Below are positions 1 to 64,000 of a stretch of 64,000 bases of DNA, piece after piece. A program made the translations under genes and the position numbers. Position 1 is the first letter of the stretch; every line of letters starts with the position of its first letter. The stretch lies in NCBI GenBank assembly GCA_947175335.1, contig CAMWMF010000009.1:1-64000 (forward strand), given 5' to 3'. Below the pieces are notes generated by a model. It did no database searches. It was not told the DNA's origin and was given only the letters and a program-made list of their open reading frames with translations. Source of the stretch: an uncultured Clostridia bacterium. GTDB taxonomy: Bacteria > Bacillota > Clostridia > Christensenellales > Pumilibacteraceae.

Positions 1-370
1 TATCTTCCGCGGGCTCGACGGGCTTTTCGGTCTGCTCCGGTTGGTCGCCGAGCATAGCGGCAAGCTGCGCGTCAAGGTCTTCCGCCGCATTTGCGGGTTC
101 GGGCGTGATTATAGTAGCCTCAGCTTGCGGTTCGGGGGTGATAACTACTTCCGGCTCCGGAGTAATCACCGGTTCCGGTTCGGACATAATAATAGGTTCG
201 GCGGGCTCCGCCATAATAATAACGGGGCCTTCGTCGGCATTTTCCGCTTGGTGTATGGGTTCAGTCGATCCGTCGGGCATGACAATTTCCACATTCAGCT
301 CGTAAGGCGAAGCGGTGCCCTCTATCGTTTGATTGCCGAGATCGGCATTGTTGTCTTTGTAGTTTGCCAT
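1..370 (-). CDS. Acidic Pro/Glu-rich protein, 5' part only
   Basis: Reading leftward from ATG at 370-368 the frame stays open to the window edge, giving about 123 residues that start MANYKDNNADLGNQ. A GGGA ribosome-binding-like sequence lies just upstream of the start. From about residue 50 the protein is low-complexity and strongly acidic, with repeated PEP-containing units such as PEPVITPEPEVVITPEP. There is no signal peptide or membrane segment in the visible part. Such tails usually act as flexible linkers, but the functional domain lies outside the window, so no function can be given. It is transcribed divergently from the lipoprotein gene at 568. Confidence 0.7.
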   Translation of the reverse strand, partial: MANYKDNNADLGNQTIEGTASPYELNVEIVMPDGSTEPIHQAENADEGPVIIMAEPAEPIIMSEPEPVITPEPEVVITPEPQAEATIITPEPANAAEDLDAQLAAMLGDQPEQTEKPVEPAED

Positions 371-498
371 ACTTGTTCCCGTCTTAATATTTTAGTATAT
401 CATTTATATAATACAATATTCTGTGTATTTTGTCAATACATTATAGCAAGTTTTATGAGCGAGGCGGTTGTCCTGAACATATATTTTTTGCAAAACTA

Positions 499-528
499 TT
501 GACAGTTATCTTGTAACTGTGTTAGAAT
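499..528 (+). promoter_or_regulatory. Sigma-A promoter of the lipoprotein-pullulanase unit
   Basis: TTGACA at 499-504 and TAGAAT at 523-528, 18-base spacer. The ATG of the lipoprotein gene follows 40 bases after the -10 box. No terminator is seen between the lipoprotein and pullulanase genes, so it probably serves both. Confidence 0.7.
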
Positions 529-567
529 ATGTATTACCGAAAGTAAAAAGGATGTGGCATAAGGAAA

Positions 568-2355
568 ATGTTAAAACACACAAAACGCGGAATATTCATT
601 CTGTTGGTTATGCTTTGCATTACGTTTGCGTTTGCAATAGGATGCGGAAGCATAGAAATGCCGGGCGGCCCCAACGAGCCCGGCGGCGGCGACAGGTTAC
701 CTGCCGTAAGTTCATCGAGCATATCCATCCACAAAGAAGGCGACTCGTTTTGGGTGTCTTGGACGGCGGTAGAGGGCGCGCAAAGCTATGAGGTTAAGTG
801 CGGCTCGGCGTCCGTGACCACGCAAATCACGCTTGTGGACTTGTCCACCGTCGGAGGATTCACTATGCCGGAAACAGGCGATAAGATTACTGTAACGATT
901 ACAGCCAAAGGCGACGGCTATAAAAATTCTTCGCCTACGTCTATTACTTACGAGGAGGGTAAGCAGGTGAGCAGCCCGGAAATACTTTCTTTTGCCGACG
1001 GTATAATCACATGGAAAGAAGACAGCAATGCTACGAAATATACCGTTAAGGTTGACGGCGTTGAGGCTGCGCAAGGCACGTCGACCACATTTAACGTGGC
1101 GTCGCTCAGCGGTTATGTAAAGATAGAAATTACCGCTGTCAACGGATTTTCTTCCGCTACTATTGCCGTAATGTACAACTCGGCAAACGGAAAACTGAGC
1201 GTAATGCCAATAACCGATTATACGGTGAGCGGTGAAATTATCAGATGGAATCCTGTGGGCGGCGCGTTGGGCTACAAGGTTGTAGACCTCGATTTCAATT
1301 CGTACATCGTTACAACCTCTCATTATATAATGAGCGTGCGCAACTTGGTATACGGCGTATATCCCGTAATGCCTGCGACGTCGGCGGTGGAGAGTGCGGA
1401 AGTAGTTCCCGTAAACATCAAATATCTTAACGGCAGCGGCACGGAGGCGGACCCGTATTTGATTAAAACCCCCTTCGATTTGCGCGCAATAGATTACTAC
1501 GAGCTTAAATCTTCCGAAATAAAGTCTAATGCGAAAAACTACTATAAAATCGCTAACGACCTTAATTACAGCACGGTCAGCGCGTTGGAAGCCGAATCCA
1601 ACTTGTTCACGCTGCGCAAACCGTTTATGGGCGTGCTTAACGGCGACGGTCACACTCTTTCCCAAATAACGGTAAACACCGACAACGGTTTTTGGGCGTT
1701 GTTCGAATTTATAGCAGTCGACGGCATGGTCACCAACATAAAGTTCGATGATGTGGAAATAACCAACGGCATACAAAAATTGGAATTCCCCATCAACCCC
1801 GCTACGGCAATGGTTGCATACCAAAACTACGGTACGGTATCGTCCGTAGCATTGAGCAACTCAAAATTCACCGTAAAAGCAGGCAGCGCCGCCGGTCTTG
1901 TAATTCACAATTACGGCACTGTGGAAAACTGCATGGTAGTCAATTGCGATCTTCAAGAAGACGTAACAAGCGCGATGGGCTCCGCTGCGTACGAAATGGC
2001 CGGCGTAGTGCTGGAAAACTGCAAAGGCGGCATGGTAAGCGGCAATACGGTAAACACCCTTAATATTTACGGCGTTGGCAACGGTTCGAGCGGCAATATA
2101 GGCTCGTCGGCTGGCATTGTAGCCATCAACCGTGCGGACGGCAAAGTTAATAACAACAGCTTTGATTTAGTGAATATAAGAAACATCAAAACAGGCAAAG
2201 AAGCGGGCGGCGTGGTTGCGTACTGCGCAAAAGGCAGCGACGTTACCGCAGGTTCCGCTTCCCTCGGCACGCTTACGGTAGGCGCGTCACCGATCGGTGC
2301 GACAACGGGGACTCAAGCGCAGCCTTACGGCAAGCTGTACGGCAAACAGGGTTAA
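568..2355 (+). CDS. Surface lipoprotein with Ig/Fn3-like and GLUG-type beta repeats
   Basis: A 595-residue exported lipoprotein. The N-terminus has basic residues, a hydrophobic stretch (about residues 9-24) and a lipobox ending in Cys (FAIGC), then a Gly/Pro linker. Residues about 45-290 contain three units of the Fn3/Ig-like kind (pattern SISIHKEGDSFWVSWTAV ... YEVKCG; IITWKEDSNATKYTVKVDG). From about residue 290 the sequence GSGTEADPYLIKTPFDLRAI opens a right-handed beta-repeat region like that of GLUG-motif proteins, with recurring N-Y-G-T-V and G-N-N-S elements. AGGA precedes the ATG. The next gene, a secreted pullulanase, starts 12 bases after the stop, so this may be a glucan-capturing or wall-linked partner; that role is inferred from position only. 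Confidence 0.75.
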   Translation: MLKHTKRGIFILLVMLCITFAFAIGCGSIEMPGGPNEPGGGDRLPAVSSSSISIHKEGDSFWVSWTAVEGAQSYEVKCGSASVTTQITLVDLSTVGGFTMPETGDKITVTITAKGDGYKNSSPTSITYEEGKQVSSPEILSFADGIITWKEDSNATKYTVKVDGVEAAQGTSTTFNVASLSGYVKIEITAVNGFSSATIAVMYNSANGKLSVMPITDYTVSGEIIRWNPVGGALGYKVVDLDFNSYIVTTSHYIMSVRNLVYGVYPVMPATSAVESAEVVPVNIKYLNGSGTEADPYLIKTPFDLRAIDYYELKSSEIKSNAKNYYKIANDLNYSTVSALEAESNLFTLRKPFMGVLNGDGHTLSQITVNTDNGFWALFEFIAVDGMVTNIKFDDVEITNGIQKLEFPINPATAMVAYQNYGTVSSVALSNSKFTVKAGSAAGLVIHNYGTVENCMVVNCDLQEDVTSAMGSAAYEMAGVVLENCKGGMVSGNTVNTLNIYGVGNGSSGNIGSSAGIVAINRADGKVNNNSFDLVNIRNIKTGKEAGGVVAYCAKGSDVTAGSASLGTLTVGASPIGATTGTQAQPYGKLYGKQG

Positions 2356-2367
2356 TAGGTGAGGAAC

Positions 2368-5226
2368 ATGAAAAAGAATCAGTTAGCAGAACGCAAGGAC
2401 AACAAAAAGCTTTTCTCTATTATTTTTACGGCGATTATAGCGCTTATGCTTTTTGCTGTGTCGGTGTTTGTTGTAAAACCGCAACAGACGGCGCACGCGG
2501 AAACGGGCGGCACTGTTACTTTGCACGTGTATGACCCCACGCAGGATTACAACAATCTTGCCGCTTGGGTATGGCTCAAAGGCGGCTCGGGCACGGAGTT
2601 CAATATGACCACGACTCCTGCCGACGGCGAACCGTTTATGAAAGAGTATGAACAAAACGGCAAAACCGAACAAAATATATCGCGCAGGATAGAGATAACG
2701 TTTTCCGCGTCCGAGATGGCCGAATTGAAGGGCGGAAGAAACATGGGCTTTTTGATTTGTGTAGCCACCGGCAAAAGCGGCGACGATTTTTGGACGCGAT
2801 ACGAAAAAGAGACATCGGACGTATTTGTAAATATGTCGACCGCATTCGATGAAAACAACCATGCCGATGTCTATTACGTGCGCAAGGATACAGGCGCTCA
2901 TACCGACTTGGAGGAGGCAATTCAGACTTTGGAAAAAATAACAAGCGCAAGATTTACCGCTAAGACAGCGACGAAGGTCTCTATACAGTTTGAGGTAACT
3001 ACGCCGCTTAATCCGGGCATAACAGCATACTTGTCTAATGGAAGATCATTGCTCGACACGACGGAAGTTACAATCGACGATGATAACGCGTGCGTCGGTT
3101 ACGCTACGTTTGAAAACAAGTTTGATTTTTCCGTTGACTATGAAATAATGATAGACGGTATCACTACGGAATGTTTAGTATCCAAAACCGCGTTTATAGA
3201 CGATTTGGATTTTATAAACATCTACGAAAGTGTTGATACGCAAAATCAAAAGCTCGGCTGCGAATATAGCGCTGCGTCAAGCACGTTCCGCGTTTGGGCG
3301 CCGTTTGCGTCGTCGGTAGTTCTCAGACTGTTCGGCGACGGCTCTAACGGCCCGCAGGAAAAAGCGCAATTTATGAAAAAGCATATACCTGCGAGCGGCG
3401 AGTGGGGTGGCGTTTGGGCGCTTACAATAGAGGGCGACCTTAAAGGCAAGTACTATACGTACGTTGTAAACAATAACGGTTTCGAAACGGAAACTATCGA
3501 TCCGTATGCCAAGGCGTGCGGTGCCAACGGTGCGCGTGCGATGATTATCGACCTTGACGACACCGATCCCGCGGATTGGGAAGCGGATAAGAACTGGTGG
3601 AAAAAAAGCCAGGAGAGCATGACGGCCGTCGATACTCCCATCATTTGGGAGGTTACGGTACACGACTTTTCGTCGTCCGCCGACTCCGGCATGAAGTACA
3701 AGGGCAAATACCTTGCCTTTACCGAGGAGAACACCACCGTGCCCGGTAAGCCCGGCCTCAAAACGGGTGTCAACTATCTTAAAGACCTCGGCATAACGTA
3801 CGTTCACCTCAACCCCGCATACGACTTTGCTTCGGTAGACGAAGCCGACTTGACAAGCGCGGACGGCAGCTCGTACAACTGGGGTTACGACCCGCAAAAC
3901 TACAACATTCCCGAAGGCTCGTATTCCACCGACCCTTACAACGGCGCGGTACGAATCAACGAGTTTAAGCGTATGGTTCAGGCGCTTCATAACGCCGGCA
4001 TAGGCGTCATTATGGACGTTGTGTACAACCACACGTTCAATACCGGCGGTCAGGCATTCCACGACACCGTACCGTACTACTATCACCGCACCGAAGAGAA
4101 CGGACAATTCTCCAACGATTCGGGCTGCGGCAACGGTACTGCGTCCGAGCGCACAATGATGCGCAAGTTTATGGTGGAATCGTTGGTATACTGGGCAGAG
4201 GAATATCATATCGACGGCTTCCGTTTCGACCTTATGGGCATTCACGACGTCGTCACCCTCAATATGATTCGCGCCGAGCTTGACAAGATCCAGTACGATC
4301 CCCAAGATCCGACTAACAACGGTAAGAGAATTTTGATGTACGGCGAGCCGTGGGACGGATATTACAATAAAACCCCGTACAGCTACACAAAAAGAGTAGC
4401 GACTACCCAAAGCTTTACAAGCGCCCAAGGCAAGTATGTCGGTAATGCCGGCAACAAGCCTATGCGACTTGTCTATCAGGACGGATTCGGCAGCACGACC
4501 TCGTTTGACATGCTCAGCCCGCGTATAGCGGTATTCAACGATTCGGGTAGAGAAGGCTTGCGCGGCAACGTTTGGGCAGGCAACATCGGTTCGGGCTGGG
4601 TAAACGGCGCTCCCGGCGATTACCAAAGAGTGCGTAAGATGATAGAGGGCGGTATAGCCGGCAGCGACGTCGGCGCGCAAGGTCTGCATGTGGGCTTGGC
4701 ATCGCGCAACGTAGCATACTCCTGTGCGCACGACAACTACACTCTGTGGGACCAAATCCGCGGCAAAAAGTACGGCGATGAAACGGCGTTGTACTACGAC
4801 GATCCCGTAGCGAGCGACGTAAAGCGTTGCAAGCTGGCGGCGTCGACGTACCTGATGAGCGCCGGCATAAGCTTTTTGCTCGCAGGCGAGGAAATGGGTA
4901 GGACCAAGTACGGCAACGAAAACTCGTACGATTCGCCCGCCAAGCTCAATCAAATAAACTGGTCGCGGCAGGAAGCGTTCAAGGATCTGCACGATTATTA
5001 CAAAAACTTGATACATCTTCGCAGGCAGTACAGCGACAAGTTGTTCTCGTACAAAAAGCTTACCACGTTGGAGTTCGGATACGGTAGCGGCTTCGAGGTC
5101 ATAAACGGCGACCAAGGTCATTTCAAGTTTACCCGCACCAAAAACGGCACAACGCTTACGATGGATCTCAATCCTTCGTCGCTCACAGGCTATGTGCAAA
5201 TAGGCACGACTAAGTATAATATATAG
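2368..5226 (+). CDS. pulA: Secreted type I pullulanase
   Basis: A debranching enzyme that hydrolyses alpha-1,6 bonds of pullulan, starch or glycogen outside the cell; 952 residues. I start at ATG 2368 because AGGTGAGG sits right before it; a GTG three codons earlier lies inside that SD. A signal peptide ends at about AHA-44. A CBM41-like domain follows (VTLHVYDPTQDYNN...WVWLKGG), then a CBM48-like domain around residues 290-400 (FRVWAPFASSVVLRLFG). The GH13 barrel has the pullulanase signature YNWGYDP near residue 503, region I DVVYNHTF near 549, nucleophile Asp in GFRFDLMG near 615, acid Glu in GEPWDGY near 657 and region IV CAHDNYTLWD near 785. There is no sortase motif or surface-layer domain at the C-terminus, so the enzyme is either free or held by a partner such as the upstream lipoprotein. 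Confidence 0.93.
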   Translation: MKKNQLAERKDNKKLFSIIFTAIIALMLFAVSVFVVKPQQTAHAETGGTVTLHVYDPTQDYNNLAAWVWLKGGSGTEFNMTTTPADGEPFMKEYEQNGKTEQNISRRIEITFSASEMAELKGGRNMGFLICVATGKSGDDFWTRYEKETSDVFVNMSTAFDENNHADVYYVRKDTGAHTDLEEAIQTLEKITSARFTAKTATKVSIQFEVTTPLNPGITAYLSNGRSLLDTTEVTIDDDNACVGYATFENKFDFSVDYEIMIDGITTECLVSKTAFIDDLDFINIYESVDTQNQKLGCEYSAASSTFRVWAPFASSVVLRLFGDGSNGPQEKAQFMKKHIPASGEWGGVWALTIEGDLKGKYYTYVVNNNGFETETIDPYAKACGANGARAMIIDLDDTDPADWEADKNWWKKSQESMTAVDTPIIWEVTVHDFSSSADSGMKYKGKYLAFTEENTTVPGKPGLKTGVNYLKDLGITYVHLNPAYDFASVDEADLTSADGSSYNWGYDPQNYNIPEGSYSTDPYNGAVRINEFKRMVQALHNAGIGVIMDVVYNHTFNTGGQAFHDTVPYYYHRTEENGQFSNDSGCGNGTASERTMMRKFMVESLVYWAEEYHIDGFRFDLMGIHDVVTLNMIRAELDKIQYDPQDPTNNGKRILMYGEPWDGYYNKTPYSYTKRVATTQSFTSAQGKYVGNAGNKPMRLVYQDGFGSTTSFDMLSPRIAVFNDSGREGLRGNVWAGNIGSGWVNGAPGDYQRVRKMIEGGIAGSDVGAQGLHVGLASRNVAYSCAHDNYTLWDQIRGKKYGDETALYYDDPVASDVKRCKLAASTYLMSAGISFLLAGEEMGRTKYGNENSYDSPAKLNQINWSRQEAFKDLHDYYKNLIHLRRQYSDKLFSYKKLTTLEFGYGSGFEVINGDQGHFKFTRTKNGTTLTMDLNPSSLTGYVQIGTTKYNI

Positions 5227-5393
5227 TTAATTCGGAATTAAGGATTATGAATTAGGCGGCTAATGCCGCATTAAGGTTGAGATTCCTCGCGTTGCTCGGA
5301 ATGACAAAAGAAATTAAACTTTTCTTGTCACTCTGAGCGAAGCGAAGAGTCTCAACCTTTTTCAATTCAGCATTCCGAATTATTCAAAAAGGG
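5227..5393. repeat. Fold-back intergenic repeat, copy 1
   Basis: The gap holds an imperfect long inverted repeat. The outer ends read TTCGGAATTAAGG and CATTCCGAATTA; the inner arms read AAGGTTGAGATTCCTCGCG and GAGTCTCAACCTT around TTGCTCGGAATGACA / TGTCACTCTGAGCGAAG. Related sequences occur at 10818, 13122, 15574 and 61511. No ORF is present. Confidence 0.75.
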
Positions 5394-5422
5394 TTGCAAA
5401 AGCCGAATTTGTGTGGTAAACT
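5394..5422 (+). promoter_or_regulatory. Promoter of the GH78-like gene
   Basis: TTGCAA at 5394-5399, 17-base spacer, TAAACT at 5417-5422, directly after the end of the fold-back repeat. The start codon is at 5480. Confidence 0.5.
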
Positions 5423-5479
5423 AGAAGCGGTGTATAGTCGCGGCTTTGGCTAAATTGCGGCATACACTTGTGGAGATTT

Positions 5480-7651
5480 ATGGATAAGATAGAAGAGCCT
5501 ACCGTATTGTTCGGAAAGTCTAAGTGGATTTGGGCGGCGGACGCCACCAAAAAGAACTCCAACGTAATTATGCGTCGCACGTTCTCATTCGGGCAGAACA
5601 AGCCGCCGCAACGTGCGTTTTGTCGTGCGGCGTGCGACACCCATTACTATTTGTTTGTAAACGGTAATGCGGTAGTGTGGAACGGCGGACTTAACCGCAG
5701 CGAAAAACACGCGTATTACGACGAATTCGATATAGCGAGCTTTTTGACCAAGGGCGACAATATTATAGTAGTGTTCGCCCAGTATTACGGCAACGACGGG
5801 CGCGACCTTGTTTGCTCGCCGCGCGCCGGATTTATATTCGAGTGCAACGACTTGGACATTTACAGCGACAGCAGCTTTATGGTTTACGAAAACGAAGCCT
5901 TCCAAACTCCGCGCTCCACCAACTGCTGCTATGCCGGTTTTAACGTAAACTACGACGCAGCGCACGAGGGCCCTATACAAAACGTTTACGACCCCGCTTA
6001 CAACATTACGCAGTTCAAGCCCGCGACTGTGCTTGCAAGCTATCCCGACGACAACCTGGGCGTGGTAACCCTTCGCCCCGTGCCGCTCGAAAAGTTTTCG
6101 GCACAGCCTGTAATAGCCAAACCCAAAAAGACTACAAACCAGTTTGACGGCGACACGTATATTATTAATCTTCCGCGCGAAATGCGCGTAACTCCGTACA
6201 TGGAGGTTGCGGGCAACGGTCAAGAGGTGATTACCATAACCACCGACCGCACCGACTGCATGGGCTGCTTCGGCGACGAGGTCAGCACGTACAAGGCGCA
6301 TTCGGTCAAGTACACGACCAAGCCCACGCTCAATATTTACGAGGGCATGCTGCCTATGGTGGGAAGCGTGCTGTACTTTACCATGCCGCGCAGCGTAAAG
6401 GTGGTCAAGCTGGGCTACCGCGAGCTTGGGTTTAACACAGCGCCCACTTGCGCCTATCAAGCGGACACTCCCGAGTTGGATAAGCTGTTTAGTAAAGCGG
6501 TCAACACGCTGTATATGTGCATGGGTTCTACCTTAATGGATACGCCCGAGCGCGAACGTACAATGTGGTTGGGCGACGCGTCCGTCGAGGCGCGCGCGCT
6601 GTATCTTGTTTACGCCGATGCGGCGCCGCTTGTCAAAAAGGTGTTGGAAGACGTAATGGAGTATTCGGAAAACAGCGACATACTGTACTCATGCGTTCCC
6701 GGCAACGTGCCTGTCGATATTCCGTCGCATGGGCTTATAGCGCTCGGCGATTACGGGCTTTTCGGCACGTACCGCAACTACACTACCGATTTGGAATTTT
6801 TCAGGGTCAATTACGAAAAGCTGGTCGACTACGTTATGCAATGGGATATGACCGAGCATGGCGTGGCGTTGCGCGACGGCACACGGCGGTGGTACGACAA
6901 TCTGTACAACGTGGACGAGGTGTTGCTGGAAAACGCGTTGTATTACAATGCGTGCAGCTTTTTGAAGGAGCTGGGCGCCGAGGTAGGCAACAACGATTAC
7001 GAGGAAGATTTTGACGACCGCATGTCTAACATTGCGGAGTTTATAGAAAGTACGTGGGACGGCCTCGGCTACACCACGCGCGAGGACAGCTACGACGACA
7101 GGGCAAACGCATTTATCGCGCTGGCGGGCCTTGTTCCCGACGACCGCAAGAGCGCTGTGGCGCGGCTGCTTTCCGCAACGATCAATGCGTCGCCGTACAT
7201 GGAATGGGCGGTGCTTACCGCGCTTTCCGAGTTGGGCAGGCGGGACGAGGCGCGTACGCGCTTTAACATGCGCTATTCGAGCGCGGCAAACGACGAGCAA
7301 ACCACGCTGGGCGAGGATTACAACGGCTACGGCACCCGCTGCCAAGGCTACCAATCGGCGGTCATATTCGAGGCTATCGAGCTGTTCGGCGGCATATCTA
7401 TCAAGGACGGCGCGAGCAAAATAAAAATCACGCCCGACTTTACGGCGGTCAAGGACTTCCGTACCGAGCTACAGCTTGCAAGCGGCACGCTGGACGTGCG
7501 GTACAAATATTCACCGACAAAGGTCGATATAATAATAGACAACAAAACGACCGCCAAGGTCGAGCTTGAAATAACGCCCGAGCATATCGGCAGAGCGGCC
7601 GACCGCCGCACCATAGTGCTCAACAAGGGCAAGAACAAATTCAGTGTGTAG
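5480..7651 (+). CDS. GH78-like family glycosidase (alpha-L-rhamnosidase-like), cytoplasmic
   Basis: A 723-residue protein without signal peptide. The start at 5480 is chosen because GGAG precedes it; an in-frame TTG four codons upstream is unlikely. The N-terminal half has jelly-roll features of rhamnosidases (KWIWAAD; YYLFVNGNAVVWNGG; YDEFDIASFLTKGDNIIVV). The middle contains TPERERTMWLGDASVEARA at about residue 352, corresponding to the DERxGWxGDA block of GH78 that carries the general acid. A (alpha/alpha)6 barrel-like part follows, then a short beta C-terminal domain from about 650. GH78 enzymes release terminal rhamnose, but many relatives have unproven specificity. The first Arg of the family motif is preserved while the aromatic differs, so the substrate is open. 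Next gene starts 35 bases later. Confidence 0.65.
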   Translation: MDKIEEPTVLFGKSKWIWAADATKKNSNVIMRRTFSFGQNKPPQRAFCRAACDTHYYLFVNGNAVVWNGGLNRSEKHAYYDEFDIASFLTKGDNIIVVFAQYYGNDGRDLVCSPRAGFIFECNDLDIYSDSSFMVYENEAFQTPRSTNCCYAGFNVNYDAAHEGPIQNVYDPAYNITQFKPATVLASYPDDNLGVVTLRPVPLEKFSAQPVIAKPKKTTNQFDGDTYIINLPREMRVTPYMEVAGNGQEVITITTDRTDCMGCFGDEVSTYKAHSVKYTTKPTLNIYEGMLPMVGSVLYFTMPRSVKVVKLGYRELGFNTAPTCAYQADTPELDKLFSKAVNTLYMCMGSTLMDTPERERTMWLGDASVEARALYLVYADAAPLVKKVLEDVMEYSENSDILYSCVPGNVPVDIPSHGLIALGDYGLFGTYRNYTTDLEFFRVNYEKLVDYVMQWDMTEHGVALRDGTRRWYDNLYNVDEVLLENALYYNACSFLKELGAEVGNNDYEEDFDDRMSNIAEFIESTWDGLGYTTREDSYDDRANAFIALAGLVPDDRKSAVARLLSATINASPYMEWAVLTALSELGRRDEARTRFNMRYSSAANDEQTTLGEDYNGYGTRCQGYQSAVIFEAIELFGGISIKDGASKIKITPDFTAVKDFRTELQLASGTLDVRYKYSPTKVDIIIDNKTTAKVELEITPEHIGRAADRRTIVLNKGKNKFSV

Positions 7652-7686
7652 TCGCTGATTGTGCAAGGATAATAACAGTACAAACA

Positions 7687-9027
7687 ATGAAGCAAAAAAT
7701 TCTACTGACATATGTCGAATCGGGATTCGGACACATATCCTCGATGGACAGTATATACGACGCGCTGGTCGATAGATGCAACGACGAGTACGATATTCAA
7801 AAAAGCTTTATCTTGACGGAGGACGGCTTTCCTAACCTTGTCAAAATGAACGGCTTTCTTATCAAGCAGGTCCAAAACACCAACAAGATACCGTATTTCG
7901 GTAGATTTGTGTTCCCGCTTATCGCGTTGCTCGGTGGGCATAAGCTTTTAAGGTTTTTCCACCGCCAAATGGCTCACAAGTCGTTTAAGCAAGGACTGAA
8001 AGCGCTTGAATTACGCAAGCCCAATATAATAATATCCAATCATTATTTTACCAACCTTTTGGCTGTGGAATACAAGCGGCGCATAGACCCCGACGTAGTG
8101 GTAATCAACTACAATCCCGACCCGACGCTTCACACCTTTTGGGATAGGCGTGACGGAGTGTTCATCGTGGACAACCCGCTCGCATACAAAAAGGCGGTCA
8201 AGTATAAGTTCAAAGAGGAAAACCTTCGGCTTGTCACACCGTGCGTCAGAAAGTGCATAGAGGACAATACCTTGTCGCGCGAGCAGCTGCGCGAAAAATT
8301 CGGTTTGCCGCAGGATAAGTTTATGGTGGTCATAGCCGACGGCGGATATATGCTGGGCAGAGGCCCCAAGTTTGCCAAATCGCTTATAAAAAGCGGCTTG
8401 CCGATAACGCTGTGTGTGATAGCCGGAAACAACAAAAAGCGGTACGATTACTTTAAGGCGATTGAAGAAGGCCACGGCAAGCTTAAAGTTTCGCCCAATA
8501 TGACCTTTAAGGCGTACGAATTTTTGCATAACGCCTACGAGCTTTACGGCGCGGCGGACGTGTTCCTTACCAAGGGCGGACCCAACGCCGTACTCGACAG
8601 TGTGTATATGCACACGCCCGTAATGATCAACTACTGCCCGCACGTTATAGAAGCGGGCACCGTCAAGGTGTTTATAGGCGAACATGGCGTCGGCGAAACG
8701 GTGTACCGCAGGGGCAAGGCGGTAAAGCGCATTCGCCAATTTATCAAGGACAAATCACCTCTGCTGCAATATGAGGAAAATATAGAAAAGCTTATTGCCG
8801 AGGGCAACGGCATAACCGCCGTCGCCGATATCGTAGAGGAAGAAGCGCAAAAGCAACGGCTCGTATACGAGTCGCGCGGAATGATAATAGGCGACGACGA
8901 TGACGGAAACGGTTCCGAGCAAGCCGAACCTTCGCTCGATAATGCCGAGCCTATAAATTACGATACCGACATAAAGATTGCGGACGACGCGGATAAGCCG
9001 ACGAAAGAGGGCGACGTTTTGCGATGA
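7687..9027 (+). CDS. GT28 diacylglycerol glycosyltransferase (MGDG synthase-like)
   Basis: A 446-residue glycosyltransferase that likely transfers a sugar from UDP-sugar to diacylglycerol at the inner membrane face to make glycolipid. The N-terminal domain begins KILLTYVESGFGHISSMDSI, typical of MGDG synthase/UgtP proteins, where the Gly-His pair sits near the acceptor site. The C-terminal domain has VVIADGGYMLGRGP (about 215-228), a nucleotide-sugar region ADVFLTKGGPNAVLDSVYMHTPVMI (about 297-321), and VKVFIGEHGVGETV. The last 60 residues form an acidic, probably disordered tail not usual for the family. No good SD lies close to the ATG (an AAGGA is about 17 bases upstream). The gene overlaps the next by four bases, which with an acyltransferase partner points to membrane lipid assembly. 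Confidence 0.75.
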   Translation: MKQKILLTYVESGFGHISSMDSIYDALVDRCNDEYDIQKSFILTEDGFPNLVKMNGFLIKQVQNTNKIPYFGRFVFPLIALLGGHKLLRFFHRQMAHKSFKQGLKALELRKPNIIISNHYFTNLLAVEYKRRIDPDVVVINYNPDPTLHTFWDRRDGVFIVDNPLAYKKAVKYKFKEENLRLVTPCVRKCIEDNTLSREQLREKFGLPQDKFMVVIADGGYMLGRGPKFAKSLIKSGLPITLCVIAGNNKKRYDYFKAIEEGHGKLKVSPNMTFKAYEFLHNAYELYGAADVFLTKGGPNAVLDSVYMHTPVMINYCPHVIEAGTVKVFIGEHGVGETVYRRGKAVKRIRQFIKDKSPLLQYEENIEKLIAEGNGITAVADIVEEEAQKQRLVYESRGMIIGDDDDGNGSEQAEPSLDNAEPINYDTDIKIADDADKPTKEGDVLR

Positions 9028-9986
9028 ACACCAAACAGTACATGGCAATGTTCGCGCGGCTTGCGGAGAATAACGAGATACCGCGTGACTTGTACGATAA
9101 AATGCTTGCGGAAATCGCGCAACGTGGCAAGATGACCAAAAGCATATACAACGACTACCTTACCGAGCTGGAAAGGCGTGGACTGTTCGACGTTGACGGC
9201 GCGCCGTACACCACCGAAAAGAGCGCACAGACCGACGGCACGTATATATATAAGCGCCCTAAAAATCCGTTTTGGCATTTTGCGCATTGGTTTTGGAGCA
9301 CGACCTTTAAGCTGATAGGTTTTGTCGGCGGCGCGATAGTTTTCGGCGTTTGGCACGTTAAGGGCAGAAAAAAGCTGAAAAAGTTAGGACCGTGCATAAC
9401 GACGTCCAATCACGTGGGATACCTCGACGCGGTGCTTACTTTGCGCGCGACGGGCATGCAAAACCGTTACATAGTTGCCGCGCCGCACAACTGCAAAAAG
9501 ACGGTGGGCGGGCATATACTTTGCGCGGCGGGCGAGGTGCCGCTGCCCATCAACTTTAAGGGTATGCGCCCGTTCAACGACATGCTGGACTACGCGGCGC
9601 ATAAAAAGAAAGCAAAGATACATTTTTACGCCGAAAAGAGCATGTGGATAGACTACCGCAAGCCGCGGCCGTACAAGGACGGTGCGTTCCATTACGCCGA
9701 GCGGCTGGACATACCCGTAGTGCCTATGCTGTACTGCTTTAAAAAACCGCGCGGACTGCGCAAGCTACTGCACTTACCCAAAGCGGTTATCAAGATAGGC
9801 GACCCGCTTTACGTAAACAAAGAGCTGCCGCCTATGGAGCGCAAAGCCGATTTGGCGCAGCGCACCTATAACGCCGCGGTGGAAATGTATGAACAGTTTT
9901 ACGGTATACCCATGACCTACCTCGAACCGCTTGCTACTGACAGCGTGGGAGTTATGGAAGAAGCTGCTACAAAAGAAAACGATTAA
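9024..9986 (+). CDS. PlsC-like 1-acylglycerol-3-phosphate acyltransferase
   Basis: A 320-residue acyltransferase overlapping the GT28 gene by ATGA, so translation is probably coupled. A roughly 75-residue N-terminal helical segment precedes a hydrophobic membrane stretch (FKLIGFVGGAIVFGVW, about 93-108). The acyltransferase domain has motif I NHVGYLD (the HX4D catalytic pair, about residue 130), the region around GEVPLPINFKG, and FYAEKSMW standing for the glycerophosphate-binding EGT block. The family adds the second acyl chain to lysophosphatidate. Together with the glycosyltransferase this suggests a short phospholipid/glycolipid operon. The N-terminal extension is not part of ordinary PlsC proteins. 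Confidence 0.8.
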   Translation: MNTKQYMAMFARLAENNEIPRDLYDKMLAEIAQRGKMTKSIYNDYLTELERRGLFDVDGAPYTTEKSAQTDGTYIYKRPKNPFWHFAHWFWSTTFKLIGFVGGAIVFGVWHVKGRKKLKKLGPCITTSNHVGYLDAVLTLRATGMQNRYIVAAPHNCKKTVGGHILCAAGEVPLPINFKGMRPFNDMLDYAAHKKKAKIHFYAEKSMWIDYRKPRPYKDGAFHYAERLDIPVVPMLYCFKKPRGLRKLLHLPKAVIKIGDPLYVNKELPPMERKADLAQRTYNAAVEMYEQFYGIPMTYLEPLATDSVGVMEEAATKEND

Positions 9987-10004
9987 AAAGGACTGACGAT
10001 AAAT

Positions 10005-10817
10005 ATGGCAAAGATTATTGCAATAGCCAATCAAAAGGGCGGTGTCGGCAAAACCACTACCTGCGTAAACCTCGCGGCGTACTTTGCGGCGTTCGGTAAA
10101 AAGGTGCTTATTATAGACAACGACCCGCAGGGCAACGCTTCCAGCGGACTGGGCATAGAAAAGCACAAGGTTAAAAACTCGGTGTACAGCCTTATAATAG
10201 GCGACTGCAACGCCGAGGACGCCGTGCTTCATACAGGCGTGGACAACTTGGATATTATTCCGTCCAACATAGACCTTGCCGGCGCGGAAGCCGAGCTTGT
10301 AAGCCTTGATAAACGCGAAAGCTCGTTAAAGCGCGCGATTGCGCCCATCAAGAACAATTACGACTATATATTTATCGACTGTCCGCCTTTTATAGGATTG
10401 CTCACGCTAAACGCGCTTACCGCTGCAAACAGCATACTTATTCCCATGCAGGGCGAGTACTTTGCGTTGGAAGGGTTGAGCCAGCTTATGAACACCATAA
10501 AGCTCGCCAAAAAAATACTCAACCCGTCGCTTGAAATAGAGGGCGTGGTTGTAACAATGTTCAACTCCCGCACCAACTTGGTCAACTCGGTCGCCGAGGA
10601 AATTACTCACTACTTCGGCAAAAAGGCATTTACGACCCGTATCCCGCGTAGCGTACGACTTGCCGAAGCGCCGTCGTTCGGATTGCCTATAAGCCAGTTC
10701 GACCCCACCTCCGCCGGCGGCATAGCGTACAAAAACCTCGCCGAGGAAGTGCTCAACCGCAACCGCGACACGTTCGAACCGATAAAGAATTTGTCGGCAC
10801 TCAAAAAGAGAAATTAA
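10005..10817 (+). CDS. soj: ParA/Soj-type partition ATPase
   Basis: A 270-residue deviant-Walker P-loop ATPase. The N-terminus IAIANQKGGVGKTTTCVNLA has the signature KGGVGKTT with both lysines. Walker A' DNDPQGNASSGLG follows, and DYIFIDCPPFIG is Walker B. Such proteins bind DNA as ATP dimers and segregate chromosomes or place cargo. An AAAGGA lies 12 bases upstream of the ATG, a long spacing. The usual ParB/Spo0J gene is not next to it: upstream are lipid genes and downstream a fold-back repeat. It may work with a ParB coded elsewhere or be an orphan ParA. The gene symbol reflects family resemblance only. Confidence 0.85.
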   Translation: MAKIIAIANQKGGVGKTTTCVNLAAYFAAFGKKVLIIDNDPQGNASSGLGIEKHKVKNSVYSLIIGDCNAEDAVLHTGVDNLDIIPSNIDLAGAEAELVSLDKRESSLKRAIAPIKNNYDYIFIDCPPFIGLLTLNALTAANSILIPMQGEYFALEGLSQLMNTIKLAKKILNPSLEIEGVVVTMFNSRTNLVNSVAEEITHYFGKKAFTTRIPRSVRLAEAPSFGLPISQFDPTSAGGIAYKNLAEEVLNRNRDTFEPIKNLSALKKRN

Positions 10818-11007
10818 GATAATTAAGAATTAAGAATGCAGAATTAAGAATTATGGCGGCGAAGCCGCATTAAGGATGAGATTCTTCACTGCGTTCAGAA
10901 TGACAAAAAATTATAATTACTCATGAAATTACTTTTGTCCTACGAAGCAACCGCAGGTTATTCCGAGCAACGCGAGGAATCTCATCCTTATTTTTAATTC
11001 CGAATTT
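10818..11007. repeat. Fold-back intergenic repeat, copy 2
   Basis: Begins with tandem AATTAAGAATTAAGAAT units, then GGCGGCGAAGCCGCATTAAGG, GATGAGATTCTTCACTGCG and TTCAGAATGACA, and closes with CGAGCAACGCGAGGAATCTC and AATTCCGAATT. The arms GATGAGATTC and GAATCTCATC are complementary. No ORF. The promoter for the thiamine gene starts immediately after. Confidence 0.75.
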
Positions 11008-11009
11008 TC

Positions 11010-11038
11010 TTGACATCTCATTTTCTATATGTTATACT
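11010..11038 (+). promoter_or_regulatory. Promoter upstream of the TPP riboswitch
   Basis: TTGACA at 11010-11015, 17-base spacer, TATACT at 11033-11038. Predicted transcription start is near 11045, right where the riboswitch begins. Confidence 0.75.
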
Positions 11039-11045
11039 GTTTTCG

Positions 11046-11134
11046 ATGCAGGGGCGCAACCGCAGTTGCCGAGATGTCATTGTGTCATGACGGTCCCTTT
11101 GAACCTGTGAGTTAGTACTCGCGTAGGGAGCCGT
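11046..11134 (+). promoter_or_regulatory. TPP (Thi-box) riboswitch
   Basis: The conserved aptamer core is readable: GGGGCGC, then CCGAGA in the pyrimidine-sensing arm, a variable stem GTCAT...ATGAC, CCCTTTGAACCTG, a variable hairpin and GCGTAGGGAG. This is the thiamine pyrophosphate aptamer. A terminator hairpin lies 20 bases further on. The segment CCGTCCGTAA at 11131-11140 is fully complementary to TTACGGACGG at 11198-11207, which abuts the SD of the downstream gene, so both early termination and SD occlusion are possible outputs. Confidence 0.93.
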
Positions 11135-11152
11135 CCGTAAATCATGGCTATG

Positions 11153-11191
11153 TGCGCTTGAACTAATCGAGGTTCAAGCGCATTTTGTTTT
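11153..11191 (+). terminator. Riboswitch-controlled intrinsic terminator
   Basis: Stem TGCGCTTGAAC / GTTCAAGCGCA (11 perfect pairs, 8-base loop) followed by TTTTGTTTT, inside the leader between aptamer and start codon. Confidence 0.85.
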
Positions 11192-11216
11192 GTAATTTTA
11201 CGGACGGGAGGAAGTC

Positions 11217-12464
11217 ATGTTTAAAGAAATCAAAAACTACTTTGCCAATTTCAGCGACGCGACAAACACTTGCCGCACTATCGCGCTGTGGGTGACGATT
11301 GCGCTGCTTGTCGCGTTTGTCATTTCGCGCTTGTACATAGTGGTAGCGCGAAAAAAGCAGGCGTACGACGAAGGCGCATTAACGGCTGCAAGCAAGATGA
11401 TAAACGGCGCGTGGATAGTGATTGCGCTCACGGCGGCGGTATGCTTTATAGTCACGTTTACTGCATGCTATTTTGTTGACGTCGCTCACGGTAAGGACTC
11501 GTTATTTCCCATACTGTTCTATCCGTTGCTTGTGTTTGTGCTGGCTGTTGTCGCAAGCGCGATAACGCTTTTTGTCAAACCCAACAAGATTGCAAAAATA
11601 GTGTGCGCCGCAGTTTGCGGTTGTGCGCTTGTTGCCGTAATCGTGTGTATGATAGTATACTATACGAGCGGGCAAGCGGTTGAAAACAATTGGATGGACG
11701 TATTGAGCAATATCGGATTGTATTTGAGCGCGGTCATATTGGCGGCTGTTATGATTGTTGGGGCAATCTTTTTGGACAGAAAAAGCAAGCCTATGGACAC
11801 GCGCACAATCACTTACGCGGCGGTATGCGTCGCACTGTCCTTTGCGCTCAGCTACGTACGGTTGTTTAAAATGCCGATGGGCGGAAGCATAACCTTTGCT
11901 TCGATGTTGCCGCTTATGCTGTTCGCGTTTATGTTCGGCAGCCGCAAGGGGGTTGTCGTCGGCGTAATTTACGGTTTGCTTCAAGCAATACAAGACCCGT
12001 GGATTATTCACCCCGCGCAGTTCGCGCTCGATTATCTTGTAGCATTCGGCGGTATAGGACTTACCGGCTGTATGCGTGAGCTGGGAGCGTTCAAAGGAAA
12101 TATGCGCGCACAGTTTGCGGTGGGCGCAATAGTTGCGTGTGCGTTGCGGTTTTTGGCGCACTACTTTGCCGGCGTGTTCGCGTTCGGTGAGGCAGGACTT
12201 AATTACGTTAAATACGGCAGCGCGTTTGCCAGCGCATATTTCTATTCGTTCGTCTATCAGTGCTTGTATCTTATTCCCGAGCTGGCGATAGTTATTGTCG
12301 CGGCAATGCTGGTGCTTACCTCGTCGTCCTTCCGCAGGCAGATAGAAATTCGCATTGCGGCAGGAGCAAAGGACGGCAAGCAAGCGGCGGCAATTCAATC
12401 GTCGCCCGAAGCCGACGAACAATCAAACGCAACCGTCGCGCAAACAGGTGACAAACAACAATAA
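11217..12464 (+). CDS. thiT: ThiT-like thiamine transporter (ECF S-component) with N-terminal membrane extension
   Basis: Substrate-binding membrane subunit of an energy-coupling factor transporter for thiamine. The part from about residue 195 to 375 is ThiT-like: TITYAAVCVALSFALSYV, MGGSITFASMLPLMLF, GVIYGLLQAIQDPWIIHPAQFALDYLVAF and a closing helix pair. Control by a TPP riboswitch supports the substrate. ThiT proteins are normally near 190 residues; this one is 415, with roughly 190 extra N-terminal residues carrying about four or five hydrophobic segments (near 20-43, 65-88, 97-118, 124-146, 155-180) and a polar C-terminal tail. The shared energizing components (EcfA, EcfA', EcfT) are not in the window. 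SD GGGAGGAAG ends 2 bases before the ATG. Confidence 0.88.
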   Translation: MFKEIKNYFANFSDATNTCRTIALWVTIALLVAFVISRLYIVVARKKQAYDEGALTAASKMINGAWIVIALTAAVCFIVTFTACYFVDVAHGKDSLFPILFYPLLVFVLAVVASAITLFVKPNKIAKIVCAAVCGCALVAVIVCMIVYYTSGQAVENNWMDVLSNIGLYLSAVILAAVMIVGAIFLDRKSKPMDTRTITYAAVCVALSFALSYVRLFKMPMGGSITFASMLPLMLFAFMFGSRKGVVVGVIYGLLQAIQDPWIIHPAQFALDYLVAFGGIGLTGCMRELGAFKGNMRAQFAVGAIVACALRFLAHYFAGVFAFGEAGLNYVKYGSAFASAYFYSFVYQCLYLIPELAIVIVAAMLVLTSSSFRRQIEIRIAAGAKDGKQAAAIQSSPEADEQSNATVAQTGDKQQ

Positions 12465-12476
12465 ATAGTATATAAT
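12448..12476 (+). promoter_or_regulatory. Promoter inside the 3' end of thiT; probable leaderless transcript
   Basis: GTGACA at 12448-12453, 17-base spacer, TATAAT at 12471-12476. The next ATG begins only 6 bases after the -10 box, where transcription would start, and no SD is present. Confidence 0.5.
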
Positions 12477-12482
12477 GGGTAT

Positions 12483-13121
12483 ATGAATTTACCCGATTAC
12501 ATAAAAGGCGCGATATTCGACCTTGACGGAACGCTACTCGATTCGTTGGGCGTTTGGAGCGAAATAGACGAGAGGTTTTTGTCCAAGCGCGGCATGACCG
12601 TGCCGTCCGACTACGTGGAAAACATAGGCACAATGGAAATTCGCCAAGCCGCGGTGTATACGATTGAGCGGTTTGGACTGACAGAAACGCCCGAAGCGGT
12701 TATGAAGGAATGGACGGACATGGCGGTGGGCGCGTACTCGACCGAGCTTAAATTAAAGCCCAAAGCAAAAGCCGTTTTGATCGAGCTTAAAGCGCGCGGA
12801 ATAAAGCTTGCAGTTGCAACCTCGTCCACCACCGATATGTGCTTACCCGCGCTAAAAAACAACGGCGTACTGCACCTGTTCGATACGGTCGTCACTACGC
12901 GCGAGATAGGCAAGGGAAAGGCTTTCCCCGACGTGTACCTTGCCGCGGCGAAAAAACTGGGCGTTACTCCCGAGCATTGCGCAGTGTGCGAGGACTTGCT
13001 CGGCGCGATAGTTACCGCAAAGAACGCAGGATTTTACACGGTAGGGGTGTACGACAAACACTCACAAGCCGATATAGAAAAGATAAAATCACTAGCTAAC
13101 GACTTTGTGTCGTTTGAATAA
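12483..13121 (+). CDS. HAD-superfamily phosphatase, beta-phosphoglucomutase-like
   Basis: A 212-residue HAD subfamily I hydrolase. Motif I is FDLDGTLLDS (nucleophile and acid Asp, about residues 13-17), motif II is VATSSTT (about 104), the conserved Lys lies in GKGKAFPDVYLAAAKKLG and motif III/IV is CAVCEDLLGAIVTAKNAG. The four-helix cap after motif I is of the type seen in beta-phosphoglucomutases and small sugar phosphatases. The substrate cannot be told from sequence; the sugar-metabolism neighbourhood fits a sugar phosphate. There is no SD; the ATG sits at the expected transcription start of the promoter in the end of thiT. Confidence 0.8.
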   Translation: MNLPDYIKGAIFDLDGTLLDSLGVWSEIDERFLSKRGMTVPSDYVENIGTMEIRQAAVYTIERFGLTETPEAVMKEWTDMAVGAYSTELKLKPKAKAVLIELKARGIKLAVATSSTTDMCLPALKNNGVLHLFDTVVTTREIGKGKAFPDVYLAAAKKLGVTPEHCAVCEDLLGAIVTAKNAGFYTVGVYDKHSQADIEKIKSLANDFVSFE

Positions 13122-13400
13122 ATTCGGAATTCGGAATTATGAATTCGGAATTATCGTTGAAACATATAAGCTACAATGCGGCGGGTCGCGTGAGACCTCC
13201 CTCGGCGTTGCTCGGGGTGATGGGAATATAAGCATGACTATTTTTTATATAGAATAGTATACTCTAACCATCCATCATTTCGACCGAAGCGGAGAAATCT
13301 AGGCGAACCGCCGCACGTGTGTAAAGTAATTGTTACAGTAAAGAAAAGGGTTGAGATTGTTCAACCTTTTTTAATTCCGAATTCATAATTCCGAATTCCG
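13122..13400. repeat. Fold-back intergenic repeat, copy 3 (diverged or composite)
   Basis: Ends carry tandem TTCGGAATTATGAATTCGG and the complement AATTCCGAATTCATAATTCC. The interior is unlike copies 1, 2 and 5 except for CTCGGCGTTGCTCGGGGTGA. Near the right end AAAAGGGTTGA / TCAACCTTTT followed by TT (13344-13372) can act as a terminator after the HAD gene. No ORF is seen in this gap. Confidence 0.65.
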
Positions 13401-13413
13401 CATTAAAAAAGGC

Positions 13414-13442
13414 TTGATATTTACCTTTAAATGATGTATAAT
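13414..13442 (+). promoter_or_regulatory. glgB promoter
   Basis: TTGATA at 13414-13419, 17-base spacer, TATAAT at 13437-13442. Confidence 0.75.
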
Positions 13443-13485
13443 TATATTGGTGAAAAAATTCACAATATACCAATAGGAGATATTT

Positions 13486-15573
13486 ATGGATATCAAGACG
13501 CTTGACGCTTACCATCACGGAGATTCGTTCGACGCATACAAGTATTTGGGCTGTCACTTCGACGCCAAAACAGGCACCGCCGTTTTCCGCGTATGGTCTA
13601 CCAGAGCTACGTCTATTGCCGTTATCGGCGATTTCAACAACTGGGACAACAATGCGAACCGCATGACCAAGATTACCGAAGCGGGCATTTGGGAAGTCAC
13701 GGTTAAGGGCGTTAAGCTTTACGACAACTATAAATTCTATATAGAAAACGGATTCTCTTATCCTATATATAAGTGCGATCCGTACGCCTTCCACCGCGAA
13801 ACCTTCGAGGGCACCAACGCCAAGGTTGTGGACATAGACCACTTTAAATGGACGGACGGCGAATACCTTAAAAACAAGAAAAACCCGTACTCCGCGCCCA
13901 TGACGGTGTACGAAGCGCACATGGCGTCGTGGCGCAGATACGCCGACGGCAACACCTTCGATTACCGCAAGTTCGCCGACGAAATGAGCGAATACCTCAA
14001 AGAAATGGGCTACACCCATCTCGAGCTTATGGGCATTGCCGAATATCCGTTTGACGGATCGTGGGGCTATCAGGTTACGGGCTACTTCGCGCCCACCTCG
14101 CGCTACGGCACTCCCGAGGACTTTGCCTACCTTGTGGACAAGATGCACTCATGCGGCATTGCGGTCATTTTGGACTGGGTGCCCGGTCACTTCCCCAAGA
14201 ACGGCGACGGCCTTTACGAGTTTGACGGCGGCCCGTTGTACGAACACAGCGACCCGCTTCGCATGGAGCACAAGGAGTGGGGCACGCGCTGCTTCGACTA
14301 CGGCAGAAACGAGGTAAGAAACTTCCTTATTTCCAACGCTTTCTACTGGCTGGATATGTACCACATCGACGGCTTGCGCGTAGACGCCGTGGCGAGTATG
14401 TTGTATCTCGACTACGGCAGATACGAATGGCGCCCCAACATCTACGGCGGCAACGAAAACTTGGAAGCGGTCGACTTTTTGCGCAGGCTCAACACTGCGG
14501 TGTTTGCAAAATATCCCAACGCGCTCATGATAGCCGAGGAATCTACGGCGTGGGGCGGCGTTTCCCGTCCCGTCGATATGGGCGGCTTGGGCTTCAACTT
14601 CAAATGGAACATGGGCTGGATGAACGACACGCTTTCGTACATCAAGGTCGATCCCGTATTCCGCAAATATCACCACAACACGATTACGTTCTCGATGATC
14701 TATGCTTTCACCGAAAACTTTATCCTGCCCATTTCGCACGACGAGGTGGTTTACGGCAAGGGCTCGCTCATCAACAAGATGCCCGGCGATTACGACATGA
14801 AGTTTGCGGGCGTTCGCAACTTCCTCACGTATATGTGGTCGCACCCCGGCAAAAAGCTGTTGTTTATGGGCGCCGAGCTCGGTCAGTTCAACGAATGGAA
14901 CTTTGCCAAGGAGCTCGACTGGAACATACTCGACTATCCCGCACACAAGGACTTGCAAAAGTTTGTGTCCGTGCTTAACGGCATTTACAAAAACTACCCC
15001 GCAATGCACGAAATCGACTACGACTGGAAAGGCTTCGAATGGCTTGTCGCAGACGACTATCAACAAAACATCTTGGTGTACGAGCGCCGCGACAGCGACG
15101 AAAACCGTATGCTCGCAATAATCAACTTCTCGCCCGTACCGCACGAGGGCTACCGCTTCGGCGCGCACGAGGGTGAGTACACAGAGTTGCTTCGTACCGA
15201 AATATTCAAGTGGAATCAGTCGGGCACCGTATACAAGACGGATGCCATAGCCAGCCACGGCAAGGACACCTCGCTCGCAATCGACGTTCCTCCCATGGGC
15301 GGCATACTGCTGTACTGCCCGAGCGGCAAGAAAAAGGCAGAGGCGAAACCCGCTGCCGAAAAGGTAGCCGAGGCAAAGCCCGTGGAAAAAAAGACGGAAA
15401 AGAAAGCTCCCGCAAAAAAGGCAACTGCGGAAAAGAAGCCCGCTGCCAAAAAGGCCGTAGCGGAAAAGGCGGAGGAAAAGAAAGCGCCCGCCAAGAAGCC
15501 CGCGGAAAAGAAAGCTACTGCGGAAAAGAAACCCGCAGCAAAAAAGGCGCCCGCCAAAAAAACGACAAAATAA
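13486..15573 (+). CDS. glgB: 1,4-alpha-glucan branching enzyme with Lys/Ala-rich tail
   Basis: Cuts alpha-1,4-glucan chains and re-attaches them by alpha-1,6 bonds to branch glycogen; cytoplasmic, 695 residues. A CBM48 domain (FRVWSTRATSIAVIGDFNNW, about 35-55) precedes the GH13_9 barrel. Active-site blocks are VILDWVPGHF (about 226), nucleophile Asp in DGLRVDAVASM (about 299), acid Glu in MIAEEST (about 349) and ISHDEVVYGKGSL (about 416), the last typical of GlgB. After the C-terminal beta domain, residues about 614-695 form a very basic tail of Lys, Ala, Pro and Glu repeats (KKAPAKKATAEKKPAAKKA type), resembling bacterial histone-H1-like tails. That tail is not part of known GlgB folds. SD TAGGAG precedes the ATG. 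Next in the cluster are glgA and glgP. Confidence 0.95.
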   Translation: MDIKTLDAYHHGDSFDAYKYLGCHFDAKTGTAVFRVWSTRATSIAVIGDFNNWDNNANRMTKITEAGIWEVTVKGVKLYDNYKFYIENGFSYPIYKCDPYAFHRETFEGTNAKVVDIDHFKWTDGEYLKNKKNPYSAPMTVYEAHMASWRRYADGNTFDYRKFADEMSEYLKEMGYTHLELMGIAEYPFDGSWGYQVTGYFAPTSRYGTPEDFAYLVDKMHSCGIAVILDWVPGHFPKNGDGLYEFDGGPLYEHSDPLRMEHKEWGTRCFDYGRNEVRNFLISNAFYWLDMYHIDGLRVDAVASMLYLDYGRYEWRPNIYGGNENLEAVDFLRRLNTAVFAKYPNALMIAEESTAWGGVSRPVDMGGLGFNFKWNMGWMNDTLSYIKVDPVFRKYHHNTITFSMIYAFTENFILPISHDEVVYGKGSLINKMPGDYDMKFAGVRNFLTYMWSHPGKKLLFMGAELGQFNEWNFAKELDWNILDYPAHKDLQKFVSVLNGIYKNYPAMHEIDYDWKGFEWLVADDYQQNILVYERRDSDENRMLAIINFSPVPHEGYRFGAHEGEYTELLRTEIFKWNQSGTVYKTDAIASHGKDTSLAIDVPPMGGILLYCPSGKKKAEAKPAAEKVAEAKPVEKKTEKKAPAKKATAEKKPAAKKAVAEKAEEKKAPAKKPAEKKATAEKKPAAKKAPAKKTTK

Positions 15574-15770
15574 TTCGGAATTCGGAATGCTGAATTCGGA
15601 ATTGACAAAAAGATTTTGGTAAAATATATTATGACACGAAGCGCGACTATATAAGCCTACTTCTTTGCAATAGCGCTTGCGACATCAGCTAATTAAGCGA
15701 TAATGTGAATTGTGAATAGGTTATCGGATTTTAATTCCGAATTCCGAATTCATAATTCCGAATTAATTAA
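15574..15770. repeat. Fold-back intergenic repeat, copy 4, enclosing the glgA promoter
   Basis: Left end has TTCGGAATTCGGAATGC and right end the complement TTAATTCCGAATTCCGAA. Unlike copies 1, 2 and 5, the centre lacks the CTCGCGTTGCTCGG arms and instead holds a promoter and about 100 bases of leader. Confidence 0.65.
15602..15630 (+). promoter_or_regulatory. glgA promoter within the repeat
   Basis: TTGACA at 15602-15607, 17-base spacer, TATATT at 15625-15630. The leader to the glgA start would be about 170 bases and includes the right repeat end. Confidence 0.6.
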
Positions 15771-15805
15771 ATTATTTGGCTTTTAAAAAGGAGAAAGCGA
15801 TCAAT

Positions 15806-17269
15806 ATGGCAAAAGCAAAAATTCACAACGTGTTGTTTATTACGACCGAGGCTGACCCGTTTGCGTCGACGGGCGGAATGGGCGAGGTTTGTTCGGCCTT
15901 GCCGCGTGCGCTCAACAAGACCAAAAAGACGGACGCGCGCGTAATGATGCCGCTTTACGAGGACGTTGCATACAGGTATAAAGAGCATATGACCTTTGTG
16001 TGCAATATCACAGTAGGGCTTGCTTGGCGTAATCAATACTGCGGACTTTTCCGCATGGAATACGAAGGCGTTGTGTATTACTTTGTTGATAACGAGTACT
16101 ACTTTAAGCGCGGCAATCTTTACGGCTATTACGACGACGCCGAGCGGTTTGCGTTCTTCTCCCGCGCGGCGTTGGAGCTCATTCCTTACCTTGACTTCAA
16201 GCCCGAGGTATTGCAGTCCAACGACCACCTTACCGCACTCGTGCCGGTGTATTACAAACTGGACTACAAGGACCGCGACGGATACAAACGTATCAAGAAC
16301 GTTTTCACCATTCACAACATAAATTATCAAGGTATATACCCGTTGGTGATTGCTGGCGACGTGTTCGGCATTGCCGACGAAAACGTGTCGCTTGTCGAGT
16401 ATAACGGCAAAATCAATCTTGCAAAGGCGGCTATCGTATCTTGCGACAAGATTACGACCATGTCCCCGCAGTACGCGCGCGAGATTCGCTTGCCCGAATT
16501 TGCGGGCGGTTTGGACGGCGTTTTGATCGAAAACCGCGAAAAGATTGTTGGTATACTCAACGGTATCGACGTCGACGAGTTCGATCCCGCAACCAGCAAG
16601 TCGCTGTTTGTCAACTACGACGCGAATAATCTCGACGCAAAAAAGAAAAACAAAATCGAGCTTCAACGCATGCTGTCGCTCCCCGAAGATCCCGACGTTC
16701 CCGTCGTGTGTATGGTCGCGCGCATGGTCGCGTACAAGGGCTACGATTTGTTGCGCAAATCAATCAATGCGGACAATGTGGAACAGAACCTTCTCGACAC
16801 AAACATGCAGCTCATAATAATGGGAAAGGGCGATGCCGACATCGAGGGATATTTGACCTATATCCAAAACATGTACAACCGCAGAGTGCGCACCCTTGTC
16901 ACTTACAACAAGGACATAATGCACAAGCTGCTTGCGGCGGCGGATATTTGCCTTATCCCGTCGCGCACCGAGCCGTGCGGCCTTACGCAAATGTATGCAT
17001 GTCGTTTCGGTGCCGTACCGGTAGTACGCGCAACCGGCGGGCTTATCGACTCCATCGTCGACTGCGGCAAGGGCGACGTCGGCAACGGGTTCGTGTTCGA
17101 GGAATACGACTCCGACATAATGGACAAAACCATTTACCGCGCGCTCGATATGTACACTAACGACAAAGCTACTTGGACGGCGCTTGTCAAGCGCGTCATG
17201 GCTTGCGATTTCTCTTGGAATAAGGCCGCGCTCGAATATAACGTGCTGTACCGTGTGCTTACGGCATAA
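15806..17269 (+). CDS. glgA: Glycogen synthase, GT5
   Basis: Elongates glycogen from a nucleotide sugar, normally ADP-glucose in bacteria; cytoplasmic, 487 residues. Start taken at ATG 15806 with AAGGAG 12 bases upstream; an in-frame TTG at 15776 would overlap that SD. The N-terminal Rossmann domain has VLFITTEADPFASTGGMGEV: the family's KTGGL substrate motif reads STGGM here, with Ser in place of Lys. Other GT5 blocks are present: FTIHNINYQGIYP, KITTMSPQYAREI, GILNGIDVDEFDP (about 251), VARMVAYKGYDLL and the C-terminal EPCGLTQMYACRFGAVPVVRATGG (about 390). Lies between glgB and glgP. ADP-glucose pyrophosphorylase (GlgC/GlgD) is not in the window. The Ser substitution raises the question of donor preference. 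Confidence 0.93.
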   Translation: MAKAKIHNVLFITTEADPFASTGGMGEVCSALPRALNKTKKTDARVMMPLYEDVAYRYKEHMTFVCNITVGLAWRNQYCGLFRMEYEGVVYYFVDNEYYFKRGNLYGYYDDAERFAFFSRAALELIPYLDFKPEVLQSNDHLTALVPVYYKLDYKDRDGYKRIKNVFTIHNINYQGIYPLVIAGDVFGIADENVSLVEYNGKINLAKAAIVSCDKITTMSPQYAREIRLPEFAGGLDGVLIENREKIVGILNGIDVDEFDPATSKSLFVNYDANNLDAKKKNKIELQRMLSLPEDPDVPVVCMVARMVAYKGYDLLRKSINADNVEQNLLDTNMQLIIMGKGDADIEGYLTYIQNMYNRRVRTLVTYNKDIMHKLLAAADICLIPSRTEPCGLTQMYACRFGAVPVVRATGGLIDSIVDCGKGDVGNGFVFEEYDSDIMDKTIYRALDMYTNDKATWTALVKRVMACDFSWNKAALEYNVLYRVLTA

Positions 17270-17293
17270 TCGAGCATTAAATATTAAAAACAC

Positions 17294-17322
17294 TTGATTT
17301 TTTCGAGTGCATAATTTACAAT
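17294..17322 (+). promoter_or_regulatory. glgP promoter
   Basis: TTGATT at 17294-17299, 17-base spacer, TACAAT at 17317-17322, in the 114-base gap before glgP. Confidence 0.45.
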
Positions 17323-17383
17323 TAACAGTGCGCCCTTTGCGCAAATACCACATCAATTTACAATCATCGGAAACGGAGGATAT

Positions 17384-19816
17384 ATGAATAAAACAACAAA
17401 TGAGGTGCAGGAGCTTATACTGGATAAGTTGACCCGCTACTTTGCTATCACCCCCGACCGCGCCAACGAGGATCAAATGTACAAAGCTATCTCGTTGGTA
17501 GTACGCGATCTTTTGTTGCAAAAAAAGCAGGAGAATAATAAGCGTATCGCCGAGGGTAAGTATAAGCGCGTGTATTATATTTGTATGGAATTCCTTATCG
17601 GCAGATCGCTCAAAAACAATTTGTTCAATCTCGGACTTACCGAACAGTTTGACGAATGCCTCAAAAATATGAACTTCTCTTTGGAAAATATTTTCGAAAG
17701 GGAATCGGATGCCGGTCTCGGCAACGGCGGTTTGGGACGGCTTGCTTCCTGCTTTATGGACAGTCTTGCCACCAAAAATTACCCCGCAATGGGCTTTACA
17801 ATTCGTTATCAGTACGGCTTGTTCCGTCAGCGCATTGTCGATAACCAGCAGGTTGAGCTGCCCGATATGTGGCTGCCCAGCGGCGAGGTTTGGATGATGC
17901 CCCGCTCGGATAAACGCTTTACCGTCAACTTCGGCGGCAGGGTAGAAGAGTACGAGGAAGACGGTAGAATGCGCGTGCGTTACGTGGGCGGCGAAAGCGT
18001 AGACGCGCTCGCCAACGACGTTATGATTTCGGGCTACGGCGACAACGCCGGCGTAAGCGTGCTGCGCTTATGGTCGTCAACCTCGTCCACGCAGTTCGAT
18101 ATGCACTCCTTCTCGCAAGGCGATTACGAAAAGGCTATGCGTCGCGAAAACGACGCCGAGCTTATATCCAAGGTTTTGTATCCCGCGGACGATCACTCGC
18201 AGGGCAAACAGCTCAGACTTCAACAGGAATACTTCCTTGTTTCCGCGTCGTTGCAGAGCATAATTAAGGACCACTTGCGCCTTTACAAGAGCGTTAAGAA
18301 CCTGCCCGACAAGGCGGTCATTCACGCAAACGACACCCACCCCGCGCTTGCCATTCCCGAGCTTATGCGCTTACTTATGGACGAACACGGCTTTTCGTGG
18401 GACGACGCATGGGATATCACCACGCGCACCGTTAACTACACCAACCACACCGTCATGGCGGAAGCGCTCGAAAAGTGGGATGAAACAACCTTCCGCATGG
18501 TGTTGCCGCGCATATACGCCATCACGTGCGAAATCAACCGTCGCTTTGTCGCCGCTATGGAGGAGAAGCAGGTCGACCGCAGAAAGATCGACGCTATGCG
18601 TATCCTTCACCACAACCAAGTAAAAATGGCGAACCTTTGCGTTATCGGTTCGCAAAAGATAAACGGCGTGTCGGCGCTTCACAGCGAAATCATTAAGGAC
18701 ACAATTTTCAGCGAATTTAACGAGGTCTATCCCGACAGGTTCACCAACGTGACCAACGGCATTACCCACCGTCGCTGGCTCATCCAGTCCAACCCGCGCC
18801 TGTCCTCGCTCATCACCGAGCTTATCGGCCCCGACTTCTACACCAAGCCGGAAACGCTCAGCGGCCTTACCAAGTACACCCGCGACAAAGCGGTGCTGGA
18901 AAAAATCGGTCAAATCAAACAGGCCAACAAAAAGGACTACGCCGATTACATCAAAAAGACGACGGGTTTTGTTCTCAATCCCGAATCGCGCTTCGATACG
19001 CAAATCAAGAGACTTCACGAGTACAAGCGTCAGCTACTTAACGTACTCAAAATCGTGCATTACTACCTCGAGCTTTTGGATAATCCCAACAAGAACGTTG
19101 CGCCGCAAACATTCATATTCGGCGCAAAAGCGGCGGGCAGCTATATGCACGCAAAGCGCATAATCCAGCTCATCAACTGTTTGTCGGCGGAAATCCAAAA
19201 GAACCCCAAAATAAAGAAAAAGCTTGACGTCATGTTTGTGGAAAACTACAATGTCACGCAAGCCGAACACCTTATTCCCGCGTCCGAAATAAGCGAACAA
19301 ATCTCGCTTGCGGGCAAGGAAGCGTCGGGCACCGGCAACATGAAGTTCATGATTAACGGCGCGATTACGCTGGGTACGCTTGACGGCGCCAACGTGGAAA
19401 TAGGCGAGCGCGTCGGCAGCGACAATATCTTTATCTTCGGTTTGAAGACGGAAGAAGTGGAACGCGCATGGCGAGCGGGATATAACTCGTCCACCATCTA
19501 TACGCACAACAACGAAATCAAGCGCGTCGTCGACAGACTGCGCGTGGGCTTCGACGGCGAAAGCTTCTCCGATATTGCCGACTACCTTATCTCGGGCAGC
19601 TATCAGGTTGCCGACCCGTATATGTGCTTGCTCGACTTTGACGACTATATCAATGCGGCAGACAAGATGGGTCAGGCGTACGCCGACAAAGTCAAGTGGA
19701 ACAAAATGGCGCTCATCAATATCGCTCAGGCGGGTATATTCTCGTCCGACCGCGCTATACACGACTACGCCAAAAACATTTGGAATTTGAAAAAAGTGAA
19801 GCCGCTCAACAACTAA
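17384..19816 (+). CDS. glgP: Glycogen/maltodextrin phosphorylase
   Basis: Releases glucose 1-phosphate from the non-reducing ends of glycogen using phosphate and pyridoxal phosphate; 810 residues, the usual length. Recognisable blocks are YYICMEFLIGRSLKNNL (about 64-80), GNGGLGRLASCFMDS (about 111-125), IHANDTHPALAIPELMRLL, the KRLHEYKRQLLN block at about 543 and the PLP site EASGTGNMKFMINGAITLGTLDGAN, with the Schiff-base Lys at about residue 654. SD CGGAGG lies before the ATG. It follows glgA by 114 bases with its own likely promoter and precedes the GH13 amylase. Together these give both arms of glycogen turnover. Confidence 0.96.
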   Translation: MNKTTNEVQELILDKLTRYFAITPDRANEDQMYKAISLVVRDLLLQKKQENNKRIAEGKYKRVYYICMEFLIGRSLKNNLFNLGLTEQFDECLKNMNFSLENIFERESDAGLGNGGLGRLASCFMDSLATKNYPAMGFTIRYQYGLFRQRIVDNQQVELPDMWLPSGEVWMMPRSDKRFTVNFGGRVEEYEEDGRMRVRYVGGESVDALANDVMISGYGDNAGVSVLRLWSSTSSTQFDMHSFSQGDYEKAMRRENDAELISKVLYPADDHSQGKQLRLQQEYFLVSASLQSIIKDHLRLYKSVKNLPDKAVIHANDTHPALAIPELMRLLMDEHGFSWDDAWDITTRTVNYTNHTVMAEALEKWDETTFRMVLPRIYAITCEINRRFVAAMEEKQVDRRKIDAMRILHHNQVKMANLCVIGSQKINGVSALHSEIIKDTIFSEFNEVYPDRFTNVTNGITHRRWLIQSNPRLSSLITELIGPDFYTKPETLSGLTKYTRDKAVLEKIGQIKQANKKDYADYIKKTTGFVLNPESRFDTQIKRLHEYKRQLLNVLKIVHYYLELLDNPNKNVAPQTFIFGAKAAGSYMHAKRIIQLINCLSAEIQKNPKIKKKLDVMFVENYNVTQAEHLIPASEISEQISLAGKEASGTGNMKFMINGAITLGTLDGANVEIGERVGSDNIFIFGLKTEEVERAWRAGYNSSTIYTHNNEIKRVVDRLRVGFDGESFSDIADYLISGSYQVADPYMCLLDFDDYINAADKMGQAYADKVKWNKMALINIAQAGIFSSDRAIHDYAKNIWNLKKVKPLNN

Positions 19817-19837
19817 TAAATACACTTTCAGACAATG

Positions 19838-19865
19838 ACGCCGCCGCATGATTTTGCGACGGCGT
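19838..19865 (+). other. Hairpin between glgP and the amylase gene
   Basis: ACGCCGCCGCA / TGCGACGGCGT pair with one mismatch around a short loop. There is no T-run after it, so it may be a processing or stability hairpin rather than a terminator. The terminator after the amylase gene uses nearly the same stem (AACGCCGTCG). Confidence 0.5.
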
Positions 19866-19914
19866 TGTCGCAAAAACGCACAATTAAATCGAGTTAAATT
19901 AAAGGAGTTATATT

Positions 19915-21795
19915 ATGAGCAAAACCGTGGACTTTTTCCCCAACTGCTGCAAATGCAAATCGCCGCTCGGCGCGGCTACCGTGGGCGAACCAGTAAGCTT
20001 GACGTTAAAGTTTACCCGCCCGCAAAACCCGTCCGAGGTCTACCTCGTACTCACCAAGGCGAACGAGGACGCCGTTAGGTATCCCATGAAGCTCGTCAAG
20101 GACGAGGACGGAGAATATACATATACCATTTCAATCAAAATCACCACTTCGGGGCTGTACTACTATCACTTCGATATCCAAAACGAGGAGCAGTGCTACC
20201 GCGTGGGCAGCGACGTCGATTTGCACGCCTTGCTCGGCAAGGGCAGCGACTGGCAGCTCACCGTCACCGCGGACGCTTATGCGCCTACCGTTCTCGACGG
20301 CGGCGTTATGTACGAGATTATGCCCGACAGATTCTTTATCGGCGGCGAGCGCAACATGACCAAGCCTTACGCGACTTACCGCGAGGACTGGGGCGGCGTG
20401 CCCGAATATAAGCCGAACGGCGAGGGCAAAATCGAGAACGTCGACTTCTTCGGCGGCAACCTCAAAGGCATTATCAAAAAGCTCACGTATTTGAAGAATT
20501 TGGGCGTTACGTGCATTTACCTTACGCCCATATTCGAGGCGCACTCCAACCATAAATACGACCCGGGCAACTATATGCGCGTGGACAGCGACTTCGGCAC
20601 GATAGACGACCTTAAAGCGTTGATCAAAAAAGCCGACAAGCGCGGCATAAAGGTTATACTCGACGGTGTGTTCTCGCACACCGGCGACGACAGTATTTAC
20701 TTCAACAAGCAGGGCAATTACGACAGCGTGGGTGCGTATCACTCCGTCAAGTCGCCGTACTTTGATTGGTACAAGTTCAACAACTGGAACAACGACTACG
20801 AGTGCCGCGACAATATCGATATCATGCCAGCGACCAACGAGAACAGCCCTATGTTCGACGAGTTCATCAACGGCCAAGAGGGTGTCGTTAGGTATTGGAC
20901 GAGAATGGGCTTGGCGGGCTGGAGACTGGACGTTTGCGAACAACTTTCGGACGCCTTTATCGCGCATTGCGTCAAGGCGGCGAAAAAGGAGAACGCCGAC
21001 GCAGTTGTTTACGGCGAAGTGTTTATGGACGCGACCTCTTTGCGTACCGACGACGGCGCGCGCAGCGTCATCACCGACGGCAAGCTCGACGGCGTTACCA
21101 ACTATCCGTTTAAAGAAGATATTTTGAATTTCGTGCGCTGCGGCGACAGCGGCAGGCTCAACAACACCGTAGCGGTGATTGTTAACAACTATCCCAAGCA
21201 TGCCGTCGATTGCATGATGAACGTGCTCGGTAATCACGACACGGCAAGGTTGTTGACCGTGCTAGGCGATAACGGCGCGGTGTACACCAAGGACGACAAG
21301 GCGACGGCGACGGTAAAGAACCGCGACGAGGCGGTGGGGCTTGTCAAGCTCGCTTCGGCGCTTCAATACACGCTCCCCGGCGTGCCGTGCGTTTACTACG
21401 GCGACGAAGCCGGTATGGAAGGCTTTGAAGATCCGTTCAACAGAAAATGCTACCCTTGGGGCAATGCCGATAAGGAATTGATTAAGTGGTACAAAAAGCT
21501 CGGCGCGGTCAGGACTAACGAAAGAGAAGTTTTCGCTCACGGCAGATACTGCGGTATCGATACCGACAATGGCGTAATGTTCTTTAAGAGAAAAGCGGGC
21601 GACGACGTTGTGTACGTGGTTGTCAACAATTCGGGCAGCGCGTATGCGCCGCAGTTGCCTAAGGACGATTATACCGACTTGCTTACGTATAAGCCGTTTG
21701 GCGGCAAGGTCGCGGATAAGGGCGTGGCAATAATCAAAGCCACAAAAAAGACCAACTTCCCGCCTAAGCCCGAAAAAAAGAAAAAAGCAAAATAA
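19915..21795 (+). CDS. Cytoplasmic GH13 alpha-amylase/neopullulanase-like enzyme
   Basis: A 626-residue alpha-glucan hydrolase with no signal peptide. Residues about 1-120 form an N-terminal beta domain of the CBM34 type. The catalytic barrel starts GGVMYEIMPDRFF (about 128), the standard opening of cyclomaltodextrinase/neopullulanase enzymes. Blocks: VILDGVFSHTGDDS, nucleophile Asp in GWRLDVCEQ (about 339), acid Glu in VYGEVFMD (about 368) and LGNHDTARLL (about 443). The C-terminus ends in a short basic run. It probably hydrolyses short maltodextrins and cyclic glucans released from glycogen or taken up after pullulanase action. AAAGGAG precedes the ATG. A scrap of its 3' end is duplicated about 750 bases downstream. 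Confidence 0.88.
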   Translation: MSKTVDFFPNCCKCKSPLGAATVGEPVSLTLKFTRPQNPSEVYLVLTKANEDAVRYPMKLVKDEDGEYTYTISIKITTSGLYYYHFDIQNEEQCYRVGSDVDLHALLGKGSDWQLTVTADAYAPTVLDGGVMYEIMPDRFFIGGERNMTKPYATYREDWGGVPEYKPNGEGKIENVDFFGGNLKGIIKKLTYLKNLGVTCIYLTPIFEAHSNHKYDPGNYMRVDSDFGTIDDLKALIKKADKRGIKVILDGVFSHTGDDSIYFNKQGNYDSVGAYHSVKSPYFDWYKFNNWNNDYECRDNIDIMPATNENSPMFDEFINGQEGVVRYWTRMGLAGWRLDVCEQLSDAFIAHCVKAAKKENADAVVYGEVFMDATSLRTDDGARSVITDGKLDGVTNYPFKEDILNFVRCGDSGRLNNTVAVIVNNYPKHAVDCMMNVLGNHDTARLLTVLGDNGAVYTKDDKATATVKNRDEAVGLVKLASALQYTLPGVPCVYYGDEAGMEGFEDPFNRKCYPWGNADKELIKWYKKLGAVRTNEREVFAHGRYCGIDTDNGVMFFKRKAGDDVVYVVVNNSGSAYAPQLPKDDYTDLLTYKPFGGKVADKGVAIIKATKKTNFPPKPEKKKKAK

Positions 21796-21810
21796 AAAGG
21801 TAAAACAAAC

Positions 21811-21850
21811 AACGCCGTCGGTAATAAAAATATCGACGGCGTTCATTGTT
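21811..21850 (+). terminator. Terminator of the glycogen gene cluster
   Basis: AACGCCGTCG / CGACGGCGTT stem (10 pairs, 13-base loop), followed by a T-rich stretch CATTGTTT. Confidence 0.7.
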
Positions 21851-21878
21851 TAGCGCCGGAAAAACTTGCAGCATAAAG

Positions 21879-21907
21879 TTGACACTTAAATAGGCAAGTG
21901 ATATAAT
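21879..21907 (+). promoter_or_regulatory. Consensus sigma-A promoter of the small lipoprotein
   Basis: TTGACA at 21879-21884, 17-base spacer, TATAAT at 21902-21907: a perfect match at both hexamers. Confidence 0.85.
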
Positions 21908-21935
21908 TAGATAGAATCCAACGCGAGGAACGATA

Positions 21936-22478
21936 ATGAAAAAGCTCTTGACAAAGTTAATACTTCCCGTTGCTTGTGCCATGGCTTTGGCAACTTGCTT
22001 AGTAGGGTGCGGAAACAATACTACAACGCCGTCGGGCAAGAATAATGGCGATGGTACAACCGCTAACAGTGTCAGTGTCGAAACTCCGTTAAAGTACGGT
22101 ACAAAGTATATTCCGCAAGACGATGTGCGTAAGCCCGCCGCACAGCAGAGTTATTTGGTTTTTGCCGAAAACGGCACGGCTAAATATCATGTATGTTATG
22201 TGCTCGACTACTCCGGAACAAACAATGTTTATTCTTACACACTTAATTTAAAGTATGTATTTTCCGACGCGCACAAAACTCGCGTCACGTGTTTTTACGA
22301 TTCGGTTGAATTCGATGCGGCCGATATGCAGATGATTAATATACCAACAGATGAAGTTATCACTTTAGATGTGTCGGAGAATGTTTTACTGGGGCTTGGA
22401 CAGTACGGGTACAGAAATGTGTACATTAGCGAAAACTACTTGCCCCAAATTCCGAATTTTGGTTCCAAAGAAGATTAA
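21936..22478 (+). CDS. Small lipoprotein of unknown function
   Basis: A 180-residue exported lipoprotein. It has a basic start (MKKLLTK), a hydrophobic core, and lipobox CLVGC, with the modified Cys at about residue 25. An Asn/Thr/Gly linker leads into a beta-rich domain of about 120 residues (YLVFAENGTAKYHVCYVLDYSG; YSYTLNLKYVF). I do not recognise the domain. It sits between the amylase gene and a duplicated scrap of that gene's end, driven by a perfect consensus promoter, and looks like a later insertion at the cluster's edge. GAGGAA precedes the ATG. Confidence 0.75.
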   Translation: MKKLLTKLILPVACAMALATCLVGCGNNTTTPSGKNNGDGTTANSVSVETPLKYGTKYIPQDDVRKPAAQQSYLVFAENGTAKYHVCYVLDYSGTNNVYSYTLNLKYVFSDAHKTRVTCFYDSVEFDAADMQMINIPTDEVITLDVSENVLLGLGQYGYRNVYISENYLPQIPNFGSKED

Positions 22479-22518
22479 CAAGACCGCAAGTCGTTTATAA
22501 CGCAAACCCAAAAATCAG

Positions 22519-22594
22519 CATCCGTGGCAGTAATCAAAGCTACAAAAAGAACCAACTTTCCGCCGAAGCTATAGCTTAGGCGGTTCGTATTTTT
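22519..22594 (+). pseudogene. Duplicated 3' fragment of the GH13 amylase gene plus terminator
   Basis: Bases 22523-22570 repeat the amylase coding sequence at about 21724-21771 with few changes (GTGGCAGTAATCAAAGC versus GTGGCAATAATCAAAGC; ACCAACTTTCCGCC versus ACCAACTTCCCGCC). It continues into a perfect hairpin CCGCCGAAGC / GCTTAGGCGG with TATTTTTTAG, an intrinsic terminator. There is no other trace of the amylase frame, so this is a remnant. Confidence 0.75.
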
Positions 22595-22602
22595 TAGACG
22601 TT

Positions 22603-23451
22603 ATGAAAAGTTTTAATATCAAATTTAGTCCGAACAATCGAGAGTTCGAAAAAGATTATGCAAAAGTTTTGTCCGATTATGAGTTACAGCTCAATTTGTT
22701 TTTGCGCAACCTCGACGGGTCGGATAAAGAATTGTCGCCGCAAAATATTCGCGGCGCGGTACAAGATGAGAATAACGGGATAGAGTTGTTGTTTTTGAAC
22801 GCATACCCGTTCAATTTGCAGTTGGCGGGACTGAGCCGCGGAAGCACTTGTGCCACGGCGTATTTGGCAAAATATATTGTCGAAAACGATATTGCTATAC
22901 GCGGCGTGCAAGGCGAATACGAGGTGTGTTCGGCGTTTGCAAACGAGTATGAAAAACTTACGGGCAAAAAAATGCAACCGCATTTCGGCATGGATATTTT
23001 GCGTCTGGCAAAGTTAAACGCAGTGGAAGTAAACGGTCAATTAAGACCGGTTACCGAAAACGACCAATTTGTCGTCGATTGGATTGCGGCAATGCAAGCG
23101 GAAGCAGTACACGAGCAAATCGACCGCGAAACTGCTATGGATAAGTTTAACGCAATGGTAGCGGAACGAAATTTGTTTGTGTACGAAAACGAAAATGGAA
23201 TACCCGTGTCCATCGTACAAGCTAAGCCGCACGGGCGCTATGCAACGTTAAGCTACGTTTACACTCAACCGGAATACAGAAACCGCGGCTACGGCAAGGC
23301 AATGGTGCACGAGCTTTGCAAAAAATTAATGGGCGAGTATAAAGGCTTCGTTTTGTTTGTGGACAAGACCAATCCGTCGGCGAATAAAATTTACAGCGCC
23401 GTCGGGTTCGAAATGGTGTGCGAAAACTACGACTTCCGCATAATCGAATAA
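22603..23451 (+). CDS. GNAT-family N-acetyltransferase
   Basis: A 282-residue two-part protein. The C-terminal 90 residues are a GNAT domain: LSYVYTQPEYRNRGYGKAMV carries the acetyl-CoA pyrophosphate-binding (Q/R)xxGx(G/A)-like motif RNRGYG (about 226-231), and ANKIYSAVGFEMVCENYDF is the closing motif B. The N-terminal 150 residues are helical and diverged, as in predicted acetyltransferases of the same architecture in Clostridia. The acceptor is unknown. No SD is visible, and the T-run of the preceding terminator ends only 8 bases before the ATG, so the transcript source is unclear. Confidence 0.78.
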   Translation: MKSFNIKFSPNNREFEKDYAKVLSDYELQLNLFLRNLDGSDKELSPQNIRGAVQDENNGIELLFLNAYPFNLQLAGLSRGSTCATAYLAKYIVENDIAIRGVQGEYEVCSAFANEYEKLTGKKMQPHFGMDILRLAKLNAVEVNGQLRPVTENDQFVVDWIAAMQAEAVHEQIDRETAMDKFNAMVAERNLFVYENENGIPVSIVQAKPHGRYATLSYVYTQPEYRNRGYGKAMVHELCKKLMGEYKGFVLFVDKTNPSANKIYSAVGFEMVCENYDFRIIE

Positions 23452-23532
23452 ATTAGGTATTATACCCCCAGAGCTGTTTTACACATCTCTGGACTCGCCC
23501 GCTTCTCTCGCAAGTTCCGCTAGCCGTGCTGC

Positions 23533-23542
23533 GGGGGGGGGG
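23533..23542. repeat. G10 homopolymer in a gene-free stretch
   Basis: The gap 23452-23707 holds no convincing ORF. It includes a run of ten G, flanked by an imperfect inverted relation (GGTATTATACCCCC upstream and GGGGGTATTACACC downstream), and the tRNA promoter. Confidence 0.5.
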
Positions 23543-23627
23543 TATTACACCAAATTTGTCGTCGTCGCAAATTTGCTCCCGCAAGCGGATAAATTTACTC
23601 CTCGAATAACAAACGACCTCAAATAAC

Positions 23628-23656
23628 TTGCTTTTTTCCGCATACAGTGATATTAT
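23628..23656 (+). promoter_or_regulatory. Probable tRNA-Arg promoter
   Basis: TTGCTT at 23628-23633, 17-base spacer, TATTAT at 23651-23656, about 50 bases before the mature tRNA. Confidence 0.4.
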
Positions 23657-23707
23657 GAATATGCTGTTTTGTGATTATGCTAACAGCACAATAAAGTAAG
23701 TTAATAC

Positions 23708-23784
23708 GCACCCGTAGCTCAGTTGGATAGAGTATCAGATTCCGATTCTGAGGGTCGCAAGTTCGAATCTTGTCGGGTGTACCA
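23708..23784 (+). tRNA. tRNA-Arg (anticodon CCG)
   Basis: A 77-base cloverleaf with encoded CCA. Acceptor GCACCCG / CGGGTGT (G-U at the first pair), D-arm GCTCAGTTGGATAGAGT, anticodon stem TCAGA / TCTGA around TTCCGAT, which gives anticodon CCG for codon CGG, then the T-arm with GTTCGAATC. The 3' 19 bases are duplicated at 23973-23991. Confidence 0.93.
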
Positions 23785-23822
23785 ATATAAATGCCTCCGC
23801 GTAGCGGGGGCATTTATATTGG
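23782..23822 (+). terminator. Long hairpin overlapping the tRNA CCA end
   Basis: CCAATATAAATGCCTCCGC pairs with GCGGGGGCATTTATATTGG around a GTA loop, about 19 pairs with one G-U. There is no T-run after it, so it may be a processing hairpin or a bidirectional terminator. Confidence 0.5.
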
Positions 23823-23972
23823 TGCATTCACATAGTGAGTAGCGTGCAGTGCGAAATATTGTTAAAAGAAGACAATAAATAGAATAGCTTGTATTGCAAA
23901 AAGTAAAGACATTCGGCACGCAGTTCGCTAGGCGCTCAGCGTAGCCGAAGCCCGTGCGCGCAGTCCGCGCAC

Positions 23973-23991
23973 AATCTTGTCGGGTGTACCA
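23973..23991 (+). repeat. Duplicate of the tRNA-Arg 3' end (att-like)
   Basis: AATCTTGTCGGGTGTACCA is identical to 23766-23784, the 3' end of tRNA-Arg. Such exact copies are the usual trace of tyrosine-recombinase integration at a tRNA. No integrase is in the window, and only about 190 bases lie between the copies. Confidence 0.7.
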
Positions 23992-24138
23992 GTTCAGTGG
24001 GCCTATAAGTAGTTTGCTTATAGATCCGTTTTTTCGTTTTTGAGATGTAAAATAGCCGTTTTCGCCCGAAATTCACACTAAACAGCCAATTGTCTGTCTA
24101 AGTGAGTGTTCATGCGGTCATTTTATATTGAAAAATAC

Positions 24139-24198
24139 AAAAACTATTTTTGGTTAAGCAAACTATCAAAAACAGCTCAAAAAACTATTTTTGGTTAA
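24139..24198. repeat. Direct repeats with AAAAACTATTTTTGGTTAA
   Basis: The 19-base unit occurs at 24139-24157 and 24180-24198. The first is followed by GCAAACTATCAAAAAC. A diverged longer copy lies at 26127-26165, after the next two genes. The rest of 23992-24598 has no ORF I can support. Confidence 0.7.
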
Positions 24199-24211
24199 AG
24201 TAACACAGTTC

Positions 24212-24252
24212 AGTTGGTCGATATGTCACATTCATATCGACCAACTTTTTTA
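24212..24252 (+). terminator. Strong intrinsic terminator
   Basis: AGTTGGTCGATATG / CATATCGACCAACT, 14 perfect pairs, 7-base loop, followed by TTTTTTAG. No clear gene ends just upstream, so it may shield the islet or terminate the tRNA transcript. Confidence 0.85.
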
Positions 24253-24356
24253 GTGTTTTTGGGTAAAATGTGGTATTTTTGTCCCGAAATTTGCCTTTCG
24301 GCGGCGAACGGAATCACAAATATGTGTTTGTAGAGTCAATTTTTATTGCCAAAAGC

Positions 24357-24416
24357 AAAAGTGTTTTTTTGTACAACAAACATACTACCCCTCCGAAAAG
24401 TGTTTTTTTGTACAAC
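24357..24416. repeat. Two exact copies of a 21-base unit
   Basis: AAAAGTGTTTTTTTGTACAA plus C occurs at 24357-24377 and 24396-24416, 18 bases apart. A short hairpin CCGACGG CTTTA CCGTCGG follows at about 24422-24440. Confidence 0.75.
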
Positions 24417-24551
24417 TGCCCCCGACGGCTTTACCGTCGGTGGTGTTATATTTGAACGAGTGCGGAGAAAAACGGGGTTAAAAATAATTTTAAAAATTTT
24501 TCAAAAACACGATGAAAATTGTTGAGCTAGGCGATTATAGAGGTAGAGCGG

Positions 24552-24580
24552 TTGAGATTGCTCAAATTTTATGTTATAAT
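24552..24580 (+). promoter_or_regulatory. Promoter of the 168-residue orphan gene
   Basis: TTGAGA at 24552-24557, 17-base spacer, TATAAT at 24575-24580. SD AAGGAG follows. Confidence 0.7.
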
Positions 24581-24598
24581 TAGCACAAGGAGAAAATT

Positions 24599-25105
24599 AT
24601 GGAAAATGCAAAGACAGTGGAGTTGTTAACCGAAACGCCTCTTGCGGTTATCGCGTGCGCGAACGAAACGGTATTGCAAGACTTTTTGAAGTTCTTGTCT
24701 ATTGAATACGGTAAGCCGATTGAGGAATGTGCCGTGGACGAGATTGATAAAATCAATCCGATGGATTCGGAAATAGTAATAGTAAGAGGGATACGCAACT
24801 GTCACGGCAAGCAAAAATTACAAACCGCGCAAAAGCTTACGGCAATAAAAGATATTGCAAAAGTACATAACGCGCATTTTATCGTTCCGCTTGAACAAAT
24901 CGATTGCGAGCCGCATTTGGTTACAGCACAGCTTCGCGGGATGCTGTTGCGTACTCCCGAAGATGAGTGGCGGGAAATAAATATGTTCAATTTGCGTTGT
25001 AATAATGACGGCTTAAAGTTGGAGTGCGAATTTGGACCAAATGCGGGGTGGTATATAATCTACGATTACAATGCAAGTGACGGGCAAGTAGAGGAAAAGA
25101 GATGA
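24599..25105 (+). CDS. Hypothetical protein, 168 residues
   Basis: Soluble, acidic, no signal peptide or membrane segment. It begins MENAKTVELLTETPLAVIACANE and contains SEIVIVRGIRNCHGKQKLQTAQKL (about 58-81) and NAHFIVPLEQIDCEPHLVTAQLRGML (about 95-120), a mixed alpha/beta pattern. I do not recognise the family. AAGGAG is well placed before the ATG and a good promoter precedes it, so the gene looks real. Its stop overlaps an ATG for a 19-codon frame that breaks off quickly. It lies in the AT-richer islet behind tRNA-Arg. Confidence 0.65.
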   Translation: MENAKTVELLTETPLAVIACANETVLQDFLKFLSIEYGKPIEECAVDEIDKINPMDSEIVIVRGIRNCHGKQKLQTAQKLTAIKDIAKVHNAHFIVPLEQIDCEPHLVTAQLRGMLLRTPEDEWREINMFNLRCNNDGLKLECEFGPNAGWYIIYDYNASDGQVEEKR

Positions 25106-25208
25106 TAAACGAATTGATAGGGTTATTCGACATTTTGACGGCATTAAAAACGGTAAGCTGAATTTATATTGCGTGAAAGATTTTCGTACGCAATTATTGG
25201 GTAGAAAT

Positions 25209-25331
25209 ATGCAAAACTTTAAATATCATGTGTTTGCGGGAGAAAACCATATCAATTTGAGCAAAACTGTATGTGTAGAATTAAAAGGAGATTATTATGA
25301 GATTCAAAGAAATGAACAAGAAACTTCGTGA
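25209..25331 (+). pseudogene. Small frame or remnant between the two orphan genes
   Basis: From ATG 25209 a 40-residue frame (MQNFKYHVFAGENHINLSK...) ends at 25331, overlapping the next gene's start by 35 bases. The same frame is open upstream from about 25092 without a good start (HFDGIKNGKLNLYCVKDFRTQ), and its composition looks protein-like. The ATG overlapping the previous stop (25102) leads into another frame that ends at 25161. This pattern suggests a gene broken by a frameshift near 25120, but a short independent ORF cannot be excluded. Confidence 0.35.
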
Positions 25332-26097
25332 GGTCGTCGGTAGATGGGTTAAAGAAAAATTTGAGCTTTATATGAAGTATGACAAAACCGATTGCACTGA
25401 AGATGGTTTATATAACGGAGATAACAAAGATAAGAAAGGTATGTATTTATCATGCCCTTTCTATATGGGAGTAACTGAAGATTACGCGCAGGCAAAGAGT
25501 AGACGTGTAATGGTTATCGGTCAAGAAGCGCGTCGCTATGGAATATGGAGGGATGATTGTAACAAATACGGTTATAAACCGCGTGAGTCGCAAGAATGGG
25601 CAATCGACTATTTACTTTATCAACTTAAGACGCCTAATAAATGCAGCCGTTTCGAAATTGACTATAATAATTCGCGTTTTTGGGATGTTTTTCGTAAACT
25701 CAAAGCTAACGATTTTAGCGTATGTTGGAACAACATTGACAATGTTTATTACAGCAATGGTAATAAGGATTATAAAGGTACACTTACATATAAAGGCGAA
25801 GAATATTTATCCGCTCCGTATGGAGAAGGGGAGGATAAAAAATCACTGTTGCAGCGCGAAATAGAAATTACAAATCCCGATGCACTTTTGTTTGTAATTG
25901 GTCCGTCATATTATGTATCCATGGCGGTTGCGTTCGGATTATCTCTACAAAAACTCAATGGAAGATTAAATAAGAATAGTAAGATTGTGGATATTACGAG
26001 CGACATATGTATGGATATTCCTGCCTATTGGACGTATCATCCTGCAAACAGGCATGTAAATAGCGTCGAAGAATTTCTTATGAAATATAAAGGGTAG
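25297..26097 (+). CDS. Uracil-DNA-glycosylase-superfamily-like hypothetical protein
   Basis: A 266-residue soluble protein. Three blocks recall the UDG-like fold: RRVMVIGQEARRYGIW (about 69-84) at the position of the GQExxG loop, DALLFVIGPSYYVSMAV (about 198-214) after a QREIEITNP segment, and YWTYHPANRHV (about 246-256) in place of the HPS-type motif. Close homologues of this type are often described only as hypothetical, and activity on uracil is not established; a nucleobase-binding role is an inference. The N-terminus is strongly charged. AAAAGGAG precedes the ATG. The gene is visibly more AT-rich than the glycogen cluster and is flanked by diverged repeats, consistent with acquired DNA. 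Confidence 0.5.
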   Translation: MRFKEMNKKLREVVGRWVKEKFELYMKYDKTDCTEDGLYNGDNKDKKGMYLSCPFYMGVTEDYAQAKSRRVMVIGQEARRYGIWRDDCNKYGYKPRESQEWAIDYLLYQLKTPNKCSRFEIDYNNSRFWDVFRKLKANDFSVCWNNIDNVYYSNGNKDYKGTLTYKGEEYLSAPYGEGEDKKSLLQREIEITNPDALLFVIGPSYYVSMAVAFGLSLQKLNGRLNKNSKIVDITSDICMDIPAYWTYHPANRHVNSVEEFLMKYKG

Positions 26098-26126
26098 TTT
26101 TACAGGTTTCTTTTTATTGTCTGCGC

Positions 26127-26165
26127 AAACTACTTTTGGTTATAAACTCGCTATCAAAAAATGTG
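26127..26165. repeat. Diverged right copy of the islet-flanking repeat
   Basis: AAACTACTTTTGGTTA followed by CGCTATCAAAAAATGTG aligns with AAACTATTTTTGGTTA and AAACTATCAAAAACAGC at 24141-24175. Same orientation, about 2 kb apart, bracketing the two orphan genes. Confidence 0.6.
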
Positions 26166-26211
26166 TCAAAGAACTGGGAGTGAAAATATATGAGCATGCT
26201 TCTAAAATTAG

Positions 26212-26241
26212 TTGACATATAATATATGTGTGTGATATAAT
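26212..26241 (+). promoter_or_regulatory. Promoter of the giant LRR lipoprotein gene
   Basis: TTGACA at 26212-26217, 18-base spacer, TATAAT at 26236-26241. Predicted start is near 26248, at the foot of a terminator-like hairpin. Confidence 0.8.
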
Positions 26242-26248
26242 TACGTAA

Positions 26249-26286
26249 TCGACAAAGGCGTCGCAATATTATTGCGCGCCTTTTTT
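26249..26286 (+). promoter_or_regulatory. Promoter-proximal leader hairpin with T-run, shared type A
   Basis: TCGACAAAGGCGTCGCA then a two-part stem: AAAGGCG pairs with CGCCTTT, CGCAAT pairs with ATTGCG, 3-base loop, followed by six T. It has the form of an intrinsic terminator placed within about 40 bases of the transcription start. The first 17 bases are identical to the leader at 37806. It may be an attenuator or source of a tiny RNA. Confidence 0.7.
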
Positions 26287-26322
26287 GTGCGAATTTGTAA
26301 CAATCTTTTAGGAGATTATATT

Positions 26323-29300
26323 ATGAAACGGTTCAAATTGCTGTACGGTATGTTACTTGCGGTCGTCGCTGCGTTGAGCGGATTGTTGATTGCTTGTGGT
26401 AGCAAAACCGAGGCTCCTGTCGTCACGGAAGGTCCGGAAATCGGCGTTTATTACTACGACGCCGACGACGGGGAATACCTGGTTACGCTCGGCAAGGGCG
26501 CGACTGCCACGCTTGTAATGACCGACAACAACTACGTTGGGTCGTACACTATATCCGGCGCTAAATTAGAGTTAAATTTAGATATAGGTAAGTACAACGC
26601 GACTCTAAACGACGATATCCTTGCCGTCGATATGGGCGAAGGGCGGGGTGTTTGGAACTTTACCAAACGCATAGTGTACACTGTGTCGTTTGATACCGGT
26701 GCCGGCACGGCTGTTTCGTCGGTGCGCGTTATAAACGGTAAAACCGTGACCAGACCGGCCGATCCCGTCAACGGAAATATGGTATTTATCGGTTGGTACA
26801 CGGATCGTGAGTATACTTCGCCGTTCGTGTTTGGCGCCAATCCTGTCAAGAGCGACATTACGCTGTATGCGCGCTGGGTGGAGCCGGTATTCGGTCGTGC
26901 CGAATACGAGATAAAATTCGATCTCGACTATGACGGCGCGCCCGCGGTTGCGGCAAAGCAGACCGTCGGCGGAAAGCTCTACAACGTAGTCACGCCGACG
27001 CGCGAAGGCTACAATTTTGCTGGCTGGTGGGTCAAGGCGTACAGCGCCGACCGCAAGACGAAGGCGCTTTCGTACAGGCTCGAAGCCGACACCGTGTTCA
27101 GCGCGAGCACGACGCTTTACGCGCTGTGGCAGAGCAACGAAGTTACCGCAAAGCTCGCACAGCCCGTCGTTGATGTTAGGGCTAGTGGTATAAGCTGGGG
27201 CAGTAACGCCAATGCGAGTGCGTACAAGGTGCTCGTGACGGGCCCCGACGGCAGCGAAGTACGCAAGGACGATTCCTACGGTCCTACGTCCATGGACATT
27301 GATTTTTCGGCCTTGGCGGAAGGTAAGTACGTGATATCGGTAACGGCGGTCGCCGCGAGCGGAGACGCAAGCAACAATTCCGAGCCGGCTATCCGTTATT
27401 ACGACAACAAAACGCTTACGCCCGTTTCGCTGTTTACGGTCGTCGAGCCGTCGACGCTTATCTACAATGCCGTTGAAGGCGCCGAAAAATATCTTATCGA
27501 TGTAAAGTGCGGCGACGAATACCACAAACACACGCAGATAGACAACGGTAATTCGACCAGCTACAACTTTATCAACTGTATGATGAAATCGGAAGGCATA
27601 GAGTTCACCGTGACAGCGGTCGCGGCGGGCAAAGCCTCGTCGGTTTCCGAAACGTATTATTACACCCGTCCGCTTGGCGACGTTACGGGCTTGCGCTACA
27701 ATCAAGCCGAAGAGACGGTGGCGTGGAACAGCGTAAAGGGCGCCGCGGGCTACACCGTCGAGCTTTCGTGCGAAAACAGCGAACACTCGCACAATGTGAC
27801 CGTCGACGTAGGCAACACTACGCGCATGTCGGTCAAGACGTACGAGGGCTGCAACGGCACGATAACCGTCAAGGTCACGCCTTACACCAACGGTTACAAT
27901 TCGCCTGCGCCCGCAGAGCTTGCTATTCAAAAGACCTCGCTTGCCGCACCGAGCAACGTCCGCATTGTCGGCGAAGTGCTCAGCTGGGACGGCGACGCGA
28001 CCGCTACGGGCTACGACGTGTATATCGCCAGTCAGACCGTTTCGACTGCAACGAACTCGCTCGACCTTTCTACGGTCGAAGGCATCAGCTGGGAAGCAAA
28101 CGGCGACTATCAGATTCGCGTTCTCGCAAAAAATGCAGACAAGACATCGCTGTGGAGCGACACCGTCGACGCGCGTTACTACGCGCTGTACAGCAGCCTT
28201 ACATATAACGCCGGCGTCGTTTCGTGGCGGCGCGTTATCGGCGCGGTCAAGTACAACGTTCGCGTAAACGACGGGACCGCGGTTGAAGTGACTGACGGCA
28301 CCAACAGTTTGCCCGTCACGCTCACGCAAGCAGGCGAAAACACGATTTACATCAACTTTGTCGACGGCGCCAACAAGGCGTCGAGCTGGGCGCAGATTAA
28401 GGTCAAGGCCGAAGCGGTAACGTTCGATCTTCGCGGCGGCGAGGGCGACGCGCCTACGCAGTATTACGCACTGGGCGACAGAGTGCAGCTCCCCGACGGC
28501 ACCGGGTTTGCAAGAACAGGTTACACCTTTGCAGGCTGGTACACATCGCCGTACGGCGCGGATGGCTTTGGCGCGCGTTATACCGATACGTATTTCGGCA
28601 ATATCGGCGGGCTCGTATTATATGCAAACTGGTCGCCCAAAACCTATGATATAACGTTTGAAAACGGCGATCTTCCCGCGGGCTCGGAAAAGGGCAAAGT
28701 GACGTACAGACGTCCCTACCAATGGCCTATTCCGACTAACGACGACACCTCGCTTGTTTTTGCGGGTTGGTACAGCGATTCCGAGGGCCTCGAAGTGCGC
28801 TACACCGACGAGACCGGCAAAAGCATAAGCGATTGGGGCATATCGCGCAACATGACCGTGTATGCGTGCTGGAACTCGATTTTCTCGTTTGAGAAATTGA
28901 CCAACGGCACATACCGCATATCCAAAAACACTCAATACTGGACGCAGCACGCACCGGCAGATCTTACTATCCCCGCGACGTACAGAGAGCCCGGCACTAC
29001 GCGCTACATCAAGGTCACCGAAATCGGCAGTGCGTCTTTTACGAGCAGCACCATGCTCAAGACCGTGCGCATCCCAAACTCAATCAAGTACGTCGATACA
29101 AACGGATTCAATTCAAGCACTAACATAGAACAGTTTATTGTTTACGACGTAGAGGGTACCGTTCTTCCCGAGTACAGCAGCCACGAAGGCGTGCTGTACC
29201 ACGACGTATTGGACGACTTCGGAAATATCACCTCCAAAGCGTTGTGGATTTACCCGCGCGGAAAGGCGGACGCTGAATACAAGGTCCAAGCAGGAACGAC

Positions 29301-32300
29301 TGTGCTGCCGTACAGATCGTTGTACTACGCAAAAGCCACCAAGATCATCATTCCGACATCTGTTGTCAGAATAGAAGGTCAGGCGATTTATCTGTGTTCG
29401 TCGCTTACCGACATAGAGTTCGAGGATGGCGGCGAGGTTGCCGAGGATAGCAATGTAAAAGCGCTTGTGATTGAAAACCAAGCGTTTTATTCGTTATCTA
29501 AGCTCGAACGTATAAAGATTCCTGCGCGTCTTAGTTCGTTCAACCCCGAAATGATTGTAACGTGCAACGCGTTTAAAACCATCGAAGTTGAAGCGAATAG
29601 CAAAAAGTACGGCGCGGTTGCCGGATTTTTGACCGACGCGGCAAAAACCACCATTCTTTACTGCCCGATAAAGGCTGTCGTAGGCAAGCTCGAGCTTCCG
29701 ACAGGCATTACTGTTATCGGCGAGCGCGCATTTGTATCCAACACGCAAATCACGAGCGTCGAGCTGCCGTACTATGCCGTCGAAATACGAGACTACGCAT
29801 TTAATAAATGCACTAATTTGACTACGGTATCGTTTAAGTCCGACGTCGTCGATCCTTTTGACCTTAAAATCGGCGCACACGCGTTCGAGGGCTGCACCAA
29901 GCTCGCCACGTTCGACTCGACCAACGGCAACGTGGTCGAGATAGGCGAGTATGCTTTTGCGGGCTGCAACGCTTTGACAAAGTTTGAAATCCCCGATACA
30001 CTCACCAAACTGGGCGAGTATGCGTTCCACAAATGCACAGGGCTTACCGAAATATTTATTCCCGCGACCCTTGCAGAGGTAGAGCAGTACGCTTTTGCGG
30101 GCTGCACCAAGCTTGACACGATAAAATTCGGCGAGCTTAAAGACGGCAAGACGGCGGCGCTCGCAATAGGCGACTTTGCCTTTAACGGTTGCACGTCGCT
30201 GCTCGAAATCGATTTGCCCGCGTATGTTTGCGAAATAGGCGAAGCCGTGTTCGGCGGCTGCACCAAGCTTGCCGAAATAACGGTAGACGAGAATAATGAG
30301 CACTTCGAGACATACCTCGGCGTTTTGTTCACCAAAGGCTTTGAGGAAATGCTGTTCTACCCGCTGGGCAGAACTGGCGAGTTTTCGTTGCCCGATCAGG
30401 TAAAGGTTTTGAGCGCTCAGCTTTTTAAGGGCAACGCCTCGCTGACCGCCATAGTGATAGGCAAAAACGTCAAGTCGATAGGCGACGAAGCGTTTATGAA
30501 CTGCACCGCGCTTACAACCGTCACGTTCGAGAACGAAAGCGCAATAGAGCTGGGCGAAAAAGTGTTTGAGGGCTGCACCGGTCTCACCACGGTAACGCTC
30601 AACGACTACATAACAAAAATACCCGATAGAATGTTCTATAACGACAAAGCGATAACCGAAATCGTTATGCCGCAGTACGTCACCGAAATAGGCGACTATG
30701 CGTTTTACTATCTCGAAAAAATAGATAATATCACGATTCCGGCAACTGTGCACCACATCGGATACGGCGCATTCTATTACTGCAGAGCGCTTGATAAGGT
30801 AACTTTTGAAGAGCCGCCCGCAAACGTCGATGAGGATAGCGACATAGATTACGCGACGACGCTTACCTTTGGCAGGTACGCAGACGTAACCACTTCCAGT
30901 ACTAACGACCAATCCACAAATATATTTGCAAACTGCGGCATTACGGAAATAAATATTCCCGCACGCATGACCGAGATTCCGCACGCAATGTTTTTGTCCT
31001 GCACGTTGTTGGAAGAGATAAACATTCCCAACACGGTCAGTGAAATCGGGGCTAAGGCGTTTTCGGGCTGCTCGTCGCTTCAACGTGTAATATTCGAAGG
31101 CGGCAACCTTGCAAACACGCTTACCGTTTACGATACATGCACTACGAGCAATCCTGCGGCGTCGTCCGGCGCGTTTTACAACTGCTCGCAGCTTTACTCT
31201 ATCAATCTGCCCGAGCGTATCGAAACAATCCCGCAGTTTATGTTCTACAACTGCCGCGGTTTGACGTCGATAACCATACCCAAATCGGTAAAGAACAAGA
31301 CTAACGACAATGGTGAGATCACCGTTTACGCTATTCAGAACAGCGCCTTCTACAACTGTATGGGGCTTGTTACCGTCACGTTTGCGGAGGACAACACCAA
31401 CGAAATAACTATTGGTCCGAGCGCATTCTATTCGTGCTCCAAACTTCAAACGGTCAATCTGCCTAAGGGATTGACGTATATAAAGAAGTTCGACGATAAC
31501 GGTAACGACGTTTCCGACTACTATGACGTATTCGCTGCCGACGCGTTTACATACTGCTCGGCGCTGAATGCCATAAACATTAAAGAGGGCGGCAAGTATT
31601 ATACCGACGACGGCATAATCTACTATCACGACGTTATTACAGACGAGGACGGCGAGGTTACAGATGAAATCCGCGAGGTCATAATCTGCCCGCAGTCCAG
31701 AACGAAAGCGGTTGTTATTCCGTATAACGTTACAAGCATTAACGCCCGCGCGTTTACAACGTGCTATAACATTACGTCGTTCTCCTTCCAACCGACGCCG
31801 GAGGGTGAGACCGAAGTCGACCTTAAAATAAACGACGCAAGCAACGACGCTGATGCGGTAGCCAGAAAATCGGGTGCGTTCAACTGGTTTATCGGTATCA
31901 CCATGCTCTCGTTGCCCGACAGGCTTACCTATATCGGCGATTACGCATTTTACGATTGCTCCATGCTGCACACGCTTAATATCGGCGAAAATAGCAGGTT
32001 GGCGCATGTAGGAAAATATGCGTTTGGAAAGTGCTCGGGCTTGAACATAATTCGCGTTCCCGCCACCGTCAAAGAGATAGGCGCCAGTGCGTTTGACGGC
32101 TGCACGCGCATAACGGAATTCACGTTCGCGGACGGCTCGCAGCTTACCAAAATAGGCGACAGAGCGTTTGCGCAAACGAACTTTACCGAAATAGTTATTC
32201 CCAACACGGTCCAGACTCTCGGCTCCGCACTGTTTGACGGCAGCAGCCTGACGACGATAACTCTGCCGTCATCGCTGTCCGAGCTTGACGTCGCTACGTT

Positions 32301-35300
32301 TGCCGGCTGCGACAACATACAGTCGATCAGCCTTACGGGCAACACCAAGTACTATATAGAGGACAGCGTTATCTACAACGCCGCCAAGACCGAGCTTATG
32401 CTGTATCCCGCCAACAAAAATGCAGAAAGCTACGAGGTTTTGGAAGGCGTAACGACAATCGATGCCGGAGCGTTTGCGGGTAACACATATTTAAAGAGCG
32501 TTACGGTTCCCAACACCGTGGCGACTATCGGCGCGGGCGCGTTCTACGGTTGCACCAACCTGCAAACGGCGTACTTCACGCCCGACAACGCAAACGCTGC
32601 AAGCAAGCTCGACGTGGGCGGCACTTCGGATACGCAAGGGGTTTTCCAAGGGTGTTCGAGCCTTAAAACGGTCAACCTGCCCGAGCGCACGACCCGTCTC
32701 GGTTTGAACGCTTTTGCGGACTGCGCCGAGCTTACCGAGCTTACTATTCACAAGGACGCGCAATTACAGGCTATAAACGCAGGCGTGTTTTCCAATGCGG
32801 GCGGCGGTACGCTTACTCTGCCCGTAGCGGTAAGTACTATAGGCGAGAACGCGTTTACAGGCAGCTTGTTTACGCAGGTGGTAATGACTAACGTTACGAC
32901 CATAAACAAGAACGCGTTTAACGGCAGCGGTATAACCTCTGTGATATTGCCCGCTACGGTCGCTACGATAGGCGAGTCTGCGTTTGCCAACTGCGCGGAA
33001 CTGACGTCGGTCGAGATTAAGCTTAACACTAACAAAAATCTGTCGATAACGACTACTACCACTACCACACAAAACGATACAAACGGCTTAAAAGGTACAT
33101 TCGCGAACTGTCCCAAGCTGAAAACGGCAACAATCGCCACCAACGGGGTGCTGCCGTACCACATGTTCTACAAGTGCAACGCGCTCGAGGAGCTGACGAT
33201 AAAGGGCAGCGGATCCATCCAAGGTTATTTGTGCGGCACAGGCACGACTACGACAGTTTATTATCCCAACACCACTACCGCCGGCAGCACTTCGAGTGCG
33301 AGCGTTCAGATTGGCATACAAGGTCTTAAAAAGGTAGCTATCGATAATACGATTACTTCGATAGGTAGCTATGCTTTTGTCGGTTGCTCCAACCTCGGCA
33401 GCCATAACCCCGAAACCTGCGTCGACGAGAATTGCGCAGGGGACTCGGCTCACGGCTTTACAATCGTCGACACGGGTAAAGACGACGCCCTTAAAACGAT
33501 CGGTACTTATGCGTTCCAATCCACGGCAATCAAGTCGTTTGTCATACCGTCGTCCGTTACTTCTTTAGGCAGCTATGCGTTTAGATTTAATACGGCGCTT
33601 ACGTCGGTCACCATACCTACTAAATCGTTTGCGGAAATACCCTCGTATGAGTTTTTCGGCTGCACGTCGCTTTCTACGGTAACGTTTGTCGACAAGGGAG
33701 TCAATGCAGAGCGCAAGCTTGTCACAATAGCCAGCAGTGCGTTCTTCAACTGCACGAACTTAAAGTCGTTCGACTTGACCGGCTTTACCTCTCTCAAGGA
33801 TTACGCGTTTGAATATTCCGGCTTAATCTCGATCGTAATTCCCGATACGATTACGAGCTCAACGAATGATACTGCGACGTATTATATATTTGCGAACTGC
33901 AAGGATTTGGAGAGCGTGACTATTCCGACCAATGCGTCCAAGTTTATCGGCAAGTGTACGTTCCAAAACTGCACGAAGTTAGATACGGTTACTTTTACGG
34001 GTGACGGCTCCGTGCTTACGACTATCGGCACTCAAGCCTTTGAGGGTTGCGAAAAGCTTACCAATATAATCTTACCCGAAGGTCTTACCACGATAAACGC
34101 CAATGCGTTCCTTAACAGCGGAATTAAGAATATCAAGCTGTCGAGCACGATAGAAACCATAGCGTCTACGGCATTCTTAGGCTGCAAACAGCTGAATGTA
34201 ACGGTTGCCGACGGCAACGCGTCATTCACCGTCAGCTCGGATATGAAGTCGCTGTTGAGTAAGGACGGCAAAACGCTCGTGCAGTATATCGGAAACGACA
34301 CGCAGTATACAATTCCCGAAGGCGTTGAGGTGATAGGCGACTATGCGTTCCAGAACTGCGAGAGTTTGGAAAAGATAACCTTTACAGATACGGTAAAGAG
34401 CATCGGTCAGTACGCATTCAGATACTGCACGGCGCTCGACGAGCTTACGTTGCCCGACCTCGAAACTTTAGGTCAGTATGCCTTTGCAAACTCCGGCGTT
34501 ACCGAAGTTACTATCGCGGGCTTGCCCGACGCTGTGGGAAATTATATATTCTCCGAGTGCGAAAACCTTGAAACGGTCACCTTTACCGGCGGCGCAAAGG
34601 CGATAGGGCAGTACATGTTCAACAAAGACGCAAGCCTTAAAACGATAGTGTTTGCCAACGATATCGAAACTATCGGCACAAACGCATTTGCCGCTTGCGC
34701 ACAACTCGGCAACTTCACGATCCCCGCATCTGTTAAGACGATTAACGACGGTGCGTTTATGGATTGCACAACAATAACGTCGGTCAACATTCCGGCGACG
34801 GTAGAGTCGTTGGGCAAGGGTGCGTTTGCCGGTTGCACGTCGCTCGAAACAGTTACGTTTGCTCAGAGCTCCGATAAGCTCGTTATAATCAGCGGCACGG
34901 CGGCGACGGCAAACAGCAACACGCGTGGTACGTTCGCTTTCTGCACGTCGCTCGAATCGATAAACCTTTCGACGCGTCCTATCTATAACTCCGCGACCGC
35001 CACGACGATTACTGTTCCCAACCACATGTTTAACGGCTGCACCGCGCTTTCTACTGTTACGCTCCATAGCAGCACCGCCGAGATAGGCAGTAACTCGTTC
35101 CAAAACTGCCTTTCCTTGGGCAGGGTAGCGTTGCCGTCCACTTTAACGGTGATAAACAGCTATGCGTTTAACAACACCGCTTTGAGCGTAATGACTTTGC
35201 CCGAAGGCATGCTTACCATCGGTACTTATGCGTTTATGGACTGCAAGCTGCTCGAAAGCATAACAATACCGGGCACGGTCAAGACGATAAACTCCGCCGC

Positions 35301-37542
35301 GTTTGCGGGCTGCGAGCTGCTCGAAACCGTAACCTTCGAGGCGGACGACGGCGTTACCGGTCTCGGCTTTGCGCCGGGCTCCACCGCGTTGAGCTTTGCC
35401 ACGACAGGTAGCTTGACAGGCCGCGGCGTATTCGGCGGCTGCGAGTCGCTCAAATCTATAGACTTGTCCACTCGTTGCAAGATATACAACAACGCGACGT
35501 TGACGACGGTTGGATATACCAATTATGTCGCTAACTACTTGTTTGCCGACTGCACGAGCCTTACTTCGGTAACGCTTCCGAGCGGAATAGTATCCATAGG
35601 TACGGGCTCGTTCTTCAACACAGGAATTACAAGCTTTACTCTCGACGGAACGGTCAACCAAATCGGCAACGCTGCGTTTGCCAACTGCTCCGATCTCGAA
35701 ACGGTTACCGTCACCCCGTCCGATACCAAGCTCGGCATTGCGGCAGGCTCCAATATTACCACGATTGGATCTCTCGGCGCTTTCTACAACTGCACGTCGC
35801 TCAAGTCGATTGAGCTCGGCAACCGTCCTCATTTGTATAACACCGTGACAGGCACCAACAAGTATGTTCCCGCATATCTGTTCTACAACTGCACGTCGCT
35901 CCAACATGTAACTCTGCCGGACGAGATCACGCACATTTACGGGGGTGCATTCTACAACTGTAAGTCGCTCGAACATATCGATCTTCCCACGTCTCTCACA
36001 GAGATCTATATGGAAGCGTTCCGTGGCAGCGGTCTTGTCGAGCTTAACCTGCCCGACACGGTAACAAGAATTATGCAAGGTGCGTTCAGAGACTGCGATA
36101 AGCTTGAAAGCGTACATCTTTCCACCGCGCTCAAGCTTGTTCCCAAGTACGTATTTATGGATTGCACAAGCTTGCAGTCGCTGTATGTGCCTGCGGGCAT
36201 AACCTACTTCGGCAACGCGTGCTTTGCAGGCTGCTCGGCTTTGGAAACTATCACGTTCGAGGAGAACGCTTCGCCGCTCGGCTTTGCCCAAGGTTTAGGC
36301 CCCGAGGGCGAGGATAGAGGCGTGTTTGCCGACTGCACTTCGCTTACCAGCGTCGACCTTTCGCCTATAAACGTCAGACGTATGTGGTTTACCACATATA
36401 CAATGTCTTACACTACTTACAATGTCGGCTATTCGTATACAATCAACTCGGCTATGCCCGAATATATGTTCCACGGCTGCACCAATCTCGAAAGCGTCGT
36501 ACTGTCCAACGTTATGTGGTTCGGCGGCGGTTATTCGGGCGACAAGACGCGCGACGACCAGACCTTCGGCAACTGCGTAAATCTCAAAAACGTAACATGG
36601 CCGACCGACGTTGACTTCCGTTTGGGCGACAGCTCGTTTGAAAACTGCGGCTTTGAAACGCTTACGCTTCCTTCCAACCTCGCAGGCATGGGCAGCGACG
36701 TGTTCGCGGGCAACAAAAATCTTACCAAGCTTATTGTAGAGCCCAACTTGGTATGCACGTACGTCAGAGGCTTTGCGGACTGCGAAAACCTCGTCGAGGT
36801 AGAGTTGCCCGACAGTCATACAGGTATCGACTACCGCGCGTTCCAAAACTGCGTCAAGCTCACGACAATCAATATGCCCGAAAAGCTTGAATACCTCAGC
36901 TCGAACGCGCTCCAAAACACGGCGCTTGAAAGCGTAACGATACCCGCAGGCGTAAGTGTGTATTCCGACGTCTTTGCCGATTGCAAACAGCTCGAATCGG
37001 TGACAATAGAGGGTAAGCTCGATAATCTCGGTTGGAACGTATTCCAAAACTGCACGGCGCTCACTTCGGTGACGCTCGAAGAGGGCTTCGACGACGTTAT
37101 GAACTACATGTTCGCGGGCTGCACTTCGCTTGCTTCGATAACGCTTCCGAGTACCGTCGAGTATATCAGCAGCCACGCGTTTGACGGCTGCACCACGCTC
37201 GCGTCCATCGAAATTCCCGCATCGGTCGGGTATATCGGCGAGTTTGCGTTTGCGGGCTGCACCTCGCTTACCTCGATAGTCATACCCGAAACGGTGACCG
37301 AGATACGCGACTACGCGTTTGACGGCTGGACTTCGTCGCAGACCATCAACATCGAAACGCGCACCCAAGCGCCCGACGATTGGTCGGAATACTGGAACTA
37401 CAATTCCAAGCAGGTCGACGTTACGCCCGAACCCGAAGAACCCGAAGAGGGCGAGGAGCCAGTCAATCCCGATCCCGTCTACGAGACCCGTCCCGACGGA
37501 GTTATCGCCGCGAATATCGTGTGGGGCTACACAAGACCGTAA
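26323..37542 (+). CDS. Giant BspA-type leucine-rich-repeat lipoprotein (3,739 residues)
   Basis: An 11.2-kb uninterrupted frame. Start is ATG 26323 behind TTAGGAG; a track start further up lies in the leader hairpin. Signal peptide with lipobox LIAC (Cys about 25). InlB-B/Listeria-Bacteroides type repeats lie at about 121-265 (VSFDTGAGTAV...GWYTD...ITLYARW; REGYNFAGWW...TLYALW) and again at about 700-850. Fn3/Ig-like units fill about 272-700. From about 860 to 3690 there is an unbroken series of BspA/TpLRR repeats of about 23-28 residues with the core IGxxAFxxCTxLxxVxLPxxLxxI, on the order of a hundred copies, nearly all with a Cys. The C-terminus is Pro/Glu-rich with no wall anchor. BspA proteins mediate adhesion and aggregation in other bacteria; that role is inferred. 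It lies next to the MoxR/VWA operon, which ends with a smaller relative. Confidence 0.92.
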   Translation: MKRFKLLYGMLLAVVAALSGLLIACGSKTEAPVVTEGPEIGVYYYDADDGEYLVTLGKGATATLVMTDNNYVGSYTISGAKLELNLDIGKYNATLNDDILAVDMGEGRGVWNFTKRIVYTVSFDTGAGTAVSSVRVINGKTVTRPADPVNGNMVFIGWYTDREYTSPFVFGANPVKSDITLYARWVEPVFGRAEYEIKFDLDYDGAPAVAAKQTVGGKLYNVVTPTREGYNFAGWWVKAYSADRKTKALSYRLEADTVFSASTTLYALWQSNEVTAKLAQPVVDVRASGISWGSNANASAYKVLVTGPDGSEVRKDDSYGPTSMDIDFSALAEGKYVISVTAVAASGDASNNSEPAIRYYDNKTLTPVSLFTVVEPSTLIYNAVEGAEKYLIDVKCGDEYHKHTQIDNGNSTSYNFINCMMKSEGIEFTVTAVAAGKASSVSETYYYTRPLGDVTGLRYNQAEETVAWNSVKGAAGYTVELSCENSEHSHNVTVDVGNTTRMSVKTYEGCNGTITVKVTPYTNGYNSPAPAELAIQKTSLAAPSNVRIVGEVLSWDGDATATGYDVYIASQTVSTATNSLDLSTVEGISWEANGDYQIRVLAKNADKTSLWSDTVDARYYALYSSLTYNAGVVSWRRVIGAVKYNVRVNDGTAVEVTDGTNSLPVTLTQAGENTIYINFVDGANKASSWAQIKVKAEAVTFDLRGGEGDAPTQYYALGDRVQLPDGTGFARTGYTFAGWYTSPYGADGFGARYTDTYFGNIGGLVLYANWSPKTYDITFENGDLPAGSEKGKVTYRRPYQWPIPTNDDTSLVFAGWYSDSEGLEVRYTDETGKSISDWGISRNMTVYACWNSIFSFEKLTNGTYRISKNTQYWTQHAPADLTIPATYREPGTTRYIKVTEIGSASFTSSTMLKTVRIPNSIKYVDTNGFNSSTNIEQFIVYDVEGTVLPEYSSHEGVLYHDVLDDFGNITSKALWIYPRGKADAEYKVQAGTTVLPYRSLYYAKATKIIIPTSVVRIEGQAIYLCSSLTDIEFEDGGEVAEDSNVKALVIENQAFYSLSKLERIKIPARLSSFNPEMIVTCNAFKTIEVEANSKKYGAVAGFLTDAAKTTILYCPIKAVVGKLELPTGITVIGERAFVSNTQITSVELPYYAVEIRDYAFNKCTNLTTVSFKSDVVDPFDLKIGAHAFEGCTKLATFDSTNGNVVEIGEYAFAGCNALTKFEIPDTLTKLGEYAFHKCTGLTEIFIPATLAEVEQYAFAGCTKLDTIKFGELKDGKTAALAIGDFAFNGCTSLLEIDLPAYVCEIGEAVFGGCTKLAEITVDENNEHFETYLGVLFTKGFEEMLFYPLGRTGEFSLPDQVKVLSAQLFKGNASLTAIVIGKNVKSIGDEAFMNCTALTTVTFENESAIELGEKVFEGCTGLTTVTLNDYITKIPDRMFYNDKAITEIVMPQYVTEIGDYAFYYLEKIDNITIPATVHHIGYGAFYYCRALDKVTFEEPPANVDEDSDIDYATTLTFGRYADVTTSSTNDQSTNIFANCGITEINIPARMTEIPHAMFLSCTLLEEINIPNTVSEIGAKAFSGCSSLQRVIFEGGNLANTLTVYDTCTTSNPAASSGAFYNCSQLYSINLPERIETIPQFMFYNCRGLTSITIPKSVKNKTNDNGEITVYAIQNSAFYNCMGLVTVTFAEDNTNEITIGPSAFYSCSKLQTVNLPKGLTYIKKFDDNGNDVSDYYDVFAADAFTYCSALNAINIKEGGKYYTDDGIIYYHDVITDEDGEVTDEIREVIICPQSRTKAVVIPYNVTSINARAFTTCYNITSFSFQPTPEGETEVDLKINDASNDADAVARKSGAFNWFIGITMLSLPDRLTYIGDYAFYDCSMLHTLNIGENSRLAHVGKYAFGKCSGLNIIRVPATVKEIGASAFDGCTRITEFTFADGSQLTKIGDRAFAQTNFTEIVIPNTVQTLGSALFDGSSLTTITLPSSLSELDVATFAGCDNIQSISLTGNTKYYIEDSVIYNAAKTELMLYPANKNAESYEVLEGVTTIDAGAFAGNTYLKSVTVPNTVATIGAGAFYGCTNLQTAYFTPDNANAASKLDVGGTSDTQGVFQGCSSLKTVNLPERTTRLGLNAFADCAELTELTIHKDAQLQAINAGVFSNAGGGTLTLPVAVSTIGENAFTGSLFTQVVMTNVTTINKNAFNGSGITSVILPATVATIGESAFANCAELTSVEIKLNTNKNLSITTTTTTTQNDTNGLKGTFANCPKLKTATIATNGVLPYHMFYKCNALEELTIKGSGSIQGYLCGTGTTTTVYYPNTTTAGSTSSASVQIGIQGLKKVAIDNTITSIGSYAFVGCSNLGSHNPETCVDENCAGDSAHGFTIVDTGKDDALKTIGTYAFQSTAIKSFVIPSSVTSLGSYAFRFNTALTSVTIPTKSFAEIPSYEFFGCTSLSTVTFVDKGVNAERKLVTIASSAFFNCTNLKSFDLTGFTSLKDYAFEYSGLISIVIPDTITSSTNDTATYYIFANCKDLESVTIPTNASKFIGKCTFQNCTKLDTVTFTGDGSVLTTIGTQAFEGCEKLTNIILPEGLTTINANAFLNSGIKNIKLSSTIETIASTAFLGCKQLNVTVADGNASFTVSSDMKSLLSKDGKTLVQYIGNDTQYTIPEGVEVIGDYAFQNCESLEKITFTDTVKSIGQYAFRYCTALDELTLPDLETLGQYAFANSGVTEVTIAGLPDAVGNYIFSECENLETVTFTGGAKAIGQYMFNKDASLKTIVFANDIETIGTNAFAACAQLGNFTIPASVKTINDGAFMDCTTITSVNIPATVESLGKGAFAGCTSLETVTFAQSSDKLVIISGTAATANSNTRGTFAFCTSLESINLSTRPIYNSATATTITVPNHMFNGCTALSTVTLHSSTAEIGSNSFQNCLSLGRVALPSTLTVINSYAFNNTALSVMTLPEGMLTIGTYAFMDCKLLESITIPGTVKTINSAAFAGCELLETVTFEADDGVTGLGFAPGSTALSFATTGSLTGRGVFGGCESLKSIDLSTRCKIYNNATLTTVGYTNYVANYLFADCTSLTSVTLPSGIVSIGTGSFFNTGITSFTLDGTVNQIGNAAFANCSDLETVTVTPSDTKLGIAAGSNITTIGSLGAFYNCTSLKSIELGNRPHLYNTVTGTNKYVPAYLFYNCTSLQHVTLPDEITHIYGGAFYNCKSLEHIDLPTSLTEIYMEAFRGSGLVELNLPDTVTRIMQGAFRDCDKLESVHLSTALKLVPKYVFMDCTSLQSLYVPAGITYFGNACFAGCSALETITFEENASPLGFAQGLGPEGEDRGVFADCTSLTSVDLSPINVRRMWFTTYTMSYTTYNVGYSYTINSAMPEYMFHGCTNLESVVLSNVMWFGGGYSGDKTRDDQTFGNCVNLKNVTWPTDVDFRLGDSSFENCGFETLTLPSNLAGMGSDVFAGNKNLTKLIVEPNLVCTYVRGFADCENLVEVELPDSHTGIDYRAFQNCVKLTTINMPEKLEYLSSNALQNTALESVTIPAGVSVYSDVFADCKQLESVTIEGKLDNLGWNVFQNCTALTSVTLEEGFDDVMNYMFAGCTSLASITLPSTVEYISSHAFDGCTTLASIEIPASVGYIGEFAFAGCTSLTSIVIPETVTEIRDYAFDGWTSSQTINIETRTQAPDDWSEYWNYNSKQVDVTPEPEEPEEGEEPVNPDPVYETRPDGVIAANIVWGYTRP

Positions 37543-37621
37543 GCGCGGGAAACCGCTGATATAACAGATAACAGAAAACAGATAATATTGCGGTTGCGCT
37601 CAGCGCATTTAAGCAAAGCAA

Positions 37622-37650
37622 AAGGTCGGAAGTAACCGACCTTTTTGTAT
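37622..37650 (+). terminator. Terminator of the giant LRR gene
   Basis: AAGGTCGG / CCGACCTT stem with 6-base loop followed by TTTGTATT. The rest of the 346-base gap holds the promoter and leader of the next operon. Confidence 0.85.
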
Positions 37651-37764
37651 TAGCGGACACGAAGCGCATAACAATATACAAGTATGACCGATACTATTTG
37701 CGTTTTTTATGCATAATATAATGTATAAAGCGGGGTAATTGCGTGGAATAATGCGTTTTTTTGC

Positions 37765-37794
37765 TTGACAAACATGATTTTTATATGATATACT
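37765..37794 (+). promoter_or_regulatory. Promoter of the MoxR/VWA operon
   Basis: TTGACA at 37765-37770, 18-base spacer, TATACT at 37789-37794; predicted start near 37801. Confidence 0.75.
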
Positions 37795-37805
37795 TACAAT
37801 ATTAC

Positions 37806-37844
37806 TCGACAAAGGCGTCGCATTTATATTGCGGTGCCTTTTTA
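37806..37844 (+). promoter_or_regulatory. Promoter-proximal leader hairpin with T-run, shared type A
   Basis: Starts TCGACAAAGGCGTCGCA, identical over 17 bases to the leader at 26249. AAAGGC pairs with GCCTTT and CGCA with TGCG, then TTTTT. The position relative to the promoter is the same as in the giant LRR gene. Confidence 0.7.
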
Positions 37845-37888
37845 TTAGCGCTATACATCTGTATCGGCGCAAAAAAGAGGAGGTTATT

Positions 37889-39136
37889 ATGGACAGCAAT
37901 CAGATTTACAACAAGTATTGTTCCCGTCTCAAAAAAGAGGGAATAATCAAAGCATTGCTCTGCGGATTTACTATCGGCTTATTTGTCGCCGCAGTGCTCA
38001 CGTTTATTTTTTGGCTTGTCGATTTCGAGTATTTTTGGATTGCGCCGATAATCGGAGTTGCGCTTGCCGGAGCCGCTACGCCCATGTTTTATCATTGGAT
38101 GTTCCGCCCGACTGCCAAATCTATGGCACACCGCGTGGACGGTCTCGGCTTGGAAGAGCGTATCGTTACTATGAACGAGCTTCAAGGCGACAATTCGTAT
38201 ATCGCACAGCGCCAGCGCGAGGACGCGCAGGCGGCGCTTGTTTCGCTCAGTAAAGCGGCGACGACCGCGGGCGGTAAAGCGGCGGGCATGGCGGCCAAGG
38301 GCGCCACTAAGCTTGCCATGCGTATTCCCACAAAGATTATTGCTGCGGTAGCCTCCGTTGCTATAGCGTACGTTCCTATTCAGACGATAGGTATTTTGAG
38401 CTATAACGGCACGATACCCAAGGCGAAAGCGATTGCCGAGCAAATTGTCGACAAAGAATTAGAATTTCACACGGTAAGCTATATCACCTACGGTGATGGA
38501 TTTATAGAGGGCGACTCCGATCAGGTGATTGCCGACGGCGAGTCTACGGAAATCGTCATGGCGGTCGCCGAGGACGGGTGGTATTTTTACGGTTGGATTG
38601 ACGCACAGTATCTCGACATGTTGGGTCTCCTTCAGATGTTCGGACTGCTTGACAGTTACATCGAAGGCAACGAACCTGTGCGTTTAGACGAAAACATTAC
38701 CGCAGATTTAGAAATGTGCGCTTTGTTTATTGAAATGAGCGACAACAAAGGTGATCCGAGCGACGGTGACGGCGATGGTGAGCCCGGTCAGCCCGGCGAC
38801 GGTCAGCCCGGTGACGGCGACGGCGACGGCAACGGCCCCGGTGACCCCGGCGAGCCCGGCAACGGCAATGGTCAGCCCGGCGAGGGTCCCGGTCAGCCCG
38901 GCCCCGGTCAGCCCGGTGGTGAAGGCAACGGCGGCCCCGGTCAGCCCAGCTACGGCGACGGTGCGGGCTCCGGTCAATCCAAACAGGACGATACATGGAT
39001 GGACGGCGACACGCCGGTTAAAGATTATTACCAACAAATCTGGGAAGAGGCCATGCAGATGATTGCCGAAGGCAAAGAATTGCCCGCCGACGTCCGTGAG
39101 ATAATCGAAGGCTACTTCGGTGGCTTGAAGCCGTAA
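37889..39136 (+). CDS. Membrane protein with DUF4175-like segment and Gly/Pro/Asp-rich tail
   Basis: First gene of the MoxR operon, 415 residues, start at ATG 37889 behind GAGGAGG. Two transmembrane helices at about 20-42 and 47-70 are followed by RVDGLGLEERIVTMNELQG (about 86-104), a motif seen in DUF4175-like proteins encoded beside MoxR/VWA genes, and a third hydrophobic segment at about 148-172. From about residue 290 to 375 the chain is collagen-like, repeating G-D-G and G-Q-P-G units, then ends in an acidic helix (WEEAMQMIAEGKELPADVREII). The tail is probably extracytoplasmic and flexible. Function unknown; position suggests a structural partner of the VWA proteins. Confidence 0.65.
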   Translation: MDSNQIYNKYCSRLKKEGIIKALLCGFTIGLFVAAVLTFIFWLVDFEYFWIAPIIGVALAGAATPMFYHWMFRPTAKSMAHRVDGLGLEERIVTMNELQGDNSYIAQRQREDAQAALVSLSKAATTAGGKAAGMAAKGATKLAMRIPTKIIAAVASVAIAYVPIQTIGILSYNGTIPKAKAIAEQIVDKELEFHTVSYITYGDGFIEGDSDQVIADGESTEIVMAVAEDGWYFYGWIDAQYLDMLGLLQMFGLLDSYIEGNEPVRLDENITADLEMCALFIEMSDNKGDPSDGDGDGEPGQPGDGQPGDGDGDGNGPGDPGEPGNGNGQPGEGPGQPGPGQPGGEGNGGPGQPSYGDGAGSGQSKQDDTWMDGDTPVKDYYQQIWEEAMQMIAEGKELPADVREIIEGYFGGLKP

Positions 39137-39200
39137 AAAGCGCGCATACGCGTACTACTCATACAACAACACATATCAACTTTAAAGAGGTAAATTCATA

Positions 39201-40331
39201 ATGGTTACTGAAAAAGATGTCACGCAATTCAGTGAGCAGTGTAAGGAAATTTTTGCTCAGATTGAACGCGACGTTATCGGACAAAAAGAGGTCGTTGAAG
39301 GAACGATTATAGCTATGATTGCCGGCGGCAACGTATTGCTCGAAGGTGTTCCCGGCGTTGGTAAAACGCGTTTGGTTCGCTCCTTGGGTCGAGTATTCAA
39401 TCTTCCTTTCTCGCGTATTCAGTTTACGCCCGACCTGATGCCTGCCGACGTTACCGGCACCAATATCGTTGTCAAGGACGAAAAGGGAAATTCAACCTTT
39501 CAGTTCCAGCCCGGTCCGGTTTTCAGCAACATCATTCTCGCCGACGAGATAAACCGTGCTACGCCTAAAACGCAGTCGGCTCTGCTCGAGGCGATGCAGG
39601 AGCATACCGTTACGGTTATGGGCGTGTCGCGCAAGCTTAACGAGCCGTTCTTCGTTCTCGCAACGCAGAACCCGATCGAGCAGGACGGTACCTATCCGCT
39701 GCCCGAGGCGCAGATGGACCGCTTTATGTTTAAGCTTATCGTCAAAAACCCCAGCCTTGACGAGCTCATGGACATAGTCAACATGACGCAAAAGACAATG
39801 GCCGAGGTCGCCAACGCGGCTTGCGACGGCGAGGGGCTTTTGCAAATGCGCACTACCGCAAACGCTATCCCCGTAGCCGAACCTGTCATGCGTTACGCTA
39901 TGACGCTGTGCTCGGCAACGCACCCCGACAGCGAGTGCGCGTCCGAAGCGGCAAAGAAGTACGTCCGTCTCGGCGCCAGCCCGCGTGCGGGACAAGCGCT
40001 TATTTCGGCGGCTAAGGTCAGAGCATTGCTCAGCGGCAGATTCAACGTTTCGTACAACGATTTGCACGAGCTTGCATATCCCGTTTTGCGCCACCGTCTC
40101 AAACTCAACTTCGAGGCGATTGCCCAGCGCGTTTCCGCCGATGATATCATTAAGATGATAATCGACGAAACGAGCAAAAAGTACGATATTGCGTCGCCGG
40201 CCAAGGCGACGGCGACGGCAAGCGAGCAGCCCGCACAAGAGCAGCCCGCTGTCGAAGCCGCTGATGACGCGAATGCGGAAGCAACGGCAAAAGACGACAA
40301 GAAAAAATCCAAGCGGAGAAAAGCTAAATAG
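39201..40331 (+). CDS. moxR: MoxR-family AAA+ ATPase
   Basis: A 376-residue cytoplasmic AAA+ chaperone-like ATPase. Walker A GVPGVGKT (about 48-55), the family block QFTPDLMPADVTGTNIV (about 74-90), Walker B ILADEINRA (about 113-121), sensor 1 VLATQNPIEQDGTYPLPEAQMDRF and sensor 2 region SPRAGQALI are all present. The final 50 residues are an Ala/Gln/Glu/Lys-rich tail (about 330-376) outside the family fold. MoxR proteins are thought to activate or mature partner proteins with VWA domains, and here three such partners follow directly. The DUF58 gene begins 2 bases after the stop. Confidence 0.93.
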   Translation: MVTEKDVTQFSEQCKEIFAQIERDVIGQKEVVEGTIIAMIAGGNVLLEGVPGVGKTRLVRSLGRVFNLPFSRIQFTPDLMPADVTGTNIVVKDEKGNSTFQFQPGPVFSNIILADEINRATPKTQSALLEAMQEHTVTVMGVSRKLNEPFFVLATQNPIEQDGTYPLPEAQMDRFMFKLIVKNPSLDELMDIVNMTQKTMAEVANAACDGEGLLQMRTTANAIPVAEPVMRYAMTLCSATHPDSECASEAAKKYVRLGASPRAGQALISAAKVRALLSGRFNVSYNDLHELAYPVLRHRLKLNFEAIAQRVSADDIIKMIIDETSKKYDIASPAKATATASEQPAQEQPAVEAADDANAEATAKDDKKKSKRRKAK

Positions 40332-40333
40332 AA

Positions 40334-41233
40334 ATGAAGGTCTCTTATTTAAATGACGACTTCTTCAGTCGCTTAGAGACTTTGGCTTTGAATTTGCGTA
40401 CGGACTTATCGGGATTTTTCGGCGGAAAACATCTTGTTCGCACATACGGTCAAACCGTCGAGTTTGCAGACTACCGAGAATATATGCTCGGCGACGATAT
40501 TCGACGTATCGACTGGAACTTGTACAGCCGGTTTGAAAAGCATTTTATAAAGCTGTTTACCGACGAAAGACAAATGCATACGCAGATATATCTGGATTGC
40601 TCGGCTTCGATGAGCAAAGCAAATCCTCAAAAAGCTGCTTATGCTGTCGGCGTCGCGGCGGCTTTGGGATTTTTGTCTGTACACAATATGGACAAGCTTT
40701 CTTTTAGACTGGTAAAAGAAGACAAGGTTGAAGATCCGTTCGGAACGATAGTCGGAAAGTCCACGTTCTACAAATCGGTCAGCGATTTGGAAAATATCGA
40801 GTTCGAGGGCGAGTCCGATCTGCTTGCGGCTATCAAGAACGACATGAACGTCGGCTCTAACGACGGTTTAACGGTCATAATTTCCGATTTCTTTACAGAA
40901 GGCGATTGGAAAAAGGCCGTCGATTTCCTTTGCTATAAAAAACGTCAGGTCTTATTGGTTCAGGTGCTTGCACCCGAAGAGATAGATCCTACCTACGACG
41001 GCAGGGTCAATCTTATAGATGCCGAAGCAATGGATTTGGAAGACGCGAAAAACATGAGACTTAACGTCACGCGCAGTATGCTTTTGGCGTACCAGGACGC
41101 GTTACGCGATTTTCAAAACGATATCCAATCTTTTTGTGCGTCACGCGACGCGGCGTTTATATCCGTGTCGTGCGACAAGCCTATCGAAAGGATGCTGTTC
41201 GGCGAATTGCTTAAGGTAGGTATAATGGAATGA
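40334..41233 (+). CDS. DUF58 (VWA-like) protein
   Basis: A 299-residue soluble protein. The DUF58 hallmark YREYMLGDDIRRIDWNLYSRF lies at about 51-71, followed by LFTDERQMHTQIYLDCSASMSKANP, which contains a DxSxS-like metal site (DCSAS, about 92). LTVIISDFFTEGDW is a later strand of the VWA fold. DUF58 proteins are the usual partner of MoxR. The start follows the moxR stop by two bases and the stop overlaps the next ATG (ATGA), so translation is coupled. Confidence 0.9.
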   Translation: MKVSYLNDDFFSRLETLALNLRTDLSGFFGGKHLVRTYGQTVEFADYREYMLGDDIRRIDWNLYSRFEKHFIKLFTDERQMHTQIYLDCSASMSKANPQKAAYAVGVAAALGFLSVHNMDKLSFRLVKEDKVEDPFGTIVGKSTFYKSVSDLENIEFEGESDLLAAIKNDMNVGSNDGLTVIISDFFTEGDWKKAVDFLCYKKRQVLLVQVLAPEEIDPTYDGRVNLIDAEAMDLEDAKNMRLNVTRSMLLAYQDALRDFQNDIQSFCASRDAAFISVSCDKPIERMLFGELLKVGIME

Positions 41234-43233
41234 GTTTATTAGCGCCTTTAGGATTTTTGGGATTGTTAGGCTTGGGTATACTCATTTTGATTTACCTGTT
41301 AAAGCCCAACTACCAGCAAAAATTAGTATCGAGTACCTTCGTTTGGAAGTTAAGCTTAAAATACCGCAGAAAGAAGGTTCCTATCAACAAGATACGGAAC
41401 ATTCTCATTTTGATTTGTCAGATATTGATAATCATTTTGTGTGCATTTATCATGAGCGCGCCCGTTCAACCGCACGAGGTGGACGTTGCTAACGAAAAAG
41501 TCATTATTATAGACGCGTCCGCGAGCATGCTCGCTCAAAGCAACAGCACAACTCGCTACAAGAGAGCGGTCGACAGCGCAAAGGAAATGGTCGATACGGT
41601 ATTGTCCGATAAAGACGGCGTAGTGTCGATAGTTCTTGCCGGTGCGGAAAACGAGGTTCTTGTTCATCGCGCCACGCCCGACATGAGCGCCGAGATCAAT
41701 GCGGTGTTCGATGAATTGCTCGCCACCGACAAAGACGGCATTTTTGAATGCTGTACGTTTGGTACGGGCGACGTAAACGGCGCGGTTTCGACGGCGGAAG
41801 AGATTGTTTTGGACAACGACGGCGCCGAGATTGTTTTGTTTACCGGTACCAAATATATAGAAAAAGGCGGGATTACTATCGTCGACGTAGGTGTAGTCGG
41901 TGAATGGAATGCCGCAATACTCGATTGCAAGGCTACGCTCGAGGACGGCTATTACGTATTTGAGCTTGAAGTTGCTTCTTACGGCGCGGACAGAGAACTG
42001 GCCATCGAAGGTGTTGTTCACGGCGCTAACCGTCAAAAAGAAGGTGATGATTACATCACGTTTGACGTGCCGCTCACTTCGCAGCGCGCTACGTTCATAT
42101 CGGACGAGGTGAGTATTATCACGTTCAGAACCGCCGACGAGATTACGCCTATCTACACGTTCGACGACGCGTATTTTACGATCAGCGGTTCCGGCGCGAC
42201 GGGAAGCAGTATCGACTCGTTTGCATACGACAACTTTTTCTATTTGTTCAACGGCAATGCCGACACGCGAATGATTAGGGTAGAGTATTGCAGCTCGCGC
42301 CCTAACAGCTTTGTCCCTATGGCTTTGAGCGCCATTCGTTCGGTGTATCAAAACAAGTATGACATATCGGTGACGCACATTCGTGACGGTGCGCCTATTA
42401 TCGAAGGGTTCGATCTTTATATCTTCGAGCATACAATGCCGTCCGATATGCCTACCGACGGAGTGGTTTTGCTTTTAGACCCGAACGCTATTCCGCGTGG
42501 TTTGAACGGAGTGTATTTGGATACAAAATACATTACTTCCGGCGATTTTTACCTTGCGCCCGGATATAGCAATCCGCTGATTAACTATCTCGATTGGGCG
42601 TCTATCTACGTTTCGGAATACACGCCTATGCGTTTCGACGCGGACAGCGGGTTCGTACCGGCACTATACTGCGGCGGCGATCCTGCGCTCGCGGTAAAAA
42701 ACATGCCCGACTCAAAGGTCGTGATAATGCCGTTTAGTTTGAACAACTCGTCGTTCCCCGGCATTGTCCATTTGCCGACGTTGTTCAGAAATATATTAAA
42801 TTATTATTTCCCGCTTGCGGCAACCGAGGATACCGATGATATGCGGACAATACTCAATTCCAATAACGTCTTTGCGGTAAACGAGAACATCCGTCTGCGT
42901 TCGCGCGGATTGGAGCTCGGCCTTACCGGCGGCGGCTTGGATGAGACGTATATAATACCGGTGGGCGAGTACGAAAAGATCAACATCTCGCGCAGCGGTA
43001 CGTACACCTTGACGCAAGAGGTCATTTCCGGAAAGCTTATATCGAACAGCTTTTTTGTTCAGATTCCCAATAACGAAAGCTATATCACCAAAGAAGCGGA
43101 TATTCTCGTCACCCGTGTCGAAAAGAATACGAGAGACGTTCTCAACAAAGATTTAATCATCTATTTCGCTGCGACAATGCTGTTGTTGCTCGTTGCGGAA
43201 TGGTGGTTACATTCGCGTGAGTTAAGGGTGTAG
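41230..43233 (+). CDS. BatA-type membrane protein with VWA domain
   Basis: A 667-residue membrane protein. The N-terminus has the BatA/aerotolerance pattern: helix LGFLGLLGLGILILIYLL (about 6-23), basic loop, second helix ILILICQILIIILCAFIM (about 57-74). The VWA-like domain follows with metal site DASASM (about 94) and strand/loop EIVLFTGTKYI. A long beta-rich middle and a glutamine-amidotransferase-like segment precede the C-terminal helix LIIYFAATMLLLLVAEWWL (about 641-660). The bulk is probably outside, anchored at both ends. Bat proteins were linked to oxygen tolerance in Bacteroides and to surface processes elsewhere; role here is unproven. Confidence 0.82.
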   Translation: MSLLAPLGFLGLLGLGILILIYLLKPNYQQKLVSSTFVWKLSLKYRRKKVPINKIRNILILICQILIIILCAFIMSAPVQPHEVDVANEKVIIIDASASMLAQSNSTTRYKRAVDSAKEMVDTVLSDKDGVVSIVLAGAENEVLVHRATPDMSAEINAVFDELLATDKDGIFECCTFGTGDVNGAVSTAEEIVLDNDGAEIVLFTGTKYIEKGGITIVDVGVVGEWNAAILDCKATLEDGYYVFELEVASYGADRELAIEGVVHGANRQKEGDDYITFDVPLTSQRATFISDEVSIITFRTADEITPIYTFDDAYFTISGSGATGSSIDSFAYDNFFYLFNGNADTRMIRVEYCSSRPNSFVPMALSAIRSVYQNKYDISVTHIRDGAPIIEGFDLYIFEHTMPSDMPTDGVVLLLDPNAIPRGLNGVYLDTKYITSGDFYLAPGYSNPLINYLDWASIYVSEYTPMRFDADSGFVPALYCGGDPALAVKNMPDSKVVIMPFSLNNSSFPGIVHLPTLFRNILNYYFPLAATEDTDDMRTILNSNNVFAVNENIRLRSRGLELGLTGGGLDETYIIPVGEYEKINISRSGTYTLTQEVISGKLISNSFFVQIPNNESYITKEADILVTRVEKNTRDVLNKDLIIYFAATMLLLLVAEWWLHSRELRV

Positions 43234-43245
43234 TGAGGTAGAAAC

Positions 43246-45945
43246 ATGTCGAATTTTACTATTAATTTTTCATACGCATGGCTTCTGCTGCTGCTCATAC
43301 CCGTTCTCTTTCTCGCGCTGTTCCCGCACTTCCGCGTCGCTAAAAAGTATCGCCGCACCCGCAACCGCATAACGTCGCTCGTTTTGCATTGTGTCATAAT
43401 GGTGTTGGCCGTGCTTGTTTTGTCGGGCATAACGTTTGAGTACGACGTTCCAAACGACGAAAACGAGATACTCTTGCTCGTAGACTCTTCGTATAGCACC
43501 GAAACGGCGGGCGCAAATATAGACCGGTTCGTAAAAGACGTCATAGATTACAGCGACTCGCGGTATAAAGTGGGCGTTGTAACTTTCGGGTTCGATCAAG
43601 TATATGCTGCGCCGTTCTCTTACGACGGAGACGAGGTGTACAGGCAATATCGCGATTCTAATCTTCCCGACACGTCGGCGACAGATATCGAGAGCGCGCT
43701 TACCTATGCACGCACACTGCTCAAATATCCCGAAACGTCCAAAATAGTCATTATCAGCGACGGCATTGAAACCGACGGCAAAGCTATGTCTGCCATCAGA
43801 AAGGTTGCCGCCGACGGCGTTCACGTCGATACCAAATACCTGCACGGCGAAGTTTTTGACGACGTGGAAATCGTCGACGTCAGTCTGCCGGAAAAAACTA
43901 TAGTGGTAGACGACCCCATTACCGTTACGCTTACGGTACAAAGCTCGCATGAAAGTGCGATCAACATTACCATGTTCGACAATGGCGAAGGTGTTGCGAA
44001 CAAAAGCTTTACGCTCAACCGGGGCGCTAATACCCTGACGTTGCAGCACGCTTTTGAACGTTTGGGTATGCACGTTCTTACCTTCCAAATGGAAGCGGAG
44101 GGCGACTACCTTAATGAAAATAACGTATTCACTTCGTACATCTATCTCGATACCTTTGATAAATTGCTTATTTTGGAAAGCAATGCGGGCGAGTCCGACA
44201 AGTTTAAAGAAATTTTGACGGAAGCCGGCTATCAGGTCGACGTTGTGGACTCTCACGATGCCGCCGCGGTTCCGAGCACTCTTGCCGAGCTTTGCGCGTA
44301 CGATCAAGTGATAATGATGAACGTTGCCAATGCCGATATGCCCGAAGGGTTTGACGCAATACTCAACTCGTATGTTTATACGATAGGCGGCGGCATGTTT
44401 ACCGTCGGCGGAAACAAGATAGACGAGGACGGCACCGTTACCGCCAATATGTATAACCGCGATGACATGATTAATACGCTGTATCAGCGTATGCTTCCCG
44501 TTCAAGCTATCGACTATACGCCCCCGCTGGGACTGCAAATTGTTATCGACCGTTCGGGCAGTATGAACGGTAACGACGCTTCGGGAATTAACCGTCTCGA
44601 CGCGGCACGAGACAGCGCGTTTAATTGTTTGGACGTGCTTAACGACCGTGACTGGTGCGGTATTATATCGTTCGAAACGGACTTCAAGGTTGAGCTTGAA
44701 ATGACGCGTGTAACGCAAAGAACCGTTTTCCTCGACGCTTTAAACAATATTACGTCGACAGGCGGCACCAACTACGCCGGCCCGATCGAGGCAGCAGGCC
44801 TGGGCTTGAAACAGCTGAGAGACGTCGAAAAGAAGCACATTCTGTTTATTACCGACGGTCAGCCGGGAGAGTCTGCCGACAAGTATATGCCGTTTGTTCA
44901 GTCAAATTACGAAGCGGGTATAACGATATCGGTCGTCGGTATCGGCATTACCGAAAACTCTGCCGCAGCAACGAAGATGCAAGAGATTGCGGACGAGGGC
45001 GGCGGTAAGTTTTACAGAGTAACCGATCTTAACGAGTTGCGCAACATTCTTCGCGACGATTTAACTATGGATACTATTCGCCAGTACATCCCGAAGGATT
45101 TTACCCCGAAGGTCGTTGCGCACAGCTCGGCGGCTACGATAGGTTTGCCCGACGATTTGCCCATGCTTGGCGGATATTACGGCACGCGGTTAAAGAGCGA
45201 TGCCACGCAGGTCGTCCTTGCAGAGTATGTACCTCTGTACGCAGAATGGACGTACGGCGCGGGCAACGTAGGCAGCTTTATGTGCGATCTGAAAGGCGCG
45301 GATGATTCGTGGTCGCAGGGCTTTATGGCGGACCCGATGGGAGTCAAGTTCTTGTTACAGGTCGTCAACTCGCTGTTCCCGACAAAGAGCGTGCGCCCGA
45401 CAGATATCATGTTGGAGCTTCGCGAACAAAACTACCGCAACCAGATGAGTATATTTACCACGTTGGAAAGCGATCAAAGTATAGACGTTACTATATATAA
45501 GGTATCCGACGACGGCGAGAACGAAGAGGTTTATCAGACCTTTACTGCGGGTGCGACCGAGGATTACAGTCGTGTCAACATTCTGACTACGGAAGCCGGC
45601 GTGTACCGCATTCTTGTGGAAAAGAAGAATGCGTCGGACGTAATTTCGTATGCATCGATATATAAGACGTTCTCGTATTCGGCGGAATACGACGTGTTTG
45701 TCGATTACGAAGCGGGCCGTAAGTCTTTGGAAATGCTCGCCACTCTCGGCAAGGGCGACAGTATAGAGGTTGCCAGCGAGGTATTCCTCGAATTTGTCGA
45801 CAAGATTCACAGGGTGGTCGATCCTCGTCTTGCGATGATTATCATAGCGCTAATTCTGTTCCTTATCGATATAGCGGTACGCAAGTTCAAGTTTAAGTGG
45901 CCGCACGAGTTAATCAGAGAATTTAGGAATAGGAAAGACTCTTAA
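43246..45945 (+). CDS. Large membrane protein with two VWA-like domains
   Basis: An 899-residue protein. Helices lie at about 11-28 and 42-63. A first VWA-like domain begins ILLLVDSSYSTETAG (about 76-90) and continues to VIISDGIETDGKAM. The middle resembles the GATase1-like fold of this family (IMMNVANADMPEGFDAI; GGGMFTVGGNK). A second, complete VWA domain begins LQIVIDRSGSMNGND (metal site DRSGS about 434) with STGGTNYAGPI (Thr) and ILFITDGQPGES (Asp), so its MIDAS is intact. A C-terminal helix at about 864-882 (AMIIIALILFLIDIAV) precedes a basic tail. Such VWA domains bind ligands through a metal ion. GAGGT lies before the ATG. Confidence 0.85.
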   Translation: MSNFTINFSYAWLLLLLIPVLFLALFPHFRVAKKYRRTRNRITSLVLHCVIMVLAVLVLSGITFEYDVPNDENEILLLVDSSYSTETAGANIDRFVKDVIDYSDSRYKVGVVTFGFDQVYAAPFSYDGDEVYRQYRDSNLPDTSATDIESALTYARTLLKYPETSKIVIISDGIETDGKAMSAIRKVAADGVHVDTKYLHGEVFDDVEIVDVSLPEKTIVVDDPITVTLTVQSSHESAINITMFDNGEGVANKSFTLNRGANTLTLQHAFERLGMHVLTFQMEAEGDYLNENNVFTSYIYLDTFDKLLILESNAGESDKFKEILTEAGYQVDVVDSHDAAAVPSTLAELCAYDQVIMMNVANADMPEGFDAILNSYVYTIGGGMFTVGGNKIDEDGTVTANMYNRDDMINTLYQRMLPVQAIDYTPPLGLQIVIDRSGSMNGNDASGINRLDAARDSAFNCLDVLNDRDWCGIISFETDFKVELEMTRVTQRTVFLDALNNITSTGGTNYAGPIEAAGLGLKQLRDVEKKHILFITDGQPGESADKYMPFVQSNYEAGITISVVGIGITENSAAATKMQEIADEGGGKFYRVTDLNELRNILRDDLTMDTIRQYIPKDFTPKVVAHSSAATIGLPDDLPMLGGYYGTRLKSDATQVVLAEYVPLYAEWTYGAGNVGSFMCDLKGADDSWSQGFMADPMGVKFLLQVVNSLFPTKSVRPTDIMLELREQNYRNQMSIFTTLESDQSIDVTIYKVSDDGENEEVYQTFTAGATEDYSRVNILTTEAGVYRILVEKKNASDVISYASIYKTFSYSAEYDVFVDYEAGRKSLEMLATLGKGDSIEVASEVFLEFVDKIHRVVDPRLAMIIIALILFLIDIAVRKFKFKWPHELIREFRNRKDS

Positions 45946-45986
45946 CCGTGACGTGCGTTCCGCATGTTCGGTGTTACGGAGGTAAT

Positions 45987-48704
45987 ATGAAAAAGAAACT
46001 GCATATTATAACACTGATATTGTTTATTATATTAGGTATGGGAGTCTTGGCGGCTTGTTCGGGCGCGCCCAGACTTGAACGCCCGAAAAACCTTTCGATC
46101 AACGACAACTACGTGCTCACTTGGGATACTGTTGCCGGTTCTCGCGGGTATATCGTAAACGTCGCAGGCAAAGATAACACCGTGCGGCGCAATTCGATGT
46201 CGCTGTCCGAGTTGGATCCGGGTGACTACACCGTCCAAGTCTGCGCGATAGGCGACGGCGAAACGTCCAATAACTCTGATTGGAGCGTTATCACGTTCAC
46301 AAAGTATTACGAAAACGGTTTGCGCTACAAGCTGATAAACGGCGACAGTGCGTACGAGGTGTCCGGTGCCGGAAGCGCGTCCGGTAACGTGACGGTAGAA
46401 AATTCGTATCGCGGCAAGCCTGTCGTTAGGATTGGCGACCGTGCGTTTTATAACAACGCGACGATAAAAAACATCACTGTCAGCGACGGTATTACCGAAA
46501 TCGGCGGCTTCGCGTTCTACAACTGCACGTTTTTGGAAAGCATAACGTTTCCCGAGGGGTTGCAGTCGATAGGCGAACAGGCGTTCCAAAGCTGTCGCAA
46601 CCTTACCGAACTGACGCTTCCTAACAGCCTGACTACGGTCGGCAAGCTAGCGTTCAGCTATTGTCGCAGTCTTACGACAATTAATTTCGGCACAGGCTTG
46701 AAGGATATACCCGAAAGCATGTTCGCAACCTGCAGCACATTGAAAGAGGTAAATATTTCCGACGCGGTGCAGACTATCGGCAAACAGGCGTTTTACAACT
46801 GTGCTAACTTGACAAAGTTAAAGCTTGGTAACGGCGTAAAAACGATAGGCGAGGAAGCATTTAACAAGTGCGCAGCGCTTGCCGACATCGATTTCGGCAG
46901 CAGCTTGGAGACTATTTCGGTAAACGCGTTTAATTCGTGCGCGGAGCTCACGGCGATTAAGCTTCCCGCCAGTCTCGTTTCGATAGGCACGCAGGCGTTT
47001 TACAGCTGCTCTAAGCTCGTCGACATTGATTTGAACGACGAGCTCAAAAGCATAGGCTATGGCGCGTTTAACGGTACGTCCGCTTGGAGAGACAGTGAAA
47101 CTAATCTAATTATCGTAGATAAATGGGTAGTCGACGTAAAAAACAGAACGATTGAACAGCTCGAGATCCCCGAAGATATTGTTGGCATAGGCGACAAAGC
47201 GTTCCAATACGCCCGCGGTTTCTCGTCCGTTAGCATACCCGACAACGTAAAATATATCGGCAACAATGCATTTTCGTCCTGCAACAACCTAACGTCCGTC
47301 ACGTTCGGTAGCGGTGTTAATACGATAGGCGACTACGCGTTTGCCTACGACGAGTATCTAATGGTCGCAGCCTTGGGTGAAGAGGTCGAGACAATCGGTA
47401 ACTATGCGTTCCTTTATTGCTCGCGTTTGCAAAGATGCAATATACCGGAAAGCGTCACGCGTGTAGGAACTTATGCGTTTTACAAGACGCAGATTTGGGA
47501 ATCGGCGGGCAGTGTTGTGTACGTCGATAAATGGCTGGTCGGTTGCAAGCTCCAGCAACAGAGTTTCATTACCGTCGAGGAAGGTACAGTAGGTATAAGC
47601 GACTACGCATTTTACGCCACGCCGGTCGCAGGCGTAACGCTACCCTCGTCGCTCAAAACCTTAGGGTGGGCAGCGTTCTATAAATGCAACAATCTGGCGG
47701 GAATTATGTTCCCCGAAGACAGTGAAGTGGACGAGATTAAGGACTTTACTTTCTTCCAATGCTCGATGCTTAGAATTGTTAATTTGTCCAACAATATAAA
47801 ACGCATAGGCGACCGTGCGTTCTACGGCTGCCGAATAATGTCCAACATTGTTATTCCCGACAGTGTTACCGAAATTGCGTCGCGCGCGTTTTACGGTTGC
47901 CACAGCCTCGAAACAATCGATTTGGGCAAGGGCACAGAGGCAATGACCATAGGCGATCGTGCATTCTACAACTGTGCCGCGCTTACCGCGCTTACTATTC
48001 CCGACCGCGTAACGTCTATCGATTACAGCGCGTTTTACGGCTGTGCGTCGCTCAAATCGCTCACGATAGGCAACGGACTTACCGAAATTCCATTTAAAGC
48101 ATTCTACGGCTGCGGCGCACTCGAATCGCTTGCAATTCCGCAAAATATAAGCGTTATCGGACCGTATGCGTTTTATAATTGCGCCGCTTTGGCCACCCTT
48201 ACGCTCGGCGATTCCGTAAATACTATTGATAAGTACGCCTTCTACGGTTGCGGCGCGCTTGAAAGCCTTGTCATTCCCGACAGCGTCACGTCGATAGGTA
48301 GATATGCGTTCCGCGGTTGCACGTTGCTCACAAGCGTCAGCATCGGCAGCAGCGTGACCTATATCGGCAGCCACGTATTTTACGGCAATTTCGATTTGAC
48401 GATTTATTGTGAAGCCGTCGAACAGTATAAAAACTGGGAAGCGCGTTGGAACTCGTTATACCGTCCCGTTGTGTGGCGCAGCGTATTGAGTCCCGATAAG
48501 AGTTACGTCGTATCTGTCACAAAAGCCGATAACTCTGTAAGCAACGACAACACAAAGAACACCGTTGCCCCGCCCACGCGCGCGGGATATACGTTTGAGG
48601 GTTGGGCGTTGCAGGCCGGTTCTGACGAAATAGCCTACACTGCCGATAATATATCGTCCGCACCCAACGGTACCACGCTGTACGCGGTGTGGAAAGCGGA
48701 ATAA
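45987..48704 (+). CDS. BspA-type leucine-rich-repeat lipoprotein, end of the MoxR operon
   Basis: A 905-residue lipoprotein. Start at ATG 45987 because ACGGAGGT precedes it; a longer in-frame start is not supported. Lipobox LAAC (Cys about 24) is followed by a short Fn3-like unit (about 30-100) and about 28 TpLRR repeats (about 130-800) of the form IGxxAFYxCxxLxxLxIPDxVxxI. It ends with an InlB-type unit APPTRAGYTFEGWALQAG ... TLYAVW. The repeats are close in style to those of the giant protein. It is the last gene before a clear terminator, 41 bases after the VWA protein, so it is co-expressed with MoxR and the VWA proteins and is a candidate client or ligand. Confidence 0.9.
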   Translation: MKKKLHIITLILFIILGMGVLAACSGAPRLERPKNLSINDNYVLTWDTVAGSRGYIVNVAGKDNTVRRNSMSLSELDPGDYTVQVCAIGDGETSNNSDWSVITFTKYYENGLRYKLINGDSAYEVSGAGSASGNVTVENSYRGKPVVRIGDRAFYNNATIKNITVSDGITEIGGFAFYNCTFLESITFPEGLQSIGEQAFQSCRNLTELTLPNSLTTVGKLAFSYCRSLTTINFGTGLKDIPESMFATCSTLKEVNISDAVQTIGKQAFYNCANLTKLKLGNGVKTIGEEAFNKCAALADIDFGSSLETISVNAFNSCAELTAIKLPASLVSIGTQAFYSCSKLVDIDLNDELKSIGYGAFNGTSAWRDSETNLIIVDKWVVDVKNRTIEQLEIPEDIVGIGDKAFQYARGFSSVSIPDNVKYIGNNAFSSCNNLTSVTFGSGVNTIGDYAFAYDEYLMVAALGEEVETIGNYAFLYCSRLQRCNIPESVTRVGTYAFYKTQIWESAGSVVYVDKWLVGCKLQQQSFITVEEGTVGISDYAFYATPVAGVTLPSSLKTLGWAAFYKCNNLAGIMFPEDSEVDEIKDFTFFQCSMLRIVNLSNNIKRIGDRAFYGCRIMSNIVIPDSVTEIASRAFYGCHSLETIDLGKGTEAMTIGDRAFYNCAALTALTIPDRVTSIDYSAFYGCASLKSLTIGNGLTEIPFKAFYGCGALESLAIPQNISVIGPYAFYNCAALATLTLGDSVNTIDKYAFYGCGALESLVIPDSVTSIGRYAFRGCTLLTSVSIGSSVTYIGSHVFYGNFDLTIYCEAVEQYKNWEARWNSLYRPVVWRSVLSPDKSYVVSVTKADNSVSNDNTKNTVAPPTRAGYTFEGWALQAGSDEIAYTADNISSAPNGTTLYAVWKAE

Positions 48705-48782
48705 TGCGGCGGGCAGCTAATAGAAATAGACAAGATATTAGGAATAATAGATTGTTGAAGTAAGATTAAAATCAAGCAGATT

Positions 48783-48811
48783 GGGAGCGTGTAAGTGCGC
48801 TCCCTTTTTTG
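48783..48811 (+). terminator. Terminator of the MoxR operon
   Basis: GGGAGCG / CGCTCCC with 8-base loop followed by TTTTTTGTG. Confidence 0.9.
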
Positions 48812-48864
48812 TGCGGGGATATCGGAAGTTTTTATTTAAACTCGGCGCAACTCCCATTATTTGT

Positions 48865-48893
48865 TTGACATAACGTACAAATTAGAGTATAAT
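48865..48893 (+). promoter_or_regulatory. Consensus promoter of the third giant lipoprotein
   Basis: TTGACA at 48865-48870, 17-base spacer, TATAAT at 48888-48893. Confidence 0.85.
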
Positions 48894-48903
48894 AAATAAA
48901 CCC

Positions 48904-48946
48904 ATATCGGCTTTGGTTTTACAAAGGTGTCCGCCAAAGCCGATAT
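48904..48946 (+). promoter_or_regulatory. Leader hairpin at the transcription start, type B
   Basis: ATATCGGCTTTGG / CCAAAGCCGATAT, 13 perfect pairs with a 17-base loop containing ACAAAGGTGTCCG, a sequence close to the ACAAAGGCGTCG of the two type A leaders. There is no T-run after the stem, so it is not a simple terminator. The remainder of the 338-base gap shows no ORF. Confidence 0.6.
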
Positions 48947-49042
48947 TGTGTTGAAAAAAATTATTCGATCTCGTTCGCTCGTCGGACGACGGTTGTGCTC
49001 GACACACAAACAGAGCGGACACGGAAATTTACAGAGGTGTTT

Positions 49043-52000
49043 ATGAAAAAACTTCACAGAGTGGTATTGGCAGCGTTGTTCGCCGTTATGCTCGCGCTTG
49101 GCGCGTTTGGCTTTGCGGCATGCTCCAACGCAAACGACAATGCCTCTAAATCGGAATACACCATGACCTTTATGATCGGGACTATGATGTACGATTCGGT
49201 CACGACGACTGAGGGAAGCTCTTATAAAATGAAAGAAGAAGCTCCCTATCGAGTCAATAACGTTTTTGAGGGCTGGAGTCGAACCGAAAACGGACCGGTC
49301 GAGGACTTGCCCGCAACAATGCCGTCCGAGAACCGTACGTACTATGCTGTGTTTTCGGCACAGTTTGCTTTGAGGCTTAACGCCGGAGCGGGCGCTATTC
49401 CCGAAGATCAAAAAACGATGTCGGTCAAGGTCGGCGACGATCTGTATACCAAGCTTTCGGATATTACGCCCACGATTTCGGACGGTGATGCGACTTTTGT
49501 TGGCTGGTATTTGAACGGCAACGTAAAGATCGAGCAGGGCGCTGACGTGAAAATGCCCGGCAACAACGTCGAGGTCGTCGCCAAGTACGAGGTCTCTTAT
49601 ACGGTCAACGTTTATAAAGAGCTCGATCTCAATTCGAATGATTATCCCTCCACCCCTGTGACGATTACCGGCAAGGGTACGGTCGGCGAAAAATTATCCG
49701 GTCTGCCCGCATATACAGGGTTCCATTACGACACCGATCATGACAATACGGCGCTCACCGAAACGCTCGGCAAGAACAGCGCGCAAAACGTGCTGTCGGT
49801 GTATTATGAGTACATACCTTACGACGCAGATTTCAGCGTTAACCTTCCCGCCGGCGTCGCATTCGAAGGCGATGCCCAAACGATGGCCTGCGGTTATCAA
49901 CTGCCCAACGAAGCTCCCGCGTGCAAGTACACCGCCGACGGCTACCGTTTCGTAGGCTGGGCTACCACTGCCGACGGTGACGTAGCGTACTACCCGGGCG
50001 ACGAGTTCTCTATCGAACGCTCGACCATTTTCTATGCGAAGTGGGTAAAAGGTTTAGTCGATCTTACCGGACGTTCTTCCGACCGCGTTTACATTATGGG
50101 CAAGGTCGAGGATCCGACGGTTACCGTCGCGTATCTCGAACGCGTCGGCTTAAAGGATATTCTCGGCACTTACGATAAGGCAACGCATGTTTTCGAGTTC
50201 AAGAGCGTTCTTAACAAGGACAGTGACGACGTATTGTTGCGCGGCATTGCCGATACGACGCGTAGCATGTATACGTATCTCAATACGGACAACGCTACCG
50301 TTTATACTCTGCTCGACGCCGAAGGCGATAACGTTCCTACCATTACTCTTAACGATAACGGCAACGCCCAATACGTCAACGCCGCCGGCGATACGCAAAC
50401 CGGCAAGTACGTCGGCGATACGGACGGCTCTTTGCTGTTTGTTGTCGACGGCGACACGAAGTTTGCTTTCCGTTTGGTCATGTCCGATACCGGCATTGCA
50501 AGCTATGAGGTGCGCGGCGAGGAATACGGTTTGTGGTATACCATGTCGCAAGCCGGTGTAGTGAGAACCTCGCAACAGCTCTTGCTTGACGGCTACGGCG
50601 CTGCCCGAATGGCAGTTTACGATAATTCCGGCAGCAGCGCGGGTTATAAATATTTCGGCGGTCGGTACATTCTGAATACGGGAGAGGGTGCGTACGACGG
50701 CGACGACGGAGTGGAGATAGTTGTACAGATTTTTAACAGCTCGCTCAATTATCGCTTTTACACATATTTGCTTTCTCAGGCTACGGTCCAAACGACCTCG
50801 GGCGTTCAAAAGGTAAACGTATTTACCGAACGCTTTAAAGCGACGCTATACGGCGCGCCCGCGGACGGCGAAACGCTCGACACCGAAACCGCCGACAAGA
50901 TTGAGCTTTCGGGCTACGGCATGCTCGACGGCAGCGCGACCTATACAAAGGGTAGCACGACCGTTACCGGCAAATACGTTTACGACAGTACGTACGGCAC
51001 TATTACGATTATCCCCGCGACCGGCGATAATCTTGTGTTCGAGATACAGGGTACTTACGGCGAAGGTGACAATGCGGTGCCGGTGTTCGAGCTTCAAGGC
51101 GCCGAATGCGGAACGTACGGCGTATCCAACCTGTTGTCGAACGCCTATTACACGATGGCGGTTTATAACAACAATACCGCGGCGCTTTACTTCCGTCTTT
51201 CCATTCCCGATCAGTTCTACGGCACTGTCAGCAACGAGTACGTCATGGTGTTAGCCGGCGAGTACGAGCTGATAAAAGCGGGTTCTAACGGCGACGTTAC
51301 CGGCAATCTTTACGAGTTCACCGCGCAAATTAATGAATATACTTTGCGGTGGATCAGCGTGTTTGCCAACAGCGGCGTAAACCTTTCGCCGTGCTTGAAA
51401 TTTAAATTCCAGTTTGTATACAACAACGGCAAAATCACTTCCATCTCGGTCACACAGGCGAGCGACGCCTTGGAGGGCGCTACGTTCACCTATGACGGCG
51501 TCAAGTACACGCTCGACGGCTACGGCACTGCTGTCAGCCAGGACGACGATAACGTTAAAAAGACTTACAAGTACAGCAACGGCATGTTGACGGTCAACAC
51601 GCCCACTGCGGAAGACGCCAAAGCCACTACGGTGTTCTACGACTATGACGGCGACTCCGATTTTGCTTACATGACAGACAATATCGTTGTAGCCAATTCC
51701 GAACATCTGTTGGCTGTCCGATTCATGTCAGATGGAACTGCCGTACTCTTGCTTTACGTTCAGCAGGACGGGATGCTGATTGCAGCCTATCCGGTCTCGT
51801 TCGGCATTGTTGTGTGGAACGACGACGATAAAACGGCAGGGTCTTTCGTTCGCGACGAACAAGTTGTTTTCAGCTATGTTTACAGTTCGCTCGCCGTGAC
51901 TTACGAGGAATTCGACTTCTCGATCGTTACCACCACCAATACGAACGATAAAGGCGAAACCGTCACCACCAAGCTCCTCTATATCGATTATGCGGGAACA

Positions 52001-53332
52001 ACCCAACCCACCGACGGCAAGTACGATATACTTAACGCCGCAGGCGACAAGCTTATTCTTGACGTAAATGCGTCAACGGCTAAGTACGTCAAAAAGGGTA
52101 AGGCAGGCGAAAACGACACCGAATATGAAGGCCATTACGTTTACTCCAACGGCAACATTATTCAGTTTGCCGATACTAAGGGTACGCTGTCGCTTACGCT
52201 TAGACTTATCTACACAGACGGCGCAATTTCCTCGTTTGAGACGGTAGGTTATGAAGTCGGCTATGCGGTATCTTACGACGACGCAAGGAACTATTTGTAT
52301 CTCTCCGGCAATACCGCAGGTACGGACAAAGTGTACAGCGGTACATACTACGTATACGACGCTGAGACGGGAAGCAACGTTCCGTACGAAGGCACGTACA
52401 GAGCAAATCAGTACGGCGTAGAAGGCTACGACTTTACCTATACGGTAGGCGGCGAGCAGGTAACGTTTACGTTCAATCTGTACCGTGAACAAAGAGGCTT
52501 TACGTTCTTCCGCACCTATCGTCCCACAGCACAATATACCGTTTACACGATGACGATGTCCAATCTCGGCAACCCCACGCCGGTTGCTCTGATAGGCGGC
52601 GGCGGATACAGCAATTATGTATTGCAGCTTTCCCAGACTAACAGTGCTACGGGTAATTTTGAAAAGTTCAACGACGAGAGCGACATTTACGTGTTCACGA
52701 TGTCGTCGAACGGTTCAAAGCTCTATTTCCAGCGTATTGAAGCCGGCGTTCTGTTCTATCTCGATGGCACGTATATCCCCGAGATTGACGGCGTGTTCGA
52801 GCTTCCCGATCCTATCGAGCTCACTGTCGCAGGCACGCCCGGCACTATGGAGACCCCCGCAGTTCCCGAACATACGGCGAGCATTTCCTCGGTGAGATTT
52901 ACCGGCTACGTTATTGCCGAAATGTACTATACCTACAACGGCGAGGAAAAAACCATTCAAGCTTTCTATGTACAAGTCGCGTCGAGCACCTACATGCTTC
53001 TCGACAATAAAGGCAACATGTTGGCTCGCGTTCGTTTGATGTACCGCACCAATCAGGACGGCACGCGAGAGTACTTCGCACAGACTTGCGACATGGATTA
53101 CTACGGCTTGTTCGTGAGCAACGAGAATACCGTCGTTAACCTCAACGGGTTCGATTCCGCGGTATATGTCGACAGCTACGGCAGAGTGCACTCAGGTTCG
53201 TATACTATGGACGACGGCGTTTTGTGCATAAGCTATATCGACAATTATACCGTTGTCAAAGTGTACTTGACTGTCGACACGGAAAAAGGAACGTTCACGC
53301 TCGTTCCCGCTCCGACGGCCGGCAACGACTGA
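49043..53332 (+). CDS. Giant lipoprotein with InlB-type and G-Y-G beta repeats (1,429 residues)
   Basis: Start at ATG 49043 behind AGAGGTG. Lipobox FAAC (Cys about 27). Residues about 35-340 hold four InlB-B-like units (VFEGWSRTENG; FVGWYLNGN; YRFVGWATTADGD ... TIFYAKW). The remaining 1,080 residues are built of repeats of about 90-120 residues in which a segment like LDGYGxAxYxDNxGxxxxGxY recurs (LLLDGYGAARMAVYDNSG; IELSGYGMLDGSATY; YTLDGYGTAVSQDDD; NLNGFDSAVYVDSYG), each followed by short beta strands ending GKYxYxxGxxxI. I do not know a named domain for this unit. No wall anchor at the end. Likely a surface adhesion or binding protein; it follows the MoxR operon but has its own promoter. 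Confidence 0.8.
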   Translation: MKKLHRVVLAALFAVMLALGAFGFAACSNANDNASKSEYTMTFMIGTMMYDSVTTTEGSSYKMKEEAPYRVNNVFEGWSRTENGPVEDLPATMPSENRTYYAVFSAQFALRLNAGAGAIPEDQKTMSVKVGDDLYTKLSDITPTISDGDATFVGWYLNGNVKIEQGADVKMPGNNVEVVAKYEVSYTVNVYKELDLNSNDYPSTPVTITGKGTVGEKLSGLPAYTGFHYDTDHDNTALTETLGKNSAQNVLSVYYEYIPYDADFSVNLPAGVAFEGDAQTMACGYQLPNEAPACKYTADGYRFVGWATTADGDVAYYPGDEFSIERSTIFYAKWVKGLVDLTGRSSDRVYIMGKVEDPTVTVAYLERVGLKDILGTYDKATHVFEFKSVLNKDSDDVLLRGIADTTRSMYTYLNTDNATVYTLLDAEGDNVPTITLNDNGNAQYVNAAGDTQTGKYVGDTDGSLLFVVDGDTKFAFRLVMSDTGIASYEVRGEEYGLWYTMSQAGVVRTSQQLLLDGYGAARMAVYDNSGSSAGYKYFGGRYILNTGEGAYDGDDGVEIVVQIFNSSLNYRFYTYLLSQATVQTTSGVQKVNVFTERFKATLYGAPADGETLDTETADKIELSGYGMLDGSATYTKGSTTVTGKYVYDSTYGTITIIPATGDNLVFEIQGTYGEGDNAVPVFELQGAECGTYGVSNLLSNAYYTMAVYNNNTAALYFRLSIPDQFYGTVSNEYVMVLAGEYELIKAGSNGDVTGNLYEFTAQINEYTLRWISVFANSGVNLSPCLKFKFQFVYNNGKITSISVTQASDALEGATFTYDGVKYTLDGYGTAVSQDDDNVKKTYKYSNGMLTVNTPTAEDAKATTVFYDYDGDSDFAYMTDNIVVANSEHLLAVRFMSDGTAVLLLYVQQDGMLIAAYPVSFGIVVWNDDDKTAGSFVRDEQVVFSYVYSSLAVTYEEFDFSIVTTTNTNDKGETVTTKLLYIDYAGTTQPTDGKYDILNAAGDKLILDVNASTAKYVKKGKAGENDTEYEGHYVYSNGNIIQFADTKGTLSLTLRLIYTDGAISSFETVGYEVGYAVSYDDARNYLYLSGNTAGTDKVYSGTYYVYDAETGSNVPYEGTYRANQYGVEGYDFTYTVGGEQVTFTFNLYREQRGFTFFRTYRPTAQYTVYTMTMSNLGNPTPVALIGGGGYSNYVLQLSQTNSATGNFEKFNDESDIYVFTMSSNGSKLYFQRIEAGVLFYLDGTYIPEIDGVFELPDPIELTVAGTPGTMETPAVPEHTASISSVRFTGYVIAEMYYTYNGEEKTIQAFYVQVASSTYMLLDNKGNMLARVRLMYRTNQDGTREYFAQTCDMDYYGLFVSNENTVVNLNGFDSAVYVDSYGRVHSGSYTMDDGVLCISYIDNYTVVKVYLTVDTEKGTFTLVPAPTAGND

Positions 53333-53356
53333 TATTCGGTTTAAATGCAAAATATG

Positions 53357-53400
53357 AAATGCACCCCAAAAGTAAGACAAACTTTTGGAGGTGCATTTTT
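53357..53400 (+). terminator. Terminator of the third giant lipoprotein gene
   Basis: AAATGCACCCCAAAAGT / ACTTTTGGAGGTGCATTT, about 16 pairs with one mismatch, followed by TTTTT. Confidence 0.85.
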
Positions 53401-53451
53401 CATGGTAAAGAAAAATCGGAGGCTTACTTTAAGCAGTTTGTCAAGTATTAC

Positions 53452-53588
53452 TTGCATATATCGACGCCCTATGATATAATTAAACGAATCACAATTATGG
53501 AAAGAAATATCGGTATCGTTTAAGAGATAAGAAATCGAAAAATCAATCTGTGATTGTGATATAATAAAACGAATCACAATTATGGAAA
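53452..53588 (+). promoter_or_regulatory. Tandem promoter repeats upstream of the XRE regulator
   Basis: Two 32-base copies, 53472-53503 and 53557-53588, differ at one base. Each contains an extended -10 TGATATAAT followed by ACGAATCACAATTATGGAAA. The first also has TTGCAT 17 bases upstream of its -10. Each copy contains an ATG opening a very short frame (8 and 5 codons), which ends before the regulator's start. Confidence 0.65.
53553..53580. promoter_or_regulatory. Probable operator: ATTGTGAT-N12-ATCACAAT
   Basis: The inverted repeat brackets the -10 box of the second promoter copy. Half-site ATCACAAT also occurs in the first copy at 53488-53495. The position suggests repression by the adjacent XRE protein; this is inference. 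Confidence 0.5.
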
Positions 53589-53617
53589 AAATGGTTTAAT
53601 ATATAAGGGGTGTCGAA

Positions 53618-53944
53618 TTGAAACCGATACGCAGACAATTTATAGACCGTAAAAAGACGGGGCGCAAGCTGCAAATGCTCCGCGAGGATAACATCGAACT
53701 TAGGCGGCAGGTTTGCGGTGCGCTCAAACATGACGATTACAATTGCATGGGCGATTGCGCTGCCTGCGAATTCGAAATGGATAACCACATCAGCCGTAAA
53801 GAGTTGGCCGAGGTTTTCGGCGTTTCGGAAAGCGTAATATTCAACTGGGAAAACGGCAGGACTGTTGTCGATTACGAAAACCTGCTTTTTTACTGTCAGC
53901 TGGCGCAAGTAACTTTAAACGATATAGTAGTTTTTACCGATTAA
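53618..53944 (+). CDS. XRE-family regulator with CX3CX2C cluster
   Basis: A 108-residue regulator started from TTG 53618: AAGGGGTG lies 6 bases upstream, and the only in-frame ATG before it (53582) is cut by a stop. A basic N-terminal helix (residues 1-40) precedes NCMGDCAACEFEMDNH, a CX3CX2C arrangement at about 45-52 that could bind metal or sense redox state. The HTH follows: ISRKELAEVFGVSESVIFNWENGRTVVDYENLLFYCQLAQ (about 60-99), with a typical helix 2-turn-helix 3. It probably controls its own tandem promoter and perhaps the SGNH hydrolase gene 5 bases downstream. Confidence 0.75.
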   Translation: MKPIRRQFIDRKKTGRKLQMLREDNIELRRQVCGALKHDDYNCMGDCAACEFEMDNHISRKELAEVFGVSESVIFNWENGRTVVDYENLLFYCQLAQVTLNDIVVFTD

Positions 53945-53949
53945 ATAAA

Positions 53950-54618
53950 ATGAAAAAATATAATGTTTCGATTATAGGAGATTCCATTTCCACATATTTC
54001 GGGTTTACCGATTTCGGCTATCCCGTTTTTTATACTGCCGAGCTAGCGAAAGAAAACGGGCTCGAAAGCGTAGACGATATGTGGTGGAAGCGCGTTATGG
54101 ATTGCATAGGCGGGCAGCTGTGCGTTAACAACTCGTACTCGGGCAGCCTTGTGACGGGCACGGGCGAGTCGGCAGCCTGCTCTAAAGAACGCTGCGCAAG
54201 GCTGGCCAACGAAAGCGCTCCCGACATAGTGCTTATTTATATCGGAACCAACGACAGGGGCTGGGCGGTGCCTGTCGGCGACGAAGACGACTGCGGAACA
54301 AACACTTTTTACGGCGCGTACCGCACCATGCTCAGGCAAGTCAAGGACAATTATCCTCAAGCGAGAATAGTTTGCGGAACGTTGCTTATGGCATACCGCG
54401 AGGGCTCGGGCGAGAGCAAGCACCGAGACAAGCTGCCGTTTTTTGTTCGGGATATCAACGACGCGATAAAGCTTGCGGCCGAAAAGGAGTGCTGCTCTGT
54501 CGCGGACATAGCGGCATATAACGAGCAGTATGAGTCGCTTGATTACTGCCACCCGACCAAGGAAGGGCACAAGACCATAGCCGAGCTGTGGTTAAAAGCG
54601 ATGAGCTTCGCAAAATAG
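53950..54618 (+). CDS. SGNH/GDSL-family hydrolase
   Basis: A 222-residue cytoplasmic esterase-like hydrolase. Block I VSIIGDSISTYFG carries the nucleophile Ser (about 12), block III IYIGTNDRGW carries the Asn (about 99), and block V YCHPTKEGHKTIAELW carries the Asp/His region (the His before Pro at about 203). The oxyanion Gly is in SGSLVTGTG. Substrates in the family range from acylated sugars to peptides and lipids; none can be picked here. It starts 5 bases after the regulator's stop without a clear SD, so coupling to the XRE gene is likely. A strong terminator follows. Confidence 0.82.
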   Translation: MKKYNVSIIGDSISTYFGFTDFGYPVFYTAELAKENGLESVDDMWWKRVMDCIGGQLCVNNSYSGSLVTGTGESAACSKERCARLANESAPDIVLIYIGTNDRGWAVPVGDEDDCGTNTFYGAYRTMLRQVKDNYPQARIVCGTLLMAYREGSGESKHRDKLPFFVRDINDAIKLAAEKECCSVADIAAYNEQYESLDYCHPTKEGHKTIAELWLKAMSFAK

Positions 54619-54632
54619 AATAACAAGGTTAC

Positions 54633-54674
54633 ACCGACGTCGCAGGACATTCGCCCGAGACGTCGGTTTTTTTT
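54633..54674 (+). terminator. Terminator after the SGNH hydrolase
   Basis: ACCGACGTC / GACGTCGGT, 9 perfect pairs, followed by eight T. Confidence 0.9.
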
Positions 54675-54731
54675 GTGCCGAAACGCGCGTAAAACGTCGA
54701 ATTTTGTAAAAATTGCGAGTTTGTTTTTTTG

Positions 54732-54797
54732 TATACCGATTAACGGTATAAATCGAAGCGGATTGAAATTGCAACGCAAAAACGCTTGATTTATAAT
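54732..54797 (+). promoter_or_regulatory. Promoter and palindrome before the VirD4-like cassette
   Basis: TTGCAA at 54769-54774, 17-base spacer, TATAAT at 54792-54797. A palindrome TATACCG ATTAA CGGTATA at 54732-54750 ends 18 bases before the -35 box and may be a regulator site. Confidence 0.6.
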
Positions 54798-54867
54798 ATA
54801 TTCGAAGGATAAGGACAGGGATAGTCCGTATTCAGGGAAGTCGATTACGCTTTGCAAGGAGGGCATT

Positions 54868-56478
54868 ATGTTTGACTACAACACCGAGCTGGCAATTAAA
54901 GAGCTGTTTTTGCTTCAATACATTCTCGGCGACGCGATAGATACGCATGACGCTTTCGATTTGTTTTGCGAAATTTATTGCGTAGACGAAAGCGAGCAAA
55001 GCGAGATTGTTACGTTGCTCGACAGCCGTGAGCTTAATAACATTCATACGCTTAGCGACTATTATCGGGAGGCGCGGCTGCGTCAATATTTCCGAAACTT
55101 TCGCGGCGGCTACGTCGTCGAGGACGAACGGATAGAGGAGCTGGTCGCAATCAAAGGCGCCGTGTTTGAAAAGGCGCAGGCCGACAAGCTGGTATGTGCC
55201 TACGAAAAATCGTGCGGCAGGGCTTACGACGAGCTTGTCAGGCTTGCCGCCGAGGGCAATGTTTCCGCCAAGCGTGTTCTAGGAATACTGCAAATGGAGG
55301 GAATGTACATAACGCAGGACAACCATGCGGGGCGCGACAACCTGCGCGACGCGGCGGACTGGCTGGACACCCAATCGCTGGCGACGGCTATCTATTACGA
55401 CGAGAACAATCGCCATGAATACTTGGACAAGCTGTACACCGTCACGCAAAAAACCGACTATGCGGCGGTCGTCGAGCAGCTGCAAATACAATACGGTATC
55501 GAAAACTGCAAGGCGTCCGAGTCGGCAAAAATATTGGAAAAGGCGTTTATTATAGGCACTGCCAAGCGCGAAATATGTTCGGCGCAGCATTTGCGCGTTT
55601 TAAGGAGCAATGTGTTGTCGGAAAAGGATAAACGCGCAGTTTTGCTCAGCGGCAACAAGGAGCTTATTCCCGCGGCATGCGCGCTGCCGTTGCAGCTCGA
55701 TCACAAAAAGATTCCGATCAAGGCGGGCGTGGCGGCACCGCTCGATCGCGCGGAGGAGAGCGCGACTGTAATTTCTATGCTTGACAACAACGATTTGCGC
55801 GACCGCGGGTTTTTCCGCTGTCCGTGCATTTGCTCAAATTCGGAATATATTCGCAATGCGTACGCCGATTACATAGCGGATATTTTTGCGGACAGCAACG
55901 TTGTGCAAATAGAAGTTTCGTCGCTGTTGCCCATTGACTTGGACGCTACCGAGAATAACGTGTTTGTGCGTAGCTGTCAGGAAAAGCAGGGCAACGTATA
56001 TATAATAAAGCTGAGCGGCAAGATTGACGAGCGCATTGTCGGCCTTGTAAAGTCGTTTGCACCGAGCAGCGGTAGAAAGACGTTTGCCGTATCCCGATTG
56101 GGCATAAGCGTCGACTTGACCGCCGTGCTGCCGGTATTTGTTTGCGACGGCAAAAACGCACAATTACTTGAAGACAGCGTTGGCATTGTCAAAGCCGCGG
56201 ACGTTACCGATTGCGAAAAGCAGTCCGTATTGGACGATATTCTCGGCAAAAAACAACAAGCGTTTTCGACGGGTGTAATCACTGTGGACGACGCCGCAAA
56301 AAGTATTTTACTCGACTTGCCTATATGCAAAATGGACGGCGTGCTTGACAGTGCCGTTTTGTCGCGGCGCACGGACGGCGAGCCGATATGCTTGACGGCC
56401 GATATCGTCAAGAAATTTATAGGCGATAAAAAGACGGGCGAAACATTCGGTTTTGGAGGTACTCATGCAAAAAAATAG
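54868..56478 (+). CDS. Unrecognised 536-residue protein coupled to the VirD4-like ATPase; possible degenerate AAA+
   Basis: Cytoplasmic, no membrane segment. Residues about 1-110 are helical and acidic. About 115-160 contain a Sel1/TPR-like helical pair (AYDELVRLAAEGNVSAKRVLGILQMEG). From about 310 to 460 the strand/helix order resembles an AAA+ ATPase: CPCICSNSEYIRNAYADYIADIF in the P-loop position, GNVYIIKLSGKIDERI in the Walker B position, LPVFVCDGKNAQLLEDS in the sensor position, and a lid-like helical end. All nucleotide-binding residues are missing, so if the likeness is real it is a pseudo-ATPase. This is fold guessing, not a match. GGAGGG precedes the ATG. The stop lies 14 bases inside the next gene. 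Confidence 0.6.
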   Translation: MFDYNTELAIKELFLLQYILGDAIDTHDAFDLFCEIYCVDESEQSEIVTLLDSRELNNIHTLSDYYREARLRQYFRNFRGGYVVEDERIEELVAIKGAVFEKAQADKLVCAYEKSCGRAYDELVRLAAEGNVSAKRVLGILQMEGMYITQDNHAGRDNLRDAADWLDTQSLATAIYYDENNRHEYLDKLYTVTQKTDYAAVVEQLQIQYGIENCKASESAKILEKAFIIGTAKREICSAQHLRVLRSNVLSEKDKRAVLLSGNKELIPAACALPLQLDHKKIPIKAGVAAPLDRAEESATVISMLDNNDLRDRGFFRCPCICSNSEYIRNAYADYIADIFADSNVVQIEVSSLLPIDLDATENNVFVRSCQEKQGNVYIIKLSGKIDERIVGLVKSFAPSSGRKTFAVSRLGISVDLTAVLPVFVCDGKNAQLLEDSVGIVKAADVTDCEKQSVLDDILGKKQQAFSTGVITVDDAAKSILLDLPICKMDGVLDSAVLSRRTDGEPICLTADIVKKFIGDKKTGETFGFGGTHAKK

Positions 56479-58177
56479 AGACATATTATACGGATACGAG
56501 AACATGCCGCTCATCCGCTACGACAGCGCGGAGGCGAACGTTTTGCCCAATAATATAGCGTATGCGGATTTGGCAAATAACGACGTGGTGGGCGTGTTAA
56601 AGGGTAACCGCTACGTCGACGGCAAGCTGATGCAGCTATATTCCACACAGGAAAACCATGTCGGAGTAATTGCGGCGACAAGGCTGGGTAAGACGTCGTC
56701 CTACGTTATTCCGACGGTGCTGTCTTTTGCTATGCAAAAAACAAAGCGCAGTATGATAATTTCCGATTGCAAGGGCGAGATATACCGCCACACGGCCGCA
56801 ACGCTAAGGCAGGCTGGATATACTGTTAAGCTGATTAACTTCCGCGACTATCAGCACAGCGAGTGCTGGAACCCGCTCATTCCCATATACCGAAAGTATC
56901 AAAAGGCGATGTCGATAGCCGATACCGTCAAAACAATCGCCATAGGCAACGGGCGGTTCGGCTACGAATTTCAGGGCGTTGTTTACAAGAGTCAGCCTGC
57001 ATTGGACAAGGTGTTGAAACGCGTTCAAAAAATGATGGTCGACGACGTGTACAACGATATCGATCAAATCGGCACTACTTTTATAACCACGCAAAAAACG
57101 GACGACCCGTACTGGGAGGACAGTGCGCGCGAGCTGTTAAAGGCGTACCTGATTGCCATGCTCGAAGACTCGCGCAAAAGCAGCAATCCCATTACGGAAG
57201 ACACGTATTCTTTTTCCACTATCATGGAGCTGTCTTCCGATTTGTCCGCGGGCGAGGATAAGTGTTTTAAGGACGGCGGGTATTTTTCCAAACGTCCGCA
57301 TTCCTCCAAGGCGTACAAAATAGTAAATGGGCTTTTGTTCAACAATGCCGGCACGACGGCGGGCTGTATCATTTCGATATTCTATTCTAAAATGGCGGCA
57401 TTCAAGGACGTTGCGCCGCGGGTGATTACCAGCGCGAATTCCTTTGAGGTATCGGAGTTGGTGGAAGGTCCGACCGCCGTGTTTATAGACTACCGCGACG
57501 AGATGAATACTCATTACCAGCTTATAAGCATGTTCGTTCAGGAAGCGTACAGATTTTTGATAGGCTACGCAAACGATAAGCCGACGGGCAAGCTTGACGT
57601 GCCGTTGTACTTTATTTTGGACGAATTCGGCAACTTCCCCAAAATGGGCAATTTCGAAACTGTTATTTCCGCCAGCGGCGGCAGAAACATATTCTTTATT
57701 ATAGTGGTGCAGTCGTATGCGCAGCTGGACAACGTGTACGGCAAGGCCGTTGCCGCAATCATACGCGACAACTTGAATATGCACATTTTTTTCGGCAGCA
57801 ACAACACCGAAACGCTGGACAGCTTTTCCCGCGAGTGCGGAAAGATGACAAGGGTTTCGCCGCTGTCCGCGTTGAACGGAGAAAAGGAGAGCATAAGCAG
57901 TTATCAGCTTGAAACGATTCCCAATGTGCCGGTGAGCATGCTGTCGCACTTCGAGCCGGGCGAGTGCATAATAACGGAGGCTAACTCCGGCTATGTGCTG
58001 TTTTCGCGGCTGGAACGGTACTTCCTTTGCGCCGAATACAAGGATTTGCCCCAAGACGATTGCAAACAGTATAAATGCCCCATCAATCCGTTTGACGAAA
58101 AGTACACCTATACTCCCAAGTCGTCGGGTTCTAGCGGCAGGATAGGACTATTTGACGACTTCAACTTCGATTTTTAA
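56465..58177 (+). CDS. VirD4/TraG-type coupling ATPase, orphan
   Basis: A 570-residue P-loop ATPase of the type IV coupling protein family. Start at ATG 56465 with GGAGGT 4 bases upstream. Walker A is GVIAATRLGKTSSYVIP (about 67-83) and Walker B is YFILDEFGNFPKMG (about 381-394), followed by the family block GGRNIFFIIVVQSYAQLDNVYG (about 402-423) and a late IIRDNLNMHIFFGSNNTETLDSF. The all-alpha domain typical of VirD4 appears between the two motifs. The usual two N-terminal membrane helices are absent. In conjugation these hexamers feed DNA-protein substrates to a channel, but there is no relaxase, VirB4 or other transfer gene nearby. Confidence 0.85.
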   Translation: MQKNRDILYGYENMPLIRYDSAEANVLPNNIAYADLANNDVVGVLKGNRYVDGKLMQLYSTQENHVGVIAATRLGKTSSYVIPTVLSFAMQKTKRSMIISDCKGEIYRHTAATLRQAGYTVKLINFRDYQHSECWNPLIPIYRKYQKAMSIADTVKTIAIGNGRFGYEFQGVVYKSQPALDKVLKRVQKMMVDDVYNDIDQIGTTFITTQKTDDPYWEDSARELLKAYLIAMLEDSRKSSNPITEDTYSFSTIMELSSDLSAGEDKCFKDGGYFSKRPHSSKAYKIVNGLLFNNAGTTAGCIISIFYSKMAAFKDVAPRVITSANSFEVSELVEGPTAVFIDYRDEMNTHYQLISMFVQEAYRFLIGYANDKPTGKLDVPLYFILDEFGNFPKMGNFETVISASGGRNIFFIIVVQSYAQLDNVYGKAVAAIIRDNLNMHIFFGSNNTETLDSFSRECGKMTRVSPLSALNGEKESISSYQLETIPNVPVSMLSHFEPGECIITEANSGYVLFSRLERYFLCAEYKDLPQDDCKQYKCPINPFDEKYTYTPKSSGSSGRIGLFDDFNFDF

Positions 58178-58280
58178 GCGATGCACATATAGCGAGTAGT
58201 GTAAGCTTATAATCACAAACTCCGCGCAACGAGTAATTGTATGCGCGGCAACGGTAACGGTAGTAATAAGGAAGTGTGAC

Positions 58281-58727
58281 ATGAATGTCGATATTGCCGA
58301 AATCAAGCATTACATATTGTCTTTCGAAACGGTCAGCTTTCATATGGTGCAAGAAGCATTTTCGCTGTCGTACGGTCAGGTCAGGGATATCTTTGTCGCG
58401 TTTGAGCAGCAAGGTATAATTGAGTTCGATTCGGGGTTTTCCTACAAAGTACACAAACCCCGCGTCTTGGCATGGCCGCCCGCCCGCAGGCTTGACGACG
58501 TCGACGTAACCGACGTGCTTTTGCTTAGGGCGATATGGAATTGCATTTTAACGGACAATGTTTCCGCGTCGGGCGTTCAGCGCAGTCTATCAATAAGCTA
58601 CGATTCGGCGTACGGGCTGATCGAAAAAATGGACAAGCTCGGCCTTATAGACTACGGTGCGCGCAAGGTGTTGATAACCGCCGATGAATATATAGAAAAG
58701 TTCGGTGCCGCCTTGGGATTGACGTAG
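58281..58727 (+). CDS. Double winged-helix protein, FtsK-gamma-like
   Basis: A 148-residue protein made of two similar helix-turn-helix units. Unit 1 (about 1-55): ILSFETVSFHMVQEAFSLSYGQVRDIFVAFEQQGIIEF. Unit 2 (about 80-135): ILTDNVSASGVQRSLSISYDSAYGLIEKMDKLGLIDYG. Unit 2 closely follows the pattern of the FtsK gamma DNA-reading domain (S-xxLQRxxxIxYxxAxxLIxxLExxGIV). In FtsK this domain recognises KOPS sites and gives direction to DNA pumping. Here it stands free, 103 bases after the VirD4-like ATPase, in the same orientation. AAGGAAG precedes the ATG. A DNA-targeting subunit for that ATPase is a reasonable but untested idea. Confidence 0.7.
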   Translation: MNVDIAEIKHYILSFETVSFHMVQEAFSLSYGQVRDIFVAFEQQGIIEFDSGFSYKVHKPRVLAWPPARRLDDVDVTDVLLLRAIWNCILTDNVSASGVQRSLSISYDSAYGLIEKMDKLGLIDYGARKVLITADEYIEKFGAALGLT

Positions 58728-58811
58728 AATATGCATACGCAGTGAATATTTTGTACGGACTGTGTGCCTATTTGTAAGAGAGCGGAGCGCATGTGTTTTT
58801 TTCAAAACCGC

Positions 58812-58840
58812 TTGCAATAATGGTCGCTTTACTGTATAAT
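58812..58840 (+). promoter_or_regulatory. Promoter of the HAD/sirtuin operon; probable leaderless start
   Basis: TTGCAA at 58812-58817, 17-base spacer, TATAAT at 58835-58840. The ATG at 58847 is 6 bases after the -10 box and has no SD. Confidence 0.65.
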
Positions 58841-58846
58841 TATTAT

Positions 58847-59515
58847 ATGAAAAACTTTGTATTCGATTTTTATAACACGCTCGCCGACACTCATACCGAC
58901 GAGCACAGTGCTGAAAGCTGGCAGGGCGTTGTGCAGTTCTTGGCCGAGCGCGAAATAGAATCCGATCCGCAAAAGCTGATAACGCTGTACGACGAGTGCT
59001 GGGCAAGCTATTCGGCGGACCTTAAAGAAACGTCCAAGTACGCCTATCCCGAGGGCAATATCACCGAGGTGTACAAGCGCATGGCGATAACGCTGGGCGG
59101 AGCGCTATCCGACAAGGAAGCGGCCATGTGCGCACAAATCGCGCGCAAGGATTCTATTCGCAAGCTTCGTCTTTTCGACGGCACGGTGGAGCTACTCAAA
59201 ACGCTTAAACGCACGGCTAAGCTGTACATTTTGAGCAACGCGCAAAGCGTGTTCACCGTGGACGAAATAAATTCGCTCGGCATTGCGGATTTGTTCGACG
59301 GCATCTTGCTCAGTTCGGACTACGGCTGCCGCAAGCCCGACAAGGCCTTTTTCGATTGCTTGTTCAAAAAGTACGGGCTTAAACGGCTGGATACCGTAAT
59401 GATAGGCGACGATATGGAAAGCGACGGCAAGGGCGCAGTCGCATACGGTTTGAGATACGTGTACGCCGGCGGCGGCGCGGCCGCGCACCGCGTAGAGATT
59501 ATCACGCTGGCGTAG
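58847..59515 (+). CDS. HAD-superfamily hydrolase, subfamily IA
   Basis: A 222-residue phosphatase-like protein. Motif I is FDFYNTLADT (Asp about 5, with Tyr where the second catalytic Asp of DxD usually sits), motif II is LYILSNAQ (Ser about 127), the Lys lies in SSDYGCRKPDKAFFDCL and motif IV is VMIGDDMESDGKGAVAYGL. The second Asp of DxDGT is replaced by Tyr (DFYNT), as in some HAD dehalogenase-like and pyrimidine nucleotidase-like members, so acid catalysis may be altered. Start set at ATG 58847 at the predicted transcription start. Followed 7 bases later by another HAD gene. Confidence 0.78.
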   Translation: MKNFVFDFYNTLADTHTDEHSAESWQGVVQFLAEREIESDPQKLITLYDECWASYSADLKETSKYAYPEGNITEVYKRMAITLGGALSDKEAAMCAQIARKDSIRKLRLFDGTVELLKTLKRTAKLYILSNAQSVFTVDEINSLGIADLFDGILLSSDYGCRKPDKAFFDCLFKKYGLKRLDTVMIGDDMESDGKGAVAYGLRYVYAGGGAAAHRVEIITLA

Positions 59516-59522
59516 AATAGAT

Positions 59523-60224
59523 ATGTATATAAATTCGATTATATTCGATTTGGACGGAACGTTGCTCGACACGCTGGACGATTTGACGGCGGCGGTCAAT
59601 CGCGCACTTATATCGTTTTCGCTGCCGCCCATCACCAAAGCGACCGCGCGGCGGTACGTCGGCAACGGTGTGCCTAAATTGATAGAGCGCGCCGTGTATT
59701 TTGCGACTACGGGCAACGAACCCGACCTCGACGGCGGCAACGACTGCGACAGGTCGCTCGTATCGGCTTGCCTTGCGCTGTTTACCGAGTATTACGACAA
59801 GCACAGTCAAGATTATACCGCGCCGTACGCGGAAGTTGAGCAAATGCTTGCGGCGGTAAAAGATATGGGATTAAAGTCGGCAATCGTCACAAATAAGTAC
59901 GACGCGGCGGCACGCAAGCTGAAAGATATTTTCTTCCCGACGGTCGATTTGATTATCGGCACGCGCAAGGGCATACGCCCCAAGCCTGCGCCCGACGGCG
60001 TGAATAAGGCGCTCGAATTATTGGGCAGCTCGACTTCGCGTTCGGTGTACGTCGGTGACGGCGAAACGGATATGAAAACTGCCGCGGCGTGTGGTATGCC
60101 GGTGGTGGCGGTTACATGGGGATTCCGCGACGAGACCGTGCTGCGTGAATTCAATCCGAATTTTATTATTGACAGTCCGTCCGAGCTGCTCGACGCTCTT
60201 CGCGGCGGCGGACTGATAGAGTAG
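59523..60224 (+). CDS. HAD phosphatase, phosphoglycolate phosphatase-like
   Basis: A 233-residue HAD enzyme with intact motif I FDLDGTLLDT (Asp pair about 8 and 10), motif II AIVTNKYD (about 120-127), Lys in GIRPKPAPDGVNKALELLG and motif IV VYVGDGETDMKTAAACG. The cap and length match Gph/PGP-like phosphatases, which dephosphorylate 2-phosphoglycolate or related small metabolites. It begins 7 bases after the previous stop with no SD, so it probably relies on translational coupling. The sirtuin gene follows after 8 bases. Confidence 0.82.
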   Translation: MYINSIIFDLDGTLLDTLDDLTAAVNRALISFSLPPITKATARRYVGNGVPKLIERAVYFATTGNEPDLDGGNDCDRSLVSACLALFTEYYDKHSQDYTAPYAEVEQMLAAVKDMGLKSAIVTNKYDAAARKLKDIFFPTVDLIIGTRKGIRPKPAPDGVNKALELLGSSTSRSVYVGDGETDMKTAAACGMPVVAVTWGFRDETVLREFNPNFIIDSPSELLDALRGGGLIE

Positions 60225-60232
60225 AGGCAATC

Positions 60233-60934
60233 ATGACGATAGAGGAATACAAATCGCGCGTAGAAAAAGCCAAACGGATTGTGTTTTTCGGTGGGGCGGG
60301 CGTGTCGACGGAAAGCGGTATTCCCGACTTTCGCAGCGTCGACGGACTGTATCACCAAAAGTACGACGCACCTCCCGAGGAAATACTTTCCGCCCGTTAT
60401 TTTCGCGTGCATACCGACTTGTTTTACAGGTTTTACTTTGACAAGATGATTTATACCTCCGCGCAACCCAACGCCGCGCACAAAAAGCTTGCGGAATGGG
60501 AAAGCGCGGGCAAGCTGCTTGCCGTCGTCACGCAAAACATAGACGGCTTGCACCAAGCTGCGGGAAGCAAAAACGTGTTCGAGCTGCACGGTACGGTGCA
60601 CCGCAATCATTGCGTGCGCTGCGGAAAAAGCTATACGCTAAGCGAGGTGTGCGCACATAAGCCCAACGTGCCGACGTGTGAGTGCGGCGGCGTTATCAAG
60701 CCCGACGTCGTGCTGTACGGCGAAAGCTTACCCGAGGACGCGGTAAACGGCGCGGTGGAAGCTATTGCAAATGCGGATATGCTCATTGTCGGCGGCACGT
60801 CGCTCACAGTCTATCCCGCGGCGGGATTTATCGGCTATTACCGCGGCGATAAAGATAACTTGATAGTAATAAACAAAACGCGCATAGACGGGTTCGACAA
60901 CCAACTCAACGGCAAGCTCGGCGAGTTGCTTTAA
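60233..60934 (+). CDS. cobB: Sir2-type NAD-dependent protein deacylase (sirtuin)
   Basis: A 233-residue sirtuin. NAD-binding blocks are [23 protein letters not shown] (about 18-40) and [12 protein letters not shown] (about 99-110). The catalytic His is in ELHGTVHRN (about 119). Zinc ligands are CVRC (127, 130) and CEC (149, 151). The motifs [11 protein letters not shown] and [13 protein letters not shown] complete the fold. The enzyme removes acetyl or other acyl groups from lysines using NAD. It is coded with two HAD phosphatases and a TetR regulator; a sugar- or cofactor-related function for the set cannot be read from sequence. AGAGG lies before the ATG. The symbol marks family membership only. 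Confidence 0.92.
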
Positions 60935-60946
60935 AAGGAGAAAAAA

Positions 60947-61510
60947 ATGAACGGCTTTGACGGCGGTGAAAAAAAATTGAATGCGGGACGAGCGCGGTCG
61001 ATGGACTTGATAACGACCGCCTTGTTTGAGCTGTTGGAAAAAACGCCGTTCGCGCAAATAACCATTAGCGAGCTTTGCAAAAAGGCGGGCGTGGCGCGCA
61101 AGACTTTTTACAGGAATTTCAAGGATAAGACGGCGGTTGTCGAGCGACTTGTCGATCAGGTGTTTTTCGAGTTCCAGCAAAAGTACGACTTCAAGACGTC
61201 GGGCGCGCGCAAGATATACAAGTATTGGTACGAGTATATCCTTTGCACCAAGGAATTTTCGGCTATGTTTTTCGACCCCGATTTGTACTTGTTTATAGTG
61301 GAAAAGATACGAGAGTTTGTTCAAATCGAGGTCGAGGAAGCGCTGCATAACGCCGCGTCGTTCGACCCGCTGCACGCCGATTACTATTTGAGCTTTGCCG
61401 CGTCGGGGATAGCCTCGCTCATGCGCGAGTGGATGAAAAACGAATACCAAACTCCCGCGGACGTAATGGCTAATATGACGGCGCGCCTTCTCGGCGGAAT
61501 ATTAATGTAA
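60947..61510 (+). CDS. TetR-family transcriptional regulator
   Basis: A 187-residue regulator. The N-terminal HTH reads LITTALFELLEKTPFAQITISELCKKAGVARKTFYRNFKDKTAVVERLVD (about 18-67), a textbook TetR domain with the recognition helix VARKTFYRNF. The C-terminal all-helical part ends with FAASGIASLMREWMKNEYQTPADVM, of the TetR_C type found in DhaS/DhaR-like regulators of Firmicutes. AAAAGGAG lies before the ATG. Last gene of the HAD-HAD-sirtuin unit, 12 bases after the sirtuin, so autoregulation of the unit is possible, though I see no clear palindrome at its leaderless promoter. Confidence 0.87.
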   Translation: MNGFDGGEKKLNAGRARSMDLITTALFELLEKTPFAQITISELCKKAGVARKTFYRNFKDKTAVVERLVDQVFFEFQQKYDFKTSGARKIYKYWYEYILCTKEFSAMFFDPDLYLFIVEKIREFVQIEVEEALHNAASFDPLHADYYLSFAASGIASLMREWMKNEYQTPADVMANMTARLLGGILM

Positions 61511-61684
61511 TTAAGAATTAAGAATAAGGATGAGACTCCTCGCGTTGCTCGGAGTGACAAAAAGGTTGTATTGTTGCGTATTTGGTAAATCTTTCTTTTG
61601 TCATTCTGAACGCAGTGAAGAATCTCAGCCTTAATGCGGCTTCGCCGCCTAATTCCGCATTCCGAATTCATAATTCCGAATTAT
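61511..61684. repeat. Fold-back intergenic repeat, copy 5
   Basis: Left side TTAAGAATTAAGAATAAGG, then GATGAGACTCCTCGCGTTG and CTCGGAGTGACA; right side TTGTCATTCTGAACGCAGTG, AAGAATCTCAGCC, GCGGCTTCGCCGCC and CATAATTCCGAATTATC. The arrangement mirrors copies 1 and 2. No ORF. Confidence 0.8.
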
Positions 61685-61694
61685 CAAAAAACAG

Positions 61695-61723
61695 TTGCAA
61701 TTATGTCAAAAATCGTGTATATT
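61695..61723 (+). promoter_or_regulatory. tmRNA promoter
   Basis: TTGCAA at 61695-61700, 17-base spacer, TATATT at 61718-61723, about 30 bases before the mature tmRNA 5' end. Confidence 0.65.
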
Positions 61724-61752
61724 AATATGCACGGCAAAAGCCATACTATTAT

Positions 61753-62139
61753 GGGGATGTATTGGCTTCGACGGCGCGGCTCAGCGACGGAAAGCAGGTG
61801 ATAGGGTCGGCTATCTAAAAACGCAAAAGGCTTTAATTGCCAACAAAAACGAAAACGCCAAAGTCATGAAGTTCGCAGCTCCCGTTGCGGCTCCGGCAAT
61901 GGCATTTGCAGCTTAGTTAAGCTGCACGTTCGACTCTGTATCCTATCGGCAGATGCTCGGGCGTAATGTAGATGGGCTCCCGCGCGGGGGATTGGTCGCA
62001 CCCCGAACGGAACAAGACCTTGCGGCGCACCGCCTTTGTGTATTGCGGCGATGCACCGGACACCAAGCAATAAACTAAACCTGTAGAAGTCCGCGTAACC
62101 CCGCGTCGGAAACCGGTTCAAATCCGGTCATCTCCACCA
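61753..62139 (+). ncRNA. ssrA: Transfer-messenger RNA
   Basis: A one-piece tmRNA of about 387 bases that rescues stalled ribosomes and tags their products. The 5' end GGGGATGTATTGGCTTCGACGG is the common start; the acceptor GGGGATG pairs with CATCTCC, and the 3' end is GGTTCAAATCC (T-arm) then ACCA. The tag frame begins GCC AAC AAA AAC at 61839 and stops with TAG at 61914-61916. It encodes 25 residues starting ANKNENAKVM and ending AMAFAA; the terminal hydrophobic-Ala-Ala is the degron. The tag is longer than the 10-15 residues of common Firmicutes tags. Confidence 0.95.
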
Positions 62140-62143
62140 AAGC

Positions 62144-62182
62144 AAAACCCAGTTGAACCACTTACGGTTTAACTGGGTTTTT
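62144..62182 (+). terminator. tmRNA terminator
   Basis: AAAACCCAGTTGAACC / GGTTTAACTGGGTTTT with a 6-base loop and a closing T-run. Confidence 0.88.
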
Positions 62183-62219
62183 AATATATATATCTGTGTT
62201 ACTAAATAAATATTGGATT

Positions 62220-62981
62220 TTACAACCATACTGCCCAATCGTCATAGTTGAATACTCCCGCACCATGATGCAGTTTACCTTGTGTTTTAAGTTCTCGAAA
62301 AGCGTCTCTCATTCTAATCGCAATTTCGGGTTGAATATCAAGCGAATGATGGGCGGGGAATAATCTTTTTGACGGTAATGCAGCTATTACTTCAAGTGAG
62401 TTAAGATATGCGTTCGGGTCGGTTGACGGATAATATGCAAAAAGGGTGTCTTTGTAAATCAAATCGCCCGTAAAAATATAACCTCGCTCTTGCTCCCAAA
62501 AACACATGTGTCCGGGCGAATGTCCCGGGGTATGTAAAGCTTCTATTTTTCTATTTCCAATGTCAATAATTTCGCCGTCATTCAAAATTTTTGTAGGCGT
62601 TCCTTGAAACATATCATAAGCATTTATATCAAAGCCTTTGGGTAAGTCACATCGGTCTATCACCATGTCGCGAACGGTTTGTATCGACAGCGGAAATCTG
62701 CCGTTTAACCAATCCAATTCGGCACTGTGGGCATAGAAATCGGGAAAATATTTGTGTCCACCTATATGATCCCAATGTATATGGGTTGCAATCGCTATAA
62801 TTGGCTTATCGGTCAACTTACGAACTTCATCGTAAATGTTGCAAATACCAAGTCCAGTATCAATCAATAGACAACGCTCGCTCCCTATTAAAAGGTAGCA
62901 GTGTGTTTCTTCCCAATGACGGTACTCACTTATAATGTAAGTTGCTTCGTCTATCTTATCAATTGTAAACCAATTTTTCAT
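62220..62981 (-). CDS. Metallo-beta-lactamase-fold hydrolase
   Basis: A 253-residue MBL-fold enzyme, the only complete gene on the minus strand. Metal-binding motif ATHIHWDHIGG (HxHxDH, about 68-78), then ALHTPGHSPGHMCFW (the later His, about 148), FTGDLIYKDTLF (the bridging Asp, about 170) and a final His in LFPAHHSLDI (about 208). The overall pattern is that of glyoxalase-II/hydroxyacyl-hydrolase-like members; the substrate is unknown. Start is ATG at 62981: AGGTG lies 6 bases upstream on the minus strand, while a longer start would put the promoter inside the gene. Confidence 0.82.
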   Translation of the reverse strand: MKNWFTIDKIDEATYIISEYRHWEETHCYLLIGSERCLLIDTGLGICNIYDEVRKLTDKPIIAIATHIHWDHIGGHKYFPDFYAHSAELDWLNGRFPLSIQTVRDMVIDRCDLPKGFDINAYDMFQGTPTKILNDGEIIDIGNRKIEALHTPGHSPGHMCFWEQERGYIFTGDLIYKDTLFAYYPSTDPNAYLNSLEVIAALPSKRLFPAHHSLDIQPEIAIRMRDAFRELKTQGKLHHGAGVFNYDDWAVWL

Positions 62982-62997
62982 TATTGCACCTATTAAA

Positions 62998-63026
62998 ATT
63001 ATAGCACAACAGTATATGTTTTTCAA
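62998..63026 (-). promoter_or_regulatory. Promoter of the MBL-fold gene
   Basis: On the minus strand TTGAAA (63026-63021), 17-base spacer, TATAAT (63003-62998). Divergent from the kinase promoter at 63100. Confidence 0.7.
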
Positions 63027-63099
63027 GTGTTGTATCCCATTCATAATTTTATCAGCTTTGCTGCGACTTCAATTAAATGGTTTTATATGATATATTTGT

Positions 63100-63128
63100 T
63101 TGAGTTTGCGGTAAAAGTATGTTATAAT
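63100..63128 (+). promoter_or_regulatory. Promoter of the Pnkp-like kinase
   Basis: TTGAGT at 63100-63105, 17-base spacer, TATAAT at 63123-63128. SD CGAGGTG follows, then ATG at 63150. Confidence 0.65.
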
Positions 63129-63149
63129 ACAAGCGAGGTGTTCAATACA

Positions 63150-63674
63150 ATGGATAAATTTATGATAGAAATACCCGAGTTTTGCCTTGTGGCGTTGGTG
63201 GGCGCGACCTCGGCGGGCAAGAGCAGCTTTGCCAAAAGGCATTTTAGGTCGACGGAAATACTGTCCTCCGATTTTTTTCGGGCGATGATATGCGACGACG
63301 AAAACGAGCAAAGTATATCGAGCGACGCCTTTGATTTGCTTTATAACGCGCTTAACAAGCGGCTTAAAAACAATAAGCTAACCATTGTCGATGCGACGAG
63401 CGTGCAAAAAAGCGCACGGACAACGCTTTTGAATATTGCCAAGGATCATAACGCACCTACGGCTGCAATCGTATTGAATCCTCCCGAAGAAGTTTTACAT
63501 AAGCGCAACAACGCGCGTCCCGACAGAGATATCCCCGACAACGTCGTCAGCGAACATTACAACGAGCTGATAAAAAGTATAGAGAATTTAAAAGACGAAG
63601 GCTTTGACTTTGTATATATTTTGAATTCGCTTAAACAAATTGACAGCGTGCAAATAGTTCGCTTTAAACAATAA
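63150..63674 (+). CDS. Stand-alone Pnkp-type polynucleotide kinase domain
   Basis: A 174-residue P-loop kinase. Walker A VALVGATSAGKSSFAKRHF (about 11-29), then STEILSSDFFRAMICDDENEQ (about 30-50), TIVDATSVQKSARTTLLNIAKDH (about 72-94), AAIVLNPPEEVLHKRNNARPDRDIPDNVV (about 99-127), and a closing LKDEGFDFVYILNS. This order is that of the N-terminal kinase domain of bacterial Pnkp, which phosphorylates 5'-OH ends of RNA in the Pnkp/Hen1 repair system. The phosphatase and ligase domains of Pnkp are absent and the frame ends cleanly, so this is a single-domain relative. No Hen1 gene is in the window. Start at 63150 from promoter and SD. Confidence 0.8.
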   Translation: MDKFMIEIPEFCLVALVGATSAGKSSFAKRHFRSTEILSSDFFRAMICDDENEQSISSDAFDLLYNALNKRLKNNKLTIVDATSVQKSARTTLLNIAKDHNAPTAAIVLNPPEEVLHKRNNARPDRDIPDNVVSEHYNELIKSIENLKDEGFDFVYILNSLKQIDSVQIVRFKQ

Positions 63675-63693
63675 CGGTAAAACAACAAACGTT

Positions 63694-63731
63694 AAAATAG
63701 CCATGGAAGCATCCTTGGCTATTTTCTTTTT
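63694..63731 (+). terminator. Terminator after the kinase gene
   Basis: AAAATAGCCA / TGGCTATTTT stem, then CTTTTT. Confidence 0.85.
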
Positions 63732-63742
63732 GCGCGGTAATA

Positions 63743-63771
63743 TTGACATTTTGCTATATCAGCCGTATAAT
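63743..63771 (+). promoter_or_regulatory. Consensus promoter with probable leaderless start
   Basis: TTGACA at 63743-63748, 17-base spacer, TATAAT at 63766-63771. The next ATG (63780) is 8 bases after the -10 box, with no SD. Confidence 0.75.
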
Positions 63772-63779
63772 ATTTTTGT

Positions 63780-64000
63780 ATGCTTAACACTGTCAACAAG
63801 GAACTCAAACTAAAACATATAAGAATGTTCGTTACCGTTCGGAACGAATTGAACAAGGTCGACCCGATGGGGCTCGAACCGGGTAAGTCTTGCCCGATTG
63901 ACGAATACAATCCCGAAACGGAAATGGTGCTTGCACAAATAAAAGAGGGGATGGATTCCGTTGAACTGGCAAAACATATCGGCGCGATATTTACAGAAAT
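63780..64000 (+). CDS. DUF1871-like protein, 5' part only
   Basis: Frame open from ATG 63780 to the window end, 73 residues visible, beginning MLNTVNKELKLKHIRMFV. VDPMGLEPG, then DEYNPETEMVLAQIKEG and a helix VELAKHIGAIF, match the layout of DUF1871 proteins (xDPxGLxxG...DEYDxE...). That family has no known activity. The start is placed at the probable transcription start of a consensus promoter. The 3' end lies outside the window. Confidence 0.65.
   Translation, partial: MLNTVNKELKLKHIRMFVTVRNELNKVDPMGLEPGKSCPIDEYNPETEMVLAQIKEGMDSVELAKHIGAIFTE

Follow-up and report, generated by a model that had tools for sequence, protein, structure and literature searches.

What does a VirD4/TraG-type ATPase do when no conjugation genes surround it? 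The window, a 64,000-nucleotide stretch of DNA from an uncultured Clostridia bacterium, raises this question through a cassette of three + strand genes: ORF1 (54868..56478; 536 residues); a soluble VirD4/TraG-type ATPase (56465..58177; 570 residues); and ORF3, a winged-helix subunit (58281..58727; 148 residues). An initial annotation proposed a soluble DNA pump with its own loading and targeting subunits, for chromosome handling or defense. Comparison with sibling loci points to something broader. Within a single order of uncultured gut Clostridia, a VirD4-like motor occurs together with an ORF1 that carries a docking-like tail, often accompanied by a winged-helix protein and ClpP. This gene set points to a DNA-guided protein-degrading machine, undescribed so far.

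The Cassette and Its Distribution

The coordinates agree with the initial annotation: the three genes run in one direction, ORF1 and the ATPase gene overlap by 14 bases (a possible ATPase start is the ATG at 56465, after GGAGG), and ORF3 follows after a gap of 103 bases. The shared promoter proposed for ORF1 and the ATPase gene has fared less well. A promoter-like TTGCAA-17-TATAAT, found by consensus scan only, does lie upstream of ORF1 (54769..54797, + strand; 10 of 12 matches), but the signal is weak because the scan returns 10 sites where shuffled sequences give 5.1 (sd 2.5). The same scan places no + strand promoter-like site in the ATPase-ORF3 gap. Farther upstream is a gene for a helix-turn-helix regulator (53618..53944, + strand; PF01381, 1.4e-7), homologous to a gene 5' of several ClpP-bearing cassettes. 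Of 49 distinct loci, 11 have such a homologue (class 5) close to the cassette; in L094 it lies downstream. At the other end is a synteny break: the corresponding slot lacks the cassette in three close relatives (L141, L142, and L143), and their blastn alignments to the window start only at 58791..58793.

Gene order is conserved outside conjugative elements. The initial annotation named two results that would count against it, an ATPase always found in conjugative elements and unconserved neighbors, and neither was seen. ORF1 and the ATPase gene are neighbors in 45 of the 49 loci, around which no conjugation genes were found, and a winged-helix gene lies immediately 3' of the ATPase gene in 31 of these 45 linked loci. 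Four genomes of one genus have both ORF1 and the ATPase, unadjacent; the winged-helix gene follows the ATPase gene in all four of these unlinked loci as well. It is missing from the remaining 14 linked loci, one of them cut by a contig end.

Among 396 genomes surveyed from the order, 37 have an ATPase match at E 1e-30 or better, and all 36 with a member of the ATPase clade also carry ORF1. The clade, with its recurring partners, spans 16 genera in 8 families. Several genomes carry two cassette copies, the second copy in the window's genome being on contig C13. Outside the order, only short matches to the Sel1 region were found in samples of the class (391 genomes) and the phylum (398 genomes), both of which include the window's own genome and some members of its order. 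A phage or viral origin was rejected: a tblastn search of 50,697 phage records with ORF1 gave no match at E up to 0.1, and a viral contig scan with A1 gave 19 pattern-matching stretches, none of them a relative.

A Soluble Motor and an FtsK-Like Subunit

The ATPase matches PF02534 (1.5e-49) and TraG-D_C (2.7e-25). Its intact Walker motifs, noted in the initial annotation, are those of a conserved family: the key residues of Walker A (AATRLGKT, 56672..56695, + strand; G75, K76, and T77) and Walker B (YFILDEFG, 57608..57631, + strand; D386 and E387) are identical in all 17 sequences aligned, the window's among them. The lack of N-terminal membrane helices also holds across the family. In the 45 cassette ATPases the best-19-residue hydropathy reaches 0.98 at most, against 2.3-2.6 in six of seven conjugative coupling proteins; a plasmid coupling protein, L139, also lacks a membrane anchor (0.69). 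The cassette ATPases thus share the motor domain, Walker motifs, and TraG-D_C region with type IV coupling proteins, including VirD4/TraG and the VirD4-like CD1115 family (NF045973). Unlike these proteins, they lack membrane helices, form a single separate clade beside VirD4/TraG (45 sequences; support 0.99), and fall below the CD1115 cut-off (238.1 bits for the window ATPase; curated threshold, 250 bits). Moreover, relaxase and channel genes were not found with the cassette; its recurring partners are ORF1, ClpP, and the winged-helix protein.

ORF3 proved to be built as first described. Its second half is an FtsK-gamma domain (58512..58652, + strand; residues 78-124; PF09397, 3.9e-12), and its N-terminal half is a winged helix common to 31 loci. 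A leave-one-out profile of its homologues recovers the window protein at E 7.3e-20. By sequence, this gene looks FtsK-derived, because one homologue, in L094, retains an FtsK motor (4.4e-36) along with gamma (1.1e-20). The L045 homologue has a weak motor match (2.8e-5), and the L105 homologue has an FtsK-alpha match under the cut-off (0.0014). The window protein differs from FtsK and SpoIIIE: Pfam finds no FtsK motor on its chain, and the adjoining motor is VirD4-type.

ORF1 and ClpP

The initial annotation left ORF1 unrecognized, and indeed it has no Pfam or PHROGs match; its NCBIfam (0.082) and PADLOC (0.011) scores are at chance level. However, an ORF1 profile matches the Sel1 protein 6ok3 (E 1.4e-6), and a Sel1-like repeat region spans 55204..55440 (+ strand; about residues 113-191, with profile positions carried over). 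Pfam Sel1 matches six of 21 ORF1 members (best, 0.0011), the window protein not among them. The C-terminal half has no recognized family. A degenerate AAA+ domain, suggested by eye, was rejected: neither profile comparison with the ClpX-, HslU-, and ClpC-like proteins of the genome nor Pfam and PDB profiles support it.

The window ORF1 has the C-terminal motif FGFGG (56446..56460, + strand; residues 527-531), similar to the IGFGG loop of the same-genome ClpX, which we take to be the PF07724 protein beside the housekeeping clpP gene. The loop reads SRIGFGGVL in this putative ClpX and EIGFNA in the ClpC-like protein. All 49 ORF1 homologues have [LIFY]-G-[FY] within their last 26 residues, a count that does not represent 49 independent events because the homologues share descent; as a control, [LIVFY]GF occurs in 10 of 524 other genes. 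The tails are mostly YGFGG or FGFGG, with exact IGFGG once and LGFGG three times, and nine of 49 fit the strict form (L/I/V)-G-(F/L). A profile of 48 ORF1 sequences aligns the tail with the same-genome ClpX loop, weakly (E 0.012-0.024; probability 2-3.5 percent). Loops of the (L/I/V)-G-(F/L) type dock Clp ATPases into ClpP, according to PMC8745299. The ORF1 tail looks like such a docking motif, and from this resemblance it may function as one.

This possibility gains interest from the sibling loci. A ClpP gene is present upstream in 32 of the 49, directly 5' of ORF1 in 31 and one gene away in the other. The window copy, with no ClpP gene beside it, is among the 17 loci that have none within the stretch examined. 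Two cassette ClpP members match PF00574 at 3.3e-66 and 1.5e-59, and all 31 distinct sequences keep the Ser, His, Asp triad. At the positions that we take to form the IGF-binding pocket, Q replaces Y in 28 of the 31, other residues replace F in all 31, and T or S replaces L in 27. Because these presumed pocket positions differ in most cassette ClpPs, canonical docking is not a given. Cassette ClpP also lacks some 20 N-terminal residues (by our choice of start codons), at the site of the axial loop. In some ClpPs this loop matters for recognition by ClpX, as described in PMC9823225.

The cassette resembles ClpXP and ClpCP in the triad-intact ClpP of 32 of the 49 loci and in its ClpX-like tail motif. 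Unlike them, it has this motif at the end of a Sel1 protein and not in an ATPase loop, cassette ClpP is shortened at the axial-loop end, and no AAA+ unfoldase of the Clp/Hsp100 kind was recognized in its core unit. An AAA+ protein family (class 7) is encoded within 7.5 kb in nine of the 49 loci, where its members could be the conventional ClpP partner; the L025 member is a fusion of Clp-type and FtsH-type.

Alternatively, the hydrophobic-G-F tail might bind the ATPase or the winged-helix protein, ClpP being a separate, loosely associated activity. Retention of the tail in the 17 loci without nearby ClpP would fit, as would the pocket positions of cassette ClpP, which are unlike the housekeeping ones. 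We nevertheless consider this somewhat unlikely, given the close match of the tail to the same-genome ClpX loop, the presence of ClpP in 32 of the 49 loci, and a shift toward L/I-GF where no cassette ClpP was seen. The canonical L or I is the first tail residue in eight of 17 loci without ClpP versus one of 32 with it, in a comparison that ignores kinship (at least four of the eight belong to one genus). Such a shift is expected if the loci without ClpP use the housekeeping enzyme.

A DNA-Guided Protease?

On the gene content, gene order, co-occurrence, motifs, and single ATPase clade shown above, we give an even chance to the following reading: the product of the cassette is a protease that depends on ClpP, and what powers or positions it is a VirD4/TraG-type DNA translocase, not a classical AAA+ Clp unfoldase. 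Docking, DNA tracking, the substrate, and the biological role we infer as follows. The ATPase, to judge from its family, would be a soluble ring motor. The winged-helix/FtsK-gamma subunit, from its domains, would bind duplex DNA and load or orient this motor. ORF1 would be the scaffold: its Sel1 repeats would bind the motor or the substrate, and its hydrophobic-G-F tail would dock onto the ClpP ring. The motor, moving on DNA, would then pull off DNA-bound proteins and hand them to ClpP. For the window copy, the ClpP ring might come from the second cassette, on C13, or from the housekeeping ClpP.

The complete version of this model, in which the VirD4/TraG motor tracks duplex DNA, steered by FtsK-derived winged-helix subunits, strips proteins from it, and uses a Sel1 scaffold with an IGF-mimic tail to pass them to a ClpP ring of its own, is put forward tentatively, as a serious possibility short of a probable one. 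Of the pump originally envisaged, the conserved, soluble, and apparently non-conjugative VirD4-type ATPase stands, whereas the ClpP side had been missed. Because a ClpP gene is so frequent and the ORF1 tail is docking-like, the proposed pump and its loading subunits make up half the machine at most.

Could the cassette instead be an anti-invader system, with the motor and winged-helix protein capturing foreign DNA and ClpP as the effector? HerA/FtsK capture systems, which have nuclease effectors, offer a precedent: in PMC12839542, a HerA/FtsK-superfamily motor with fast-evolving winged-helix proteins is a recurring theme. Patchy distribution in the order and the two-copy genomes are in keeping with this. 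In one close relative, a TIR gene occupies the slot 5' of 58791; a second has an HNH endonuclease and two C5-methylases there, and by eye the slot of the third has neither TIR nor methylase genes. However, PADLOC finds no defense protein above chance level among the three window genes. Among 138 neighbor proteins from 31 loci its defense matches are scattered (raw counts), and a defense island was rejected on this basis; the matches listed (25 of 34 families) comprise mad3 (four), AriA (two), mad8 (two), and others (one each). The commonest Pfam family of these neighbors, among the matches listed (25 of 119 families), is BspA-type repeats, in six of the 138 proteins. Furthermore, eight of ten ClpP-form loci in the window's genus occupy one chromosomal context. 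No nuclease effector was matched in the three window genes or in the scanned cassette genes of relatives; several recurrent neighbor families are without a Pfam match or lay outside the scan. Unlike the capture systems described in PMC12839542, the cassette has ClpP in place of nucleases, a motor of the VirD4/TraG branch, and a Sel1 scaffold. In a second paper on HerA/FtsK capture (PMC10853773), ClpP, VirD4, TraG, protease, and Clp are absent as whole words. Such an anti-invader system is on the unlikely side; chromosome handling and defense both stay candidate roles.

DNA might also not be the track at all. The VirD4-like ATPase would then unfold proteins itself and deliver them straight to ClpP, and the winged-helix subunit would only regulate or recruit substrates. 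Coupling proteins handle proteins as well as DNA. Eight of the 49 loci, all from the window's genus and in one context, consist of ClpP, ORF1, and the ATPase with no adjoining winged-helix gene. Moreover, 20 of 45 ATPases, versus nine of 527 other genes, have aromatic-x-aromatic within their last five residues, which could be a docking tail. Preservation of the FtsK-gamma-type subunit in most linked and all unlinked loci argues otherwise, as does the FtsK DNA motor still present in one homologue, and we regard direct unfolding as unlikely.

A conjugation remnant was rejected as well. The window's genome has a conjugative-looking region on contig C4, away from the cassette, with the sole genome match, below the cut-off, to the relaxase family searched (PF03432); it adjoins a coupling protein with membrane helices, 30 percent identical to the cassette ATPase. 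Ten other proteins of this region have no blastp relatives (1e-5) in the open frames of 66 cassette loci, a set that includes duplicates and one flank-only locus. The absence of relaxase and channel genes nearby, noted at the outset, is upheld within the scope of these searches. A last reading makes the cassette what remains of an integrative conjugative element, in which a true VirD4/TraG homologue outlived the relaxase and channel; this is scarcely credible for a membrane-free, separate clade with invariant catalytic motifs and the same partners in so many genera.

Perspective

Among the matches listed from the open-licence literature (titles and abstract openings), there is no earlier account of a system joining a VirD4-type motor to ClpP. 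To our knowledge, energy-dependent bacterial proteases all have an AAA+ ring motor. If the DNA-guided protease reading is true, a DNA-pump ATPase at the heart of a protease would bring together two classes of machine that we had not seen linked. Such a protease would provide a direct way to clear DNA of roadblocks, DNA-protein crosslinks, or invader proteins. The gene set is compact and transferable into a laboratory strain. Finally, a testable function would fall to the order's "orphan" VirD4 genes, which are easy to dismiss as conjugation debris.

Conservation of the cassette

The window cassette comprises three forward-strand open frames: ORF1 (54868-56478; 536 aa); the ATPase (56465-58177; 570 aa); and ORF3 (58281-58727; 148 aa). 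The reading of these frames upholds the co-directional layout given in the initial annotation, with a 14-base overlap between ORF1 and the ATPase gene and a 103-base gap before ORF3. The family assignments made there also stand: the ATPase matches PF02534 at 1.5e-49, as expected of the VirD4/TraG type; ORF3 carries the FtsK-gamma pattern (FtsK_gamma, 3.9e-12); and ORF1, as a single window sequence, gives no recognisable family. Against the CD1115 model the window ATPase scores 238 bits (cut-off 250). A GDSL hydrolase gene (53950-54618) lies between an HTH gene and ORF1, the place occupied by ClpP in other cassettes, and a relative of this hydrolase lies downstream of the cassette at locus L026.

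The genome (1.96 Mb, the window being contig C9) contains a second, ClpP-bearing cassette on contig C13 (locus L018, 7509-11398). The two copies are 31 percent identical in ORF1 and 58 percent in the ATPase.

Conservation of the neighbours, put forward as a check in the initial annotation, is extensive. Of 49 distinct ORF1 loci (the comparison set, after merging of copies fetched twice), 45 have the ATPase immediately after ORF1. The four exceptions (L107, L109-L111) all belong to one genus, and their genomes encode the ATPase elsewhere, each time with the winged-helix gene behind it. A scan of named species genomes yielded 20 loci, with the ATPase directly behind ORF1 in every one and ClpP in front in 16. 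Metagenome bins make up the named relatives: 18 of the 20 bear the label Clostridia, Clostridiales or Candidatus Limadaptatus, and the other two are labelled Bacilli and Corallococcus. Of 61 genomes searched as relatives, counting the window's own, 11 encode an ORF1 homologue.

Across 396 genomes of the order Christensenellales, an ORF1 profile finds matches in 57, of which 20 are short and cover the Sel1 region only. ORF1 at E <= 1e-30 is present in 37 genomes (16 genera, 8 families), and the ATPase clade at E <= 1e-120 in 36. All 36 fall among the 37, a count not corrected for relatedness, and in the 37th (G399) the ATPase adjoining ORF1 is diverged. No full-length ORF1 was found outside the order in samples of 391 genomes from the class and 398 from the phylum. 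That ORF1 and the ATPase form one unit is well supported; no published description of this conserved gene system was found.

A motor apparently distinct from conjugation

The cassette ATPase stands apart from ordinary conjugation proteins. All 45 sequences from cassettes group in a single clade (support 0.99), separate from seven coupling proteins. The missing N-terminal membrane helix, first remarked in the window protein, is missing from all 45; this alone is not diagnostic, because one of the seven coupling proteins (L139) likewise lacks it. The genome's single PF03432 match, below the cut-off, is on contig C4, next to a helix-bearing coupling protein and in a putative conjugative element. 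A blastp search (1e-5) with ten further proteins from this region found no relatives at the cassette loci; the C4 coupling protein gives 61 matches in the same search.

An aromatic-x-aromatic motif lies within the last five residues of 20 of the 45 cassette ATPases, versus 9 of 527 other genes (examples: 58160-58174 in the window; NPFDF). It is possibly a second docking tail.

The ORF1 tail and ClpP

A profile built from 21 ORF1 sequences hits structurally characterised Sel1 repeat proteins over positions 113-191 (best 1.4e-6). The C-terminal half drew no fold assignment, and profile comparison with the genome's ClpX-, HslU-, and ClpC-like proteins failed to reveal a worn-down AAA+ domain there.

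All 49 ORF1 homologues contain [LIFY]-G-[FY] within the last 26 residues. In the same region of other neighbour genes, [LIVFY]GF occurs in 10 of 524 and [LIVFY]GFG in none. The ORF1 copies are homologous, so their unanimity reflects constraint rather than independent events. Most tails read YGFGG or FGFGG; three read LGFGG, and one IGFGG. Clp ATPases dock into ClpP through an (L/I/V)-G-(F/L) tripeptide (PMC8745299, PMC7112952). Nine of the 49 tails fit this pattern strictly. The corresponding loops in the genome's own ClpX-like and ClpC-like proteins (our names, from PF07724 and position) are SRIGFGGVL and EIGFNA. An L or I opens the motif in 8 of the 17 loci lacking ClpP, versus 1 of the 32 that have it (Fisher 0.0004, uncorrected for relatedness, and at least four of the eight lie in one genus).

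Pfam identifies the protein upstream of ORF1 as ClpP (3.3e-66 and 1.5e-59 for the two members scanned). It is present in 32 of 49 loci: directly upstream in 31, and with one intervening gene in L113. The 31 distinct sequences all retain Ser, His, and Asp. Their N-termini, the site of the axial loop, are about 20 residues shorter than in the same genome's housekeeping ClpP. Three further positions differ from the housekeeping protein: Y to Q (28/31); F to other residues (31/31); and L to T or S (27/31). These positions probably lie around the apical pocket, and their alteration would speak against canonical docking of the ORF1 tail. The window's genome has two ClpP genes: the housekeeping gene and that of the C13 cassette. 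A family of AAA+ proteins (class 7) is encoded within 7.5 kb of the cassette in 9 of 49 loci, so a conventional partner is possible there.

At L025, a 1,209-residue class 7 fusion (3104-6733; Clp-type AAA_2, FtsH-type AAA, and M41 peptidase) lies upstream of a cassette with ClpP, and has relatives in L028 and L030. Near the same cassette is a DnaJ protein with C-terminal Sel1 repeats (13842-15536), with relatives in four more loci. Genes of another recurring family (class 22) adjoin the cassette in two distant lineages: L113 (8609-9583), where the gene stands between ClpP and ORF1, and L026 (13705-14400). By Pfam these are apparently YgjP-like metallopeptidases (2 of 138 neighbour proteins).

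The winged-helix subunit

In 31 of 45 loci with a linked ATPase, a winged helix of one family begins the gene directly behind it. Leave-out profiles (each sequence and its relatives at >= 50 percent identity removed; database size set to 1000) rank the neighbour first in 31 of 31 cases, at E values of 1e-6 to 5e-27. The gene also occurs at four unlinked ATPase loci and, outside the profile, at one further locus. L026 is an example of a locus where ClpP, ORF1, the ATPase, and the winged-helix gene are all present. It is not next door in eight ClpP-bearing loci of the window's genus, nor in L024, L095, L098, L106, L113, and L119 (the last cut by a contig end). Many members contain a long acidic stretch, which the window member lacks.

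One member, at L094, matches both the FtsK motor (4.4e-36) and FtsK_gamma (1.1e-20), and retains a Walker A-like GGAERTGKS. The motor match is weak at L045 (2.8e-5); L105 has only a gamma match and a sub-cut-off alpha match (0.0014), and L101 only a sub-cut-off gamma match. In one scan of ten members, five (L116, L118, L113, L099, and L104) show no FtsK match above the cut-off, or none at all. On the simplest reading, a protein of FtsK type was recruited to the cassette and would then have shed its own motor wherever the VirD4-type one operates.

Chromosomal setting

Alignment of three close relatives (L141, L142, and L143) to the window starts only at 58791-58793, 64-66 bases behind ORF3. Upstream of this break, L141 has a TIR gene and L143 an HNH endonuclease and two C5-methylases; the L142 genes, judged by eye, appear ordinary. 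Because close relatives carry other genes here, the window copy lies in a variable slot. In contrast, 8 of 10 ClpP-bearing loci of the window's genus share one common neighbourhood. Enrichment of defence genes is not evident around 31 loci, considered as cassette loci alone without a matched control. Of 13 relatives retrieved through their Sir2 gene, 8 have the full HAD-HAD-Sir2-TetR block that lies downstream of the cassette, as does G012; three have only Sir2.

A tmRNA gene (61753-62139) follows the cassette at a distance of about 3 kb. Although tmRNA genes often serve as integration sites, the synteny break falls at 58791 and not at this gene. Elsewhere, the window contains a single reading frame some 3,740 codons long (26323-37539) and, directly upstream of the cassette region, two large proteins with Listeria-Bacteroides repeats (45987-53332), one of which also has BspA-type leucine-rich repeats.

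Perspective

Together, these genes constitute a conserved system: a Sel1 scaffold with a ClpX-like tail; a soluble VirD4-type motor; an FtsK-related winged-helix subunit; and, in 32 of 49 loci, its own ClpP. Our best inference, which we hold at roughly even chances, casts the unit as a DNA-guided protease. It may clear proteins from chromosomal DNA, or act against invaders.
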